DNA from: Methyloversatilis sp.
Lineage (GTDB): Bacteria > Pseudomonadota > Gammaproteobacteria > Burkholderiales > Rhodocyclaceae
Assembly (NCBI GenBank): GCA_016791045.1
Contig: JAEUNO010000036.1
Span: 1-64,000 of the forward strand
Reading direction: 5' to 3'
Length of the DNA: 64,000 nt
In this document: piece by piece, positions 1-64,000 of the stretch
How the letters are laid out: each line of letters opens with the position of its first letter
Position numbering within the stretch: the first letter of the stretch is position 1
Notes under the pieces: model-generated
The model's database searches: none
What the model was told of the DNA's origin: nothing
Seen by the model: the letters and a program-made list of their open reading frames with translations, nothing else
Program-made: the position numbers and the translations under genes

Positions 1-1350
1 CCCTGAGGTTTCCCCGCATATTCATCGTGGTGCGAGCGCGGCGCGCGCCTGTTGATTGAGCAGGTCAAGCGCACACCATGGTCGCAGCCCCTTCAGATAT
101 TCGGGCGCGATATCGAGAATCCTTCGCCCGAGGGTGAGCACAGAGACTTCAGCGTAGCGCCGATTGGTTGTCGCGCTCATGAACAGTTCGAGCTGAGCAG
201 CACGCGCCGATTCGCCGATCAAGCGCTGCACGAACATCGCCAGATGCGCGATCAACAGCAGCATCTGCAGGCGCGCAGCACTGCGCGAGCGTGCCACCTC
301 CAGCCCCATGCCGACGCGCAGATTCTTCGTGTCGCGAAACGACTGCTCGATGCGCATGCGCTGGGCGTAGAGCGCCACGATGGCCGACGCTGTCAGGTGT
401 TGAAGTCCTGCGCTCGAAGCGAGCAACCAGGGCTCGCGGCCGCTGCGCGCACTCTTCGCACTGCTGCGCCCGACACGTTGTTTGCCGTGCATGGTCAGCC
501 GATGCCGGTCCTTGCCCGGGCGAGCGGCGAGCGTGATGCGTACGCTGACCGGATTGCTGCGGGCGTAGGTCCCCTTACCCAGATCAGCCGCCTCAAGCTT
601 TGCTCGCGCAAACAGATCGCGTGCCGCAATCCAGGCACCCTGGGCCTGCAGACGCAATAGATTGCGTCCTCGTATCCGCCCGACAAATTCCCAGCCGTGG
701 GCCACGACGAGCTTGAACCACGGCGCGTGGAAGCCGGCATCAGTCATCACGATCAGCTTGCAGCCGGCCGGCACGATCAGTGCGAGCTTTTGCATAAAGG
801 CGCGATGAACCGAAGGGTGCCCGTACCGTGCCTGCGGATGAATCTCTTCATACAGCGTGATTGAGCGCCCTTCGACCACTGCGCTTGCCCGCAGCAGATG
901 CCATCGCTGATCCTGAGTGGCATCGGACCAATCGACCACAACGAGCAGTTGTTGCAGGCCTTCGAGCCACTGTGCGGCCACGCTGCGATACAGCTGATCG
1001 CGAGCGTGATGAAACGCCGAATTGCCCAGCAGACGGTCGACGCTCTTGATCCGGTGCTTGAGCGCGGCGCGTCCGCCCAAGTGAAGCGCAATGGCTGAAA
1101 GGCTGCTGGCATTCGCGCCGAGCAAACCCGAAACAGCGCGCAGCAACGATGCTTGACGACGCTGGTGCAAACACTTCAGACACGGGCCGACAACCCGCGC
1201 TACGATTTCGCTCGCATGCATGGCACGCCTCGTTGTTTGTCTCGACAACGAAGAACGTGGCACCAAAGTGCCATGCATGCTCTGTTTTTGCCTGAAGACT
1301 ACTTCGCAACATATTGAATAACAAGAGGTGTTTGCGGGGAAACCTCAGGG
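1..1350 (-). mobile_element. Complete IS4-family insertion sequence
   Basis: The first 18 bases (ccctgaggtttccccgca) recur as a perfect inverted repeat at 1333-1350 and enclose a single IS4-type transposase gene. This gives a 1350-bp element whose left tip coincides with the window edge. The target duplication cannot be checked because the left flank is outside the window. The element adjoins an AT-rich islet and gene debris, so it is part of a region of repeated insertion. Confidence 0.93.
22..1221 (-). CDS. IS4-family DDE transposase
   Basis: This is the transposase of the surrounding IS4-type element; it cuts and joins the element's ends through an RNase H-fold DDE active site. Numbered from the chosen start, the acidic residues are likely D97 (VVDWSDAT), D161 (IVMTDAGFH) and E292, which lies in the IS4 signature Y-x2-R-x3-E-x6-K (YAQRMRIEQSFRDTK). 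The ATG at 1221 is preferred because GAGG lies six bases upstream; an upstream in-frame start at 1278 would add 19 residues without a ribosome site. At 399 residues it has normal family length and no visible lesion, so it is probably functional. Confidence 0.92.
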   Translation of the reverse strand: MHASEIVARVVGPCLKCLHQRRQASLLRAVSGLLGANASSLSAIALHLGGRAALKHRIKSVDRLLGNSAFHHARDQLYRSVAAQWLEGLQQLLVVVDWSDATQDQRWHLLRASAVVEGRSITLYEEIHPQARYGHPSVHRAFMQKLALIVPAGCKLIVMTDAGFHAPWFKLVVAHGWEFVGRIRGRNLLRLQAQGAWIAARDLFARAKLEAADLGKGTYARSNPVSVRITLAARPGKDRHRLTMHGKQRVGRSSAKSARSGREPWLLASSAGLQHLTASAIVALYAQRMRIEQSFRDTKNLRVGMGLEVARSRSAARLQMLLLIAHLAMFVQRLIGESARAAQLELFMSATTNRRYAEVSVLTLGRRILDIAPEYLKGLRPWCALDLLNQQARAALAPR

Positions 1351-1380
1351 TCTGTCCCCTATTTACCCCTATTTACCCGG
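1351..1380. repeat. Short tandem repeat beside the IS end
   Basis: Just outside the IS4 end, the decamer cccctattta occurs twice in tandem, preceded by ggtctgt. A related string, ggtctgttccctatt, appears at 2150-2164. The two may be copies of a short dispersed repeat marking junctions of the islet. Confidence 0.4.
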
Positions 1381-1426
1381 GTTTGTGATTTCATTGATGT
1401 TAGTTTGACTCCATTGATGGCTCATT

Positions 1427-1912
1427 TTAGCTCCTGTATTGATTTGTACTTATGCTTCCGGATGTACTTGAAGGAAGTCCAATATCCGAGTCAAGAAGTC
1501 GTCTGCAAACGTCAAAATTGAAAATAACAACCCCGAGCCTGGGTTGCGGGGCGATTACGTAGACCGTAACGGTTTGCAGGTTAAACATTCTATTTAAAAT
1601 GAATCGTGTATTTTTTCTAACAATCTTACAGCAGGCGGGGTCGCGTTCGTTTGGAATGTATCCATCCCAATCCCCGTACAAGCTTGAATCCCCGTTTATT
1701 GGTTTTTTTCTTGCTATATCATATTTCACTAAGATTGCGGCGGTGCGAGAAAAATCTGCGTCGCTAATATAGTTATTTTGTGTTCGACAGTAACCGGCTG
1801 GATCAGCGCTAATGTATTTATAAAAAAATAAAAAAATCAAACTTGTTAGTGCAAATATTTGAATTATTTTTTTTTGTGCTGTGGGCATGCTAGCCAAGAA
1901 TTTTATTCTCAT
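1427..1912 (-). CDS. Small secreted or membrane-anchored protein, unknown function
   Basis: I do not recognise this family. From the ATG at 1912 it encodes about 161 residues. A hydrophobic segment near the N terminus (IIQIFALTSLIFLFFY) would act as signal or anchor, followed by an exported domain with cysteines at YCRTQ and DPACCK. The reading frame stays open upstream to a TTG at 2029, but that part has no hydrophobic leader and no ribosome site, so the start is uncertain; ATG 1888 is a further option. The gene is clearly AT-rich compared with its surroundings, which suggests transfer. It lies downstream of a lipoprotein and a truncated ORF and could be the immunity partner of a lost effector; that is speculation. 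Confidence 0.5.
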   Translation of the reverse strand: MRIKFLASMPTAQKKIIQIFALTSLIFLFFYKYISADPAGYCRTQNNYISDADFSRTAAILVKYDIARKKPINGDSSLYGDWDGYIPNERDPACCKIVRKNTRFILNRMFNLQTVTVYVIAPQPRLGVVIFNFDVCRRLLDSDIGLPSSTSGSISTNQYRS

Positions 1913-2132
1913 GTTTGCCAATAAAAAAACAAATGATGTTCTTTGGGTCCATATTCGTGTGCAACCTTCAGGGTCTTTGCACTCGAATGCCGTTCCCTGC
2001 CAGAATGTCAAATTTTTTGCAGCTTCCAAAAATAATAGCTTTTACTCTGCATGCCTCAAAACAAAGTATCACCATAAAATTACTCAAAATCAATTTTTTA
2101 CCACAATAGGGGACTTGCCACAAATAACATCT

Positions 2133-2270
2133 TATTTATCGAAATCGTGGTCTGTTCCCTATTGGCCCTCCCTTGCTGCCGAGAAGATTCCAGGCTTCGG
2201 CGATCCTGCCTTGATCTTTGAGATTAGTGAGATGAACGAGCTCTTGCGCGGTGATGTTTAAAGTGGACAT
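2133..2270 (-). pseudogene. Truncated 45-residue ORF after the lipoprotein gene
   Basis: An ATG at 2270 follows the lipoprotein stop by two bases and is preceded by AAAGGA at good spacing. It opens a frame reading MSTLNITAQELVHLTNLK, then DQGRIAEAWNLLGSKG, and then a short unrelated tail to a TAA at 2133. The leading 36 residues look like the conserved start of a larger protein. The frame breaks at 2150-2164, where a ggtctgttccct string resembles sequence beside the IS4 end. I read it as the 5' remnant of a larger gene, possibly a toxin or effector, cut off by rearrangement. Confidence 0.5.
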
Positions 2271-2272
2271 GA

Positions 2273-3118
2273 CTATTCCTTTCGTTCAATAGCTGGAATT
2301 TCCGATTGGGATCGGCGGGCAAGGCCGGCAGCTTCGAATTCGCGCAGCTTCTCGCTTACAAGATCTGCCATGGAAACGATATGAGGGATGTCGTCGCGAA
2401 TGAAATAGATATCGATCATCAGCGTCCGCGCCCAAGGAAAACTAAGATGGCAGCCCTGCCAAATTGGACCAGGGTCATCACTACAATAGATGAAGTACTT
2501 GACCTGGTTGTCTTCGATAAACTCATAATAAACAGTGCCATTCATGGGCTTGTTGGCACCCTTTTTTCGAGCTTCCAAAAATTCCGACCCAAATTTTGAC
2601 AAATCTTTCTTTGCTTCATCGTCACTATATGGCAGCATAAGTGTTCGAAATCGGCGCAATCCTTGGGGGGCTTGATCTGAGGGCTCTTCGATGAACGGAA
2701 AACTCCTCATGCGGCTAGCGGGTACTTCATGGAAACGCTCACGGGAAGTTTCTAATTGATTTCCTTCAATGGTAATACGCAGTTTCTTCCCGGGGCCGGC
2801 CGCCCAGTACATTTCTTCATGTCTTGCCTGACTCCAGGGTTGAACATCGGGTACGGTGGCATGTAATGTAATACTCCCAACCGAACCATCGGTTGCTTTC
2901 CGACTGAATCCCGTTAGCCAGGATTTTTCCGGAATAAGGAATGCGGTGTCATCAATCGGAATGTAGGCAACACCATCTTTGCTTATGACTGGATTGGGTA
3001 AGCGTGGTGATTCCTTGCAGCCGTTGAGGCTGGAGGTGAGGCAGATTGAAAGAGCAAGCCAGCACAGTTTCCAGATAAGATTGTTTCTGGAATTCAGATC
3101 ATATTTTCTTATTTTCAT
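2273..3118 (-). CDS. Predicted lipoprotein, unknown function
   Basis: This is a 281-residue protein with a basic N terminus, a hydrophobic stretch (LCWLALSICLTSSLNG) and a lipobox LNGC with the acylated Cys at about residue 34. It should therefore be exported and anchored in a membrane. The rest is a soluble domain with no motif I recognise; it contains CSDDPGPIWQGCHLSF, where two cysteines could form a disulfide. The ATG overlaps the stop of the upstream glycosyltransferase remnant (ATGA), so the two were co-transcribed. Base composition is more AT-rich than the chromosome average here. Lipoproteins of this size next to broken effector-like genes are often immunity proteins, but nothing in the sequence proves that. 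Confidence 0.7.
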   Translation of the reverse strand: MKIRKYDLNSRNNLIWKLCWLALSICLTSSLNGCKESPRLPNPVISKDGVAYIPIDDTAFLIPEKSWLTGFSRKATDGSVGSITLHATVPDVQPWSQARHEEMYWAAGPGKKLRITIEGNQLETSRERFHEVPASRMRSFPFIEEPSDQAPQGLRRFRTLMLPYSDDEAKKDLSKFGSEFLEARKKGANKPMNGTVYYEFIEDNQVKYFIYCSDDPGPIWQGCHLSFPWARTLMIDIYFIRDDIPHIVSMADLVSEKLREFEAAGLARRSQSEIPAIERKE

Positions 3119-3870
3119 CTTTTAAAATCTTCTACGACTCTGAGGTTTGCCGATTTCGCAACCGTCTGCTTATCGTTATACATATTCTCGGATATCAAGA
3201 GTTTTTTATACCCGTGCAGCCCGCCTTGCACACTGTCAATTGAGTTCACTTCTGGACGCAACATAGGCCGTACGCCCTCCTTTTTCCTGCTTTCCCGAAG
3301 CATCTCAATGACCGCCGTCTTCAATTGTTCGATATCGAAGAAATCCACCAGCCTGCTGCGCGGCCCTTCCGATAGAAACTCTTTGACCGGCGCGGTATTC
3401 GATGCCACCACCGGGCACCCTGTCGTGATCGCTTCGAGCAGCGACCACGACAGCACGAAGGGATAGGTCAGATACAGGTGCGCGGCGGAGACCTGCAGCA
3501 CCTTGATGTACTGGTCGTAGGGCAGCTTGCCGACGAAGTGGGTGCGTGCCAGGTCGAGACTGACTTCGCGCAGCATCTCTTCGCGCCAGTTCGGCGCGTC
3601 GTTCGGGTGGCGGCCGTAGCTCACGTCGTCGCCGCCGACGATGAGTGCGTGGCAGGTTTTGTGCTGCTTCTGGATGCGTTCGAGCGCTCGCATGAAGATG
3701 TGAAAGCCGCGGTAGGGCTCCAGGTTGCGGGCGACGTAAGTGATGACCGGGTCGCCGGCGCGCAAGGTTGAGCCGCCCGGCGTGGTGAAGGCGGCGTGCG
3801 GGTCGGGGTGCAGCCCTTCGGTATTGATGCCTTCGGGAGGCGACCCATGGATATGCGTATGACACCGCTG
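3115..3870 (-). pseudogene. 5'-truncated family-4 glycosyltransferase
   Basis: The translated product matches only the C-terminal, nucleotide-sugar-binding half of a GT4 glycosyltransferase. The linker GINTEGLHPDP is followed by VARNLEPYRGFHIFM, GGDDVSYG, and the donor-site region SWSLLEAITTGCPVVASNT. The frame remains homologous-looking upstream to about 3855 and then hits a TAG at 3871, where the N-terminal acceptor domain of about 200 residues should be. No ATG precedes the homology; only a TTG at 3765 is available. The 3' end is intact and overlaps the lipoprotein start. The gene is almost certainly non-functional, having lost its first half. Confidence 0.8.
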
Positions 3871-4143
3871 CTATTTAAACGGGATTGCGGTTGGCAGCAC
3901 TCATCCGTACGTATGATGCGTACCCGCTTGACTGAGTTGGGGCGACCGTCCGGCGCGCTTGAGCGCGCGGCTAGACGAGGCAATCAGGAATGTTGAATAT
4001 TCGTGGCGGGTGAAATTCCCATGCTTTGCGAATGGGAAAACAGGGGAGGGGCCACGTTTCCTGCCTCGAAAGTCAGCAGAACCCGCGCTATGCCCCCAAT
4101 TCTGTTCCGCGATCGCGATCCGGCCTTGATCGTCTAACCCTCT
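3871..4143. other. Gene-free junction between debris and toxin-antitoxin genes
   Basis: I see no convincing coding frame, RNA gene or element end in these 273 bases. They separate the truncated glycosyltransferase from the degenerate toxin gene and probably contain the deletion point that removed the glycosyltransferase's first half. Confidence 0.4.
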
Positions 4144-4407
4144 CTATTCATAGTGCGACCACATCCTGAGCACACGGACGACGCGCTCCTCGACAAAGAC
4201 TTCATAGACCAGGCGGTGCTGGATATTGATGCGTCGCGAATACGCGCCCGCAAGATCACCCACGAGTTATTCATAGGGTGGCGGATCCTGAAATGGATCT
4301 TTGGCAAGCACAGCGAGCAGTTCCTGGGCTTTCGACTTCAGGCCGGCTGCGGCCAGCTTCTTCACGTCTTTCTAGGCGTGCCTCGAGAAGACAAGGTGCC
4401 AGCTCAC
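4144..4407 (-). pseudogene. YoeB/Txe-type toxin with two in-frame stop codons
   Basis: Reading from the GTG at 4407, which overlaps the antitoxin stop as GTGA, the frame gives a complete 87-codon YoeB-family RNase. Codon 12 is TAG (4372-4374) and codon 47 is TAA (4267-4269). Both sit where the family usually has lysine (HA[K]KDVKKL and PPYE[K]LVGDLAG), each one base from an AAG or AAA codon. The rest is perfectly preserved: LVGDLAGAYSRRINIQHRL, VYEVF, and the terminal RMWSHYE. Two nonsense mutations with no frameshift suggest recent inactivation. Reading through two stops is unlikely, so the toxin should not be made. Confidence 0.88.
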
Positions 4408-4646
4408 CAGTTGAGCTCCCTGGCGCTTTCGCCGAGCGGTTCAGCCATGCCTTCCTTGATGGACTCGCGCATGCCGGGGACAGACAACAGGTACAGCGTT
4501 TCCTGGATGGACTGCCAGTCCTCCGCCGAGATCAGGACTGCGCTCGTGCGCTTGCCGGCGATGTGGATGGGCTGGTGCGACGCTGCGGTCTGGTCGATCA
4601 GGCGATACAGGTTCGCCCGCGCTTCGCTGGCGGTGAGTGTGGTCAT
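4404..4646 (-). CDS. yefM: YefM/Phd-family antitoxin
   Basis: This 80-residue antitoxin should bind DNA through its N-terminal domain (MTTLTASEARANLYRLID) and neutralise a YoeB-type ribosome-dependent RNase through its C-terminal tail. The ATG at 4646 is chosen because GGAG lies just upstream; an in-frame start at 4667 would place the start inside the operator palindrome. Its stop overlaps the toxin GTG (GTGA), the usual coupled arrangement. The toxin is broken by two stops, so this is now an orphan antitoxin that may still repress its own promoter or cross-neutralise another YoeB in the cell. Confidence 0.88.
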   Translation of the reverse strand: MTTLTASEARANLYRLIDQTAASHQPIHIAGKRTSAVLISAEDWQSIQETLYLLSVPGMRESIKEGMAEPLGESARELNW

Positions 4647-4648
4647 GG

Positions 4649-4667
4649 TTGATCTCCGAGAGATCAA
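4649..4667 (-). promoter_or_regulatory. Palindrome over the yefM ribosome site
   Basis: TTGATCTC (4649-4656) and GAGATCAA (4660-4667) form a perfect 8-bp inverted repeat with a three-base gap, two bases upstream of the yefM ATG and overlapping its GGAG. It could be the autoregulatory operator of the antitoxin, an RNA hairpin hiding the ribosome site, or both. Confidence 0.55.
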
Positions 4668-4787
4668 TAAGAGATAGGTATTTGCGTACGAGGCTTCAAG
4701 TGCTGCCTTGACTGGTCAAGCGCTCTCCAGGCTTCTGCGAGCAGCGCACTCAGACGCGCAGGCGCAGCAGTGCCGGCAGACCCCAGA

Positions 4788-5207
4788 TCACGATTGCCAC
4801 GGGTTGATGACCGCGACGCCGGCGGCTTCGAAAGGGCGGGTATTGCGGGTGGCGACCGAAAGGCCGTTCGCGACCGCGATTGCGGCGATGCAGGCGTCTG
4901 CCGTGGCGATGGCATATCCGGCAGCCCGCGCCAGCGCGATCCGTTCCGCATAGGCGCCTGTGCTGCCCAGGTCGAAGGGCAGGACGCGGCCGGCGAACAG
5001 CGGCAGAACGCGCTGTTCAAGATTGTCCTGCAACACAGAGCGCCGTTTGCCTGTCGGCAGCAGCGCAACGCCGGTGCGCAGCTCGGCCACGGTAATGGCG
5101 GACAGGAAAAGCGTTTCCAGCGCCTGGGCGTCGATCCACGCGATCACCCGGAGATCGGGCGTGTGACGCAGCGGCTCCGACACCACGTGGGTGTCGAGCA
5201 GGATCAT
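4788..5207 (-). CDS. PIN-domain toxin, FitB/VapC type
   Basis: This 139-residue PIN nuclease is the toxin of a type II pair; the family cleaves RNA with a metal-bound cluster of acidic residues. Visible elements are the N-terminal LLDTHVVSE (D5), SAITVAEL with a central Glu, and ATADACIAAIA followed by VATRNTRPFEAAGV near the C terminus. The ATG overlaps the antitoxin stop by four bases. Unlike the adjacent YoeB remnant, this gene has no lesion and is probably active when not bound by its partner. Confidence 0.9.
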   Translation of the reverse strand: MILLDTHVVSEPLRHTPDLRVIAWIDAQALETLFLSAITVAELRTGVALLPTGKRRSVLQDNLEQRVLPLFAGRVLPFDLGSTGAYAERIALARAAGYAIATADACIAAIAVANGLSVATRNTRPFEAAGVAVINPWQS

Positions 5208-5464
5208 TCGAAGCTGACCGGACGGGACGGCGTCGGGTCGCGCACCTGATCGAGGATGCCCAACTCGTCATCGGTCAGACCGGCTTCACGACCGATGTCC
5301 GCCAGCAGCGACCCCAGCTTCACGCGGCCCTCCGGGGCCACGGCAGCTTCCAGAATGTGCCGTATCTCGGCCTCCATGCTGCGGCCGTGGGTGACAGCGC
5401 GCATGCGCAGTGCCCGGTGCACGGCGTCGGGAAGGTTGCGTACGGTAAGCATGGCCATGTTCAT
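5204..5464 (-). CDS. FitA-type ribbon-helix-helix antitoxin
   Basis: This is an antitoxin of about 86 residues. The DNA-binding N terminus (MLTVRNLPDAVHRALRMRA, then HGRSMEAEIRHIL) is typical of FitA/VapB ribbon-helix-helix repressors, and the acidic C-terminal tail wraps the PIN toxin. The translation could begin at either of two nearby ATGs; both keep the RHH domain whole. It overlaps the toxin gene by four bases, so the two are translated together. A pair of TGCATGCA boxes upstream is the likely operator for the complex. Confidence 0.9.
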   Translation of the reverse strand: MNMAMLTVRNLPDAVHRALRMRAVTHGRSMEAEIRHILEAAVAPEGRVKLGSLLADIGREAGLTDDELGILDQVRDPTPSRPVSFE

Positions 5465-5481
5465 CGCACCGGTGGATTGAA

Positions 5482-5508
5482 TGCATGCATTTTGGACGTT
5501 TGCATGCA
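5482..5508 (-). promoter_or_regulatory. Paired TGCATGCA operator of the FitAB-type module
   Basis: Two identical self-palindromic octamers TGCATGCA (5482-5489 and 5501-5508) are separated by 11 bases and lie 18 bases upstream of the antitoxin start. FitAB-type complexes bind paired half-sites of this size and spacing, so this is the probable autoregulatory site. Confidence 0.6.
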
Positions 5509-5773
5509 GTAAACAAGGGCCACGCGGCTTCCTCTGCCCATCTCGGGTTCGTAAGCCCGCGCCTCGCTGACTGACGTCGCAACGGGGCCCGCCGTTGCAA
5601 GCGGGCCGGTACTTGAGCGGTACCTGAGGTCAAAGTCCTGCAGTGACCGCCTGTCGGCGCGCACTTTCACGCTCGATACAGCGCATCGCGCTGCAGGCCG
5701 GCCGGACCGTGAAGCCCCGAGTGATATCATTCAGCCGGTTTTTAGCCCTACATCCGCCCCCCGCCGCCGTCCC
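5509..5773. other. Intergenic region upstream of smc
   Basis: No supported gene is seen. The smc promoter and that of the divergent antitoxin gene should lie here. I could not identify a convincing -35/-10 pair or a ribosome site for smc; the bases before its GTG are C-rich. Confidence 0.4.
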
Positions 5774-8700
5774 GTGCGACTGTCCAAACTCAAACTCGCC
5801 GGCTTCAAGACTTTCGTCGATCCGACCACCATCCTGATGCCCGGCCAGCTGGTCGGCGTGGTGGGGCCGAATGGCTGCGGCAAGTCCAACATCATCGATG
5901 CGGTGCGCTGGGTGCTCGGCGAGTCGCGGGCGTCGGCGCTGCGCGGCGATGCGATGACCGACGTCATCTTCAATGGCTCGGGCACGCGCAAGCCGGTCGG
6001 GCGGGCGTCGGTCGAACTGGTGTTCGACAACGACCAGGGCAGGGCGGCCGGGCAGTGGTCGCAGTACGCCGAAATCGCGGTCAAGCGGGTGCTGGAGCGC
6101 GACGGCCAGTCGGACTACTTCATCAACAACACGCGGGTGCGCCGGCGCGACGTGATCGACGTGTTCCTCGGTACCGGCCTGGGCCCGCGCGCCTACGCCA
6201 TCATCGAGCAGGGCATGATCACCCGCATCATCGAGGCGCGGCCGGAAGAGCTGCGCGCCTTTCTCGAAGAGGCGGCCGGCATCACCAAGTACCGCGAGCG
6301 GCGCCGCGAGACGCAGGGCCGGCTCGACGACGCGCGCGACAACCTGGTGCGGCTCGACGACATCGTCGGCGAACTGGGCAGCCGCATCGAGCGCTTGCAG
6401 AAGCAGGCGGAAGTCGCCGCCCGCCACACCGAACTGAATACCCGGCTGGTCGAGCGCCAGGCGCTGCTGTGGGCGATGAAGCAGCGCGCCGCGGCGGCCG
6501 AGGCCGACACGCTGGCGGGCGACGCCGGCCGCCTCGAGAACGACATCGAACGCGAAACCGCGGCGCTGCGCCACCACGAGGCGGCGCTGGAGCGCATCCG
6601 AACCGAACATTTCGCCAGTTCCGAGGCAGTGCATGCGGCGCAGGCCGAGCTGCTGACCGCCAACGCCGAAGCCAGCCGGCTGGAAGACGATCTGCGGCGC
6701 GCGGCGGAAAACCGCCAGAAGCTCGCAGCGCGCATCGCCCAGCTCGATGGTGAGCTGGCGAACTGGCGCGCGCGCATCGAAAGCATCGAAAGCGACACCG
6801 CGCGCTGGGCCACACTGGCCGAGCATGCCGCCCACCGCATCGAACAGGCCGAGGCGCGGCACGACACGACACGCGCGCTGCTGCCGGAAGCCGAAGCCGC
6901 ATTCCAGGAGGCGGAGCAGCTGGCGACCGAGGCGCGGCGTGAGCTGGCGGCGGTCGAACAGCAGCTCAAGGTGGAAGAAACCCACCGCGCGAACGCTGGC
7001 CGCATGCTGCATTCGCTGGCCGGCCGGCGCGAGCGCATCGCGCACGATGCTGCGCAGTTGATCGAGCCGGACCGCGCGGCGCTGTCGCTGGCGCAGGCGC
7101 GGCTTGAGGAATTGCAGGCGGCGGTCGAAGCCGCGCAGCAGCGCATGCAGGCGGCGCAGATCGCGGTGCCGCAGCTGCAGGGCGCGGTGCGCAACGCGCA
7201 GGAGGCCGAGCGCGCCACCACCCGCACGCTGACCGAAACCCGCGCCCGGCGCGACGCGCTGGTCGAGCTGCAGCGCAAGACGCAGAGCGACGGCAAGCTC
7301 GCGCCCTGGCTGGCAGCGCTCGGCCTGCAGGACGCGCAACCGCTGTGGCAGGCCATCAAGGTCGATGCCGGCTGGGAGCTGGCCGTGGAAGCCGTGTTGC
7401 GCGAGCGCCTGGGCGCGCTCGACGCCGTCTCGCCCGACACACTGGCCGCCGCCGGTGCGGCCGGTGCCGCACCGCAGACGCTGACCCTCGCGCTGCCGGG
7501 CGCCGACCCGCGCACGCCGCTTTCGGCCGACAGCCTGCGCCACCGTGTGCAGACGCTCGACGCGCGCTGGGACGCGCTGCTCGACCTGTGGCTCGGGCCG
7601 GTGGCGGCCGTCGAGGGGCTGGCGCTGCCGGCGCAGGGGCGTTCGACACAGGGCGGAGCAGCCCAGGTCGACCGCCAGGGCCGCGTCGCCCAGGGTGCGT
7701 CGCTCACGCTGTACGCGCCGGACGCGCGCACGCATGGCGTGCTGGAGCGCGCACGCGACATCGAACAACTGGGCCGCGACATCGACAGGGCGGAGGCCGC
7801 GCTGGCCGAGGCGCGCGAGGCGCTGCGCGAAGCCGAAGCGGCGCTGGCGGCGGCACACGAAGAACAGGCGGCGGCGCGGCGCGAGCAGCAGTCGCTGACC
7901 CAGGCGGCGCACACCGCGCAGGTGGAACAGATCAAGCTCGGCCAGGCGGTGTCGCGCTTCGACGAGCAGCGCGCCGCACTGGAGCGCGACCGCGCCGAAG
8001 TGGACCAGGCGGAACAGACCGAACAGGCGCACGTGGCGCGCGCCGAAATCGAGATCGAGCGTGCACGCGAACTGATCGATGTGCAGCGCAACCGGCTCGA
8101 CGCCGCGCTGGAGGCGCACAAGAGCGCCGACGGCACGCTGCGCGAGGCGCGCTTTGCCGATCAGGCGGCGGCGCGCGAGGTGCAGGAAGCCGGCTTTTCG
8201 CAGCGCGAATGCGCCAGCCGGCTGACCGATCTGGCGAACAACCTGTCGGTCGCGCGCACCCAGCTCGAAAACGCCGAACTCGAATGCGCGCTGCGGCGCG
8301 ACGAATTTGCGCAGATCGACGAGCGCAGCATCGACGCCACGCTGCAGCAGACGCTGGACGCCCGCCGCGCACGCGAACAGGTGCTGGCCACCTGCCGTGA
8401 CACGCAGGAAGGGCTGGCGGCGCAGCTGCGCGACCTCGATGCGCAGCGCGCGCAGAGCGAGCAGCGGCTGGCGCCGGCGCGCGAGCGTCTGGCCGAGTGC
8501 CGCCTGAAGCAGCAGGCGGCCGCGCTCAATGCCGAACAGTTCGCTCAACGCCTGGCCGAAATCACGCTGCCGGAAGGTCGGCTCGATGCGCTGGTTGCCG
8601 AAGGCGAACGCGAAAACGTGCGCGAAGGCAGTCTGAATGGTGAAATCGCCCGCCTGAACCGCGACATCGCAGCGCTCGGCGCGGTGAATCTGGCGGCGCT

Positions 8701-9301
8701 GGAAGAACTGACCCAGGCGGCCGAGCGCAAGGGCTATCTGGACATGCAGTCGGCCGACCTGCGCGAGGCCATCGGAACGCTGGAAGATGCCATCCGCAGC
8801 ATGGACCGCGAAACCCGTGCCCTGCTCAAGGACACGTATGATCGCGTGAATACCGAGTTCGGCCGCATCTTCCCGGAGCTGTTCGGCGGCGGCGAGGCCC
8901 GGCTGGTGATGACCGGCGACGAGATACTGGACGCCGGCCTGCAGGTGTTCGCGCAGCCGCCGGGCAAGCGCAATGCGTCGATCCAGCTGCTGTCCGGCGG
9001 TGAAAAGGCGCTGACCGCGACGGCGCTGGTGTTCGCGCTGTTCCAGCTCAATCCGGCGCCGTTCTGCATGCTGGACGAAGTCGATGCGCCGCTGGACGAC
9101 ACCAACACCGAGCGCTTCTGCGAAATGGTCAAGCGCATGTCGGCGGCCACGCAGTTCGTGTTCATCAGCCACAACAAGATCACGATGGAAATGGCGCAAC
9201 AACTGGTGGGCGTCACGATGCAGGAGCGCGGGTGTTCGCGCGTGGTCGAGGTCGACATGGAACAGGCGCTGAAGCTGCGCGACGAAGCGCTCAGCGTCTG
9301 A
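5774..9301 (+). CDS. smc: Chromosome partition protein SMC
   Basis: SMC is an ATP-driven chromosome-compaction and segregation protein that works as a dimer with ScpA/ScpB. The 1175-residue product has Walker A GPNGCGKS at residues 31-38, a first long coiled coil, a hinge of roughly residues 505-660 and a returning coiled coil. The ABC signature LSGGEKALT is near 1075 and Walker B with its catalytic Glu (FCMLDEVDAPLDD) near 1098. The start is GTG at 5774, giving the conserved opening MRLSKLKLAGFKTF; there is no clear Shine-Dalgarno. It leads the smc-zipA-ligA cluster found in many betaproteobacteria. The coding sequence is intact. Confidence 0.97.
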   Translation: MRLSKLKLAGFKTFVDPTTILMPGQLVGVVGPNGCGKSNIIDAVRWVLGESRASALRGDAMTDVIFNGSGTRKPVGRASVELVFDNDQGRAAGQWSQYAEIAVKRVLERDGQSDYFINNTRVRRRDVIDVFLGTGLGPRAYAIIEQGMITRIIEARPEELRAFLEEAAGITKYRERRRETQGRLDDARDNLVRLDDIVGELGSRIERLQKQAEVAARHTELNTRLVERQALLWAMKQRAAAAEADTLAGDAGRLENDIERETAALRHHEAALERIRTEHFASSEAVHAAQAELLTANAEASRLEDDLRRAAENRQKLAARIAQLDGELANWRARIESIESDTARWATLAEHAAHRIEQAEARHDTTRALLPEAEAAFQEAEQLATEARRELAAVEQQLKVEETHRANAGRMLHSLAGRRERIAHDAAQLIEPDRAALSLAQARLEELQAAVEAAQQRMQAAQIAVPQLQGAVRNAQEAERATTRTLTETRARRDALVELQRKTQSDGKLAPWLAALGLQDAQPLWQAIKVDAGWELAVEAVLRERLGALDAVSPDTLAAAGAAGAAPQTLTLALPGADPRTPLSADSLRHRVQTLDARWDALLDLWLGPVAAVEGLALPAQGRSTQGGAAQVDRQGRVAQGASLTLYAPDARTHGVLERARDIEQLGRDIDRAEAALAEAREALREAEAALAAAHEEQAAARREQQSLTQAAHTAQVEQIKLGQAVSRFDEQRAALERDRAEVDQAEQTEQAHVARAEIEIERARELIDVQRNRLDAALEAHKSADGTLREARFADQAAAREVQEAGFSQRECASRLTDLANNLSVARTQLENAELECALRRDEFAQIDERSIDATLQQTLDARRAREQVLATCRDTQEGLAAQLRDLDAQRAQSEQRLAPARERLAECRLKQQAAALNAEQFAQRLAEITLPEGRLDALVAEGERENVREGSLNGEIARLNRDIAALGAVNLAALEELTQAAERKGYLDMQSADLREAIGTLEDAIRSMDRETRALLKDTYDRVNTEFGRIFPELFGGGEARLVMTGDEILDAGLQVFAQPPGKRNASIQLLSGGEKALTATALVFALFQLNPAPFCMLDEVDAPLDDTNTERFCEMVKRMSAATQFVFISHNKITMEMAQQLVGVTMQERGCSRVVEVDMEQALKLRDEALSV

Positions 9302-9326
9302 AAAAACATAAATAGGAAGGTCATCA

Positions 9327-12622
<3,296 letters not shown>

Positions 12623-12626
12623 GTAG

Positions 12627-13511
12627 ATGAAATCAGTGCGTAAAGCCGTATTTCCGGTGGCTGGCCTCGGCAGCCGTTTCCTGCCCGCCACCAAGGCGAA
12701 TCCGAAGGAAATGCTGCCGGTGGTGGACAAGCCGCTGATCCAGTACGCGGTTGAAGAGGCGGTCGCCGCAGGCTGCACCGACCTCATCTTCATCACCGGC
12801 CGCACCAAGCGCTCGATCGCGGACCATTTCGACAAGGCCTACGAGCTGGAACACGAGCTCGAAATGAAACAGAAGACCGCACTGCTGGCGCTGTGCAACA
12901 CGGTGCCCAAGCACGTCAATTGCATCTACATCCGCCAGTCCGAGCCGCTCGGTCTGGGCCATGCGGTGCTGTGCGCCGCGCCGGTGGTGAACGACGAGCC
13001 GTTCGCCGTGCTGCTGGCCGACGACCTGATTGACGGAGAGCCGCCGATCCTGAAGCAGATGACCGACATTTTCGACCGCTTCGGCCGCTCCATTCTCGGC
13101 GTGCAGCAGGTGCCGCGCAGCCAGACGGCGAGCTACGGCGTCGTCAGCACGGATGCCGATGTCGGCGGTTTGTATGGCGTGACCGGCATCGTCGAGAAGC
13201 CGCAGCCCGAAGTGGCGCCGTCGACGCTGGCGGTGGTCGGGCGCTACATCCTGACACCGAGCATTTTCGATCACCTGCGTGCCCTGACGCCGGGTGCCGG
13301 CGGCGAACTGCAGCTGACCGACGCCATCGCCGCGCTGCTGGCCGAAGAAGCCGTGCTGGCCTATCCGTTCAAGGGCAAGCGCTACGACTGTGGCTCCAAG
13401 CTCGGTTATCTGCAGGCCACGGTCGAGCTGGCGCGCAAGCATCCGGAAGTCGGTGCCGCGTTCTCGGCCTGGCTGGACGCGCAGCACGCCGCAGCCGCTG
13501 ACGCTGCGTGA
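12627..13511 (+). CDS. galU: UTP-glucose-1-phosphate uridylyltransferase
   Basis: GalU makes UDP-glucose from UTP and glucose-1-phosphate, feeding surface polysaccharide synthesis. The 294-residue product shows the nucleotidyltransferase opening [29 protein letters not shown], the metal-site region [10 protein letters not shown] and GIVEKPQPE. It begins four bases after ligA, with GGAG upstream of the ATG, and ends overlapping the next gene (GTGA). Length and motifs are normal for the family. Confidence 0.96.
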
Positions 13512-14053
13512 GCCGACTCGCCGATGCGCAGGCGCTGCTGGACGGCGCCGATCTGATCTGCGACGCGGCGCAGGTCGACGCCACGGTTGCCCGGCTGGCG
13601 CGTGAAATCACCGCCGCGCTGGGCGACAGCTACCCGCTGCTGCTGTCGGTCATGGGCGGCGCCGTGGTATTCACCGGCAACCTGCTGCCGCAACTCGCTT
13701 TTCCGCTCGATTTCGACTACCTGCACGTCACGCGCTACGGCGACGACACGCAGGGCGGTGCGCTGCGCTGGATCAGCGAACCGCGCATCCCGGTCGCCGG
13801 GCGTACCGTGCTGGTGCTGGACGACATCCTCGACGAGGGCATCACGCTGGCCGCGATTCGCCGCCACCTGCTCGACGCGGGTGCGCAACGCTGCCTGACC
13901 GCCGTGTTTTCCGACAAAATGATCGGGCGGACCAAGCCGATCAAGGCCGACTTCACCGGACTCGAATTGCCGGACCGCTACGTTTTCGGATACGGCATGG
14001 ACGTGCGCGGTGCGTGGCGCAACCTCCCGGCCATTTACGCACTCAGGGAGTAG
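13508..14053 (+). CDS. hpt: Hypoxanthine-guanine phosphoribosyltransferase
   Basis: This purine-salvage enzyme joins hypoxanthine or guanine to PRPP. The 181-residue product carries the PRPP-binding signature [17 protein letters not shown], an upstream [16 protein letters not shown] loop, and the C-terminal base-binding part [14 protein letters not shown]. The GTG start overlaps the galU stop by four bases. The family and length fit Hpt; exact base preference cannot be read from sequence. Confidence 0.9.
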
Positions 14054-14056
14054 GCG

Positions 14057-14575
14057 ATGGCCGATGCGCTGCCGGTGTTTCTTGACGTCGAAGCGTCCGG
14101 CTTCGGCGCCGGCAGCTACCCGATCGAAGTCGGCTGCATCCTGCCCGACGGCCGCACCTTCTGCTGCCTGGTTCGCCCGCCGGAAGGCTGGCGGCACTGG
14201 GACCAGAGCGCCGAGGCGGTGCACCACATCACGCGCGAAGTGCTGATGCAGCACGGTCTTCCGATCGAAGATGTCGTGTGCCGGCTCGACGAGGCGCTGC
14301 GTGGCCAGGACGTCTACAGCGACGCCTGGGGCAACGACTACGCCTGGCTGTCCCGCCTGTACGACGAGGTGGATCGCGTGCCGCGCTTTCACCTGCGCAG
14401 CCTGCGCGAACTGCTCAGCGAGGCGCAGGCGGCGCGCTGGCACGCGGTGAAGAAAGAGGTCAGCGAAGAACTGCATACCACCCGGCACCGCGCCAGCAAC
14501 GACGCACGGGTGCTGCAGGCGGCCTATGCGCGACTGTGCGTCGAACAGAAACCGGTATGCAGCGGCCCGTCGTGA
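14057..14575 (+). CDS. DEDDh-type 3'-5' exonuclease family protein
   Basis: This 172-residue protein has the RNase T/DnaQ exonuclease fold. Acidic ligands D10 and E12 are in FLDVEASG, D94 in WGNDYAWL, and H144 and D149 in HRASNDARVL, which completes a DEDDh active site. It is shorter than DNA polymerase III epsilon subunits and lacks a polymerase-binding tail, so it is a stand-alone nuclease acting on an unknown DNA or RNA substrate. It starts three bases after hpt and ends the cluster before a strong terminator. Confidence 0.85.
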   Translation: MADALPVFLDVEASGFGAGSYPIEVGCILPDGRTFCCLVRPPEGWRHWDQSAEAVHHITREVLMQHGLPIEDVVCRLDEALRGQDVYSDAWGNDYAWLSRLYDEVDRVPRFHLRSLRELLSEAQAARWHAVKKEVSEELHTTRHRASNDARVLQAAYARLCVEQKPVCSGPS

Positions 14576-14600
14576 CGGCGCGCACCGGGTGACGGGCAAA

Positions 14601-14628
14601 AAAATGGAGCGCCTGAGCGCTCCATTTT
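14601..14628. terminator. Bidirectional terminator between the exonuclease gene and typA
   Basis: AAAATGGAGCGC (14601-14612) and GCGCTCCATTTT (14617-14628) form a perfect 12-bp stem with a four-base loop (CTGA). A-rich sequence on one side and T-rich on the other let it end transcription from both converging genes. Confidence 0.93.
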
Positions 14629-14647
14629 CATTGCCGGCCCCGGAAGA

Positions 14648-16462
<1,815 letters not shown>

Positions 16463-16920
16463 AGGAATGGTGCAGCGCAATAAGAAAAACACGCAAGTAT
16501 AGCACAGCACACAATCCTTTTCCGGCGTCCGCTGTTGCCTGATCGGACGTCCATGCCCTGGCGGACCTGCGGGCGCGACGCCCAGGGGCGTTTCCGATGT
16601 CGGAATTCATTACATCCGGAGGGCCGGGCGGGAGTCATCTGCCCGCAGTGCGCGGCGGCGTGTCGGGGGCATGCTTATTGCTGCCTGCCTGTCCGCCTCA
16701 GGATGCGCGCGCGCGCATCGCCACAGCGAACGATGTCGCGCGGTCGGGAAGGGCGCCGGACGCGCACACCATGCTCTGGAGGGGGCGTGCGAATCTGCAT
16801 AGCGCGCTTTCCTTTCTGCGCTGCAGCAGCGTCAGCGCACGCCTCCGCCGAGGTTGCAGTCGTCGCAGCAACAGGTCTGCGCATCCGCGCGACCTGCATT
16901 TCCGGCTGAAAGGGTATGCA
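16463..16920. other. Long intergenic region between typA and the PEP-CTERM gene
   Basis: These 458 bases between divergent genes hold no supported coding frame. They contain a sigma-54-like promoter at 16667-16682 and presumably the typA promoter. The leader of the PEP-CTERM mRNA would be about 230 bases long if the sigma-54 site is used. Confidence 0.5.
16667..16682 (+). promoter_or_regulatory. Sigma-54-like promoter upstream of the PEP-CTERM gene
   Basis: The string GGGCATGCTTATTGCT fits the -24/-12 consensus TGGCACG-N4-TTGCW with two mismatches, and keeps the required GG-N10-GC spacing (GG 16668-16669, GC 16680-16681). PEP-CTERM genes in exopolysaccharide-forming betaproteobacteria are known to be driven by RpoN with the PrsK/PrsR pair, which makes this match more credible. 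The distance to the start codon (about 240 bases) is longer than typical. Confidence 0.5.
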
Positions 16921-17697
16921 ATGAATCTCAAGCGGCACACGGCATGTGCGATGGCAGCGATCGCACTCGGACTGGTATCGGCGGGCCCGGCGCACGCTGC
17001 ATCGGCGAGCGCGACGCTGGAATGGTCCTCCTTCGAAACGCGCGTGATCGCGCTGGCTGACATCGACCCGGTCTTCACGCCCGGCAGCGTTTTCGGGAGT
17101 ACGGCCTACGTCAATCTGTTCAATGGCGCGCAGCAGTCGGCGCTGGACAGCGATGACTGGAGCACCGACCTTTCGGCGTCATTGACCGGGGCGACGGCCA
17201 CGATTTCCGGGGCCGAGGTGCCGCCGAAAGCGGGCAGCTTCGACGTCAATCCGCAGGAAGCGTTGTGGGCCGATGTCAGTGGCACCACGGCAGCCGGCGC
17301 CGACACCCAGAGAACCGTCGATTTCACGCTTGGCGCGCAGACCCTGGTGTTGTTCTCGGTCGACTATCGGCTCGCGGTCGACACGACCGGGCTCGATCCG
17401 ATGACCTCATTCGTGAACACCTATGCATCGCTGTTCGGGTTTGCCAATGGTGAAAGCTTCCAGGCACTGGTGCAGGCCGGCGGCTCGGTTCCGGCCGATA
17501 GCGGTTTCCGGCAGGGCCGGCTGGTGCTTGCGGTGGCCAACGCCGGCGATGACGAGAAGTCGTACGTCCTCAGCGCCACCGCGGCTGCCTACATCCATGC
17601 GCCGGTACCCGAGGCAGGCCGCACGGCGATGTTCATCGCAGGCCTGCTTCTGCTGGGCGGGGTGCTGGTCCGCCGCCGTCAGCCCACCCTCGCGTAA
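16921..17697 (+). CDS. PEP-CTERM-type sorted exported protein
   Basis: This 258-residue protein has a cleavable signal peptide (hydrophobic core AMAAIALGLVSAG, likely cut after AHA). A middle domain of unknown function follows, then a C-terminal sorting tag: VPEAGR, a transmembrane helix (TAMFIAGLLLLGGVLV) and a basic end RRRQ. The tag is the PEA variant of the Pro-Glu-Pro motif recognised by exosortase. Such proteins are exported and processed at the envelope, commonly in floc- or exopolysaccharide-forming bacteria. The ATG at 16921 has AAAGGG upstream. No exosortase gene is in this window. Confidence 0.82.
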   Translation: MNLKRHTACAMAAIALGLVSAGPAHAASASATLEWSSFETRVIALADIDPVFTPGSVFGSTAYVNLFNGAQQSALDSDDWSTDLSASLTGATATISGAEVPPKAGSFDVNPQEALWADVSGTTAAGADTQRTVDFTLGAQTLVLFSVDYRLAVDTTGLDPMTSFVNTYASLFGFANGESFQALVQAGGSVPADSGFRQGRLVLAVANAGDDEKSYVLSATAAAYIHAPVPEAGRTAMFIAGLLLLGGVLVRRRQPTLA

Positions 17698-17718
17698 AGC
17701 GTCTTGACGCACTGACTC

Positions 17719-17743
17719 GCCCGGCGAAAGCCGGGCTTTTTTT
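17719..17743 (+). terminator. Rho-independent terminator after the PEP-CTERM gene
   Basis: GCCCGGC and GCCGGGC pair around a GAAA tetraloop, followed by seven T residues. This is a textbook intrinsic terminator, 22 bases after the stop codon. Confidence 0.95.
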
Positions 17744-17784
17744 CGCCTGATAGACTGCGCAGCCCGGAACAAAGGAGTGCATTC

Positions 17785-18534
17785 ATGCTGGCGATCATCG
17801 GCGGCAGCGGTCTGACGCAGCTGGCCAATCTTGACGTCACACGCCGCGAAGTGGTGCGTACGCCCTACGGCGAGCCGTCCGGCCCGCTGACCTTCGGCCG
17901 TCTCGCCGGGCGCGATCTGGTGTTCATCGCGCGCCACGGTTACGGCCACACCATTGCGCCGCACCGCGTGAATTACCGTGCGAACATTTCGGCGTTGCGC
18001 AGCGTCGGCGTGGCGCGCATCGTATCGGTCGCCTCGGTCGGCGGCATCCGGGCCGACCTCGGGCCGGGCACGCTGGTCGTACCGGACCAGATCATCGACT
18101 ACACCTGGGGCCGTCACAGCACCTTTTTCGATGGCCACGACGGCCAGGTGAAGCACATCGATTTCACCGATCCGTACGACGCCGCCCTGCGCAGGGCGCT
18201 GCTTGACGCCGCGGCGCGGGCCGGCGAGCAGGTGGTCGATGGTGCGGTCTATGCCGCGACCCAGGGACCGCGTCTTGAGACGGCCGCGGAAATCAACCGG
18301 CTGGAAGGCGACGGTGCGCACGTCGTCGGCATGACCGGCATGCCTGAAGCGGTGCTGGCGCGCGAGGCCGGTCTGGCCTACGCGGCGATCAATGTCGTGG
18401 TGAATCACGCAGCGGGTCGCGGCGATTCGCTGCACGGCATCGAAATGTCGGCCATCGAGGACATGCTGCAGGAGGCGATGACGCGCGTTCGCCGCCTGCT
18501 CGAAGCCCTGTGCGCGAACGGGGAGTGCGCATGA
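17785..18534 (+). CDS. S-methyl-5'-thioinosine/thioadenosine phosphorylase
   Basis: This member of the purine nucleoside phosphorylase family II cleaves methylthio-nucleosides from polyamine or S-adenosylmethionine metabolism. The 249-residue product has the phosphate-site opening [38 protein letters not shown] and [16 protein letters not shown]. The relatives in pseudomonads and betaproteobacteria are S-methyl-5'-thioinosine phosphorylases, so that is the likelier activity than MTA phosphorylase, but this is inferred. AAAGGAG precedes the ATG. The stop overlaps the deformylase start (ATGA). Confidence 0.88.
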
Positions 18535-19061
18535 TCCGCGACATCCTGCGCATGGGCGACCCGCGACTGCTGCGCGTGGCGCAGCCGGTCAGGCGCTTCA
18601 ACTGCCCCGAACTCGATGCGCTGGTGCAGGACCTGATCGACACCATGCAGGCTGCCGATGGCGCCGGACTTGCGGCGCCGCAGATCGGCGTCGATCTTCG
18701 GGTCGTGGTGTTTGGCGGCTCGCCATCGGTGCGCTATCCCGAGGCACCGGTCGTGCCGTTCACCGTGCTGGTCAATCCGGTGCTCACACCGCTCGGCAAG
18801 GAGATGGAAGAGGGCTGGGAAGGTTGCCTGTCGGTGCCCGGCCTGCGCGGCGTCGTGGCGCGCCATGCCCGGCTGCACTACAGCGGCTTCGATCCGCAGG
18901 GCACGCCGATCGAGCGAGAGGTCGATGGCTTTCACGCCCGGGTCGTGCAGCATGAGTGCGACCATCTCGATGGTGTGCTGTACCCGATGCGGGTACGTGA
19001 CTTCAGCCGGTTCGGCTACACCGAGGTGCTGTTCCCCGATCAGGACGCCAGCGACGACTGA
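18531..19061 (+). CDS. def: Peptide deformylase
   Basis: Deformylase removes the N-formyl group from new proteins. The 176-residue product has the three family motifs: [18 protein letters not shown] (metal Cys) and QHECDHLDG (two metal His and catalytic Glu). ATG 18531 overlaps the upstream stop (ATGA) and is preferred over an in-frame GTG at 18510. It is not beside fmt, so it may be the second deformylase of the genome. Its 3' end overlaps the convergent GGDEF-EAL gene by 22 bases. Confidence 0.95.
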
Positions 19062-21643
19062 GCGGCCGCGCGCTGCGCGGCCCATGCTTCGAATTCGGCG
19101 GCCGGCAGCGGCTTGCTGAACAGGTAGCCCTGCACGCATTCGCAGCCCAGATTGCCGAGGAAGGCGAACTGGGCGTCCGTTTCCACGCCTTCGGCCACCA
19201 CGCTGAGCCCGAGGTTTTGCGCCAGACTGATCGTCGCGGCGCAGATGGCGGCGTCGTCCGGATCGCTTTCGATGTCCTTCACGAACGAGCGGTCTATCTT
19301 CAGTCGCTGCAGCGGCATCAGTTTCAGATGGCTCAGTGACGAATAGCCGGTTCCGAAATCGTCGATCGCCAGTTCGACACCCAGCTCGCGCAGCTGGCCC
19401 AGCATGCGCAGCGTGGCGTCCGGGTTGTCCATGGCCACACTTTCGGTGATTTCGAGTTCGAGCTCGCCCGGACGAAGGTTGTGACGGATCAGCGTGTCCT
19501 CGACCTGGTGCAGCAGGTTCTTCGAGCGCAACTGGCGTGCCGACAGATTGACCGATACCCGCAGCATCAGGCCCTGATCCTTCCAGCGGCTCAGCTGCCA
19601 GCAGGCTTCCTGCAGGATCCATTCGCCGAGCTTGATGATGAGGTCGCTCTCTTCGGCGATCGGAATGAAGCTGTTCGGCGGTACCAGACCGCGCTCCGGA
19701 TGCTGCCAGCGCACCAGCGCCTCGACGCCGACCAGCCGGCCACTGGCGACTTCGATCTGCGGCTGGTAGTGCAGCACGAACTGACGCGTTTCGATGGCAT
19801 GGTGCAGGCTGCCCTGCAGGGCCAGCCGTTCGCTGGCATTGGCCGACATGCTCTGGTCGAAGAACTGATAGTTGTTCCGGCCTGCGGCTTTCGCGTGATA
19901 CATCGCGGTATCCACGTTGCGCAGCAGCGTATCGACCGAGGTGCCGTCATTCGGGAACACGCCGATGCCGACGCTGGGCGTCGAGTGCAGCCGGTAGGCC
20001 TCGACCTGGTAGGGCGCCGACAGCGCCGAAACGATCTTCTCCGCGACGGCGGCAGCCGTGAGCGTGGACGCCATGTCGGTCACCAGCACGACGAATTCGT
20101 CGCCGCCCAGCCGCGCCACCACATCGCTCAGGCGCACACAGCAGAGCAGCCGATGCGCGACATCGACCAGCAGTGCGTCGCCGACGTGATGACCGAGCGT
20201 GTCGTTGATGTCCTTGAAGTGATCCATGTCTATCATCATCATGGCGATCAGCGTGCCGTGCCGACGGGCTTCGGCCATCGCCTGTTCCATGCGGCCCTGC
20301 AGGCTGAGCCGGTTCGGAAGTCCGGTCAGCGCGTCGTGGTGAGCCAGATGATGGATCTTGCGTTCGGCGGCCTTTTGTTCGCTGATGTCGCTGAAGGAAT
20401 GCACGTAATGGACGGTGCCGTCGTGCCGGTCGCCGACCGGGTAGATGCTGAGTCGCTTCGGGTAGGTTTCGCCGTCGGCGCGCCGGTCGTCCAGTTCGCC
20501 CGACCAGTCGCCGCCGGCGTCGATGCCTTGCGCAAAGGACGCGTGACTCGACGCGTCGTAGGGCGTCGACACCACGGTTGATGCACGCTTGCCGAGCACG
20601 GCGTCGCGCGTCAGGCCGGTGAGTTTGGAAAATGCCGGATTGACCGACACGATGCGATCCTCTTCGTCGGTCACCACGATGGCTTCGTTCGAACTCTGGA
20701 TCACGCTGGCGGCCAGCGAAAGATCGGCGTCGCGCAGCCGGATGCGCCGGATCTGCAACTGCCCGAGACCGAGCAGGCCCGCGATCGCAACGGAAACCAG
20801 GCTGCCGGCAATCCATATGCTGATGACGCGGGTGTCCTGCAGCGCGCCGCGCCAGCCGCCAACCGGCACTGCGGCCAACTGCCAGCGCGCGTTGTCCGGC
20901 AGCACGACATCGACCTTGACCGGGTCGAGATTGAAGATGCCCGGATCACCGTGGATGACTTCGCCGTCCGCGCCCATGCCGTCACGCCCACGCAGGGCGT
21001 AGCGGACGTTCAGGTCGGTGTCGAGCAGACCGCTCGCCTTGAGCAGCGTGTCGAAGTGCAACACGATGGACGCCAGTCCCCAGTACCTTTCCGGGCGTCC
21101 ATCCGCTGCCGGCACATAGATCGGAAAGCGGTTGATCAGTCCGACGCCGCCCTGCACCAGTTCAAGCGGGCCGGCGAGCACGAAGCGCCGGCTTTCCATC
21201 ATCTTGAGCACCGCATGGCGTTGCGTCGGGTGGTCCAGGTAGCGCAGGCCGAGCGCTGCTTCGTTGCCGGCGAGCGGATTGACGAAGCGCAGCACGTTGT
21301 CGGGCGCCAGCGCAATGCTGCGAACGTGGCGTCCATAGGCCAGCATGCGATCACTCACCCGGTTGAAGGCATCGTCCGTGATGGTGGGGTTGGCGGCTAC
21401 GTAACTGACCAGGCCGAGCGACAGATGGGCGGCGCTGTTGATTTCGCTCTCCAGCCGCGCCCGCACGACGCCTGCCTGGGCGGCGACTTCGCCGCGCTGG
21501 CGCTGCAGCATCTGATCGGCCTCGACATCGGCGATGTAGGCGGTCAGCGCCAGACCGGACAGCAGCGCGATCAGGGCGACCGCCAGCGGCTTGCTCCGGT
21601 CAAGCAGGGACAGGCGACGTGGGTTGTGCGTGGAGAAGCTCAA
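19040..21643 (-). CDS. CHASE-PAS-GGDEF-EAL cyclic-di-GMP protein
   Basis: This 867-residue membrane sensor makes and/or degrades cyclic-di-GMP. In order it has a TM helix at about 17-38, a periplasmic CHASE-type domain to about 260 and a second TM at about 275-297. A PAS domain ([19 protein letters not shown]), GGDEF at 513-517 in [10 protein letters not shown], and EAL near 640 (GVEALVRWQ) complete it. The GGDEF motif and the EAL domain residues [10 protein letters not shown] are conserved, so both activities are possible. The start is TTG at 21643; an in-frame stop lies two codons upstream. The 3' end overlaps def by 22 bases. Confidence 0.93.
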
Positions 21644-21781
21644 CGATCAGGTCCGGTTCGTGCGCAAGGTTTTCAGGGCGCGTGCGAGCGCTTGTTGAGG
21701 TCTTTGTCGGGTGTCCGGAAGCGATGTAGGTATGGGGTGTCTGGAACGTGGCGCCGATTCACGCCATGCTGAACCGCGTCA
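21644..21781. other. Gap between the GGDEF-EAL gene and the IS5 element
   Basis: This is a short non-coding stretch. Before the IS insertion it joined the glnD stop codon directly to the upstream region of the GGDEF-EAL gene, so it probably carries that gene's promoter. Confidence 0.35.
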
Positions 21782-23001
21782 CTAGGGAAGCGCTGATCAA
21801 AGCCACCCTTCCGGGATTTTCTGTCCCGAAAGTCACGTTTGCGAAATTCGCGTCTTCATGACATCGAATTTCGCCCAGTTTTCACCCCGGAATCATTGAT
21901 CCGAGGCCTGTTCGGAGGCTATCGCCCCCAATTTCGCGTACTCAGGACGCAACTGTCCTGTACGGCGCGCACAGCGTTCGCTGCGACAGCACCAGATTCG
22001 CCATCGCGAACAGCACCTGCAATTGCGCCGTGTTCTTGGCCAGACCCTTGTACCGGCACTTGCGGTGACGGAACAGGTTCTTCACCACGTGAAACACGTG
22101 TTCGACCTTCGCGCGGATGCTCGCCTTGGCGTGCTCCGCTTGTTCGATCAGCTTGCGCACCGGGTCCGCCTCATCGAGTTTCTTGTAGGTCGAGCGCCTG
22201 CGCGCGATCACGAATTCGGCGGTGCTGTCTTTGAGCGCTTCACGTTTCTTCGCGCCCTGATAACCGGCATCCGCATGCACGTGCTTCTCCGCACCGTGCA
22301 GCAGCTTGTGCGTCTGACTCACGTCCGACTCGTTCGCGGCTGTGGTGACCATTGAATGAGCCAGGCCCGTCTGCGCATCGACGCCGATATGCGCCTTCAT
22401 GCCGAAGTACCACTGGTTGCCCTTCTTCGTCTGATGCATGTCGGCGTCGCGCTTGTGTTCCGTGTTCTTCGTCGACGGCGGGGCAGCGATCAAGGTGGCA
22501 TCCACAATCGTGCCCTCGCGCAGGATCAGACCCTGCTGACCCAGGTGCTCGCGGATCAACGCAAAGATGCTCGCGGGCAGACCAACGCGTTCGAGCAACC
22601 GGCGAAACTTCAGCAACGTGGTCGCGTCCGGTGGCTGTCTTTCGATCAGATCGATGCCCACGAAACGGCGTACCGCGATGCTGTCGACAATCGCGTCCTC
22701 GATGCCTTCATCCGACAGGCCAAGACAGTTCTGGCACAGGTACATGCGCAGCATCGTTTCCAGCCCGACCGGTGGGCGACCCCGCTCGCCGCGGTAGTAG
22801 TGCGGCTCAATCAACCCAACAAGGGCGGACCACGGCACCAGACGATCCAGATCAGTCAGAAATTTCTCCCGACGCGTCGGCTTCTGACGCGCCGAGTACT
22901 CCATGTCGGCGAAGCTGGTTTGCTTTTTCATCGAGGTAGTTGCAAGACTCGGGATGACTTGGGCATTCTACGGGGGCGGGATTAAATCAGTGTTTCCCTA
23001 G
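21782..23001 (-). mobile_element. IS5-family element with CTAG target duplication
   Basis: The element runs from 21786 to 22997 (1212 bp). Its imperfect ends are ggaagcgctgatcaa on the left and, inverted on the right, ggaaacactgatttaa. Identical CTAG tetramers flank it at 21782-21785 and 22998-23001, matching the four-base duplications of the IS5 family. The right-hand CTAG contains the stop codon of glnD. The clean duplication and intact transposase suggest a recent insertion. Confidence 0.93.
21942..22931 (-). CDS. IS5-family transposase
   Basis: This 329-residue DDE transposase carries the IS5 N-terminal domain (SFADMEYSARQKPTRREKFL), first Asp in IVDATLIAAP, second Asp in HADAGYQG, and the glutamate in RAKVEHVFHVVKNLF with the downstream YKGLAKN. 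The frame is uninterrupted and starts MKKQTSFADME. It reads in the same direction as glnD, and the 155 bases between its stop and the left end contain a small hairpin. Confidence 0.95.
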   Translation of the reverse strand: MKKQTSFADMEYSARQKPTRREKFLTDLDRLVPWSALVGLIEPHYYRGERGRPPVGLETMLRMYLCQNCLGLSDEGIEDAIVDSIAVRRFVGIDLIERQPPDATTLLKFRRLLERVGLPASIFALIREHLGQQGLILREGTIVDATLIAAPPSTKNTEHKRDADMHQTKKGNQWYFGMKAHIGVDAQTGLAHSMVTTAANESDVSQTHKLLHGAEKHVHADAGYQGAKKREALKDSTAEFVIARRRSTYKKLDEADPVRKLIEQAEHAKASIRAKVEHVFHVVKNLFRHRKCRYKGLAKNTAQLQVLFAMANLVLSQRTLCAPYRTVAS

Positions 23002-25580
23002 AGGATAGCGAGTTCTCCGAGCAGTTCCTGCTCGAGTCTGATCAGCGTCGTGCTTTTTTCCAGTTCGGCACCGGAAACGAGAAACACGTCCTCGACCCGG
23101 TCGCCGAGCGTGGTGATCTTGGCGGTGTGCAGATTGATGTGGTGCGCGGCCAGCACCCGCGCGACCGAATAGAGCAGCCCGGGCCGGTCGGCGGCCGTGA
23201 CGTGCATGATGTGGTGCTGCTTGCGTTCGTCCGGCTTGATCAGCACCTCGGGTGTGATCGGGAAGTGCCTGACCTCGCGTGACAGCCGGCCGGTGACCGG
23301 TTGCTCTGCAAGCGTCTGGTTCTGCAGCCGTTCGGCCAGCCCGGTTTCGATCAGCGCAATCATGTCGCGCGAATTCAGGTGCCGGTTCGGATCGAGCAGG
23401 ATGAAGCTGTCCAGTGCGTGCCGGTCGGTCGTGGTGTGGATCTTCGCATCGGCGATGCTGTAGCCGAGCCGGCCGAAGAAGCCGCACAGGCGCATGAACA
23501 GATCGGGCTGGTCGGGTGCATAGACCATCACCTGCAGGCCGTCGCCGACCTGATTGGGGCGCGCCTTGACGACCGGTGTGCTGGCGTTGGCCTGGAAGTA
23601 GAGCATGCGCGTGTGCCAGGCGATTTCGTCCGCCTCGTGCCGCATGAAGTACACGGTGTCGAGTCTGGCCCAGAACTCGTTTTCGATGCCTTCGCGCAGG
23701 CCGAAGTAGCGCAGCAGGTGGCGTGCTTCCTCCTGCCGGTCCGGCGTGCCGGATGCGCCCGGACTTTCGCCCTGAAGGACGCGCAGGGTCGAGAAGTAGA
23801 GGTCCTCCAGCAGTTTGCCGCGCCAGGCATTCCACACCTTGGGACTGGTGCCGCGGATGTCGGCGTGGGTCAGGATGTACAGCGCCGTCAGACGACGTTC
23901 CGTGCGCACCAGCGCGGCGAAGGCGCGGATGGTGTCCGGGTCGGACAGATCCTGCTTCTGTGCGACCGATGACATCGACAGATGGTGCTCGACCAGAAAC
24001 ACCACCAGATCGGCGTCTTCCGCATCGATGCCGTGCTGCATGCAGAACAGGCGTGCGTCGCGCATGCCCAGCTGCGAATGGTCGCCGCCGCGGCCCTTCG
24101 CGATGTCGTGGAACAGTGCCGACAGGTAGAGCAGCCAGCGTCGTTCGAACGCGGTGATCAGTCGCGACAGCAGCGGGTACTCGTGCGCGTGCTCGGCCAT
24201 CGTGAAGCGGCGCACGTTGCGCATCACCTGCAGGATGTGCTGATCGACGGTGTAAACATGGAACAGGTCGTGCTGCATCTGGCCGACGATGCGGCCGAAG
24301 GCCGGCAGGTAGCGACCGAGGATGCCGTACTGGTTCATGCGGCGGATTTCATGCACCAGACCGCGTGTCTGCTGGAACAGCGACAGGAACAGCATGCGGT
24401 TCTGCGGGTCGCGCCGGAACTTCGCATCGATCAGGCGGCGCGCCCGCCACAATCCGCGCAGTGTGCGGGCCGTCATGCCCTTGAGTTCGCGGTGCGTCTG
24501 CAGCAGCGTGAAACATTCGAGCAGCGCGCTCGGCGTGCGCTCGAACACCTCTTCCGACACCACATCCAGCAGTTCCCGGCTGGACTGGAAGCGCGCATTG
24601 ATCGGCTGCACGACGGTGTCGTCGGACGGAAACAGCGCGGCGGAGATGTTCTGCAGCAGGATGGTGTTCAGCTGCGTGATCATTTTCGCGCTGCGGTAGT
24701 AGCGCTGCATGAACACTTCGGAGGCGCGGCGGGTCGGCGTCGCCTGCATGCCGAACGCCGCAGCCAGCGCTTCCTGGTGGTCGAAGATCAGCCGGTCTTC
24801 GCGCCGGCGTGCGATCAGGTGCAGCCGGACCCGGGTGTCGCGCATGAAACGTTCGATCCGGTGCAGCTGGCGCGATTCGGTCGGCGTGATCAGACCGCGC
24901 GCAGCCAGTTCGGCCCAGGTCGAGCCGAACCGGCTCGCGCGCGCGATCCACTGGATCACCTGCAGATCGCGCAGCCCGCCCGGACTTTCCTTGCAGTTCG
25001 GCTCCAGGCTGTACGGGGTTTCCTGATAGCGCTGATGGCGTTCGTCCTGCTCCAGGCGCTTGGCCTTGAAAAAGCTGCCCGGATCGCGCTGGGTCGCCAG
25101 CGCCTGGCTCAGTTCGCGGAACATGCGGCGGGAGCCGGCCAGCAGGCGCGCTTCGAGCAGCGTCGTTTCGACCGTGATGTCGCGCGACGCTTCCTCGACA
25201 CACTGGCCCACCGAACGGACGCTGTGGCCGATATCCAGGCCGATGTCCCACAGCAGGCCGACCAGCATTTCCAGGCGCGCTTCGGTGTCGGGCGACAGCT
25301 GCGGCGGGGTCAGGAACAGCAGGTCGACATCCGACGCCGGATACAGCTCGCCGCGACCATAGCCACCGACGGCAACCAGTGCCGCCGTGCGCGGCATGCC
25401 GGCAGCAGCCCAGAGCTGGCGCAGCGCGGCATCGACGGCGCGCGCCCGGTCGCGCAGCAGGCGCTGGCTGTTGCCGTCACGTTCGAAGGTTTCACGCAGC
25501 CTCTGCTGCGCCGCCGACAGCTCGGCACGCAGCGTGGCCGCAAGCAGGCGCAGCGCGTCGGTGCCGGCCGGGGTGTCCAC
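22998..25580 (-). CDS. glnD: Bifunctional PII uridylyltransferase/uridylyl-removing enzyme
   Basis: GlnD senses glutamine and adds or removes UMP on PII proteins, controlling nitrogen metabolism. The 860-residue product has the nucleotidyltransferase signature VGGYGRGELYPASDVDLL, an HD domain (ALFHDIAKGRGGDHS) and two C-terminal ACT domains (DQPDLFMRLCGFFGRLGYS and AADRPGLLYSVARVLAAH). The start is GTG, three bases after map. The stop TAG lies inside the CTAG duplicated by the IS5 insertion, so the protein is complete but its native downstream sequence has been displaced. Transcripts now run into the IS. Confidence 0.96.
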   Translation of the reverse strand: MDTPAGTDALRLLAATLRAELSAAQQRLRETFERDGNSQRLLRDRARAVDAALRQLWAAAGMPRTAALVAVGGYGRGELYPASDVDLLFLTPPQLSPDTEARLEMLVGLLWDIGLDIGHSVRSVGQCVEEASRDITVETTLLEARLLAGSRRMFRELSQALATQRDPGSFFKAKRLEQDERHQRYQETPYSLEPNCKESPGGLRDLQVIQWIARASRFGSTWAELAARGLITPTESRQLHRIERFMRDTRVRLHLIARRREDRLIFDHQEALAAAFGMQATPTRRASEVFMQRYYRSAKMITQLNTILLQNISAALFPSDDTVVQPINARFQSSRELLDVVSEEVFERTPSALLECFTLLQTHRELKGMTARTLRGLWRARRLIDAKFRRDPQNRMLFLSLFQQTRGLVHEIRRMNQYGILGRYLPAFGRIVGQMQHDLFHVYTVDQHILQVMRNVRRFTMAEHAHEYPLLSRLITAFERRWLLYLSALFHDIAKGRGGDHSQLGMRDARLFCMQHGIDAEDADLVVFLVEHHLSMSSVAQKQDLSDPDTIRAFAALVRTERRLTALYILTHADIRGTSPKVWNAWRGKLLEDLYFSTLRVLQGESPGASGTPDRQEEARHLLRYFGLREGIENEFWARLDTVYFMRHEADEIAWHTRMLYFQANASTPVVKARPNQVGDGLQVMVYAPDQPDLFMRLCGFFGRLGYSIADAKIHTTTDRHALDSFILLDPNRHLNSRDMIALIETGLAERLQNQTLAEQPVTGRLSREVRHFPITPEVLIKPDERKQHHIMHVTAADRPGLLYSVARVLAAHHINLHTAKITTLGDRVEDVFLVSGAELEKSTTLIRLEQELLGELAIL

Positions 25581-25583
25581 CCG

Positions 25584-26405
25584 TCAGGCCGCTCCGCGGA
25601 CGTCGCCGATCAGCGCAGGCGGAGGCGGGCAGCCGTCGGACACGGTCAGCACCTCGTAACCGTCGTCGGTGACGACCACCGTATGTTCCCACTGTGCAGA
25701 CAGCGTGCGGTCGCGTGTCACGATGGTCCAGCCATCCGCCAGTTCGGACACGGCGGCGCGGCCGGCATTCACCATCGGCTCGATGGTGAAGATCATGCCG
25801 GGCTGCAGCTCCATGCCGGTGCCGGGTTTGCCGTAGTGGAGCACCTGCGGATCCTCATGGAACTTGCGACCGATGCCGTGACCGCAGAATTCGCGCACCA
25901 CCGAAAATCCGTTCGTTTCGGCATGCCGCTGTATCACGTGACCGATATCGCCCAGACGCGCGCCCGGCCTGACGCGGGAGATGCCGAGCCACAGGCATTC
26001 GAAGGTGATCTGGCAGAGCCGGCTGGCCTGCTTGCTGACTTCGTTGCCGACCATGAACATGCGGCTGGTGTCGCCGTGGAAGCCGTCCTTGATCACCGTG
26101 ATGTCCAGGTTGACGATGTCACCCTTCTTCAACGCACGCGGCGCGGGAACGCCGTGGCACACGACATGATTGACCGATGTGCAGATCGACTTCGGGAACG
26201 GGCTGTAGCCCGGCGGCGCATAGTTGAGCGGCGCCGGGATCGTTTTCTGCTCATTCACCATGTAGTCATGGCACAACCGGTCAAGTTCTTCGGTCGTGAT
26301 GCCGGGCTGGACATGCGGTTCGATGAAATCGAGCACCTCTGACGCCAGCTTGCACGCGACGCGCATGCTCTCGATTTCTTCCGCAGTCTTGATGGTGACG
26401 CTCAT
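25584..26405 (-). CDS. map: Methionine aminopeptidase type I
   Basis: MAP removes the initiator methionine from nascent proteins. The 273-residue enzyme shows NHVVCHGVP, the metal ligands in GDIVNLDITVIKDGFHGDTSR, the histidine in EFCGHGIGRKFHEDP, then FTIEPM and the Glu of SAQWEHTVVV. It leads a map-glnD operon and is divergent from rpsB, the standard proteobacterial layout. Confidence 0.97.
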   Translation of the reverse strand: MSVTIKTAEEIESMRVACKLASEVLDFIEPHVQPGITTEELDRLCHDYMVNEQKTIPAPLNYAPPGYSPFPKSICTSVNHVVCHGVPAPRALKKGDIVNLDITVIKDGFHGDTSRMFMVGNEVSKQASRLCQITFECLWLGISRVRPGARLGDIGHVIQRHAETNGFSVVREFCGHGIGRKFHEDPQVLHYGKPGTGMELQPGMIFTIEPMVNAGRAAVSELADGWTIVTRDRTLSAQWEHTVVVTDDGYEVLTVSDGCPPPPALIGDVRGAA

Positions 26406-26492
26406 AGGAGTAACGGCTCTTCAAATACGCTTGGGGACCGCTCAGGTTAGCCGAAGCGCCCGACGGCGGCAAACGCTTGCGTGCCGGACTGC

Positions 26493-26522
26493 TTGAGTTT
26501 GTTGCACTGCGACTGCTAGAAT
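26493..26522 (+). promoter_or_regulatory. Likely rpsB promoter
   Basis: TTGAGT (26493-26498) and TAGAAT (26517-26522) are separated by 18 bases and lie about 158 bases before rpsB. They fit a sigma-70 promoter and would give a leader of about 150 bases. Confidence 0.5.
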
Positions 26523-26541
26523 CGTGGGCTGTTTGATTCCA

Positions 26542-26668
26542 GTACCTGACAGGTACGTCAGACAAATCCACACGCCCGGTGCTGCCGTTGATACGGCAGC
26601 TCGACCGATAGGGTGCGTAGCCGGATACTGCGGCTGCGAACACGGCCGGGCGGAGGTTAAACCCTGAT
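26542..26668 (+). promoter_or_regulatory. Structured rpsB leader, possible S2 autoregulatory RNA
   Basis: The leader can form a small stem GTACCT/AGGTAC (26542-26556), an 8-bp stem GCTGCCGT/ACGGCAGC with TGAT loop (26581-26600), and an outer helix CGCCCGG/CCGGGCG (26573-26579 with 26646-26652) that ends just before GGAGGTTAAACCC. Ribosomal protein S2 is known to repress its own operon through a conserved leader in gammaproteobacteria. This looks like a counterpart, though I cannot test covariation. Confidence 0.5.
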
Positions 26669-26679
26669 CGGAGACTTCA

Positions 26680-27438
26680 ATGTCCGTATCCATGCGTGAA
26701 ATGCTGGAGGCGGGTGTCCATTTCGGACATCAGACCCGCTTCTGGAACCCCAAGATGGCCCCGTACATTTTCGGCCATCGCAACAAGATTCACATCATCA
26801 ACCTGGAAAAGACGGTTGCCCGCTACAACGAGGCAATGGCCTTCATCCGTCGCATGTCGTCCAACAAGGGCACCATCCTGCTGGTCGGCACCAAGCGCCA
26901 GGCCCGTGAAATCGTGGCCGAAGAAGCGCAGCGCGCAGGCGTGCCGTACGTCGACGAGCGCTGGCTCGGCGGCATGCTGACCAACTTCAAGACGCTGAAG
27001 CTGTCGGTCAAGCGCCTGAAGGACCTCGAGCAGCTGGTCGAGGACGGCAGCATGGAACGCATGCCGAAGAAGGAAGCCCTGGTGCTGCAGCGCGAGCTGA
27101 TCAAGCTGCAGAAGAGCATCGGCGGCATCAAGAACATGAACGGCCTGCCGGATGCGCTGTTCGTGATCGACGTCGGTTTCCACAAGATCGCCATCACCGA
27201 AGCCAACAAGCTCGGCATTCCGGTGATCGCTGTGGTCGATACCAATCACTCGCCGCTCGGCGTGGACTACGTGATTCCGGGCAACGACGACTCGAGCCGT
27301 GCCATTCGCCTGTACGCATCGGGCGTGGCTGACGCCATCCTGGAAGGTCGCAACAGCGCCGCGCAGGATCTGGTCGCACAGCTCAAGGGTGACGACGAAT
27401 TCGTCGAAGTCGAAGCCGAAGCGGAACCGCAGGCCTGA
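26680..27438 (+). CDS. rpsB: 30S ribosomal protein S2
   Basis: The 252-residue S2 protein of the small ribosomal subunit is recognised by [22 protein letters not shown], then [25 protein letters not shown] and VDTNHSP. GGAG precedes the ATG. It heads the rpsB-tsf pair and the long downstream cluster. The C-terminal tail is acidic, as usual. Confidence 0.98.
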
Positions 27439-27446
27439 TGAACCGT

Positions 27447-27480
27447 CCCGGCGACCGCTCGCGCGGTTGCCGGGTGTTTG
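27447..27480 (+). terminator. Hairpin between rpsB and tsf, possible attenuator
   Basis: CCCGGCGACC (27447-27456) pairs with GGTTGCCGGG (27465-27474) over ten base pairs, followed by TGTTTG. The weak T tract suggests partial termination or mRNA processing, which would make S2 in excess of EF-Ts. Confidence 0.55.
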
Positions 27481-27519
27481 ACGAATTGCAAGAACAGTTG
27501 ATGGAAGGCGGGACTCAGC

Positions 27520-28419
27520 ATGGCGGAAATCACCGCAGGAATGGTCAAGGAGCTGCGTGAGAAGACCGACGCTCCGATGATGGAATGCAAGAAGGCGCTG
27601 ACCGAAGCCGGTGGCGACCTGCAGAAGGCAGAAGAAATCCTTCGCGTGAAGCTCGGCAACAAGGCCAGCAAGGCCGCGGCACGCGTGACGGCCGAAGGCA
27701 TCGTCGGCCTCTACCTGTCGGCCGACGGCAAAATCGCCGCGATGGTCGAAGTCAATTGCGAAACCGATTTCGTGGCGAAGAACGACGATTTCCTCGCACT
27801 GGTCAATGGCAGCGCAAAGCTGATCGCCGAGCACAACCCGGCTGACGTCGCCGCGTTGTCGGCGCTGCCGATGGGCGAAGGCACGGTCGAGTCGACGCGC
27901 GCTGCGCTGGTCGGCAAGATCGGTGAAAACATGTCGATCCGCCGCTTCGTGCGCATCGCCGCCGAAGGCAAGGTCGCCAGCTACGTGCACGGCGGCTCGA
28001 AGATCGGTGTGCTGGTCGATGTCGTCGGGGGCGATGAAGCCCTCGCCAAGGATCTGGCGATGCACATTGCCGCTTCGAAGCCCAAGTCGCTCGACTCGAG
28101 TGGCGTGTCGGCCGACCTGATCGAAGCCGAACGTCGCGTCGCGATCGAAAAGGCACGCGAAGCGGGCAAGGCGGAAGAGATGATCACCAAGATCGCCGAA
28201 GGCTCGGTGCAGAAGTTCCTGAAGGAAGTAACGCTGCTCGGCCAGGTTTTCGTCAAGGCCGAAGACGGCAAGCAGACCATCGAGCAGCTGCTGAAGGCGA
28301 AGTCGGCGAAGATCGCCGGCTTCACGCTCTACCTGGTCGGCGAAGGCATCGAGAAGAAGACGACCGACTTCGCTGCCGAAGTGGCCGCACAGGCCGCTGC
28401 AGCCGCTGCAGCACGCTGA
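27520..28419 (+). CDS. tsf: Elongation factor Ts
   Basis: EF-Ts exchanges GDP for GTP on EF-Tu. The 299-residue product opens with [20 protein letters not shown] followed by [10 protein letters not shown], and contains the core [12 protein letters not shown], all diagnostic. The C terminus is a poly-Ala stretch. It lies 81 bases after rpsB beyond a hairpin and ten bases before pyrH. Confidence 0.98.
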
Positions 28420-28429
28420 AGGAGCCTGC

Positions 28430-29143
28430 ATGACTGTTGCCTACCGCCGGATACTGCTGAAACTGTCGGGTGAAGCCCTGATGGGCGACGACGACTACGG
28501 CATCAGCCGCGACATGCTTGCCCGCATCGTTGCGGAGATCGCCGAAATCCGCGCCCTGGGCGTGGAAGTGGGTGTGGTGATCGGCGGTGGCAATATTTTC
28601 CGCGGTGTGGCGGGAGGCGCGGCCGGCATGGACCGCGCCACCGCCGACTACATGGGCATGCTGGCGACGGTGATGAATTCGCTGGCGCTGGGCGATGCAA
28701 TGCGTCAGGCCGGTGTTGCCGCACGGGTTCAGTCGGCGCTGAGCATCGAGCCGGTCGTCGAGTTCTACATCCGCGGCAAGGCGATCCGCTATCTGGAAGA
28801 AGGCAAGGTCGTCATTTTCGCCGCCGGCACGGGCAACCCCTTCTTCACGACCGACACGGCGGCGGCGCTGCGCGGACGCGAAATCGAGGCGGAGATCGTG
28901 CTCAAGGCGACCAAGGTCGACGGCGTGTACAGCGCGGACCCGATGAAGGTGCCCGATGCGACCCGCTACGAGCGCATCAGCTTCGACGAGGCGATCAGCC
29001 GCGACCTGAAGGTGATGGACGCCACGGCGCTTGCCTTGTGCCGCGACCAGCAGCTGCCGATCAAGGTGTTCAGCATTTTCAAGCCGGGCGCACTCAAGCG
29101 CGTGGTGATGGGCGAAGACGAGGGTACGCTGGTCCATATATAG
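28430..29143 (+). CDS. pyrH: Uridylate kinase
   Basis: PyrH phosphorylates UMP to UDP in pyrimidine synthesis. The 237-residue product has the amino-acid-kinase-fold motifs [38 protein letters not shown] and [22 protein letters not shown] precedes the ATG. It sits between tsf and frr, the conserved order. Confidence 0.98.
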
Positions 29144-29219
29144 TGGTGCGTGTTTTGCGCTCGCCATGGCTCAACAGGCTGCCGACGAGCGGCCGCAACT
29201 TCCAACAAGAGGCGACTTC

Positions 29220-29777
29220 ATGATCCCCGAGTTGAAGAAAACCACAGAACAGAAGATGCAGAAGACGCTGGAGTCGCTCAAGGCCGACTTCGGCAAGGTG
29301 CGCACCGGACGCGCCCACACCGGCATCCTTGACCACATCCAGATCGATTACTACGGCTCCATGGTGCCGCTGACCCAGGTCGCCAATGTGACCCTGATCG
29401 ACGCGCGCGCCATCGGCGTGCAGCCGTGGGAAAAGAAGCTGTTGCCGGTGGTCGAGAAGGCCATCCGCGATTCCGACCTGGGCCTGAACCCGTCGGCGAT
29501 GGGCGATGTGGTGCGCGTGCCGATGCCTGCGCTGACCGAAGAGCGGCGCAAGGAACTGATCAAGGTGGTGCGTGGCGAAGCCGAAAACGGCCGCATCGCG
29601 GTGCGCAACCTGCGCCGTGACGCAAACAGCGTGCTGAAGGACGCCGTAAAAGCCAAAACCATTTCGGAAGACGACGAGCGGCGCACGCAGGACGACATCC
29701 AGAAGCTGACCGACCGCTACATTTCGGAGGTCGACAAGCTGCTCGCGCAGAAAGAACAAGACCTGATGGCGGTCTGA
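29220..29777 (+). CDS. frr: Ribosome-recycling factor
   Basis: RRF splits post-termination ribosomes with EF-G. From the ATG at 29220 the protein has 185 residues, the family length, and includes [28 protein letters not shown] and the C-terminal [19 protein letters not shown] lies nine bases upstream. A longer open frame from 29166 adds 18 non-homologous residues and is rejected. Confidence 0.97.
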
Positions 29778-29792
29778 GCCCGAACCCGAATC

Positions 29793-30578
29793 GTGTCCTC
29801 GCGCTCCAGCAAGCCGGTCGATGGCGGCAACCTGCCGGTTCCGCAACACATCGCCATCATCATGGACGGCAATGGCCGGTGGGCGCGCCGCCGCTTCATG
29901 CCGCGGGTGGCCGGGCACCGCAAGGGCGTCGAAGCCGTGCGCTCGGTGGTGTCGCGTTGCGCCGAGCGCGGCGTGGGTTACCTCACGCTGTTTGCCTTCA
30001 GCTCGGAAAACTGGCGTCGCCCGCCGGAAGAGGTGAGCTTCCTGATGCAGCTGTTCATGCGCGCACTGGAAGAGGAGGTCGTCCGCCTGCACGAGAACTC
30101 GATTCGGCTGCGCGTCATCGGTGACCTGTCGCGCTTCGAACCCAAGCTGATCGACATGATCCGCAGCGCCGAAGCGCTGACCGCCGGCAATACCGGGCTC
30201 AACCTCACGGTTGCTGCAAATTACGGCGGCCGCTGGGACATTCTGCAGGCGACCGAACGCATGTTGAAGGCGGATCCTGCGCGGCGGGAAGGTTTCGTCG
30301 AAAGCGATCTGACCCCGCATCTGGCGATGGCCTATGCGCCGGAACCCGACCTGTTCATCCGCACCGGCGGCGAACAGCGCATCAGCAACTTCCTGCTCTG
30401 GCAACTGGCTTATACCGAGCTGTATTTCACCGACAAGCTGTGGCCCGAATTCAACGGGTCGGCGATCGATGAAGCGATCGCGTCCTTCCAGCAGCGCGAA
30501 CGCCGTTTCGGACGCACCAGCGAACAGGTGCAGGCTGCCACCGCAGCCGCGCTCGGCGCGGTCGGCCGGCATGCTTAA
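29793..30578 (+). CDS. uppS: Undecaprenyl diphosphate synthase
   Basis: UppS builds the C55 lipid carrier used for peptidoglycan and O-antigen. The 261-residue cis-prenyltransferase shows [13 protein letters not shown] with the catalytic Asp, [19 protein letters not shown] and [16 protein letters not shown]. The start is GTG at 29793; the end overlaps cdsA by eight bases. Confidence 0.97.
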
Positions 30579-31407
30579 GCAGCGGGTACTGACCGCCATC
30601 GCATTGCTGGCAGGTCTGTACGCTGCACTGACCCTGCTCGATCTGACCGCCTGGGGCTGGCTGGTGGCGGTCATCCTCGGTCTCGCCGGCTGGGAGTGGG
30701 GACGTCTGAGCGGTCTTGCCCCCGGCGGCGCCATCGGTTCCGGCGTGATCACCTTCCTGCTCGTTGCCGCCGCCGCGGCGTTCGCCTTCGGCCCGACCGG
30801 CGTGCTGCCGGATGCCATGCGTCCGCTCTCCGCCCTGCACGCGCTCGCCATCGCATTCTGGCTGGTGGTCGTCCCGGCGTGGATGTGGCGCGGCGGGCGC
30901 CCGTCGGGCTTCTGGATGGCGCTGACCGGTTTGGTCGTGTTGCTGCCGCCTGCGCTGGCGCTGATACAGCTGCGTGCACAGGGTCTCGTGCCGCTGCTGT
31001 TGCTGATGGCCGTGGTGTGGATCGCCGACATCGCCGCCTATTTCACCGGGCGGGCGTTCGGCCGGCACAAGCTTGCGCCGGCGATCAGTCCGGGCAAGAC
31101 CTGGGAAGGCGCGTTCGGCGCGGTGATCGCCGTGCAATGCTACGGTCTGGCGATAAAGCCGCTACTGTTCACCGAAGCCGACATGCCCGCCTGGCTGGTC
31201 TGGTCGGTGATACTGCTGCTGCTGACCGCGGTCAGCATCGTCGGCGACCTGTTCGAGTCGATGATGAAGCGCCAGGCCGGCATCAAGGACAGCAGTCAGC
31301 TACTGCCCGGTCATGGCGGCGTACTCGATCGTGTCGACAGCCTGACCGCAACGCTGCCGCTGATCGGATTTGCCCTGCTCAACCTACTTCCCGGAGCGCA
31401 GACGTGA
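30571..31407 (+). CDS. cdsA: Phosphatidate cytidylyltransferase
   Basis: CdsA converts phosphatidic acid to CDP-diacylglycerol at the inner membrane. The 278-residue protein is strongly hydrophobic with about seven TM helices and carries the family signature near its C terminus ([21 protein letters not shown]), plus [20 protein letters not shown] 30571 lies inside the uppS end, and its stop overlaps the dxr start. Confidence 0.96.
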
Positions 31408-32567
31408 TGCGCAGACTGACCATACTCGGCGCCACCGGATCGATCGGCGTCAGCACGCTGGATGTCGTGGCGCGCCACCCCGATCGTTTCGAGGTGGTGG
31501 CGCTGTCGGGTCACCGCCAGATCGACAAGCTGGCCGAACAATGCCTGGCCTTTGCACCGAAAGTCGCCGTGGTCGCGGACGCCGATGCCGCCGGTAGCTT
31601 GCGCGACATGCTTGCCGGGCGGGTGCCGACCGAGGTGATGCATGGCAGCGATGCGCTCGAAATGATCGCCGCGCTGCCCGAGGTCGATACCGTCATGGCG
31701 GCCATCGTCGGTGCCGCCGGTCTGCGTCCGACGCTGGCCGCCGCGCGCTCGGGCAAGCGCATCCTGCTGGCCAACAAGGAAAGCCTGGTCATGTGCGGTG
31801 CGGTGTTCATGCACGAGGTGGCCTCGAACGGCGCCACGCTGCTGCCGATCGACAGCGAGCACAACGCGGTTTTCCAGTGCATGCCGACGCAGGGCCGGGC
31901 CGGTGTGCGCCGCATTCTGCTTACCGCATCGGGCGGCCCGTTCCGCTGCACGCCACTCGATCAGCTCGACCACGTGACGCCGGACCAGGCCTGTGCGCAT
32001 CCGAACTGGGAAATGGGGCGCAAGATTTCCGTCGATTCGGCGACCATGATGAACAAGGGCCTTGAGGTGATCGAGGCGCACTGGCTGTTCGACACGCCGG
32101 CCGAACGCATCGATGTGGTGATCCATCCGCAGAGCATCGTGCATTCGATGGTGGAGTACGTCGACGGCTCGGTGCTGGCGCAGATGGGCAATCCGGACAT
32201 GCGTACGCCGATTGCGCATGCACTGGCCTGGCCGGAACGCATCGAGTCCGGGGTCGGCGCGCTCGATCTGGCCATGTCGGCCAATCTCGTGTTCGAACGC
32301 CCGGATCTGGACCGCTTTCCCTGCCTCCGGCTGGCGTTCGCCGCGCTGGCCGCCGGTCAGGGCACGCCGGCCGTGCTGAATGCGGCCAATGAAGTGGCGG
32401 TTGCGGCTTTCCTGGAACGTCGGCTCGGTTTCCGTGCCATAGCAGACGTGATTGCCGAAACACTGGATACGCTGCCCGACATGCCTGCCACCACACTCGA
32501 CGACGTATTTGCCGCCGACGCCGCTGCCCGCCAGACGGCGCAGCGCGCCATCAGGGCGCGCACTTGA
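31407..32567 (+). CDS. dxr: 1-deoxy-D-xylulose 5-phosphate reductoisomerase
   Basis: Dxr makes MEP, the second intermediate of non-mevalonate isoprenoid synthesis. The 386-residue product has the NADPH loop [45 protein letters not shown] and [20 protein letters not shown]. The ATG overlaps the cdsA stop (TGATG). The upstream open frame belongs to a cdsA shadow and is excluded. Confidence 0.97.
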
Positions 32568-33922
32568 GCCCCTTCTTCTACGCCGGCGCCTTTGTTCTGG
32601 CGCTGGGCATCCTCATCACGGTGCACGAGCTGGGTCACTACAGCATCGCCCGGCTGTGCGGCGTCAAGGTGCTGCGCTTTTCGGTCGGCTTTGGTCGGCC
32701 GCTGCTGTCGCGTCGCTTCGGGCCGGACCGTACCGAATGGGTGCTGGCGCTGTTTCCGCTCGGCGGTTACGTCAAGATGCTGGACGAACGCGAAGGCGAG
32801 GTCGCGGCATCGGAGCTCCCGCGTGCCTTCAACCGACAGAGCGTGGGACGCCGTTTCGCCATCGTGTCGGCCGGGCCGATCGCCAATTTCCTGCTGGCCA
32901 TCCTGATCTACTGGGGCCTGTTCATCAACGGCATGGAAGAGCTTCGCCCGCTGCTCGCTGCACCGGCGGCCGGCACGCCGGCGGCGGTGGCCGGTGTGAC
33001 CGAGGGCGAACTGGTGCGCTCGATCAACGGCAAGGATGTCGTGTCCGCCCAGGATCTGCGCTGGAGCGTCGCACAGGCGGCGCTGCACGGCGGCACGCTG
33101 GTGATGGAAACGATCAGCGAGCGCAACGAAATCAACAGCCGGCGCATCGACCTGTCGGGCATCGGTTCCGAGGTGGACGCCAGCCTGATGGATCGAGCCG
33201 GCCTCACGCTGTTCCGGCCGCGCATCGATCCGGTCGTCGCAACAGTGGCTGACGACAGCGCCGCCGGCAAGGCCGGCATGCGCGCGGGTGACCGCATCGT
33301 GGCGATCGACGGCAAGCCGGTCGATGACTGGGCGTCCATGGTCGGCATCGTCCGCGAACTGGGCGGCCGCCTGGTGGAGATCCAGGTGCTGCGCGAGGGC
33401 GTCGCAGTGGATCTGAAGGCCGACGTGGTCGCGGTGGAGGAGGGCGGCCAGCGTTTCGGCCGACTTGGCGTGACGCCCGAAACACCGGAAGGACTGCGCG
33501 AGCGGCTGTTCGTCACGGCGCAGCACGGCGTGATCGAATCGTTCGGCCTTGCGGTCACGCAGACCTGGGATACGGCGCTGTTCAGCCTCAAGGCGTTCGG
33601 CCGCATGATCACCGGCGATCTGTCGTGGAAAAACCTCAGCGGACCGGTGACGATTGCCGACTATGCAGGCCAGTCTGCCGCCATGGGCGCGCTGCATTAC
33701 ATCAAGTTCATCGCCCTCATCAGCATCAGTCTGGGCGTGCTGAACCTGCTGCCCGTGCCGCTGCTGGACGGTGGGCACTTGATGTACTATACGGTCGAAT
33801 TTATCAAGGGCGGCCCGGTGTCTGAAAGAGTCATGGAAATCGGCCAGCAGATCGGTCTGGCCTTGCTGCTGATGCTCATGGCGTTCGCCTTCTACAACGA
33901 TATCAATCGGCTTTTCGGTTGA
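32564..33922 (+). CDS. rseP: Site-2 zinc protease RseP
   Basis: RseP is an intramembrane metalloprotease that cuts the anti-sigma-E factor after DegS and clears signal peptides. The 452-residue protein has HELGH in the first TM helix, two PDZ domains (around residues 120-290) and the second metal-site motif [15 protein letters not shown]. The start is TTG at 32564, overlapping the dxr stop, giving the standard N terminus. It lies immediately upstream of bamA. Confidence 0.95.
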
Positions 33923-33941
33923 CTGCCCGCTGAAATTCCCC

Positions 33942-36233
33942 ATGCGCAAGTTTTTGCTTCCCGCCCTGCTCGCGGGATTGTTGTCAGCCCATGCGTTCGC
34001 CTTCGAACCCTTCGTGGTGCGGGACATCCGGGTCGAAGGCATCCAGCGCACCGAAGCGGGTACGGTATTCAGCTACCTGCCGGTGAAGGTCGGCGAGACA
34101 TTCACCGAAGACAAGGCGGCAGAGGCCATCAAGGCACTGTTCGCGACCGGCTTCTTCAAGGACGTGCGGGTCGAGGTCGAAGGTGATGTGCTGGTCGTGG
34201 TCGTGGACGAACGGCCGGCCATTGCGTCGCTCGAATTCGTCGGCATGAAGGAATTCGACAAGGACACGATCAAGAAGGCGATGCGGGACTTCGGTCTCGC
34301 CGAATCGCGCATTCTCGACCGCAGCGTGCTCGAGCGGTCCGAGCAGGAAATGAAGCGGCAGTACCTGACGCGCGGGCTGTACTCGGTCGACGTCAAGACG
34401 ACGACGACGCCGCTGGAACGCAACCGCGTCGCGGTCACCTTCGAAATCAACGAGGGGGCTGCCGCCAAGATCAAGCAGATCAACATCGTCGGTGCGAAGT
34501 CCTTCAAGGAGAAGGATCTGCTGAAGCTGCTGAGCCAGAGCACCGGCGACTGGCTGAGCTGGTACAACAAGAACAACCAGTATTCACGGCAGAAGTTGAG
34601 CGCCGACGTCGAAACGCTGCGCAGCCACTACCTCGACCGTGGCTATCTCGAGTTCAACGTCGACTCGACGCAGGTGTCGATCACGCCGGACAAGCAGGAC
34701 ATCTACATCACGATTTCGATCACCGAAGGCGAAAAGTACACCGTCGGCGGTGTCAAGCTTTCGGGCGAGTTGCTGATTCCCGAAGAGGAATTGCGCGGCC
34801 TGGTCAAGCTGAATGCCGGCGAGGATTTCTCGCGCAAGAAGCTGACCGAAACGACCAAGGCGATCAGCGATCGCCTGGGCAATGACGGCTACGCCTTCGC
34901 CAACGTCAATGCCGTACCGGAACCGGATCGCGAAAAGCGCACCGTGTCTTTCAACGTATTTGTCGATCCGGGCCGCCGGGTCTATGTGCGACGGATCAAC
35001 GTTGCCGGCAACACCAAGACGCGCGACGAGGCGGTGCGGCGGGAATTCCGCCAGATGGAAGGCGCGTGGTACGACGGCGAGCGGATCAACCGGTCGAAAT
35101 CGCGGGTTGACCGTCTGGGCTACTTCGACGGTGTCACCGTCGAAACGCCTGCGGTTCCGGGAACCACCGATCAGGTCGACGTCAATCTGACGGTGAAGGA
35201 AAAGCCGACCGGCAATCTGGCGTTCGGCGCCGGCTTCTCCAGTTCGGAAAACCTGATCCTGTCCACTTCGGTGTCGCAGCAGAACCTGTTCGGCAGCGGC
35301 AAATCGCTGTCGCTGGGCCTGAACAGCGGCAGCATCAACAAGACCTATTCGCTGTCCTTCACGGATCCGTATTACACGCCGGACGGCATATCGCGCGGCT
35401 TCGACGTGTATCTGCGCAACGTCGATCCGTCGCGTCTGCGCATCGGCAACTACCGCACGTCATCGGTCGGCGCCGGCCTGCGCTGGGGGTTTCCGATCCG
35501 CGAAGACGACCGGATCAATTTCGGCCTCGCAGTCGATCAGACCAGTATCGACACCTTCAGCAACAGCCCGCAGCGCTACCTGAACTTCGTCAACGAGTTC
35601 GGCGATTCGAACACCTCGCTGGTGGGCACGATAGGCTGGGCGCGCGATACGCGCGACAGCGTGATCTACCCGACCAAGGGGTCGACGCAGCGGGTAAACG
35701 TCGAAGTGTCGCTGCCGCCCGGATCGCTGCGCTACTACAAGGCGTCCTACCAGCATCAGCGCTACTTTCCGCTGTTCTGGGATTTCGTCCTGATGCTCAA
35801 CGGTGATGTGGGCTACGGCGATGGATACAGCGACAAGCCGCTGCCTTTCTACAAGAACTACTTCGCGGGCGGCATCGGCTCGGTGCGCGGTTTCCAGACC
35901 TCGTCACTCGGCGAACGGGATCGCGACGCCGCCGGCAACATCCTGTTCAATACGGTGGGCGGCAATCGACGCATCGTCGGCAACGCCGAACTTCTGTTCC
36001 CGTTGCCCGGCTCGCAGGACAAGACGCTGCGGCTGGGTACATTCATCGATGCAGGGCAGGTCTGGGCGTCCGGCGACTCGCTGAGCCTGGGCGATTTGCG
36101 CTATAGTGCGGGCCTTTCCGTGGCATGGAGTTCGCCCATGGGGCCGTTGAAGTTCAGCATTGCGCAACCTCTCAACAAGGAACCCACGGATCGCCTTCAG
36201 CGCTTCCAGTTCCAGCTCGGCAGTACTTTCTGA
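33942..36233 (+). CDS. bamA: Outer-membrane assembly factor BamA
   Basis: BamA inserts beta-barrel proteins into the outer membrane. The 763-residue precursor has a signal peptide (FLLPALLAGLLSAHAFA), five POTRA repeats to about residue 420 and a 16-strand barrel. The lid-lock motif GGIGSVRGF is present, and the protein ends in an aromatic residue (QFQLGSTF), as outer-membrane proteins do. It lies between rseP and skp. Confidence 0.97.
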   Translation: MRKFLLPALLAGLLSAHAFAFEPFVVRDIRVEGIQRTEAGTVFSYLPVKVGETFTEDKAAEAIKALFATGFFKDVRVEVEGDVLVVVVDERPAIASLEFVGMKEFDKDTIKKAMRDFGLAESRILDRSVLERSEQEMKRQYLTRGLYSVDVKTTTTPLERNRVAVTFEINEGAAAKIKQINIVGAKSFKEKDLLKLLSQSTGDWLSWYNKNNQYSRQKLSADVETLRSHYLDRGYLEFNVDSTQVSITPDKQDIYITISITEGEKYTVGGVKLSGELLIPEEELRGLVKLNAGEDFSRKKLTETTKAISDRLGNDGYAFANVNAVPEPDREKRTVSFNVFVDPGRRVYVRRINVAGNTKTRDEAVRREFRQMEGAWYDGERINRSKSRVDRLGYFDGVTVETPAVPGTTDQVDVNLTVKEKPTGNLAFGAGFSSSENLILSTSVSQQNLFGSGKSLSLGLNSGSINKTYSLSFTDPYYTPDGISRGFDVYLRNVDPSRLRIGNYRTSSVGAGLRWGFPIREDDRINFGLAVDQTSIDTFSNSPQRYLNFVNEFGDSNTSLVGTIGWARDTRDSVIYPTKGSTQRVNVEVSLPPGSLRYYKASYQHQRYFPLFWDFVLMLNGDVGYGDGYSDKPLPFYKNYFAGGIGSVRGFQTSSLGERDRDAAGNILFNTVGGNRRIVGNAELLFPLPGSQDKTLRLGTFIDAGQVWASGDSLSLGDLRYSAGLSVAWSSPMGPLKFSIAQPLNKEPTDRLQRFQFQLGSTF

Positions 36234-36249
36234 ACCTCGACTACCACGA

Positions 36250-36786
36250 ATGAACAGGTCAAGCACTTTCTCACGTTTCGCCTTTATCGCATTGATTTCA
36301 CTGGCGATGATGGGTTTGACGCGGACCGCGCATTCCGAAACGGATGTGAAGATCGGCTTCGTGGATACGGAACGCATCCTGCGCGAAGCAGCGCCGGCCG
36401 TCCGTTCGCAGAAGAAGCTGGAAAAGGAATTCGAGAAGCGCAGCCAGGAACTTGAAAAGCTGGCGAAGCAGCTGCAGTCGATGCAGCAGACCATGGAAAA
36501 GAATGCGGTCACCTTGTCCGAGAGCGACAAGCGCGCGAAGGAACGCGAATTCAACGATCTCACCCGCGACATGCAGCGGCGCGAGCGCGAATACCGTGAA
36601 GACCTGAATCAGCGGCGCAACGAAGAACTGGCCAGCGTTCTGGATCGCGCAAACAAGGCCATCAAGGTCATTGCAGAAGCCGAAAAGTACGACATCATCT
36701 TTCAGGAAGTGGTGTATCGCAGTCAGCGTATCGACATCACCGAAAAGGTGTTGAAGGCGCTTGCAGATCCCCCTCCGGGCAAGTAA
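36250..36786 (+). CDS. skp: OmpH/Skp-family periplasmic chaperone
   Basis: Skp holds unfolded outer-membrane proteins in the periplasm for BamA. From ATG 36250 the precursor has 178 residues, a signal peptide ending near TAHS, the opening KIGFVDTERILREAAPA, a long charged coiled coil (about 60-130), and the C-terminal YDIIFQEVVYRSQRIDIT. An upstream in-frame start inside bamA is rejected because it adds a non-signal extension. Confidence 0.94.
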   Translation: MNRSSTFSRFAFIALISLAMMGLTRTAHSETDVKIGFVDTERILREAAPAVRSQKKLEKEFEKRSQELEKLAKQLQSMQQTMEKNAVTLSESDKRAKEREFNDLTRDMQRREREYREDLNQRRNEELASVLDRANKAIKVIAEAEKYDIIFQEVVYRSQRIDITEKVLKALADPPPGK

Positions 36787-36792
36787 CGGCCC

Positions 36793-37833
36793 ATGCCAGC
36801 CCGACTTGGCGCCCTGGTCGAGCAACTTGGCGGCACGCTGCACGGTGACCCCGAGCTGTTGATCGAACAGGTCGCATCACTCGACACCGCGGGACCGCGG
36901 CAGATTGCCTTCATGGCCGGTGCGAAGTATCGCAGCGCGCTGGATTCGAGCCGCGGCGGTGCCTTCATCGTATCGCCGACCGATGGCGAAAGCCTCGATC
37001 GACCCCACATCCGTGTTCGCAATCCGGCGCTGTATTTTGCTCGCGTCGCGCAACTGCTGAACCCGGAACCCCCCGTGTGCGCAGGCATCCACCCCGATGC
37101 ATCGGTCGACGTCACCGCGCACGTCGATGACAGCGCCGAGGTCGCCGCCGGGGCGGTGGTCGGAGCAGGCGCATTCATCGGTCCGGGCGTGTCCATCGGC
37201 GCAGGATCGGTGGTCGGCGAGTCCTGTTCGATCGGGGCCGGTACCCGGCTGCACGCGCGCGTCACGCTTTATCCGCGCACGGTCATCGGTCAGCGCTGCA
37301 TCCTGCATTCCGGCGCGGTCATCGGCGCCGACGGTTTCGGGTTCGCGCGCGAGACCGACGCGAGCTGGGTCAAGATTCCGCAGATCGGGCGGGTGCTCAT
37401 CGGCAATGATGTGGAAGTCGGCGCCAATACGACCATCGATCGCGGTGCGCTGGACGACACGGTGATCGGCGACGGCGTGAAGCTCGACAACCTGATCCAG
37501 ATTGCACACAACGTACACATCGGCGAGCACACGGCGATGGCGGCCTGTTCCGGCGTGGCCGGCAGCACGCACATCGGCAAGCGCTGCATGATAGGCGGCT
37601 CGTCGAACATCATGGGTCACATCGACATCGTCGACGACGTGGTGGTGTCGGCGGTCAGCTTCGCCAGCAAGTCCATCGGCAAGCCGGGCGTCTACACCGG
37701 TTCGTTGCCGTCGATGGAACATGCCGAGTGGTCGCGCAACTTCGTACGCATCCGCCAGCTCGACGCCATGGCCGACCGGCTGCGTGCGCTCGAGCGCCAG
37801 ATCGAATCACTGCAAAGCAGCAAGGAAGACTGA
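36793..37833 (+). CDS. lpxD: UDP-3-O-acylglucosamine N-acyltransferase
   Basis: LpxD adds the second acyl chain in lipid A synthesis. The 346-residue product has an N-terminal uridine-binding domain ([20 protein letters not shown]), a left-handed hexapeptide beta-helix, and the catalytic histidine in [18 protein letters not shown]. It starts six bases after skp. Confidence 0.97.
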
Positions 37834-37834
37834 C

Positions 37835-38278
37835 TTGAAATCCATGGACATCCACGCGGTGCTGAAGTCGCTGCCGCACCGTTTCCCGTTCCTGCTGGTG
37901 GATCGGGTGCTCGCCGTCGAAGCGAACAAGTACATCCACGCGCTGAAGAACGTCACCATCAACGAGCCGTTCTTCCCGGGGCACTTTCCGAACCATCCGG
38001 TCATGCCGGGTGTGCTGATCATCGAAGCGCTGGCCCAGGCTGCTGCCATCCTGTCTTTCGAAACGCTGGGCACGACGCCGGATGCCGACTCGGTCTATTA
38101 CCTGTGCGGCGTCGACAACACGCGCTTCAAGAAGCCGGTCATGGCGGGCGACCAGCTCATCCTCGAAGTCGACCTGATCCGTCACTCGCGCGGCATCTGG
38201 AAGTACAACGCCCGCGCCAAGGTGGACGGCCAGGTCGTGACCGAATGCGAACTGCTCTGTGCGGTGCGGCCCAGCTGA
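37835..38278 (+). CDS. fabZ: 3-hydroxyacyl-ACP dehydratase FabZ
   Basis: FabZ dehydrates 3-hydroxyacyl-ACP in fatty-acid elongation. The hot-dog-fold product has [13 protein letters not shown], the catalytic histidine in [14 protein letters not shown] and the Glu in [12 protein letters not shown]. Two starts are possible: TTG at 37835, eight bases after AAGGA, or ATG at 37844, which gives the commonly seen MDIH opening but poor ribosome-site spacing. The stop overlaps lpxA (TGATG). Confidence 0.95.
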
Positions 38279-39057
38279 TGGCTGTCACCGTACACCCGAC
38301 CGCCATCGTCGATCCCGCAGCGCAGCTCGCTGACGGCGTCGACATCGGCGCCTACAGTGTGATCGGCCCGCATGTCGAAATCGGCGCGGGCACGCGGGTG
38401 CATCCGCATGTCGTGATTGCCGGCCATACCAGGATCGGGCGCGACAACCGGATTCATCCGTTCTGCTCGATCGGTGGCGATCCGCAGGACAAGAAGTACG
38501 CCGGCGAGCCGACGCGCCTCGAGATCGGCGACCGCAACACCCTGCGCGAGTATGTGACGATGAATTGCGGCACCACGCAGGATGTCGGCGTCACTCGGGT
38601 CGGCAACGACAACTGGATCATGGCCTATGTGCATGTGGCGCACGACTGTCAGGTCGGCAGCCATACGATCATGGCCAACAACACCGCGCTCGCCGGTCAC
38701 GTGCATGTGGGCGACTGGGTCATTCTCGGCGGCTTCACCGGCGTGCACCAGTTCGTGCGCGTGGGTGCACACAGCTTCTGCGGTGTGCATTCCAGCGTGC
38801 TGCAGGACGTGCCGCCCTTCGTGCTGGCCAACGGTGTGCCGGCGACGCCGCATGGCATCAACAGCGAAGGCCTGCGCCGCCGCGGCTACAGCAGTGACGC
38901 CATCTCGGCAATCAAGCGCGCCTACAAGACGCTTTACCGCGAGGGACTGAGCCTGGACGACGCCAAGGCGGCCATCGCCGAGGCGGCGAAAGTGACTCCC
39001 GAAGTCGCCTTGCTGTCCGACTTCCTCGCTTCGGGCGGTCGCGGCATCATCCGATAA
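38278..39057 (+). CDS. lpxA: UDP-N-acetylglucosamine acyltransferase
   Basis: LpxA performs the first acylation of lipid A synthesis. The 259-residue trimeric hexapeptide-repeat protein contains [15 protein letters not shown], the catalytic His region [16 protein letters not shown] and [12 protein letters not shown], followed by the helical C-terminal domain. The ATG overlaps the fabZ stop; the stop overlaps the lpxB start. Confidence 0.97.
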
Positions 39058-40214
39058 TGTCCGGCCGCATCACGGTGGCCATGGTCGCTGGAGAGGCATC
39101 CGGTGACCAGCTGGCTGCGCACCTGATCAAGGCGCTGCGCGACGTCCGGCCGGATATCGATTTCGTCGGCATCGGCGGCCCGCGCATGAGTTCAGCCGGC
39201 TTCGACGCCTGGTGGCCTGCCGAAAAGCTGTCGGTGCGCGGCTATTTCGAAGTGCTGCGGCACTATCGCGAACTGTCGGGCATCCGCCGCGCGCTGCTCG
39301 CCCGCCTTCTCCAGACGCGGCCGGCCGCCTTCATCGGTGTCGATGCACCGGATTTCAACCTGTGGCTGGAGCGCCGCCTGCGCGATGCCGGGGTGCCGGC
39401 GATCCATTACGTCAGCCCGTCGATCTGGGCCTGGCGAGGCGGACGCATCAAGGGCATCGCGCGCAGCGTGTCGCGCATGCTGTGCCTGTTCCCGTTCGAG
39501 CCGGCGCTTTACGAAAAGGAGGGCGTGCCGGTGAGTTATGTCGGCCACCCCTTCGCCGACGAGATATCTCCGCTGCCACAGCGTTTCGACGCCCGCGAAC
39601 GGCTTGCGCTGCCGCAGGATGCCCGCATCGTCGCGTTGCTGCCGGGCAGCCGGCAGTCGGAGTTGCGCTATCACGCGACGGTCTGGATCGAGACTGCAAG
39701 GCTGCTGCACGAGCGCCATCCGGAACTGCGCTTCCTTGTGCCGCTGGCCACACGCGAGACGCGTGCCCTGTTCGAACAGGCGCTGTGGACCTGCAAGGCC
39801 AGGGAGCTGCCGATCACCATCCTGTTCGGTCACGCGCGCGACGCGCTGATGGCCTGCGACGCCGCACTGGTGGCCAGCGGCACCGCGACGCTCGAGGCGG
39901 CGCTTTGTCGCGCGCCGCACGTGATGGCCTACCGCATGCACGCACTCAGCTGGCAGATCATGAAGCGCATGGCCTACCAGCCCTGGGGCAGCCTGCCCAA
40001 CATCATGGCTGGGCGCTTCGTCGTGCCAGAACGTTTGCAGGACGCCGCCACGCCACGCGAACTGGCGGATGCGCTCGACAGCCTGCTGGACGACGAGGCG
40101 GCGCGCGACGCGCAGATTGCAGAGTTCGAACGCATCCATGCGGTGCTGAGGCAGGGTACGGCGGCGCGCGCAGCGGCGGCCATCCTGCCGCATCTGCCAG
40201 CGGCCGCGCCGTGA
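39057..40214 (+). CDS. lpxB: Lipid-A-disaccharide synthase
   Basis: LpxB condenses UDP-diacyl-glucosamine with lipid X. The 385-residue GT19 enzyme shows [53 protein letters not shown] and [11 protein letters not shown]. It is translationally coupled to lpxA (TAATG) and to rnhB (GTGA). Confidence 0.97.
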
Positions 40215-40810
40215 CGGGCATCGACGGGTGGAAGGCTGCCGGCGTCGATGAAGCGGGTCGGGGACCGTTGTGCGGGCCGGTCTATGCAGCGGCGGTCATC
40301 CTCGACCCGACGCGGCCGATCGATGGACTGAACGACTCCAAGAAGCTGTCCGAAAAGAAGCGCGAGGCGCTTGCACCACTGATCCGCGAGCGCGCGCTGG
40401 CCTGGGCAGTGGGCGTGGCGACGGTCGAGGAAATCGACCGCCTGAACATCCTGCACGCCTCGATGCTGGCCATGCGGCGAGCCGTCGAAGGGCTGGGCGT
40501 GCCGCCGGACGAAGTGCTGATCGACGGCAATCGTGTGCCATCCGGACTGGTCGTGCCGGCGCGCGCCATCGTCGGGGGTGACGCCAGCGAGCCGGCGATT
40601 TCCGCCGCATCCATCCTCGCCAAGACCGGCCGCGATCACGAAATGATGGCGCTCGCGCTGCTCTACCCGCAATACGGCATCGCGCGCCACAAGGGCTATC
40701 CCACACCCGAACATCTGGCCGCGCTGCGCGAGCACGGGCCGTCGCCCATCCACCGTCGCAGCTTCGCGCCGGTGGCGCAAAGCGCGCTGGACTTCGGTTT
40801 GCCGGGCTGA
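40211..40810 (+). CDS. rnhB: Ribonuclease HII
   Basis: RNase HII removes ribonucleotides and RNA from DNA hybrids. The 199-residue product has the acidic pair in [39 protein letters not shown] and the catalytic Asp in [12 protein letters not shown] 40211 overlaps the lpxB stop. It is the last gene of the rpsB-to-rnhB run. Confidence 0.97.
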
Positions 40811-40824
40811 CCGAACGTTCGGTC
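40809..40824. repeat. Perfect palindrome after rnhB
   Basis: GACCGAACGTTCGGTC is a perfect 16-bp palindrome that overlaps the rnhB stop. It lacks a T tract and a loop, so it is not a clear terminator; it could be a protein-binding site. Confidence 0.5.
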
Positions 40825-41013
40825 TGAATGCCTCGTTGCGGATCGGGCACGACCGGCGCGCGCGGCCGGGACACGCTTGCCGGTGATGCGCTGCTGTGCG
40901 CGGGCCAAGTGACCCTCGTCGGCGCGCTCATCGCCCGGCGTCGGCGGATGCCGCTCGTCCGGGCAGGGAAACGCCACTGACTTCGTTCTGCGATCAGCGT
41001 GCTGCCGGGCCGC

Positions 41014-41346
41014 TCAGTCCGGCCGGGTCAGGTGCACGGCCAGCCAGACCGAGGCGACGTCGGCATCGGTCTGGTCCACACGGTGGCGGCGGTGCGCCAG
41101 GATGAAGATCCAGTCGCCCGGCCGCAGTATCCGTGGCGCGTCCTCGTCGGCAAAACGCAGTGTCGCGGCGCCACTCAGCAAGGCCACCCACTCATCGTCC
41201 GGCTGGTCGTACCAGAATCCGGGCGGGCTGCTCTGGCCGGTCGATACGATGCGCTCGATGCGCACGCCGGGCCGGCCACACAGCGTGTCGATGCGCTCCG
41301 CTTGCTGCGTGCCTGCAGGCAGGCGGTCGAACAGATTGCCGTTCAT
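41014..41346 (-). CDS. Small cupin-domain protein
   Basis: This 110-residue single-domain cupin has EWVALLSGAATLRF and then ILRPGDWIFILAHRRHRVDQT, the two conserved cupin blocks with metal-ligand-type histidines. The substrate is unknown. ATG 41346 overlaps the stop of the upstream cupin (ATGA); the open frame extends further upstream without support. It converges with rnhB across a 200-base gap. Confidence 0.82.
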   Translation of the reverse strand: MNGNLFDRLPAGTQQAERIDTLCGRPGVRIERIVSTGQSSPPGFWYDQPDDEWVALLSGAATLRFADEDAPRILRPGDWIFILAHRRHRVDQTDADVASVWLAVHLTRPD

Positions 41347-41714
41347 GGCAGGCTGCCTTCCAGCAGTTCGGTGTCGGCATGCGCGTACGCCGGACTGCAG
41401 CAGCACAGGATGACCAGCGCCCCGGCGCCGGTGGCTTCGATGCAATGCGGTGTGCCGGGCGCAATGAGTACGGTGTCGCCTGCCGCCACGTCGAAACGCG
41501 CGTCGCCCAGCGTCATGCAGCCCTGGCCAGCGGTCACGTGATACAGCTCTTCAGTCACGCCGTGTCGATGCAGCAGGGTGCGCGCACCGGCGGGGATGGT
41601 CGCTTCCGCGAGGCTTTGTGCGCGCCCGCCGTGCAGCGAAGGGTGCATCAGTTCGCGGATCTGCGAGCCGTCCTTGGTGATGTAGGCGTGAATGTCGGAG
41701 CGGGCGGTTTTCAT
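41343..41714 (-). CDS. Cupin-domain protein
   Basis: This is a 123-residue cupin with HRHGVTEELYHVTAGQGCMTLGD as the first block (two His and a Glu as metal ligands) and AAGDTVLIAPGTPHCIEATG as the second. The C terminus holds CCCSPAYAHAD, a cysteine cluster that could bind soft metal. It is divergent from the arsR operon and coupled to the second cupin. ATG 41714 is preferred over an in-frame GTG at 41744; neither has a strong ribosome site. Confidence 0.8.
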   Translation of the reverse strand: MKTARSDIHAYITKDGSQIRELMHPSLHGGRAQSLAEATIPAGARTLLHRHGVTEELYHVTAGQGCMTLGDARFDVAAGDTVLIAPGTPHCIEATGAGALVILCCCSPAYAHADTELLEGSLP

Positions 41715-41843
41715 CGGATCGTCATCGGTGTCGGGTGCGGTCACGCATCAGCGTGCAGTGTGCCTGCAGGCGGAGCAGGTGGGTACGACCGCGGCGGCAC
41801 GACCGGCTTCGACCCGACGCAGCGTCTGCCTGACGCCGGCTTC

Positions 41844-41877
41844 TTGCTCGATTTGATAATTCAAGTATTATTGAATT
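41844..41877 (+). promoter_or_regulatory. arsR operator-promoter abutting the start codon
   Basis: AATTCAA (41858-41864) and TTGAATT (41871-41877) form a perfect inverted repeat ending on the base before the arsR ATG. TTGCTC (41844-41849) and TATTAT (41866-41871), 16 bases apart, would start transcription near 41878, making a leaderless mRNA. An alternative -10, GATAAT, lies at 41855-41860. ArsR bound here would block polymerase directly. Confidence 0.65.
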
Positions 41878-42204
41878 ATGGAAGAACAGGATGTCATCCG
41901 CTCGCTGTCGGCGCTTGCGCAGGAAATCCGCCTGCGCGTCTTTCGCGCCCTCGTCGTCGCCGGTCCCGACGGCATGACGCCCGGTGCGCTGGGCGACGCA
42001 CTGGGTGTCGCGCCGACCACGCTGTCCTTCCACCTGAAGGAATTGAGCCGCGCGGGTCTGATCGTGCCGACGCGCGATGGCCGGCATCTGATCTACCGCG
42101 CCGACTATGCGCAGATGAACGCGCTGCTTGGCTATCTGACCGAAAACTGCTGCCGTGGCGCGTCCTGTGCCGAACCGGCAGCGCCTGTCTGCAAAACCTG
42201 TTGA
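41878..42204 (+). CDS. arsR: Arsenite-responsive repressor ArsR
   Basis: This 108-residue winged-helix repressor of the ArsR/SmtB family has SALAQEIRLRVFRALVVAG and the recognition helix in GVAPTTLSFHLKELSRAGL, followed by the wing DGRHLIYRA. Cysteines C91, C92 and C97 in NCCRGASC match the As(III) site of Acidithiobacillus-type ArsR proteins rather than the helix-alpha3 site of the plasmid R773 type. C105 and C108 extend the tail. The palindrome directly upstream is the expected operator. Confidence 0.94.
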   Translation: MEEQDVIRSLSALAQEIRLRVFRALVVAGPDGMTPGALGDALGVAPTTLSFHLKELSRAGLIVPTRDGRHLIYRADYAQMNALLGYLTENCCRGASCAEPAAPVCKTC

Positions 42205-42216
42205 ACGGAGTCCGCC

Positions 42217-42708
42217 ATGAAGCGCTTTCACGTCCATCTGCACGTCGACAATCTCGATCGCAGCATCGCTTTCTATAACCAGCTCTTTTCCGCGCAACCC
42301 GCTCGCCACGAAGCGGACTACGCGAAATGGATGCTGGAAGATCCGCCGGTCAACTTCGCGATTTCCACCCGCGGCAGCCAACCCGGGATCGACCATCTCG
42401 GCATCCAGACCGACGACCCGACCGAACTCGCAGCGATGAAGGCGAGCGCCGAGGCAGCCGACATGTCGCTGCTGGACGAAGGGGCCACCAGCTGCTGCTA
42501 CGCGCGCAGCGAAAAACACTGGATCACCGATCCGCAGGGCATTGCGTGGGAACACTTCCATACGCTGGGTGACATTCCGGTGTTCAACGAAGCACCGGCT
42601 GTGGTGGCCGCTGAAGCGGCGGCGGCCTGCTGTGCGCCCAAGGCGCCCGTCACGCGCGGCAAGCCGCTGACCATCGGCGTCAAATCATCCGGTTCGGGCT
42701 GTTGCTGA
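42217..42708 (+). CDS. ArsI/CadI-type vicinal-oxygen-chelate protein, possible C-As lyase
   Basis: This 163-residue VOC-fold protein matches ArsI, the Fe(II) dioxygenase that splits carbon-arsenic bonds of trivalent organoarsenicals. Probable iron ligands are H5, H60 and E112 (GIAWEHFHT), and the vicinal pair C93-C94 in TSCCYARS fits the substrate-binding cysteines. The first 120 residues are the full catalytic domain; the tail adds two further Cys pairs (C138-C139 and C162-C163). CadI-like proteins share the fold, so the substrate is inferred from the operon. CGGAG precedes the ATG. Confidence 0.88.
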   Translation: MKRFHVHLHVDNLDRSIAFYNQLFSAQPARHEADYAKWMLEDPPVNFAISTRGSQPGIDHLGIQTDDPTELAAMKASAEAADMSLLDEGATSCCYARSEKHWITDPQGIAWEHFHTLGDIPVFNEAPAVVAAEAAAACCAPKAPVTRGKPLTIGVKSSGSGCC

Positions 42709-42709
42709 C

Positions 42710-43201
42710 ATGGGTGCGCCATTGAACGTGCTGTTTCTATGCACCCACAATTCGGCGCGCAGCATACTGGCCGAATGCCTGCTGAATCATCTGGGTACGG
42801 GACGTTTCCGCGCGTTTTCGGCCGGCAGCCAGCCGTCAGGACGGGTGAATCCGTTTGCGCTCCAGGCGCTGACCGAAGCGGGCGTGGATACGACCGGTGT
42901 GCGCAGCAAGAGTTGGGACAGCTTCGCCGAATCCGGTGCGCCGCAGATGGACCTCATCATCACGGTGTGCGACAGCGCAGCCGGCGAGCCGTGCCCGGTC
43001 TGGCCGGGCCATCCGGCAACTGCCCACTGGGGCTATGCCGACCCGTCCTCCGCAACCGGTCCGGACGCAGCAAGACTGATGGCCTTCCGCGACACGATGG
43101 CACTGATCCGTCGTCGGCTCGAAATACTGGTCGCGCTCCCGGCCGAACGCCTGGATGCGCTTCGCCTTGAACACACCGCGCGCAGTCTGGCCGATCGCTG
43201 A
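42710..43201 (+). CDS. arsC: Thioredoxin-type arsenate reductase
   Basis: ArsC reduces As(V) to As(III) for export. The 163-residue protein has the low-molecular-weight phosphatase loop CTHNSAR (C11, R17) and the redox relay cysteines C87 and C95 in VCDSAAGEPCPVWPG, which identify the thioredoxin-coupled class. YADPSS carries the general-acid Asp. It begins one base after the VOC gene and is followed by acr3. Confidence 0.94.
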   Translation: MGAPLNVLFLCTHNSARSILAECLLNHLGTGRFRAFSAGSQPSGRVNPFALQALTEAGVDTTGVRSKSWDSFAESGAPQMDLIITVCDSAAGEPCPVWPGHPATAHWGYADPSSATGPDAARLMAFRDTMALIRRRLEILVALPAERLDALRLEHTARSLADR

Positions 43202-43210
43202 GGCCATCCA

Positions 43211-44221
43211 ATGGGACTGTTCGAACGTTGGCTGAGCGTCTGGGTGGCGGCGTGCATCGCGGCGGGCGTGGGCCTCGGTCTGCTGGCGCCCCGTGCATTC
43301 GAGGCGGTTGCGGCGCTGGAATTCGCCCACGTGAATCTGGTGGTCGCGGTGCTCATCTGGGTGATGATCTACCCGATGATGATCCAGATCGACTTCGCGG
43401 CGGTGCGCGACGTCGGGCGCCGGCCGCAGGGTCTGGTGCTCACGCTGGTCATCAACTGGCTGGTCAAGCCCTTCACGATGGCGGCGCTCGGCGTGCTGTT
43501 CTTCCGCTATCTGTATGCGCCCTGGGTCGATCCGCAATCGGCCACCGAATACATCGCCGGCATGATCCTGCTCGGCGTCGCGCCCTGTACGGCAATGGTG
43601 TTCGTATGGAGCCAGCTGACGAAAGGGGACCCCGCCTACACGCTGGTGCAGGTATCGGTGAATGATCTGGTCATGGTGGTCGCGTTCGCGCCCATTGCGG
43701 CCTTCCTGCTCGGTGTGACCGATGTGGCGGTGCCCTGGGAAACGCTGCTGCTGTCGACGCTGCTGTATGTGGTGCTGCCGCTGGTCGCCGGCGTGCTGAC
43801 GCGGCGCGTGCTGCGCGACGGCGCTGCGCTGGCGCGTTTCGTGGTGCGACTGAAACCGGCGTCAATCGTCGGTCTGCTGGCCACGGTCGTGCTTCTTTTC
43901 GGTTTCCAGGCGGAGACGATCTGGGCACAACCGCTGGTGATCGGTCTGATCGCGATTCCGCTGATCATCCAGACCTACGGCATCTTCGCCATTGCCTTCA
44001 TTGCAGCGCGTCGCATGAATTTATCGTATGGCGTGGCGGCGCCTGCCTGCCTGATCGGCACCTCGAATTTCTTCGAACTGGCGGTTGCAGTGGCGATTTC
44101 GCTGTTCGGCCTGCACTCCGGCGCTGCACTGGCCACGGTGGTGGGCGTGCTGGTCGAAGTTCCGGTCATGCTGTCGCTGGTGGCGTTCACCAACCGGAAC
44201 AGACACTGCTTCCCGAGTTGA
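43211..44221 (+). CDS. acr3: ACR3-family arsenite efflux permease
   Basis: This inner-membrane carrier pumps arsenite out of the cell. The 336-residue protein has ten predicted TM segments and the ACR3 motifs [45 protein letters not shown] with the essential Cys, [12 protein letters not shown] and [18 protein letters not shown]. It closes the ars operon. The small size fits the bacterial Acr3(1)/(2) group. Confidence 0.95.
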
Positions 44222-44439
44222 ATCGTCACCTTGAACGGAACCCGATTTTCGCGGGGAGGTCTTGATTCGTGTCGGGCGTGCCCCCACGTGCGACGGTGGC
44301 GATGTGCGGATGAAGCTTTACTGCACGCGTTGATATATTGGGTACAATCGAATCGTGGACGCGATCCGCAGTTCGGCCGGCATGTCATCCGTGGTGTCTG
44401 CAGGTGCTGATCCTGCCGGTGTGTGACGAGTGGAAAATT
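44222..44439. other. Gap upstream of ahpC
   Basis: No gene is supported here. A TACAAT at 44343-44348 is a possible -10 element without a good -35. The likely ahpC control region begins at 44440. Confidence 0.35.
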
Positions 44440-44458
44440 TTTTAGATTGAGTCTAAAA
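44440..44458. promoter_or_regulatory. Fur-family-like box upstream of ahpC
   Basis: TTTTAGA (44440-44446) and TCTAAAA (44452-44458) are perfect 7-bp arms around TTGAG. The core TTTAGA-N5-TCTAAA has the spacing of the Irr box and resembles PerR boxes, both from Fur-family peroxide or iron sensors. It also overlaps TAAAAT, a possible -10. A Fur-family repressor here would tie AhpCF to peroxide or iron status. Confidence 0.55.
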
Positions 44459-44522
44459 TCCAGCCCGCTCGGTTAGAAAATAAGATGTTTTCCTCCACCC
44501 ACGAAGAAAGAAAGGAATACAG

Positions 44523-45086
44523 ATGTCCCTCGTCGGAACAACCGTTAAACCCTTCAAGGCAACCACTTACCACAACGGCAAGTTTGTAGACATCACCGAA
44601 GCTGACCTGAAGGGCAAGTGGTCGGCATTCGTGTTCTACCCGGCCGACTTCACATTCGTGTGCCCGACCGAACTGGGCGACCTGGCCGACATGTACGGCG
44701 AGTTCCAGAAGATCGGCTGCGAAATCTATTCGATTTCCACCGATACGCACTTTGTGCACAAGGGCTGGGCCGATGCGTCCGACACCATCCGCAAGATCAA
44801 GTACCCGATGATCGGTGACCCGACCGGTGCGATCACCCGCAACTTCGACGTGATGATCGAAGAAGCCGGTCTGGCGCTGCGCGGCACGTTCGTGATCGAC
44901 CCGGAAGGCAAGATCCGCATGGCCGAAATCGTCGAACTCGGCATCGGTCGTGACGCCAAGGAACTGCTGCGCAAGGTGCAGGCTGCCCAGTACGTGACGT
45001 CGCATCCGGGCGAAGTCTGCCCCGCCAAGTGGACGCCGGGCGCGCAGTCGATGGTCCCGTCGCTTGACCTGGTCGGCAAGATCTAA
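44523..45086 (+). CDS. ahpC: Alkyl hydroperoxide reductase subunit C
   Basis: AhpC is a typical 2-Cys peroxiredoxin that reduces peroxides. The 187-residue protein has the peroxidatic C47 in [12 protein letters not shown] and the resolving C166 in [10 protein letters not shown], with the YF-type C-terminal region shortened as in bacterial AhpC. AAAGGA precedes the ATG. Its partner ahpF lies downstream past a hairpin. Confidence 0.97.
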
Positions 45087-45103
45087 AGCTTCACCGTTGT
45101 ACG

Positions 45104-45148
45104 CGCCCGGGCCCAGGAGTTTCATTCGCCTGGCCCGGGCGTTTCATT
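45104..45148 (+). terminator. Strong hairpin between ahpC and ahpF
   Basis: The arms 45104-45117 (CGCCCGGGCCCAGG) and 45129-45141 (CCTGGCCCGGGCG) form a 13-bp stem with one bulge, followed by TTTCATTTT. It likely ends most ahpC transcripts, leaving ahpF expressed at a lower level by read-through. Confidence 0.8.
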
Positions 45149-45181
45149 TTGTCAGTCCGAAAACAGGAAGCTGAACAGACC

Positions 45182-46771
45182 ATGCTCGATGCCACCCTCA
45201 AGGGCCAGTTGCAGGCCTACCTCACGAAGCTTGTCCACCCGATAGAGCTGGTGGCGTCGCTGGACGACAGCGATGCTTCGCGCGAACTGCAATCACTGCT
45301 GGCGGAAATCGCCGAACTGTCGAACCTGATCACGCTGGTCGAGAAGCGCGACGACGACGAGCGCAAGCCCTCGTTCTCGATCAACCGCAAGGGTGGCGAC
45401 ATGAAGCTGCGCTTCGCCGCCATTCCGCTCGGCCATGAATTCACCTCGCTGGTGCTGGCGCTGCTGCAGGCGGGCGGGCATCCGCCGAAGGTTGAACAGG
45501 AAGTGATCGACCAGATCAAGGCGCTCGACGCCGACTTCCACTTCGAAGTCTTCATGAGCCTGTCCTGCCACAACTGCCCGGATGTCGTTCAGGCGCTCAA
45601 CCTGATGGCAGTGCTGAACCCGCGCGTCAGCGCGGTCACGATCGACGGCGCGCTGTTCCAGAAGGAAGTCGAAGAGCGCCAGATCATGGCGGTGCCGATG
45701 ATCTTCCTGAACGGTCAGCACTTCGGTCAGGGCCGCATGACGATCGAGGAAATCCTTCCGAAGCTGGATACCAAGGTCGCCGAGCGCGAAGCCGAAAAGG
45801 TGTCGGCGCGCGCACCGTTCGACGTGCTGGTCGTCGGTGGCGGGCCAGCCGGCACGGCGGCGGCGATCTACGCCGCGCGCAAGGGCATCCGCACCGGGCT
45901 GGTCGCCGAGCGCTTCGGCGGTCAGGTGATGGATACACTGGGCATCGAGAACTTCATTTCGGTGAAGGAAACCGAAGGGCCCAAGCTGGTCGCCGCGCTG
46001 GAAGAGCACGTGAAGGCCTACGACATCGACGTGATGAACCTGCAGCGGGTCGACAAGCTCGTGCCGGCAGCGGACGCCGGCGACGGCTACATCCATCTGA
46101 CGCTGGCCAGCGGTGCCACGCTGAAGAGCCGCTCGGTCATCCTGTCGACCGGTGCGCGCTGGCGCGAAATCAACGTGCCGGGCGAGCGCGAATACCGCAA
46201 CCACGGCGTGGCCTACTGCCCGCATTGCGACGGTCCGCTGTTCAAGGGCAAGAATGTGGCCGTGATCGGCGGCGGCAATTCCGGCGTCGAGGCGGCGATC
46301 GATCTGGCCGGCGTGGTCGGTCACGTGACGCTGATTGAATTCGACAAGCAGCTGCGCGCCGACGCCGTGCTGCAGCGCAAGCTGCACAGCCTGCCGAACG
46401 TCAAGGTCATCACGCATGCGCAGACGAAGGACATCGTCGGTGACGGCAAGAAGGTCAATGGCCTGAACTACATCGATCGTACGAGCGGCGAGTTGAACCA
46501 TGTCGATCTGGAAGGCGTATTCATCCAGATCGGTCTGGTGCCGAACACCGAATGGTTGAAGGGTTCGTCCATGACGCTGACCAGGTACGGTGAGATCGAC
46601 ATCGATGCCCGCTGCGAAACGTCGATTCCGGGCGTGTTCGCGGCCGGTGACGTGACCACCGTGCCGTACAAGCAGATCATCATCGCCATGGGTGAAGGAT
46701 CGAAGGCCGCCATCAGCGCATTCGATTACCTGATCCGGCACTCGGCGCCGGAAGCGGCTGCTGCGGCCTGA
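45182..46771 (+). CDS. ahpF: Alkyl hydroperoxide reductase subunit F
   Basis: AhpF is the flavoprotein that passes electrons from NADH to AhpC. The 529-residue enzyme has the N-terminal double-thioredoxin domain with SCHNC, an FAD-binding [17 protein letters not shown], the redox-active CPHC pair in [17 protein letters not shown]-binding [11 protein letters not shown] and the closing [18 protein letters not shown] 45182 is chosen because [11 protein letters not shown] is the family start and AGGAAG lies upstream. Confidence 0.96.
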
Positions 46772-46787
46772 CGCCGCGGGCGACATG

Positions 46788-46858
46788 GACCGGCGGCGGT
46801 AAGATACCGCCTGTCCGTCCGCGGCATTGCGCCGCGGCGGACGGTTACCGGAATCCTC
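46788..46858. repeat. Two GC-rich hairpins upstream of the CopD-like gene
   Basis: GCGGTA/TACCGC and a larger stem between CCGTCCGCGGC and GCCGCGGCGGACGG can form back to back. Without a T tract they are weak terminators at best; they may separate ahpF from the next operon. Confidence 0.4.
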
Positions 46859-46862
46859 TGCC

Positions 46863-47330
46863 ATGTCGCCCACACCCCTGTTGCTGTTCTTCCACATCGC
46901 GGCCGTCTCGATCTGGGTCGGCGGCATGTTCTTCGCCTATGTCTGCCTGCGCCCGGTCGCGGCGGTCCAGCTTGAGCCGCCGGCCAGGCTGCGTCTGTGG
47001 CGCGCGGTGTTCGGCCGCTTCTTCCCGTGGGTATGGGCGGCCGTCGCACTCATCCTTGGCAGTGGTCTGACCATGATGCTGGCGGTTGGCATGAAGGATG
47101 CGCCGCTGCACTGGCATCTGATGCTGGCCGCGGGTCTGGTCATGATGGCCGTATTCATGCACGTCTTCTTCGCGCCGTACCGGCGGCTTCTGCGTGCGGT
47201 CGACGCATCCGACTGGCCGGCCGGCGGCGCCGCGCTGGCGCAGATCCGCAAGCTGGTCGGCTTCAACACCGTGCTCGGTTTCGTCACCATCGCGACGGCG
47301 ACGCTGGGACGCTGGCTGGTTGCCGGATGA
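46863..47330 (+). CDS. CopD-like integral membrane protein
   Basis: This 155-residue protein has four predicted TM helices and the CopD-family opening LLLFFHIAAVSIWVGGMFF, with conserved histidines also at HWHLMLAAG and FMHVFFAPYRR. Relatives are heme-binding or copper-linked membrane proteins of uncertain role. ATG 46863 is used; an upstream start at 46827 adds a non-homologous stretch. The stop overlaps the RNA methyltransferase start. Confidence 0.8.
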   Translation: MSPTPLLLFFHIAAVSIWVGGMFFAYVCLRPVAAVQLEPPARLRLWRAVFGRFFPWVWAAVALILGSGLTMMLAVGMKDAPLHWHLMLAAGLVMMAVFMHVFFAPYRRLLRAVDASDWPAGGAALAQIRKLVGFNTVLGFVTIATATLGRWLVAG

Positions 47331-48103
47331 AGCACATCCAGTCACGCGACAACGCGCAGTTCAAGCAGCTGCGAAAGCTCGCCACGTCGTCGAAGGAGCG
47401 GCGTGACACCTCGAGCACGCTGATCGACGGCCTGCACCTGTTCCGCAGTGCGCTGGACGCCGGGCACCGCCCGTCGCTCGCCATCGTTGCCGAACGCGCC
47501 CTGCATCATCCCGATGTGTCCGCGCTGCTGGCGGAGCATGGCGACGCAGTGCTGTTGCTGGCCGACGGCCTGTTCGACGAACTGAGTCCGACCGACACGC
47601 CGACCGGTCTGCTCGGCCTGATCGATATTCCCGGCGCAGCGTCCGGACCGGTGCGCGGTGACTGTCTGGTGCTCGACGCGGTGCAGGACAGCGGCAACCT
47701 CGGCACGCTGCTGCGCGCGGCCTGGGCGACCGGTGTCGCCGACGTGCTGCTGACCACCGGTTGCGCCCAGGCCTGGAGTCCGAAAGTGCTGCGCGCCGGC
47801 CAGGGCGCCCATTTCAGCCTGCGCATCCGGGAGCACTGCGACGTGGCCGGGCTACTGCAAGGCTTCGCAGGCAAGATCGTCGCGACGCGGCTGGATGCGC
47901 AGACCTCGCCCTATGCCCTGGACCTGCGCGGACCGGTCGCCTGGCTGTTCGGCAATGAGGGCGCAGGGCTGTCGCCGGCGATCAGCGCGCTGGCCAGTGA
48001 TGCGATACGGATTCCGATGCCCGGCGCAGCCGAGTCGCTGAACGTGGCCATGGCGGCAACGGTCTGCCTGTTCGAACAGGTGCGTCAGCGCCAGATGAGC
48101 TGA
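47327..48103 (+). CDS. SpoU/TrmH-family RNA 2'-O-methyltransferase
   Basis: This 258-residue protein has the SPOUT knot motifs LVLDAVQDSGNLGTLLRAA, VAWLFGNEGAGLSP and IPMPGAAESLNVAMAAT, with an N-terminal substrate-binding domain. It should methylate the ribose of an rRNA or tRNA nucleotide; the closest layout is RlmB/TsnR-like, but the target cannot be read. ATG overlaps the upstream stop (ATGA). Confidence 0.9.
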   Translation: MKHIQSRDNAQFKQLRKLATSSKERRDTSSTLIDGLHLFRSALDAGHRPSLAIVAERALHHPDVSALLAEHGDAVLLLADGLFDELSPTDTPTGLLGLIDIPGAASGPVRGDCLVLDAVQDSGNLGTLLRAAWATGVADVLLTTGCAQAWSPKVLRAGQGAHFSLRIREHCDVAGLLQGFAGKIVATRLDAQTSPYALDLRGPVAWLFGNEGAGLSPAISALASDAIRIPMPGAAESLNVAMAATVCLFEQVRQRQMS

Positions 48104-48129
48104 CCGCACACTGTCAGCTCATCGTCCGC

Positions 48130-48813
48130 TCATTGCCCGAAGTCGCCGGCTGCGTCTGGTCGCGCCGCCCACGGCACCAGTCCGGCGGCCGTCGCCAGAC
48201 GCACCAGTTCGACATCGCTGCGCACGTCGAGCTTCTGGCGGATTTCGCTCATGCGGTTCGATATCGTCTTAGGGCTGAGCTTGAGTGCGTCGGCGATCTC
48301 GTCGACCGACATGCCGGCCAGCAGCAGGCGGCAGATCTCGAATTCGCGTGGAGTCAGCACGTCAAGCCGCTTTTCGTCCGGCATGACATTGTCCAGCGCC
48401 AGCTGCTCGGCCACGCGCGGGCTGAGCGTGCGTCGCCCCTGCGCCGCGGCGAGCACGGCCTGCACCAGCGCTTCGGGTTCGGTGTCCTTGGTCAGGAAGC
48501 CGATCGCGCCGGCTTCCAGTGCCTGGCGCGCAAACGCAGGCTGCGCATGCATCGAGAACATCAGCACGCGGGCGCGGTTGTCCAGCGCCAGCATGCGGCG
48601 CGTCGCTTCGATGCCGCTGGCACCGGGCAGCGAAATGTCCATCACCACCACGTCCGGCTTGAGCATGCGGAACAGCTGATAGGCCTCGTCCGAGGTACCG
48701 GCTTCGCCGACCACCTCCATGGCGCGGTTGTGTTCGAGAAAGCGACGGTAGCCGGCGCGCACGACGGCATGGTCGTCGACGAGCAGAACGCGGATCGGGC
48801 TGTGAAGACTCAT
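48130..48813 (-). CDS. NarL/LuxR-family response regulator
   Basis: This is a 227-residue regulator with a receiver domain (D13, D14, phospho-acceptor D59 in VVVMDISLPG, K109 in FLTKD) and a C-terminal LuxR-type HTH at about 150-210 (LTPREFEICRLLLAGMSVDEI). It overlaps the histidine kinase gene by four bases and is its partner. It is last in a minus-strand series that begins with the TIR gene, though a 102-base gap precedes the kinase gene. Confidence 0.95.
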   Translation of the reverse strand: MSLHSPIRVLLVDDHAVVRAGYRRFLEHNRAMEVVGEAGTSDEAYQLFRMLKPDVVVMDISLPGASGIEATRRMLALDNRARVLMFSMHAQPAFARQALEAGAIGFLTKDTEPEALVQAVLAAAQGRRTLSPRVAEQLALDNVMPDEKRLDVLTPREFEICRLLLAGMSVDEIADALKLSPKTISNRMSEIRQKLDVRSDVELVRLATAAGLVPWAARPDAAGDFGQ

Positions 48814-50165
48814 GTTTTTTCCTGTAGCGAAGTTTTCAGCGGCAACCAGGCATCGACCTGCCAGCCACCTTCGGGGCGCGGGCCGGCGCGGCAGTCACCG
48901 CCCAGCGCCAGTGCGCGTTCGCGCATGCCGACCAGACCGAAGCCACTTTCGGGTGTGGCATGCGGTCGCGGTTCGCCATCGTCACGCACGCGCAGCGACA
49001 CCCGACCGGCGGCAGGATCGATGTCGAGCAGGATGTCGATGCGGGTGCAGCGCGCGTGCTTGACGGTATTGGTCATGCACTCCTGCACGATGCGGTACAG
49101 CGTGATGTCGTGCATCGCCGACAACTGGCCCAGATCCTCGTGCAGATCGAAATTCACCTGGGCCGAATCGGCGCAGCGGCTGCGCTGCTTGCCCAGTTCG
49201 CGCAACGCATGCCCCAGACCCAGCTCTTCGATGTCGGGCGGGCGGAGGTGTTCGAGCAGGTTGCGCACCAGACGCAGCATGTGGCCGACCTGTTCCGACA
49301 TCCAGCGTGCCGATTCGCGATGCTCCGCCAGTTCCGGCCGGCCTTCGCAGGCGTCCGCCAGCAGCCGTGCATGCGGGTGGATCGCCACCAGATACGGACT
49401 CAGCTCGTCGTGCAGGTCGCGCGCCAGCGCATGGCGGATCTCCTCCTCGTGCGTGATCAGCTTGCGCAGCAGCCGCGCGCGTTCGTCGACCGCCGCTTCA
49501 AGGGTGGATGCCATGCTGTTGAACGATTCCGACAGCGGTGCCAGATCGCCCGGCCCGACGTTTTCCAGCCGCGCGTCGAGCCGTCCTTCGCCGATCGCCG
49601 ACAGCGCACGCATCACGCTGCCCAGCGGATGCAGCGCCCGTCCGACCGCCCAGAACACCATCAGGCAGGCGATCAGCCCGATCGCGGCGACCATCGATGT
49701 CTGCTTGACGTAGTCGTCCCAGATCTCGCGCAGTTCGTCGTCGGCATTGGGCACCAGCAGGTAGTAGCCGATGACCTGCCGGCCCACCAGGATGTCCTTG
49801 CGCAGCGGCGAGCGGCTGCGCAGCCGCTCACCCATCCAGCCCAGCGCAAAGGGCGCCGATTGCTGCGGGCCGCTGCGCGAGCTCAAGATCAGCTGACCGC
49901 TGGCCGCCCGCACTTCCACCGTCAGGTGGCGCAGGCTCCTCAGTTCGCGCGTGAGCTGGATGCTGGCGAGCAGGGCTTCTGCGCTGACGCCGACCGGCGG
50001 CGGCGACAGCGCGCTGGGCAGCAGCGCGTGCGCCAGCCGGGCCACCGATTCCATCTCGGCGACGGCGTCATCGTGGGCGTCGTACAGCCTGCGCACGCTG
50101 TCGGCAACGACCAGCAGGGTCATCAGCGACGCAATGATGAGGGTGAGTCTGATGCGCAGACTCAT
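48810..50165 (-). CDS. Membrane sensor histidine kinase, NarX/UhpB type
   Basis: This 451-residue sensor has TM helices at about 8-24 and 157-175 around a periplasmic domain of some 130 residues, a HAMP segment to about 228, and a HisKA_3 phospho-acceptor H252 in RDLHDELSPYL. An ATPase domain follows with CMTNTVKHA and GFGLVGMRERALALGG. The layout resembles MoxY-like kinases, but the signal is unknown. It overlaps the response regulator start. Confidence 0.93.
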   Translation of the reverse strand: MSLRIRLTLIIASLMTLLVVADSVRRLYDAHDDAVAEMESVARLAHALLPSALSPPPVGVSAEALLASIQLTRELRSLRHLTVEVRAASGQLILSSRSGPQQSAPFALGWMGERLRSRSPLRKDILVGRQVIGYYLLVPNADDELREIWDDYVKQTSMVAAIGLIACLMVFWAVGRALHPLGSVMRALSAIGEGRLDARLENVGPGDLAPLSESFNSMASTLEAAVDERARLLRKLITHEEEIRHALARDLHDELSPYLVAIHPHARLLADACEGRPELAEHRESARWMSEQVGHMLRLVRNLLEHLRPPDIEELGLGHALRELGKQRSRCADSAQVNFDLHEDLGQLSAMHDITLYRIVQECMTNTVKHARCTRIDILLDIDPAAGRVSLRVRDDGEPRPHATPESGFGLVGMRERALALGGDCRAGPRPEGGWQVDAWLPLKTSLQEKT

Positions 50166-50267
50166 GCGGGTAATCCGGTCGGGGCAGGGCTTGCATGCTA
50201 ATGCGAAGGTCGCCGGGAAATGTTCCCGCTTGTTTCCCTTGCGCCCGCCCGGATTCGCGGATCCGCG

Positions 50268-50831
50268 TCAGGCGAGCAGACGCGTGTCGATGTGCTCGAT
50301 CAGGCCGCCGTGCGCGCCGACCTCGGCCACCATGTGAGCCGTACCGCCCGGACCCTCCGGACCGTCGCCATTCCACAGGCAGACGAAGCACAGCGCGCCG
50401 CCGGCATGCGCGAACGCTTCGTCGACCAGCCACCGATTGCAGGCTTCGTAGGGATCGCGGCCGTCGGCCAGCGGACCCAGCGCTGTCGGCATGTCCAGCA
50501 CCGTTGCGCCGGGTGCCGAAAGCGCCCGGCGATAGCGTTCGACCCAGCGTTCGCCGTGCAGAGACGGTCTGACCGAGGTCTGCTCGAAGGTGGCGATGTC
50601 GAAGGGCAGCAGGATGTGGCGTCTCACCCCGCGTTCGAGGCACGCCTCCAGGAACAGCAGGTCACCGCCCGACGCGGCCTGACTGAACGCGATGTCGCCG
50701 GCACCTGCGCCGTGCCGATCGAGTGCGGCGGCGATCGCCGCCGCCGCCGCAGGCTCCATTGCCGGCGGAAAGCGCGGCGTGGCGCGGTCGGGACGGTCCA
50801 TCAGGTGACCGCTGAACAGGAAAGTCGTCAT
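50268..50831 (-). CDS. SLOG-like putative nucleotide-binding protein
   Basis: This 187-residue protein opens with FSGHLMDRPDR then PRFPPAME, and has SQAASGGDLLFLEACLERG, LLPFDIATFEQTSV and a C-terminal VCLWNGDGPEGPGGTAHM. The pattern of a beta strand, a GGD loop and a helix resembles the SLOG (DprA/LOG-like) Rossmannoid superfamily, whose members bind nucleotide signals and occur in immunity operons with TIR and CHAT proteins. The match is by eye only. It is the last gene of the TIR-CHAT cluster. The ATG has no clear ribosome site. Confidence 0.6.
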   Translation of the reverse strand: MTTFLFSGHLMDRPDRATPRFPPAMEPAAAAAIAAALDRHGAGAGDIAFSQAASGGDLLFLEACLERGVRRHILLPFDIATFEQTSVRPSLHGERWVERYRRALSAPGATVLDMPTALGPLADGRDPYEACNRWLVDEAFAHAGGALCFVCLWNGDGPEGPGGTAHMVAEVGAHGGLIEHIDTRLLA

Positions 50832-50871
50832 GGCACGCAGTGCAGCAGCAAAGCAGGTTCGATCCGCCGCA

Positions 50872-51447
50872 TCATGCCGTATCGCTGGTCAGTCCCGGTA
50901 CGTAACGATAGGCGCCGGAGCGCGGATCACGCACGTAGCTCAACAGTTGCCGACGGTTCGGTGCGCCGCCCGGGGGGCGGAGCGACACGTGCACCCAACC
51001 CGAATTCGGGCCCTTGGCCGGGTCGTAGCACTCGCAGATGATCTGGTCGAATACCTTGACGTGCGCCGCCACCCACTCAGCGAGCGCGATCGTGGCGACA
51101 CCGACGATTTCGATGTCGCATGCCTCACCGCGCGCATGCTGGCTGCTGCTGACCCAGCTCGACGGCTTGCGCTTCAGGGCGCGTTCTAGGGCCTGGCTGC
51201 GGAACACGCTGTTCGGCGAGAAGCTGCCGAACTTCGTGCGCACCGGCTCGAGCACCTCGCGCGCCAGATGTACTGCGGCGCGCAGCTCGGCATCCGACGG
51301 AAAGGCGTTCGGAATGCCCTGGCGCGATGCAATGTCGGAGCGGGTCAGTTCGTACAGCCGGAAGTGCGGCGACACCTTGTCCCGCGGCTGGCAGCCGGCG
51401 ATGTGCAGCGCGCCGAGCGCCACCTTTGCCAGATCGCGGTCGCTCAT
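50872..51447 (-). CDS. M15-type zinc peptidase
   Basis: This 191-residue protein has the M15/DUF882 fold. The metal motif S-x-H-x6-D reads SQHARGEACD (ligands H104 and D111), the third ligand is H153 in GWVHVSL, and E139 is a candidate general base. Relatives trim D-Ala-containing peptidoglycan peptides or act as phage endolysins. No signal peptide is visible, so export would need another route or lysis. ATG overlaps the stop of the CHAT gene (ATGA), so the two are coupled. Its presence between a CHAT protein and a SLOG-like protein is unusual. Confidence 0.8.
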   Translation of the reverse strand: MSDRDLAKVALGALHIAGCQPRDKVSPHFRLYELTRSDIASRQGIPNAFPSDAELRAAVHLAREVLEPVRTKFGSFSPNSVFRSQALERALKRKPSSWVSSSQHARGEACDIEIVGVATIALAEWVAAHVKVFDQIICECYDPAKGPNSGWVHVSLRPPGGAPNRRQLLSYVRDPRSGAYRYVPGLTSDTA

Positions 51448-54400
51448 GGCAGCTCCCGGAAGCGGTTGCGCATGCTGACCAGCGCCGAAATCACCGGCTT
51501 CAGTCCGCCGTCTTCACGGCTCGATGGCGCAGCATCTCCGGCATCGAGCAGTGCGACCATGAAATCGAAGTTTTCGGTGATCGATGCGCGCTCCCGAGGG
51601 CTGGCGCCGCGGCGAAATGCGTTCAGGTATTCGTTCAGCACGCGGTCGAATCTTTCATCGATGACGTCGTTGCGGACTGGCGCGCGCTTCGCCGGCTTGC
51701 GGGCCGGCGCGCGAGAACGTTTGCCGGCGGGTTTGTCGGGCGGCGCCGGCAGCGCTTCGGTGATCATCGCCAGCAGCCGGCAATTGGCGATGCCGGTCGC
51801 CAGCCACAGGCCGGGCTCGTCGCAATATTCGGCCTCGCACGCGACGCGGATGCGTTCCGCCTCGCTGAGCAACGTGTCACGTGCCCACAGCGGTGTGTAG
51901 TCCGGATCGCCCGCCGTGGCGAACAGGTCGGCCAGTGCGCTGTTGACGAACGGGTAGGCGCTGCTGTGGCCCTCCATTTCGAACGCGTCGCGATAGTAGG
52001 TGGCCATGTTGACCAGTGACTCCTGGCGCTCCTGCCCGGTGGTCACCAGCGCAAGCCGCTTGCATGCGGCACCCATCATGTTCAGGCGCTCCGGTGTGCG
52101 GGCGCGCTGGATCAGCAGATCCAGCTCCATGATGGCCGCGATGATCGAGGTGCGCAGCGCTTCGCGCAGGGCTTCGTCCGGCGCGCCGCCGGCGAGCGAG
52201 TCCAGCCAGCGTCGTCCCGCCAGGCGAACGCGGAAATTGGCGCACTGTTCGACCACCCGGATCGGGCAATCGCCCTTGCTGGCCGACAGCGCAGCGTCGA
52301 GATGTTCGATCGCCCGTGCGTAGTCACCGATCTCGCCCCACAGGAAGCCGAGCGCGGCGCGCACATCGGCGCGGGCCAGCCACCTTTCGCGGCTGGCGTC
52401 GGGCACGCGGTCGAACAGTGCGTCGACGCTGCCCTGCAGCCACCTGCCGTCGGTTGCGGACGACTGCATGCGCACCGACTCGCGCATGTTGTCGAGATGG
52501 CTGACCAGCTCGGCATGCGAGTGCAGCGGTCCGGCCGGCCGGGCGGTCGAGCGCGCGCCGTCACCCTGTGCGCGCAGCAGGCGGAAGCCCGGATCACCGT
52601 AGCACTGGTAGGCGCCGAATGTATTCGACTGCGGATGCTGCTGCACGCAGGCGCGTCGCGCCGCCCGCACGGACTCGCCGAAGGTGTCGCCGGCCAGCAT
52701 GCGCTGATAGAACGTGGCGGCAAAGGTCTTGGCCGCATCGTCATCGACCGCCCAGCCGGCGGCCACCACCGCCTTCACGCCCATGCGGATGAACTGCACC
52801 CCCAGATTGGCAGCCAGCGCGGGGAAGGCCTGCTTGTCCTGCGAGCGTGTCTTGCCGAGGTGACAGCAGTTGATGAACACCAGTTCGGGTACATAGCGCA
52901 TCTGTTCGACATCGCCCGGCGTGAGCAGCACGCCGTGGCCGATCACCATCCCCGACAGCGGCTTGTCACCCGCCGACGTCGGTGCGCCGTGGTGGCCCTC
53001 GACCCGATAGTCGTGTTCGCCGTGACCGGCCAGATGCAGGATGCGCCAGCGGCGACGGTGCAGGCTTTCGAGAATGTCGGTATGGGTCGCGTCGATGCAC
53101 GCATCGGTCTGGTAACCCAGTTCGGTCAGGCATTCGGCAACGTGCTGCGCTTCGTCGCGCGCGCCCGGCAGGTCGATGAACTTGTCCCAGCCTTCCAGAT
53201 CCGGGTGGCCGATGACCAGTGCCGACAGTTCGGTGCCGTGCACCGGCTGCGCCCGGAATTCCGGCGTCCTGAGGGCGCGCAGCAGGCCGCTGCGGGCGGC
53301 CGGCGGCAGCGGATTGGTCGCCCAGCGGTCTTCCAGCAACTCCCATGGATAGGCGGCCGATTTTTCGTCGAGCACCAGCAGCAGGTTGTGATTTTCCGGT
53401 GCCAGCTCCTTGAGCCGGTTGGGCAGCAGCATGTCGAACAGCGTGCGCGCCGCTTCGCGATTGCGACCGGGTTGCGTGCACGCGCGTTCGATGAACCTGG
53501 CGGCCAGCGACAACTGGCCCAGGCCGATGGTTTCCTCGGCACGCGCACGGTTGGTCGATGACACGAAGCGCAACCGCGTGTCTTCCGGGTCGGTGCATAT
53601 TTCCAGCCGGTGCCACCAGTCGCCGTCGCTGTCGAAGCTGACCCGGCGGCGCCCGCCGTCGCCCGCGTGCACGGTCTGCTCCGGCCAGCGCACGTCGGCG
53701 CCGAAATCGACCGATGCCAGCACGTCATCCAGCGCGTCGGCGGCATTGATGGTCACGTCCTGGAACAGTTCGATCAGTTGCAGTTTCGACAGGTAGATGC
53801 GGTCCCCCAGACCTGCGTCGATCAGCCGGCGATTGGTGTTCACGACCGCGCGCAGCAGCGCCTCGATCGAATCGCGCAAGGTCATGCCGCCGGCACCGCT
53901 GCCGATCAATACCGTGCTCAGCCCCATCGAACGCATGTCGGCGGCGCGGATCGGACGTTTTCCCTCCGGCATCTGCACCAGTTCGAAACAGTAGGTCAGC
54001 AGTGCGTCCGACACCGTGGATTCGAGCCGTCCGGGCGACAAGGTGCCCAGTTCGCCCAGGCCGACCACGATGGCTGCGACCGGACGCGCCTCGGGCGTGT
54101 CGTTGTAGAACAGGGCGCTGCTGCCGATCTGCCCTGGATACAGGCCCAGATCCATGCGTTGCGTCAGCGGCCCGACCTGCTCGCCGGGACGAGTCAGCTG
54201 CTTGTCGAGCGCGCGTTCGGCGCTGACGATGCTGTCGCCCAGATAGTGGCCCACCATCAGCGGATGCTTCACGTAGCTCAGGTCGCCATGGGTGAGCTGC
54301 ACCTCGAGTCCGGGCAGTGCAGGCGCTTCGGTGGGCTGCGGACTGCCCGGACCGAAGCCCAGACGCTCGACCTCGGCCGCCGTCGGGATGGCATCGAGCA

Positions 54401-57089
54401 CGGGGGACGATGTGCCGTGCACGCCGCCTGCGACCGCCGCACGCGCACCGCGCGCCGTGCCCACGCTGCGCGGCAGCCGCGTGGTCAAGCCCTTGAGCAG
54501 CAGATCGGTATAGCCGGCGAAGGTCTTGCGGCCGAAGTCGTAAGAACACAGCGCGTCGTGCGCGGTGTCCTCGGCGAAATACATCGGCACGCCGGGCAGT
54601 CGGCCGGACGCCCAGGTGACCGTGCCGTCGCCTTCCGGTGTGTGCGGAAAAACCAGCTTGCGACGGTTGAAGCGGAAGGCGCCGTCGTCGTCGATCAGCT
54701 CGTGGCCGCACACGGTTTCGGGCTGCACGCCGGCGACATAGATCATGTGCTGCGCATCGACCGCGCCGGCCAGCGCGTCCCAGGTGCGTCGCGCACCGCG
54801 CAGCACGCCCGCATCGGCCAGTTTCCAGCGCTCGCCCAGGCCGTCGCGCAGGCCGGCCCACAGTGCAGGATCGTCGTAACGCGGCGTCGATCCGTCGGCA
54901 GGGAAGGGCAGCAGTTCGACCAGCCCGGGGTAGCGCCGGACGATGTCGATGATGCCGTCGCGGCTGTTCAACAGATCGAGCAGCATCAGCTTGAACTGCG
55001 TCGGGTTGCGTCCGGTCAGCCAGCGCACCGCTTCGTGCGAGCCATGATTGGGCGTGCCCAGCATCAGCAGGCGGCTGTTCGGCAGCTCGCAGACGCGCCG
55101 CCACACTTCCGCGCCCTTGCGGTCGGCGATCATGGCGCGCACCACGAGACCGCCCATCGAATGCGCCACGATGTGCAGCGCCTGCTTCTGCGCCTGCAGG
55201 TCAGGCAGCCACAGCGTGAGCTGTTCGGCCAGCTGCGCCGCCGCCACCTGCACCGAATTGCGCCAGTCATAGGCGAAGAACTCGACCCGGTGGGTCTGCG
55301 CCAGATGCATCAGCAATGGCGCGTAGAAACTGTCGACCAGACCATCGACCTCGATCTGCGCCGCATCAATGCCGATCTTTTCCAGTCCGCCGAACGCCAG
55401 CGATTTGTAGTCCAGCCACACGCGATCGCCATCGGCCTTCAGCGAACTGCCCATCGTGCCGGGCAGCACGACGGCCAGCGGTTTCGGCAGCCCGCCGGCG
55501 CGGCTGCGCGCAATCGCGCTGCGCCAGGCCGGTGGCGTCGGCGGCCGCTCGCTGATCGGGCGAAAGCCCGCGTCGGAGCCGTCGGCGCGGGTCAGACCCT
55601 GCAGCAGCCAGTCGACCGAGCGGGCATTGTGGAAGTAGCTGAAGTGATCGACCGCGTCGCCCTTGTCCATCTGCTGCCGGGCACCGTGTTCCGGGCGCGT
55701 GATGCCGCCGAACATCGATCCGGTATTCACCACAAGATCGTGTTCGCCCTTGTAGAACCAGTCGGTCACGAACACCTTCAGCGCCGAAAGGATGGAGTGG
55801 CCACGTTCGATGTCGCCGGCGATCACCGTCAGATCCGACTCGGTGCGGGTCTCCGGATGGTTCAGCAGGCGCACGACGGCCGAGCCGGGCATCATCGCTT
55901 CCAGGCCGGGCAGCACGCGCGGGTCGGTGCGCTCGCGCAGCACGGCCGCCATGAAGTCGAGCGCCTCGGGTGCCAGCGGCACATGCTGCAGACCGGCGAT
56001 GCGGCTGGCGTTGAGCAGCAGCGAAAACCAGCGGTCCAGCCGGCCGGAGGCGAGCGTGGTACCCATGGCCGGGCAGGCGACGCGCACGAAGCGCGTGATC
56101 CGGAACTGCTTCGCATCGAGTACTTCGGCCAGCTTCAGCAGCGCGTCCCGATCGGCGGCGTAGTCTTCCTTCAGCCGCTTTTCGCCGGCTTCGTCCAGCG
56201 GTTCGATGTTCAGCTGCTGCGCGATCGACACGTCGCCGACGAACAGCCGCTTCAGCACCTCGGCGCGCAACGGGTCGCTGCTGCGCAGTCGTTGCCCCAG
56301 ACACAGCAACTCGCCGACCAGGCCACCGCGCGAGTGGCTGACCAGATGCAGCGTGGCGCCCTGCGGCATCGATTCGGCCAGTTCGAGCGCGTTCTGGATC
56401 GGACTGACGGTGAGTGTGCGGTGTTCGAAGGCATAAATGCCTTCGCCATAGATACCCGCCAGTCGCGCGCAGGCGGCGTTGCCGCGCGGGTTGTCGTCCG
56501 CCGCCAGCTTGCCGAAACTGCCGTCGAAGCTCGATGCCGTGCCATGCAGGAACACCAGCAGCGGCGTGTCGTCCGTCGCCTGGACCTGGTCGATCTTCGC
56601 GCCGAGCGCTGCGTTCTCGATATCGCAGCGATACAGACCCGGCTCGCGCCCGAGGATTTTCCGCTCGAAGCGCGTCGCGAGCCGGCGGGCGACGAATTCC
56701 TGCGCCTTGTCCTTCAGGTCGATGCCGAAGAATTCGATCACCCGGGTCGCCAGACCGAGCGCACTGCCCAGTCCGCGGCTGCCCGGGGTGTGTGCGTTCA
56801 GGTCGCCGATGTCCCACAACACCTCGCCATCGCTGCGCGTTTCGGCCTTCGAACCCGCCTCCTGCATCAGGTCGTCGGCGCGTATCCAGAGCTCGAAGCC
56901 GTTGTCGAGCGTGACCCGGGCAATCGCATCAGCCGGTATGACGGCCGGTTCGGCCGCTGCGGCGGCACGACTCCCGCCGGGTTGCACCGAGCCCAGCGGT
57001 GTGAACGTGACTTCCGACCCGGATGGTGTGCTGATCGGCGCACCCTTGCGCGCGCGAATGCTGAAACGCTCGTATTTCGACTGTTTCAT
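51444..57089 (-). CDS. Giant protein with two alpha/beta-hydrolase modules and a CHAT protease domain
   Basis: This 1881-residue protein starts at ATG 57089 behind a strong AGGAGGT. In order it holds a PGAP1/lipase-like hydrolase with LLVFLHGTASSF and nucleophile S253 (VSHSRGGLVGE), then a second LCAT-like hydrolase with VVLPGTMGSSL near 543 and S644 (VAHSMGGLVVR). A middle domain of unknown fold (about 900-1200) is followed by a CHAT caspase-like domain with H1356 (LHLAGHGE) and C1408/C1409 (FINCCHLGK). TPR-like helices lie near 1590 and a basic Lys/Arg-rich segment near 1790. All three catalytic sites look complete. CHAT proteases cut partner proteins in defence systems; here the hydrolases may be effectors on lipids. 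Substrates are unknown. Confidence 0.88.
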   Translation of the reverse strand: MKQSKYERFSIRARKGAPISTPSGSEVTFTPLGSVQPGGSRAAAAAEPAVIPADAIARVTLDNGFELWIRADDLMQEAGSKAETRSDGEVLWDIGDLNAHTPGSRGLGSALGLATRVIEFFGIDLKDKAQEFVARRLATRFERKILGREPGLYRCDIENAALGAKIDQVQATDDTPLLVFLHGTASSFDGSFGKLAADDNPRGNAACARLAGIYGEGIYAFEHRTLTVSPIQNALELAESMPQGATLHLVSHSRGGLVGELLCLGQRLRSSDPLRAEVLKRLFVGDVSIAQQLNIEPLDEAGEKRLKEDYAADRDALLKLAEVLDAKQFRITRFVRVACPAMGTTLASGRLDRWFSLLLNASRIAGLQHVPLAPEALDFMAAVLRERTDPRVLPGLEAMMPGSAVVRLLNHPETRTESDLTVIAGDIERGHSILSALKVFVTDWFYKGEHDLVVNTGSMFGGITRPEHGARQQMDKGDAVDHFSYFHNARSVDWLLQGLTRADGSDAGFRPISERPPTPPAWRSAIARSRAGGLPKPLAVVLPGTMGSSLKADGDRVWLDYKSLAFGGLEKIGIDAAQIEVDGLVDSFYAPLLMHLAQTHRVEFFAYDWRNSVQVAAAQLAEQLTLWLPDLQAQKQALHIVAHSMGGLVVRAMIADRKGAEVWRRVCELPNSRLLMLGTPNHGSHEAVRWLTGRNPTQFKLMLLDLLNSRDGIIDIVRRYPGLVELLPFPADGSTPRYDDPALWAGLRDGLGERWKLADAGVLRGARRTWDALAGAVDAQHMIYVAGVQPETVCGHELIDDDGAFRFNRRKLVFPHTPEGDGTVTWASGRLPGVPMYFAEDTAHDALCSYDFGRKTFAGYTDLLLKGLTTRLPRSVGTARGARAAVAGGVHGTSSPVLDAIPTAAEVERLGFGPGSPQPTEAPALPGLEVQLTHGDLSYVKHPLMVGHYLGDSIVSAERALDKQLTRPGEQVGPLTQRMDLGLYPGQIGSSALFYNDTPEARPVAAIVVGLGELGTLSPGRLESTVSDALLTYCFELVQMPEGKRPIRAADMRSMGLSTVLIGSGAGGMTLRDSIEALLRAVVNTNRRLIDAGLGDRIYLSKLQLIELFQDVTINAADALDDVLASVDFGADVRWPEQTVHAGDGGRRRVSFDSDGDWWHRLEICTDPEDTRLRFVSSTNRARAEETIGLGQLSLAARFIERACTQPGRNREAARTLFDMLLPNRLKELAPENHNLLLVLDEKSAAYPWELLEDRWATNPLPPAARSGLLRALRTPEFRAQPVHGTELSALVIGHPDLEGWDKFIDLPGARDEAQHVAECLTELGYQTDACIDATHTDILESLHRRRWRILHLAGHGEHDYRVEGHHGAPTSAGDKPLSGMVIGHGVLLTPGDVEQMRYVPELVFINCCHLGKTRSQDKQAFPALAANLGVQFIRMGVKAVVAAGWAVDDDAAKTFAATFYQRMLAGDTFGESVRAARRACVQQHPQSNTFGAYQCYGDPGFRLLRAQGDGARSTARPAGPLHSHAELVSHLDNMRESVRMQSSATDGRWLQGSVDALFDRVPDASRERWLARADVRAALGFLWGEIGDYARAIEHLDAALSASKGDCPIRVVEQCANFRVRLAGRRWLDSLAGGAPDEALREALRTSIIAAIMELDLLIQRARTPERLNMMGAACKRLALVTTGQERQESLVNMATYYRDAFEMEGHSSAYPFVNSALADLFATAGDPDYTPLWARDTLLSEAERIRVACEAEYCDEPGLWLATGIANCRLLAMITEALPAPPDKPAGKRSRAPARKPAKRAPVRNDVIDERFDRVLNEYLNAFRRGASPRERASITENFDFMVALLDAGDAAPSSREDGGLKPVISALVSMRNRFRELP

Positions 57090-57141
57090 GCCCTGACCTC
57101 CTGCTGTTGTTCTTGTGTCGCGCGCTGCCGTCGCCAGGCGC

Positions 57142-58329
57142 TCAGTTCGCGGCCGCCCCGGATGATCGGGACAGGGTGACGACCGACGTTTCACCGCTGT
57201 TGTAGCGCAGCGTGCCGGTCATCGTGCTGCTGTTGGCGACGCGCAGGCTGAGGCTGCCGGTGTTGATCATCACGTTGCCGTTGGCAAAGATGTTCAGCGC
57301 GAAATTCACGTCGCGCTCGTACGCCTCGCCCGCACCTTCGAAATGGATGTCGTTCACGCCCTGGCCGTAGGTCTGGATCAGCACGGCGTTGTACACCTGC
57401 CACACCGGGTGCTGCGTGACGTTGATGCGCGGGCTGCGCAACGTCAGGTCGTTGCCCTGTCGGGTCAGCGTCAGCGGAATGCGCTCGCCCTGTGCATCGA
57501 CCATGGTCCAGTTGCCGGTCAGGTCGCGCTCGGGTTCCGGTGCGGGTGCGGCGGGGACTGGGGTAGGGGTGGGCAGGCTGGCGACCGCAACCGGCGCGAC
57601 GGGTGCCGGAGCCGGGTCATCGGCGACGAACGGCGCCGGCGCCGGGGCGGGTTCGGGCGTGGTCTCCTGCTCGCCGACGAATACCGCGACGATGAGGATG
57701 AAGGTGAAGAAAATCCCGACTCCCCAGACCACCTTGCGCGCGGCACCGATGACGCGGCCGACCGGCTTCTTCAAGCTGTCCGGGAGCGGCAGATCGTCGT
57801 CGCCGGTGGTACTCCGGTGCGAGGTGGACTGGGTCGTGCTGTCCGTCGCCGCACTGCGCATCGGCATGCCGGGCAGCTTCTCAAGCACGCCGCACAACTC
57901 GCCGAAGTCATACTGCCAGCGTTTGTCGGTCATTTCGTGCGCATTGCGCCGGCCGAGCGCCGACAGCTCTTCCGGCAGTTCGGCTGCGTCGGGCATGACG
58001 GCACCGCCAACCAGCACGGGAATGACGCGCACGCCGCGCCGGGTCAGTGCGCGGGCAATCTCCATGCGTACCGGGTCATTCGGATTGTCGAGCCGGCGCT
58101 TGCCCTGGGCGTCGGTCATCGACAGCCAGTGCGGACCGACCAGCACGAGCACGACATTGCACCGGTCGAGCTCGCGCTCGATGGCGTCGACGAAGTCCTC
58201 ACCGGCCGCGATGCTTTCGAGGTCGCGGAAAACCTCCATGCCCGGGAACGCCTGCAGCAGATCCTCATGCAGCGTCTGTGCGTAGCCGCTGCTGTCCTTG
58301 CGTCGATACGAGATGAAAAGGCGTGCCAT
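57142..58329 (-). CDS. Membrane-anchored TIR-domain protein
   Basis: This 395-residue protein has an N-terminal bacterial TIR domain (ARLFISYRRKDSSGYA at 2-17, AGEDFVDAIEREL at 42-54, VLVGPHWL at 62-69). E90 in DPVRMEIARAL is the best candidate for the NADase glutamate. A TM helix at about 200-218 leads to a Pro/Ala-rich linker and a C-terminal beta-rich domain (DLTGNWTMVDAQG) outside the membrane. TIR domains sense signals and cleave NAD+ or recruit partners. GAGG lies upstream of the ATG. It is the first large gene of the operon, 52 bases before the CHAT gene. Confidence 0.87.
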   Translation of the reverse strand: MARLFISYRRKDSSGYAQTLHEDLLQAFPGMEVFRDLESIAAGEDFVDAIERELDRCNVVLVLVGPHWLSMTDAQGKRRLDNPNDPVRMEIARALTRRGVRVIPVLVGGAVMPDAAELPEELSALGRRNAHEMTDKRWQYDFGELCGVLEKLPGMPMRSAATDSTTQSTSHRSTTGDDDLPLPDSLKKPVGRVIGAARKVVWGVGIFFTFILIVAVFVGEQETTPEPAPAPAPFVADDPAPAPVAPVAVASLPTPTPVPAAPAPEPERDLTGNWTMVDAQGERIPLTLTRQGNDLTLRSPRINVTQHPVWQVYNAVLIQTYGQGVNDIHFEGAGEAYERDVNFALNIFANGNVMINTGSLSLRVANSSTMTGTLRYNSGETSVVTLSRSSGAAAN

Positions 58330-58340
58330 GCGTTATGGCC

Positions 58341-58469
58341 TCAGTGCGCGATGCAGGGGATGAAGGCCATGCGGCACACCCTCACGGTGTCAGCATCCGC
58401 GCAACTGCCTGGCGCCGTGCCATTGACGGAACGGTACTTGATGCCGATGCGCGAGGCGACGCTGCTCAT
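58341..58469 (-). CDS. Possible 42-residue leader ORF ahead of the TIR gene
   Basis: An ATG at 58469 with GGAG seven bases upstream opens a 43-codon frame (MSSVASRIGIKYRSVNG at the start, CRMAFIPCIAH at the end), and its stop overlaps the GAGG that serves the TIR gene. The arrangement fits a small co-translated gene or leader peptide. There is no known family and it could be chance, so confidence is low. Confidence 0.3.
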   Translation of the reverse strand: MSSVASRIGIKYRSVNGTAPGSCADADTVRVCRMAFIPCIAH

Positions 58470-58694
58470 GGTGTGCTCCACGGGACCTGCGCGGCATCAC
58501 GGACGTCCGTGCAGGGTCGGTTTTCGGGCGACGTCGGCAGTCTAGGCGCTTGCAATCGCCTTGAAAACCCGGAAACCGGATGCCCAGCGTGTCGTAGGTC
58601 ATGAGGACGATGCTTGCCGCTATCATCCGGCCTGTTTACATACATCTTCGCGCCGGATGTGGCCTGGAACGGGCTGCCCGCCGCTCCGTGCTGC
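58470..58694. other. Divergent promoter region between the TIR and deacetylase genes
   Basis: No supported gene is present. The promoters of the minus-strand TIR-CHAT cluster and of the plus-strand deacetylase gene must lie here. I found only weak -10-like hexamers and no convincing operator. Confidence 0.4.
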
Positions 58695-59621
58695 ATGGAC
58701 TGCATACTGCTGACCCACGCCGATTGTCTCGGTCACCAACCCGGCGAGCGTCACCCGGAAGCACCGGCGCGGCTGACGGCAGTGCTCGATGGCATCGCCG
58801 CAGCCGGTCTGTTGCGCACCTGGCAGCGCATCGATGCGCCCAGGGTCACCCGCGAGCAGCTCGAACGTGTGCATCACCCGGCGTATCTGGATGAGGTGGA
58901 GAGCGTCGCGCCCGCGTCCGGCCTGCACAAACTCGATCCGGATACCGTCATGTCGCCCGGTTCGCTCGCGGCCGCGTCGCGCGCAGCCGGCGCCGTGGTG
59001 CATGCGGTTGATCTCGTGATGAGTGGCCGCACGCGCAGCGTGTTCTGCGCCACGCGCCCGCCCGGACATCACGCCCGCGCCGGCGATGCGATGGGTTTCT
59101 GCCTCTACGGGAACGTGGCGGTCGGCATGGCGCATGCGCTGGCGGCACATGGGATCGAGCGCGTCGCGGTGGCCGATTTCGACGTCCATCGCGGCAACGG
59201 CACCGAAAGCATGTTCCGGCGCGAGCCGCGCGTGCTGATGGCCGACAGCTTCCAGCATCCGTATTACCCGCAGGGCAACTTTCCGGAACGGCCCGGTTAT
59301 CTGCCCATGCGTCTGGCGGCAGGTGACGGCAGCGACGCTTTTCGCCGACACTGGACACAGACCGCGCTGCCTGCGCTGCGCGCCTTCAGGCCGCAGATCG
59401 TGTTCATTTCGGCCGGTTTCGACGCCCACCGCGACGATCCGCTGGCCAACCTCCAGCTCGAAGCGGCCGATTACCGCTGGCTCACGCACGAGTTGCGCGA
59501 CATCGCCGAAGCGTCGGGCAAGGGCCGCATCATTTCGACGCTGGAAGGCGGCTACGGTCTGGGCAATATCGGCGCCGCCGTGGCGGCGCACCTGATGGCG
59601 CTTGGTGATTGCAGCCGCTGA
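58695..59621 (+). CDS. Histone-deacetylase-family amidohydrolase
   Basis: This 308-residue arginase/deacetylase-fold enzyme shows HPEAPARL, RPPGHHARAGDAMGFC with the His pair, the metal-site DFDVHRGNGTE and SAGFDAHRDDPLANL. Bacterial members deacetylate polyamines or acetoin-related substrates; which one is unknown. ATG 58695 gives the usual start MDCILLTHADCLGH; the open frame from 58614 (TTG) is less likely. Confidence 0.9.
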   Translation: MDCILLTHADCLGHQPGERHPEAPARLTAVLDGIAAAGLLRTWQRIDAPRVTREQLERVHHPAYLDEVESVAPASGLHKLDPDTVMSPGSLAAASRAAGAVVHAVDLVMSGRTRSVFCATRPPGHHARAGDAMGFCLYGNVAVGMAHALAAHGIERVAVADFDVHRGNGTESMFRREPRVLMADSFQHPYYPQGNFPERPGYLPMRLAAGDGSDAFRRHWTQTALPALRAFRPQIVFISAGFDAHRDDPLANLQLEAADYRWLTHELRDIAEASGKGRIISTLEGGYGLGNIGAAVAAHLMALGDCSR

Positions 59622-59661
59622 GCCGCTACACTGGCCGTTGCAACGGAGATGGACTGACGGC

Positions 59662-60123
59662 ATGAATATCGAATGGTGGCACTGGCTGGTCGCGGGTCTG
59701 GCGCTGATCCTGTTCGAACTGGCAGTGCCCGGCATGGTGCTGGTGTGGTTCGGCGTGGCCGCCGTGGCGATCGGCCTGCTGGTGGCCGCCGTGCCGGCGC
59801 TCTCGCTGACCGTGCTGCTCGGAGTGTGGACGGCACTGTCCTGCATGCTGGTGTTTGTCTGGTTCAGGGTGTTCCGCACCGATCAGCACAAGACGCACGC
59901 CGGCATGTCGGATGGCGAGCAGATCGGCGAGGTCGGTCTGCTGGTCGGCGAGGTGACGCCTTATGGTCGCGGCAAGGTGCGCTTCCAGAAGCCGCTGCTC
60001 GGCAGCGACGTGTGGGAGTGCATCGCCGACGACACCATCGCGGCCGGTGAACGGGTGAAGGTGCTGTCGGTGGAAGGGTCGCTGCTCAAGGTGGGGCTGA
60101 TCAACAAGGGAGTTTCTGCATGA
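59662..60123 (+). CDS. NfeD-family membrane protein
   Basis: This short NfeD protein of 153 residues has two or three TM helices (WHWLVAGLALILFELAVPG and a second hydrophobic block) and a C-terminal OB-fold (GEVTPYGRGKVRF, GERVKVLSVEGSLLKV). NfeD proteins pair with SPFH proteins, and here the stop overlaps the SPFH gene by four bases. ATG 59662 is used. They probably organise membrane microdomains. Confidence 0.9.
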   Translation: MNIEWWHWLVAGLALILFELAVPGMVLVWFGVAAVAIGLLVAAVPALSLTVLLGVWTALSCMLVFVWFRVFRTDQHKTHAGMSDGEQIGEVGLLVGEVTPYGRGKVRFQKPLLGSDVWECIADDTIAAGERVKVLSVEGSLLKVGLINKGVSA

Positions 60124-60980
60124 GTTCGGGCATCGTCGTCGCCATCGCGATACTGGTTTTTGCTTTCGTCACGCTGGCCAAGGGGCTGCGCATCGTGCCG
60201 CAGGGCGAGGAGTGGATCGTGCAGCGGCTCGGCAAGTACCAGAGCACGCTGTTGCCGGGGCTGAACATCATCATTCCCTACCTCGATGACGTGGCCTACA
60301 AGGTGATCACGAAGGACATCATCCTCGATGTGCAGGAACAGGAGGTGATCACGCGCGACAACGCGGTGATCCGCACCAATGCCGTCGCGTTCATCAAGGT
60401 GACCGACCCGGTCAAGGCGGTCTATGGCGTGACCGACTTTTCAGAAGCCATCCGCAACCTGATCATGACCACGCTGCGCTCCATCGTCGGCGAAATGGAT
60501 CTCGACCAGGCGCTGTCGAGCCGCGACAAGATCAAGATCCGGTTGCGCGAAAGCATCGCCGACGAGGCGATCGACTGGGGTCTGACCGTGAAATCGGTGG
60601 AGATCCAGGACATCAATCCGTCGGATTCGATGCAGCGCGCGATGGAACAGCAGGCCAGTGCGGAGCGCGAACGCAAGGCCATGGTGACCCGCTCGGAAGG
60701 GCAGAAGCAGTCGATGATCCTGGAAGCCGAAGCGCGCCTTGAATCGGCCAAGCGGGATGCCGCGGCGCAGGTCACGCTGGCCGAGGCCAGTGCCGAATCG
60801 ATCCGTCGCGTCACCGTGTCGCTCGGCGAACAGCAACTGCCGATGATGTATCTGCTGGGCGAAAAATACGTGGCCGCGCTTGGCAAGCTGGGCGAGTCGC
60901 CGAATGCCAAGATCGTCGTGCTGCCGGCCGACCTGCAGGATGCGGTGGCCGGCATCTTTGCGCGGGCACAGGGCAAATAG
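60120..60980 (+). CDS. SPFH/stomatin-family protein (QmcA-like)
   Basis: This 286-residue protein has one N-terminal TM helix (IVVAIAILVFAFVTLA) and the SPFH domain, including PQGEEWIVQRLGKYQSTL, PGLNIIIPYLDDVAYK and GVTDFSEAIRNLIMTTLRS, followed by a helical C-terminal region rich in Ala/Glu. It forms large membrane rings with NfeD-type partners. It overlaps the NfeD gene, as in many proteobacteria. Confidence 0.93.
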   Translation: MSSGIVVAIAILVFAFVTLAKGLRIVPQGEEWIVQRLGKYQSTLLPGLNIIIPYLDDVAYKVITKDIILDVQEQEVITRDNAVIRTNAVAFIKVTDPVKAVYGVTDFSEAIRNLIMTTLRSIVGEMDLDQALSSRDKIKIRLRESIADEAIDWGLTVKSVEIQDINPSDSMQRAMEQQASAERERKAMVTRSEGQKQSMILEAEARLESAKRDAAAQVTLAEASAESIRRVTVSLGEQQLPMMYLLGEKYVAALGKLGESPNAKIVVLPADLQDAVAGIFARAQGK

Positions 60981-61027
60981 CCTTCGACGCGACGGACACA
61001 GGGCGAACGGATCGGGCACATCGGGTC

Positions 61028-61068
61028 GCCCGGGCGTTCGAAACAACGTTTCTGAGCGCTGCCCGGGC
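61028..61068. repeat. Nested inverted repeats after the SPFH gene
   Basis: GCCCGGGC at 61028-61035 recurs at 61061-61068, and between them GAAAC (61040-61044) pairs with GTTTC (61048-61052). The nested arms can form one long hairpin 47 bases after the stop, probably an operon end. No T tract follows. Confidence 0.45.
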
Positions 61069-61126
61069 ATGCAGCGTTTGACTGATCCGCATTGATCGAC
61101 GGTTCAGCTTTCCGGAAGGCTTCACC

Positions 61127-62773
61127 ATGTCGGACATCGAACGCGAATCCATGGACTTCGACCTGCTGGTCGTCGGCGCAGGTCCGGCCGGGCTGGCGGC
61201 GGCGATACGGGCGAAGCAGAGGGCCAGCGCGGCGGGCCAGGAGCTGTCGGTCTGCGTCATCGACAAGGCGGCCGAAGTCGGCGCGCACATCCTGTCCGGC
61301 GCGGTCATGGACCCGCGCGCGCTGACCGAACTGCTGCCCGACTGGCAGGCGCTGGGCGCGCCGCTGCACACGCCGGTGACACAGGACAGGATGTACTTCC
61401 TGTCCGAAACCGGCGCGCGCGCGGTGCCCGGCGGCTTGCTGCCGCAAAGCTTCCACAACGATGGCAATTACATCGTGCGGCTGGGTCATGTCGTGAAGTG
61501 GCTGGGCGAACAGGCCGAAGCGCTGGGCGTGGACATCTTCCCCGGCTTTGCCGGCAGTGCGCTGCTGTTCGATGACGACAACCGGGTGGCCGGCGTCATC
61601 ACCGGCGACATGGGCGTCGGACGGGACGGGACGCCGGGCGGCGCCTACCAGCCCGGCATGGCGTTGCGCGCGAAATACACGCTGTTCGCCGAAGGCTGCC
61701 GCGGTCATCTGGGCAAGCAGCTGGAGGCGCGCTACCACCTGCGCGACGGTGTCGATCCGCAGACTTACGGGCTGGGCATCAAGGAATTGTGGGAAGTGCC
61801 CGCAGCGCAGAGCCAGCCCGGGCTGGTCGTCCACACCGCCGGCTGGCCGCTCGACAACGACACCTACGGCGGCGGCTTCATCTACCACCTGAAGGACAAT
61901 CTGGTCGCCATCGGTTACGTGGTCGGCCTCAATTACAGCAACCCGTGGCTGTCGCCGTACGAGGAATTTCAGCGCTACAAGACCCACCCGGCTATCCGCA
62001 GTCACATCGAAGGCGGCACGCGGCTGGCGTACGGCGCGCGCGCCATCGCGGCCGGCGGCCTGCAGAGCCTGCCGAAGCTGGTGTTCCCGGGTGGCGCGCT
62101 GATCGGCGACGATGCCGGCTTCCTGAACGCGGCACGCATCAAGGGCAGCCATGCTGCGATCAAGAGCGGCATGCTGGCCGCCGATGCCGCGGTCGACGCG
62201 CTTGTGGCGGGTCGTGCGCAGGATGCGCTGGACGCCTTTCCGGCCGCATTCCGTATCAGCTGGCTGAGGGAAGAGCTGCACCAGACCCGCAACTTCAAGC
62301 CTTACATGAAGAAGGGACTGTGGCTGGGGTCCTTCCTGTTCGGCGCCGAGCAATTGCTGTTCAAGGGCAATGTGCCGTGGACGCTGCGCAACGAAGCCGA
62401 CCACACCACGCTGGCGCCGGCGGCGACCCGCACACCGATCGACTACCCGAAACCCGATGGCGTGCTGACCTTCGACCGCCTGTCGTCGGTCTTCCTGTCC
62501 AGCACCCACCACGAAGAGAACCAGCCCTGTCATCTGACGCTGAAGGACGCCGGCGTGGCCATCACCGTCAATCTGGCGGCCTACGAGTCACCCGAGCAGC
62601 GCTATTGCCCGGCCGGCGTGTATGAAATCGTGCGCGAAGCCGGCGGGCCGCGACTCCAGATCAACGCGCAGAACTGCGTCCACTGCAAGAGTTGCGACAT
62701 CAAGGATCCGACACAGAACATCCACTGGGTGACGCCGCAGGGCGGCGAAGGACCGATCTACAACGGGATGTGA
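61127..62773 (+). CDS. Electron-transfer flavoprotein-ubiquinone oxidoreductase
   Basis: ETF-QO passes electrons from acyl-CoA and choline-type dehydrogenases through ETF to ubiquinone. The 548-residue enzyme has the FAD-binding VVGAGPAGLAAAIRAK near residue 15, GAHILSGAVMDPRAL, the quinone-domain GGFIYHLKDN, and a C-terminal 4Fe-4S site with CPAGVYE and NCVHCKSCDIKDPTQNI. GGAAGG precedes the ATG. Confidence 0.96.
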   Translation: MSDIERESMDFDLLVVGAGPAGLAAAIRAKQRASAAGQELSVCVIDKAAEVGAHILSGAVMDPRALTELLPDWQALGAPLHTPVTQDRMYFLSETGARAVPGGLLPQSFHNDGNYIVRLGHVVKWLGEQAEALGVDIFPGFAGSALLFDDDNRVAGVITGDMGVGRDGTPGGAYQPGMALRAKYTLFAEGCRGHLGKQLEARYHLRDGVDPQTYGLGIKELWEVPAAQSQPGLVVHTAGWPLDNDTYGGGFIYHLKDNLVAIGYVVGLNYSNPWLSPYEEFQRYKTHPAIRSHIEGGTRLAYGARAIAAGGLQSLPKLVFPGGALIGDDAGFLNAARIKGSHAAIKSGMLAADAAVDALVAGRAQDALDAFPAAFRISWLREELHQTRNFKPYMKKGLWLGSFLFGAEQLLFKGNVPWTLRNEADHTTLAPAATRTPIDYPKPDGVLTFDRLSSVFLSSTHHEENQPCHLTLKDAGVAITVNLAAYESPEQRYCPAGVYEIVREAGGPRLQINAQNCVHCKSCDIKDPTQNIHWVTPQGGEGPIYNGM

Positions 62774-62787
62774 GTGCGTCGAGACCG

Positions 62788-62872
62788 TTGTCGGGCATCG
62801 CTGCGCTCGCCCCGACCTGCGTTTTTTCACGTGCTCGACAGGTAGGTTGGAGTGAGCGCTGCGATGCCGAAC
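62788..62872. repeat. REP-like inverted repeat pair
   Basis: gggcatcgctgcgctcgccc at about 62793-62812 and its near complement ggagtgagcgctgcgatgcc at about 62849-62868 form a long imperfect palindrome, each about 30 bp with a GTAGGTYGGAGTGAGCG-type core. Such elements are common extragenic repeats in proteobacteria and often stabilise or end transcripts; here it lies between two co-directional genes. Confidence 0.75.
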
Positions 62873-62962
62873 GATTCAGGCCTCCACAGCGTTTCAAACG
62901 CCCTGTTCACAACTCGCGCAGGCATCATCCCGGCTCGTGGACCACGATCGTCAGGAGCTTGA

Positions 62963-63943
<981 letters not shown>

Positions 63944-64000
63944 ACGGGGCGACGGACCCCGTCCGGGGTCGCGTCGCGGCGGGCGCTGATCCGCACGTGC

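Follow-up and report, generated by a model that had tools for sequence, protein, structure and literature searches.

What do four closely packed minus-strand genes of a Methyloversatilis sp. do together? An earlier note on this DNA, a 64,000-nucleotide stretch of contig JAEUNO010000036.1 (hereafter the window), had read them as a candidate conflict or immunity system composed of a membrane TIR protein, an 1881-aa protein (here CHATP), an M15 zinc peptidase and a SLOG-like protein. All four genes were confirmed (50268-58329, Table 1). Of the stretch assigned to them, 50268-58469, the start holds, but the end lies about 140 bases too far because the TIR frame begins at 58329. We consider the locus, with a probability of roughly 60%, to be a mobile, Thoeris-like, NAD-signal-triggered conflict (abortive infection) system. 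The domains, the conserved active sites, the behaviour of the cassette and its recurrent partners are observed; the signalling scheme built on them is inferred.

Table 1. Genes of the cassette and domains of CHATP, with positions in the window
Feature	Position	Strand	Details
TIR protein	57142..58329	-	395 aa
CHATP	51444..57089	-	1881 aa from the ATG at 57089; AGGAGG precedes the ATG
Alpha/beta hydrolase 1 of CHATP	55635..56558 (ends approximate)	-	DUF7379, Pfam E 6e-33
Alpha/beta hydrolase 2 of CHATP, LCAT/LPLA2-like	54540..55487 (ends approximate)	-	Ser679-Asp856-His879
Predicted macro-fold domain of CHATP	53685..54332	-	candidate ADP-ribose-type ligand sensor
CHAT protease domain of CHATP	52629..53456	-	Pfam CHAT E 2.6e-30; His1391, Cys1443/1444
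TPR-S (tetratricopeptide repeats-sensor) domain of CHATP	51936..52325	-	Pfam PF20308 E 3.5e-12
M15 zinc peptidase	50872..51447	-	191 aa
SLOG-fold protein	50268..50831	-	187 aa

The TIR and CHATP genes are 52 bases apart (the CHATP open frame itself extends to 57194), the M15 gene overlaps the CHATP stop by 4 bases, and 40 bases separate M15 from SLOG. The next gene after SLOG, at a gap of 102 bases, encodes a histidine kinase. The four genes behave as a cassette: of 13 genus genomes, 6 carry them between one particular pair of core genes, and in 6 others this pair is directly adjacent and the cassette is absent. A junction search found no common repeat of ≥10 bases at the cassette ends. With the own genome counted, CHATP was detected in 52 of 199 family genomes (E ≤ 1e-50) and in 4 of 398 phylum genomes (E ≤ 1e-60). 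It was also present on 8 plasmid records, adjoining restriction-modification genes in one of the three inspected, and no phage record carried it at E ≤ 1e-20. A housekeeping role for the large gene, the alternative named in the earlier note, is contradicted by the empty site and the patchy distribution.

CHATP carries its domains in the order hydrolase 1, hydrolase 2, macro-fold domain, CHAT and TPR-S. The two lipase-like serine sites and the CHAT Cys-His site reported before are indeed present and kept in 104-108 of 108 sequences; the TPR-S and macro-fold domains had been overlooked. In hydrolase 1, each residue of the triad Ser288-Asp486-His517 (open-frame numbering) is kept in all 108 CHATP sequences. 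In hydrolase 2, Ser is kept in 104, and Asp and His in 108. Pfam LCAT matches hydrolase 2 at E ≤ 1e-3 in 21 of 23 CHATP members, the score of the window protein being slightly below the Pfam cut-off, and its PDB profile matches include LPLA2 (E 2e-5) and LCAT (E 8e-5). The CHAT His-Cys dyad is conserved in 108 of 108 sequences, and a weaker Pfam match to Peptidase_C14 falls within the CHAT stretch. TPR-S scored 47.3 bits in the window protein against a cut-off of 27.6; 19 of 23 members matched it and four did not. At least 567 related stretches exist in the genome collection, yet PADLOC and NCBIfam hold no model for CHATP: it had 0 matches there, ThsA included, consistent with the previous statement that the combination fits no named system.

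The macro region had a sole match among PDB profiles, the N-domain of leucyl aminopeptidase (E 0.0023), and Peptidase_M17_N matched it in 2 of 23 members. A structure model of CHATP residues 955-1262 (pLDDT 86.5) was compared with the PDB by Foldseek, which matched M17 N-domains, macroH2A and PARP9 macro 2. There were 251 matches at E ≤ 1e-3, with query-normalised TM of 0.33-0.45. Among the 50 matches listed, about 35 were macro domains or M17 aminopeptidases by title, and most of the others, including the top one, were designed serine hydrolases. By modelled fold, the domain belongs to the macro superfamily. Its loop residues are partly kept (of 108 sequences, His983 in 103, Gly1098 in 107, Gly1100 in 92 and Gly1103 in 81).

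The TIR protein matches TIR_2 (Pfam E 2e-13; domain at residues ~1-139) and, by hydropathy, has a single strongly hydrophobic stretch at residues 200-218, in agreement with its description as a membrane TIR protein. The C-terminal domain has no Pfam match and would be periplasmic. All 17 PDB matches were chains of the NAD+ hydrolase SARM1 (best E 6e-5). The segment DPVRMEI aligns with DWVHKEI of SARM1, which places Glu90, the predicted catalytic residue, opposite the catalytic Glu of the SARM1 TIR. The Glu is kept in 17 of 19 aligned TIR matches; the exceptions, L119 and L132, are partial matches.

The assignment of the third gene as an M15 zinc peptidase stands: Peptidase_M15_3 matches above cut-off (Pfam E 1e-5, 26 bits vs 23.2), and the metal motifs, with His104, Asp111 and His153, are kept. 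Both motifs occur in 40 of 42 matches, the remaining two being fragments, and the metal residues are present in L084, L102 and L114. No PDB match was obtained at E ≤ 0.1. By eye, a signal peptide is absent; the reading of M15 as a lipoprotein, from IAGC near the N-terminus, was rejected because relatives outside the genus lack IAGC. In the 199 family genomes, all 9 genes of this M15 subfamily (E ≤ 1e-20) adjoin CHATP and none lies elsewhere. Other wall hydrolases also adjoin CHATP, GH46 plus peptidoglycan-binding in a single lineage and muramidase plus peptidoglycan-binding in another. The 381-aa c26, downstream of CHATP in the second TIR version, resembled M15 and GH46 only weakly (hhalign probability 8.5 and 27.6; no Pfam or PDB match) and was given no assignment.

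The fourth protein had no Pfam match, and its profile gave only chance-level PDB matches (best E 0.057, an esterase). Its structure model (pLDDT 91.6) gave only three Foldseek matches at E ≤ 1e-3, YpsA (E 7e-5, TM 0.58), ShosA and DprA. The modelled fold, a SLOG (YpsA/DprA/LOG) one, supports the SLOG-like guess, which the profiles did not.

Which genes accompany CHATP elsewhere? The large gene recurs with TIR, SLOG and M15, as the check proposed in the earlier note asked, but the partner seen most often is a caspase and not TIR. Among 95 well-flanked loci, a caspase lies upstream of CHATP in 45, TIR upstream in 10 and downstream in 2, and SLOG nearby in 25; on the tree, the TIR label requires 6 changes. 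The caspase (E ≤ 1e-80) occurs in 31 family genomes, all of which are CHATP-positive, against 52 of 199 overall. Nine of 32 caspase genes lie beyond 3.5 kb of CHATP, some on other contigs. SLOG is likewise found in 31 family genomes, 24 of them CHATP-positive, and only 6 of 33 SLOG genes are within 3.5 kb of CHATP. Because the genomes are related, Fisher values for such associations overstate independence. Single-lineage neighbours that are further NAD enzymes or proteases include SIR2-TIR (SIR2 below cut-off), DUF4062-nSTAND1 and C11, and in one relative a ThsB-like TIR (PADLOC E 3e-37) lies upstream. In L038 and other relatives, a nearby 1347-aa gene encodes a PAS-GGDEF-EAL protein and was not counted as part of the cassette.

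The genes scanned near the cassette in this window, all of them ordinary core genes apart from one transposase, do not make up a defence island. For other loci, 461 neighbour genes were called at 63 loci, and the first 90 of 110 random draws were used. Among 25 listed of 104 matched families, five unrelated types fell below E 1e-40 and were taken as five proteins: PglZ, BrxL, type I specificity, LmuA and Avs1a. The control comprised 68 of 98 genes from one genus, the omitted 30 including an SMC-like gene and the insertion-site core genes; its best match was a generic ATPase model at 3e-20. The resulting enrichment of known defence genes is weak (at least 5 of 90 vs 0 of 68, one-sided p 0.057).

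We compared the cassette with known systems. As in Thoeris (types I, II and IV), a TIR gene, here of a predicted NADase, adjoins a separate effector gene. According to PMC12847820, the SIR2, TM-macro and caspase-like effectors of Thoeris respond to 3'cADPR, His-ADPR and N7-cADPR, and macro, caspase-like and SIR2 effectors are targets of TIR-made messengers. The cassette resembles Thoeris in combining TIR, a macro domain and a caspase-fold protease, and in the ThsB-like TIR of one relative. Unlike Thoeris, CHATP does not match ThsA; two hydrolases, macro, CHAT and TPR-S share one chain, with wall peptidase and SLOG genes in addition; and the window TIR fits the ThsB and ThcB4 models over residues ~1-70 only (ThcB4 45.8 bits vs cut-off 220).

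Burroughs and Aravind reportedly outlined TPR-S predicted immune systems in 2020, and the name TPR-S is said to stem from their line of work; such systems are predicted to sense an NAD+-derived signal. CHATP shares the TPR-S domain (PF20308, 19 of 23 members), which also occurs in partner proteins of its relatives; in those of L048 and L057 it is followed by SLOG. It is possible, though we lean against it, that the cassette is an already described system of this class, a view suggested by Pfam TPR-S in CHATP and in the relatives' TPR-S/SLOG proteins and compatible with our preferred explanation. The two hydrolases, the macro domain and the wall-hydrolase partner would set the cassette apart. 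Against the already-described view, the literature searched offered no source for a macro domain in CHATP, for the slot of the wall hydrolase or for the exchange of caspase and TIR. Kaur et al. 2020 (PMC7159879) describe, for vWA-MoxR (VMAP) and related conflict systems, a caspase that is invariably accompanied by an alpha/beta hydrolase next to it, and peptidoglycan-attacking effectors in System 3; Pfam shows no vWA, MoxR or VMAP in the four cassette proteins.

Under the NAD-signal-triggered conflict reading, the membrane-anchored TIR would sense an invasion-linked cue, perhaps via its C-terminal domain, and cleave NAD+ into an ADP-ribose-type messenger, which may bind the macro domain and/or TPR-S and switch CHATP on. 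The CHAT protease would then cleave proteins, whether CHATP itself, M15 or targets of the host. Membrane lipids would be the target of the two hydrolases, one of them LCAT/LPLA2-like, and the M15 peptidase, which lacks a leader, could get to peptidoglycan after the membrane breach, the infected cell finally lysing or stopping. The caspase that takes the TIR position in roughly every second well-flanked relative may be a transducing protease or a second executioner, and SLOG may play an accessory part, as a sensor of a nucleotide ligand or as a processing enzyme. More speculatively, the cassette might be a bacterial equivalent of pyroptosis with the layout of a phage lysis kit: an alarm relayed by TIR or caspase, as interchangeable upstream modules, would lead CHATP, in a single chain, to breach the membrane by its two lipase-like hydrolases and proteolyse the cell by CHAT. 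A leaderless wall hydrolase, M15 here and GH46 or muramidase in other lineages, would then reach the wall and lyse the cell.

In our view the TIR more probably produces a signal than inflicts damage of its own in parallel. That TIR itself kills by NAD+ depletion, with CHATP and M15 as independent executioners or regulators and no ADP-ribose messenger, seems improbable given the macro fold and TPR-S of CHATP, the caspase being commoner than TIR, and the ThsB-like TIR beside CHATP in one lineage. Nevertheless, the SARM1 resemblance, the membrane anchor and the C-terminal domain of its own would suit such a killer, and NAD+ depletion is the killing mode of several TIR systems according to PMC12847820.

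The lipid- and wall-directed enzymes, the membrane sensor topology and the core histidine kinase/response regulator pair beside the site would also fit envelope stress or cell-wall remodelling. In that case the TIR would respond to a damaged envelope, lipase, protease and M15 would serve repair, turnover or lysis during development, and phage would play no part. We hold this unlikely, since the kinase occurs in 13 of 13 genus genomes and the cassette at the site in 6, and CHATP is found on plasmids, once beside restriction-modification genes. Further, the partners caspase, SIR2-TIR, DUF4062-nSTAND1 and ThsB-like protein are typical of conflict systems. Contact-dependent antibacterial effectors, such as type VI secretion cargo (lipase, M15, NADase), were rejected as very improbable: secreted effectors are often lipases, peptidoglycan peptidases or NADases, but TPR-S, CHAT and caspase partners would fit such cargo poorly, and the type VI family PF05936 was found in 0 of 13 genus genomes with a positive E. 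coli control.

If the conflict-system reading is true, TIR signalling and caspases would be alternative inputs that can replace each other in front of a single multi-enzyme effector, and NAD-signal immunity would gain two weapons, peptidoglycan hydrolysis and LCAT/LPLA2-like lipases. The cassette is directly testable, with separable active sites and one genus of natural genomes carrying or lacking it.

CHATP may also work alone or with other partners, because in 25 of the 95 well-flanked loci, mostly distant members, the stretch lacked all six partner types for which profiles were used. Pfam was run on the neighbours of six of these 25 loci (L116, L122, L135, L136, L142 and L147) and of L036 and L099. 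No Pfam family was found in the neighbours of L116 and L036. The L099 partner protein has TPR-S alone with an unnamed N-domain, and a neighbour in L147 gave a transglutaminase-elicitor match.

In the window, a minus-strand cassette of four genes encodes a TIR protein, the 1881-aa CHAT protein CHATP (hydrolase 1, hydrolase 2, a macro-fold domain, CHAT and TPR-S), an M15 protein and a SLOG-fold protein. The Pfam scan placed a histidine kinase gene with its response regulator beyond the SLOG gene on the same strand, and a histone-deacetylase-like gene upstream of the cassette on the opposite strand. The window genes scanned nearby were core genes and one transposase. Among the matches listed, the closest named relatives of CHATP are from Methyloversatilis (93-95% identity).

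Genes of the cassette in the window
Feature	Coordinates	Strand
Four-gene cassette	50268-58329	-
TIR	57142-58329	-
CHATP, 1881 aa	51444-57089	-
M15	50872-51447	-
SLOG-fold protein	50268-50831	-

To describe the neighbors of CHATP, we built profiles of caspase, TIR, SLOG, M15, GH46 and c26 (a 381-aa protein downstream of CHATP in a second TIR version of the cassette) from the first neighbors found. We scanned 120 loci (40 family-genome regions, 79 named loci and the window); after removal of four duplicates, 95 of the remaining 116 had sufficient flank, and a partner was counted if it lay on the same strand within 1.5 kb of CHATP. Caspase was upstream in 45/95 loci and downstream in 1/95, TIR in 10/95 and 2/95, and SLOG in 19/95 and 6/95, respectively. 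M15 was downstream in 35/95 and never upstream; c26 was downstream in 5/95 and upstream in 1/95, and GH46 upstream in 2/95; 25/95 loci had none of the six profiled types in the stretch. The most frequent set was caspase, CHATP and M15 (20 loci, and another 6 with SLOG upstream). Of the 10 upstream TIRs, 6 belonged to Methyloversatilis near-copies of the window cassette. All 53 caspase matches retained the His and Cys motifs. In several relatives, a protein of roughly 660 aa ends in SLOG and has TPR-S in its middle (Pfam; L048, L057).

Several single neighbors were also observed. The c26 protein (L061:5663-6808), directly downstream of CHATP and without an assigned family, has weak M15-like and GH46-like stretches, and its profile matched in L062, L063, L108 and L120. 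One locus holds two CHATP-like genes: a CHATP-matching frame of 1193 aa (L050:1587-5168) precedes both a caspase and a full-length CHATP. Large genes also stand near other CHATP relatives: one for a TIR protein of 1001 aa that has TPR and matches AAA weakly (L034:2591-5596), and one for a 1339-aa protein whose start looks P-loop-like by eye (L033:1518-5537).

We then considered whole genomes of the family, many of them drafts, in which a gene on a separate contig may still be near CHATP. CHATP was present in 52/199 genomes (E<=1e-50). The caspase subfamily (E<=1e-80) occurred in 31 genomes, all 31 CHATP-positive, with 23/32 genes within 3.5 kb of CHATP; at E<=1e-30, 36/38 genomes were CHATP-positive and 25/42 genes were near CHATP. 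For SLOG (E<=1e-15), 24/31 genomes were CHATP-positive, but only 6/33 genes were near CHATP. All nine M15 genes (E<=1e-20) were near CHATP, with none elsewhere in the 199 genomes. One-sided Fisher tests, on genomes that are related and non-independent, gave 1e-22 (E<=1e-80) and 1e-24 (E<=1e-30) for caspase, 6e-11 for SLOG and 3e-6 for M15.

A FastTree phylogeny was built from 108 CHATP proteins, with a warning from the program about long branches. On it, the TIR label (14 rows, with L033, L052 and L099 labeled by hand) requires 6 changes (shuffles, 13.4) and the caspase label 15 (shuffles, 35.5), gain and loss being indistinguishable in these changes. Single lineages have other proteins of similar type next to CHATP: a TPR-S protein and a SIR2-TIR whose SIR2 match is below cut-off (L099), a ThsB-like TIR (L052), a clostripain (L135), trypsin-like proteins, both matched below cut-off (L136, L142), DUF4062-nSTAND1 and an N-acetylmuramidase with a peptidoglycan-binding domain (L122), and a GH46 with a peptidoglycan-binding domain (L038; GH46 profile matches also in L039 and L044). 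The strongest hint that the function includes wall cleavage is that unrelated wall hydrolases recur next to CHATP.

CHATP itself (open-frame numbering; true start at residue 36) matched DUF7379, CHAT and TPR-S above the Pfam cut-off, as did a weaker Peptidase_C14 inside CHAT; LCAT fell just under it. Across 23 aligned members (Pfam E<=1e-3), DUF7379 and CHAT were found in 23/23, LCAT in 21/23, TPR-S in 19/23 and Peptidase_M17_N in 2/23. Hydrolase 2 matched PDB profiles of lysosomal phospholipase A2 and LCAT. Residues 955-1262 of the window protein matched no Pfam family, and their sole PDB profile match was a leucyl aminopeptidase N-domain (E 0.0023). Their confident structure model (pLDDT 86.5) retrieved chiefly macro domains and M17 aminopeptidases in Foldseek, the top match being a designed serine hydrolase, presumably on a macro-like scaffold. 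Over 108 nearly full-length sequences, including that of the window, Ser288, Asp486, His517, Asp856, His879, His1391, Cys1443 and Cys1444 were conserved in 108/108 and Ser679 in 104/108. This conservation indicates strong constraint on both hydrolases and the protease.

All 17 PDB matches of the TIR protein were chains of the NAD+ hydrolase SARM1, and Glu90 aligned with the Glu of the SARM1 motif DWVHKEI, which we take to be catalytic. After the TIR come a membrane stretch and then a C-terminal domain without a Pfam name. His-x6-Asp and WVH were present in 40/42 M15 matches, the remaining two being fragments, and by eye no signal-peptide-like N-terminus was seen in M15 relatives outside the genus. 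The structure model and Foldseek assigned P0001, the SLOG-fold protein, to the SLOG fold.

Since CHATP holds a macro fold and TPR-S, the simplest reading is that a TIR-made messenger would act on CHATP. CHATP would act through CHAT proteolysis and through the two hydrolases, which would attack lipids, and M15, without a signal peptide, could reach the wall only after membrane damage, like an endolysin. According to PMC12847820, TIR products serve as messengers, 3'cADPR for SIR2 effectors, His-ADPR for TM-macro effectors and N7-cADPR for a caspase-like protease. PMC7159879 describes caspase and alpha/beta hydrolase pairs, and also peptidoglycan-directed effectors, in other predicted conflict systems.

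CHATP matched no PADLOC or NCBIfam model, and no description of the cassette was found in the portions of the literature searched. The likeliest paper to contain one, by Burroughs and Aravind (J Bacteriol 2020), lay outside that search, and we therefore do not regard the cassette as categorically new.

Within the genus, the histidine kinase gene was found in 13/13 genomes. Six (that of the window, G005, G597, G599, G600 and G601) carry the four genes in the same order between the kinase and deacetylase genes. In another six (G595, G182, G596, G070, G118 and G152) the site is empty, the two core genes adjoining 136-1779 bases apart; for G598, the stretch read showed no deacetylase gene. Four of the empty-site genomes were searched for CHATP, of which G182, G118 and G070 carry another version (TIR, CHATP, c26) elsewhere, and G152 carries a caspase version. 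CHATP relatives occurred on 8 plasmid records (E<=1e-50), in one of three inspected adjoining restriction-modification and recombinase genes, and on no phage record (E<=1e-20). On two Paracoccus plasmids, a protein of about 1090 aa precedes CHATP (L178:2169-5453, L180:2282-5527) as a possible partner, with a weak SBP_bac_3 match in one of the two.

Past the deacetylase gene, window 59605-62773 encodes a small membrane protein (NfeD-like by eye), a Band_7 protein and a flavoprotein-dehydrogenase-like protein (by eye). In 10/11 genus stretches read, the NfeD-like and Band_7 genes have homologues on the deacetylase side; the flavoprotein-dehydrogenase-like gene has one in 6/11, and four others end before it. 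At the other end of the window, a DDE transposase gene (22-1278) lies in a stretch of reduced G+C (0.51-0.54 over 1-4000), followed by a short glycosyltransferase frame (3115-3765). A gene for an SMC-type protein of 1175 aa (5774-9301) falls mostly within a stretch where G+C reaches 0.73 and A strongly exceeds T, and is overlapped by a 1249-aa minus-strand frame without a Pfam match.
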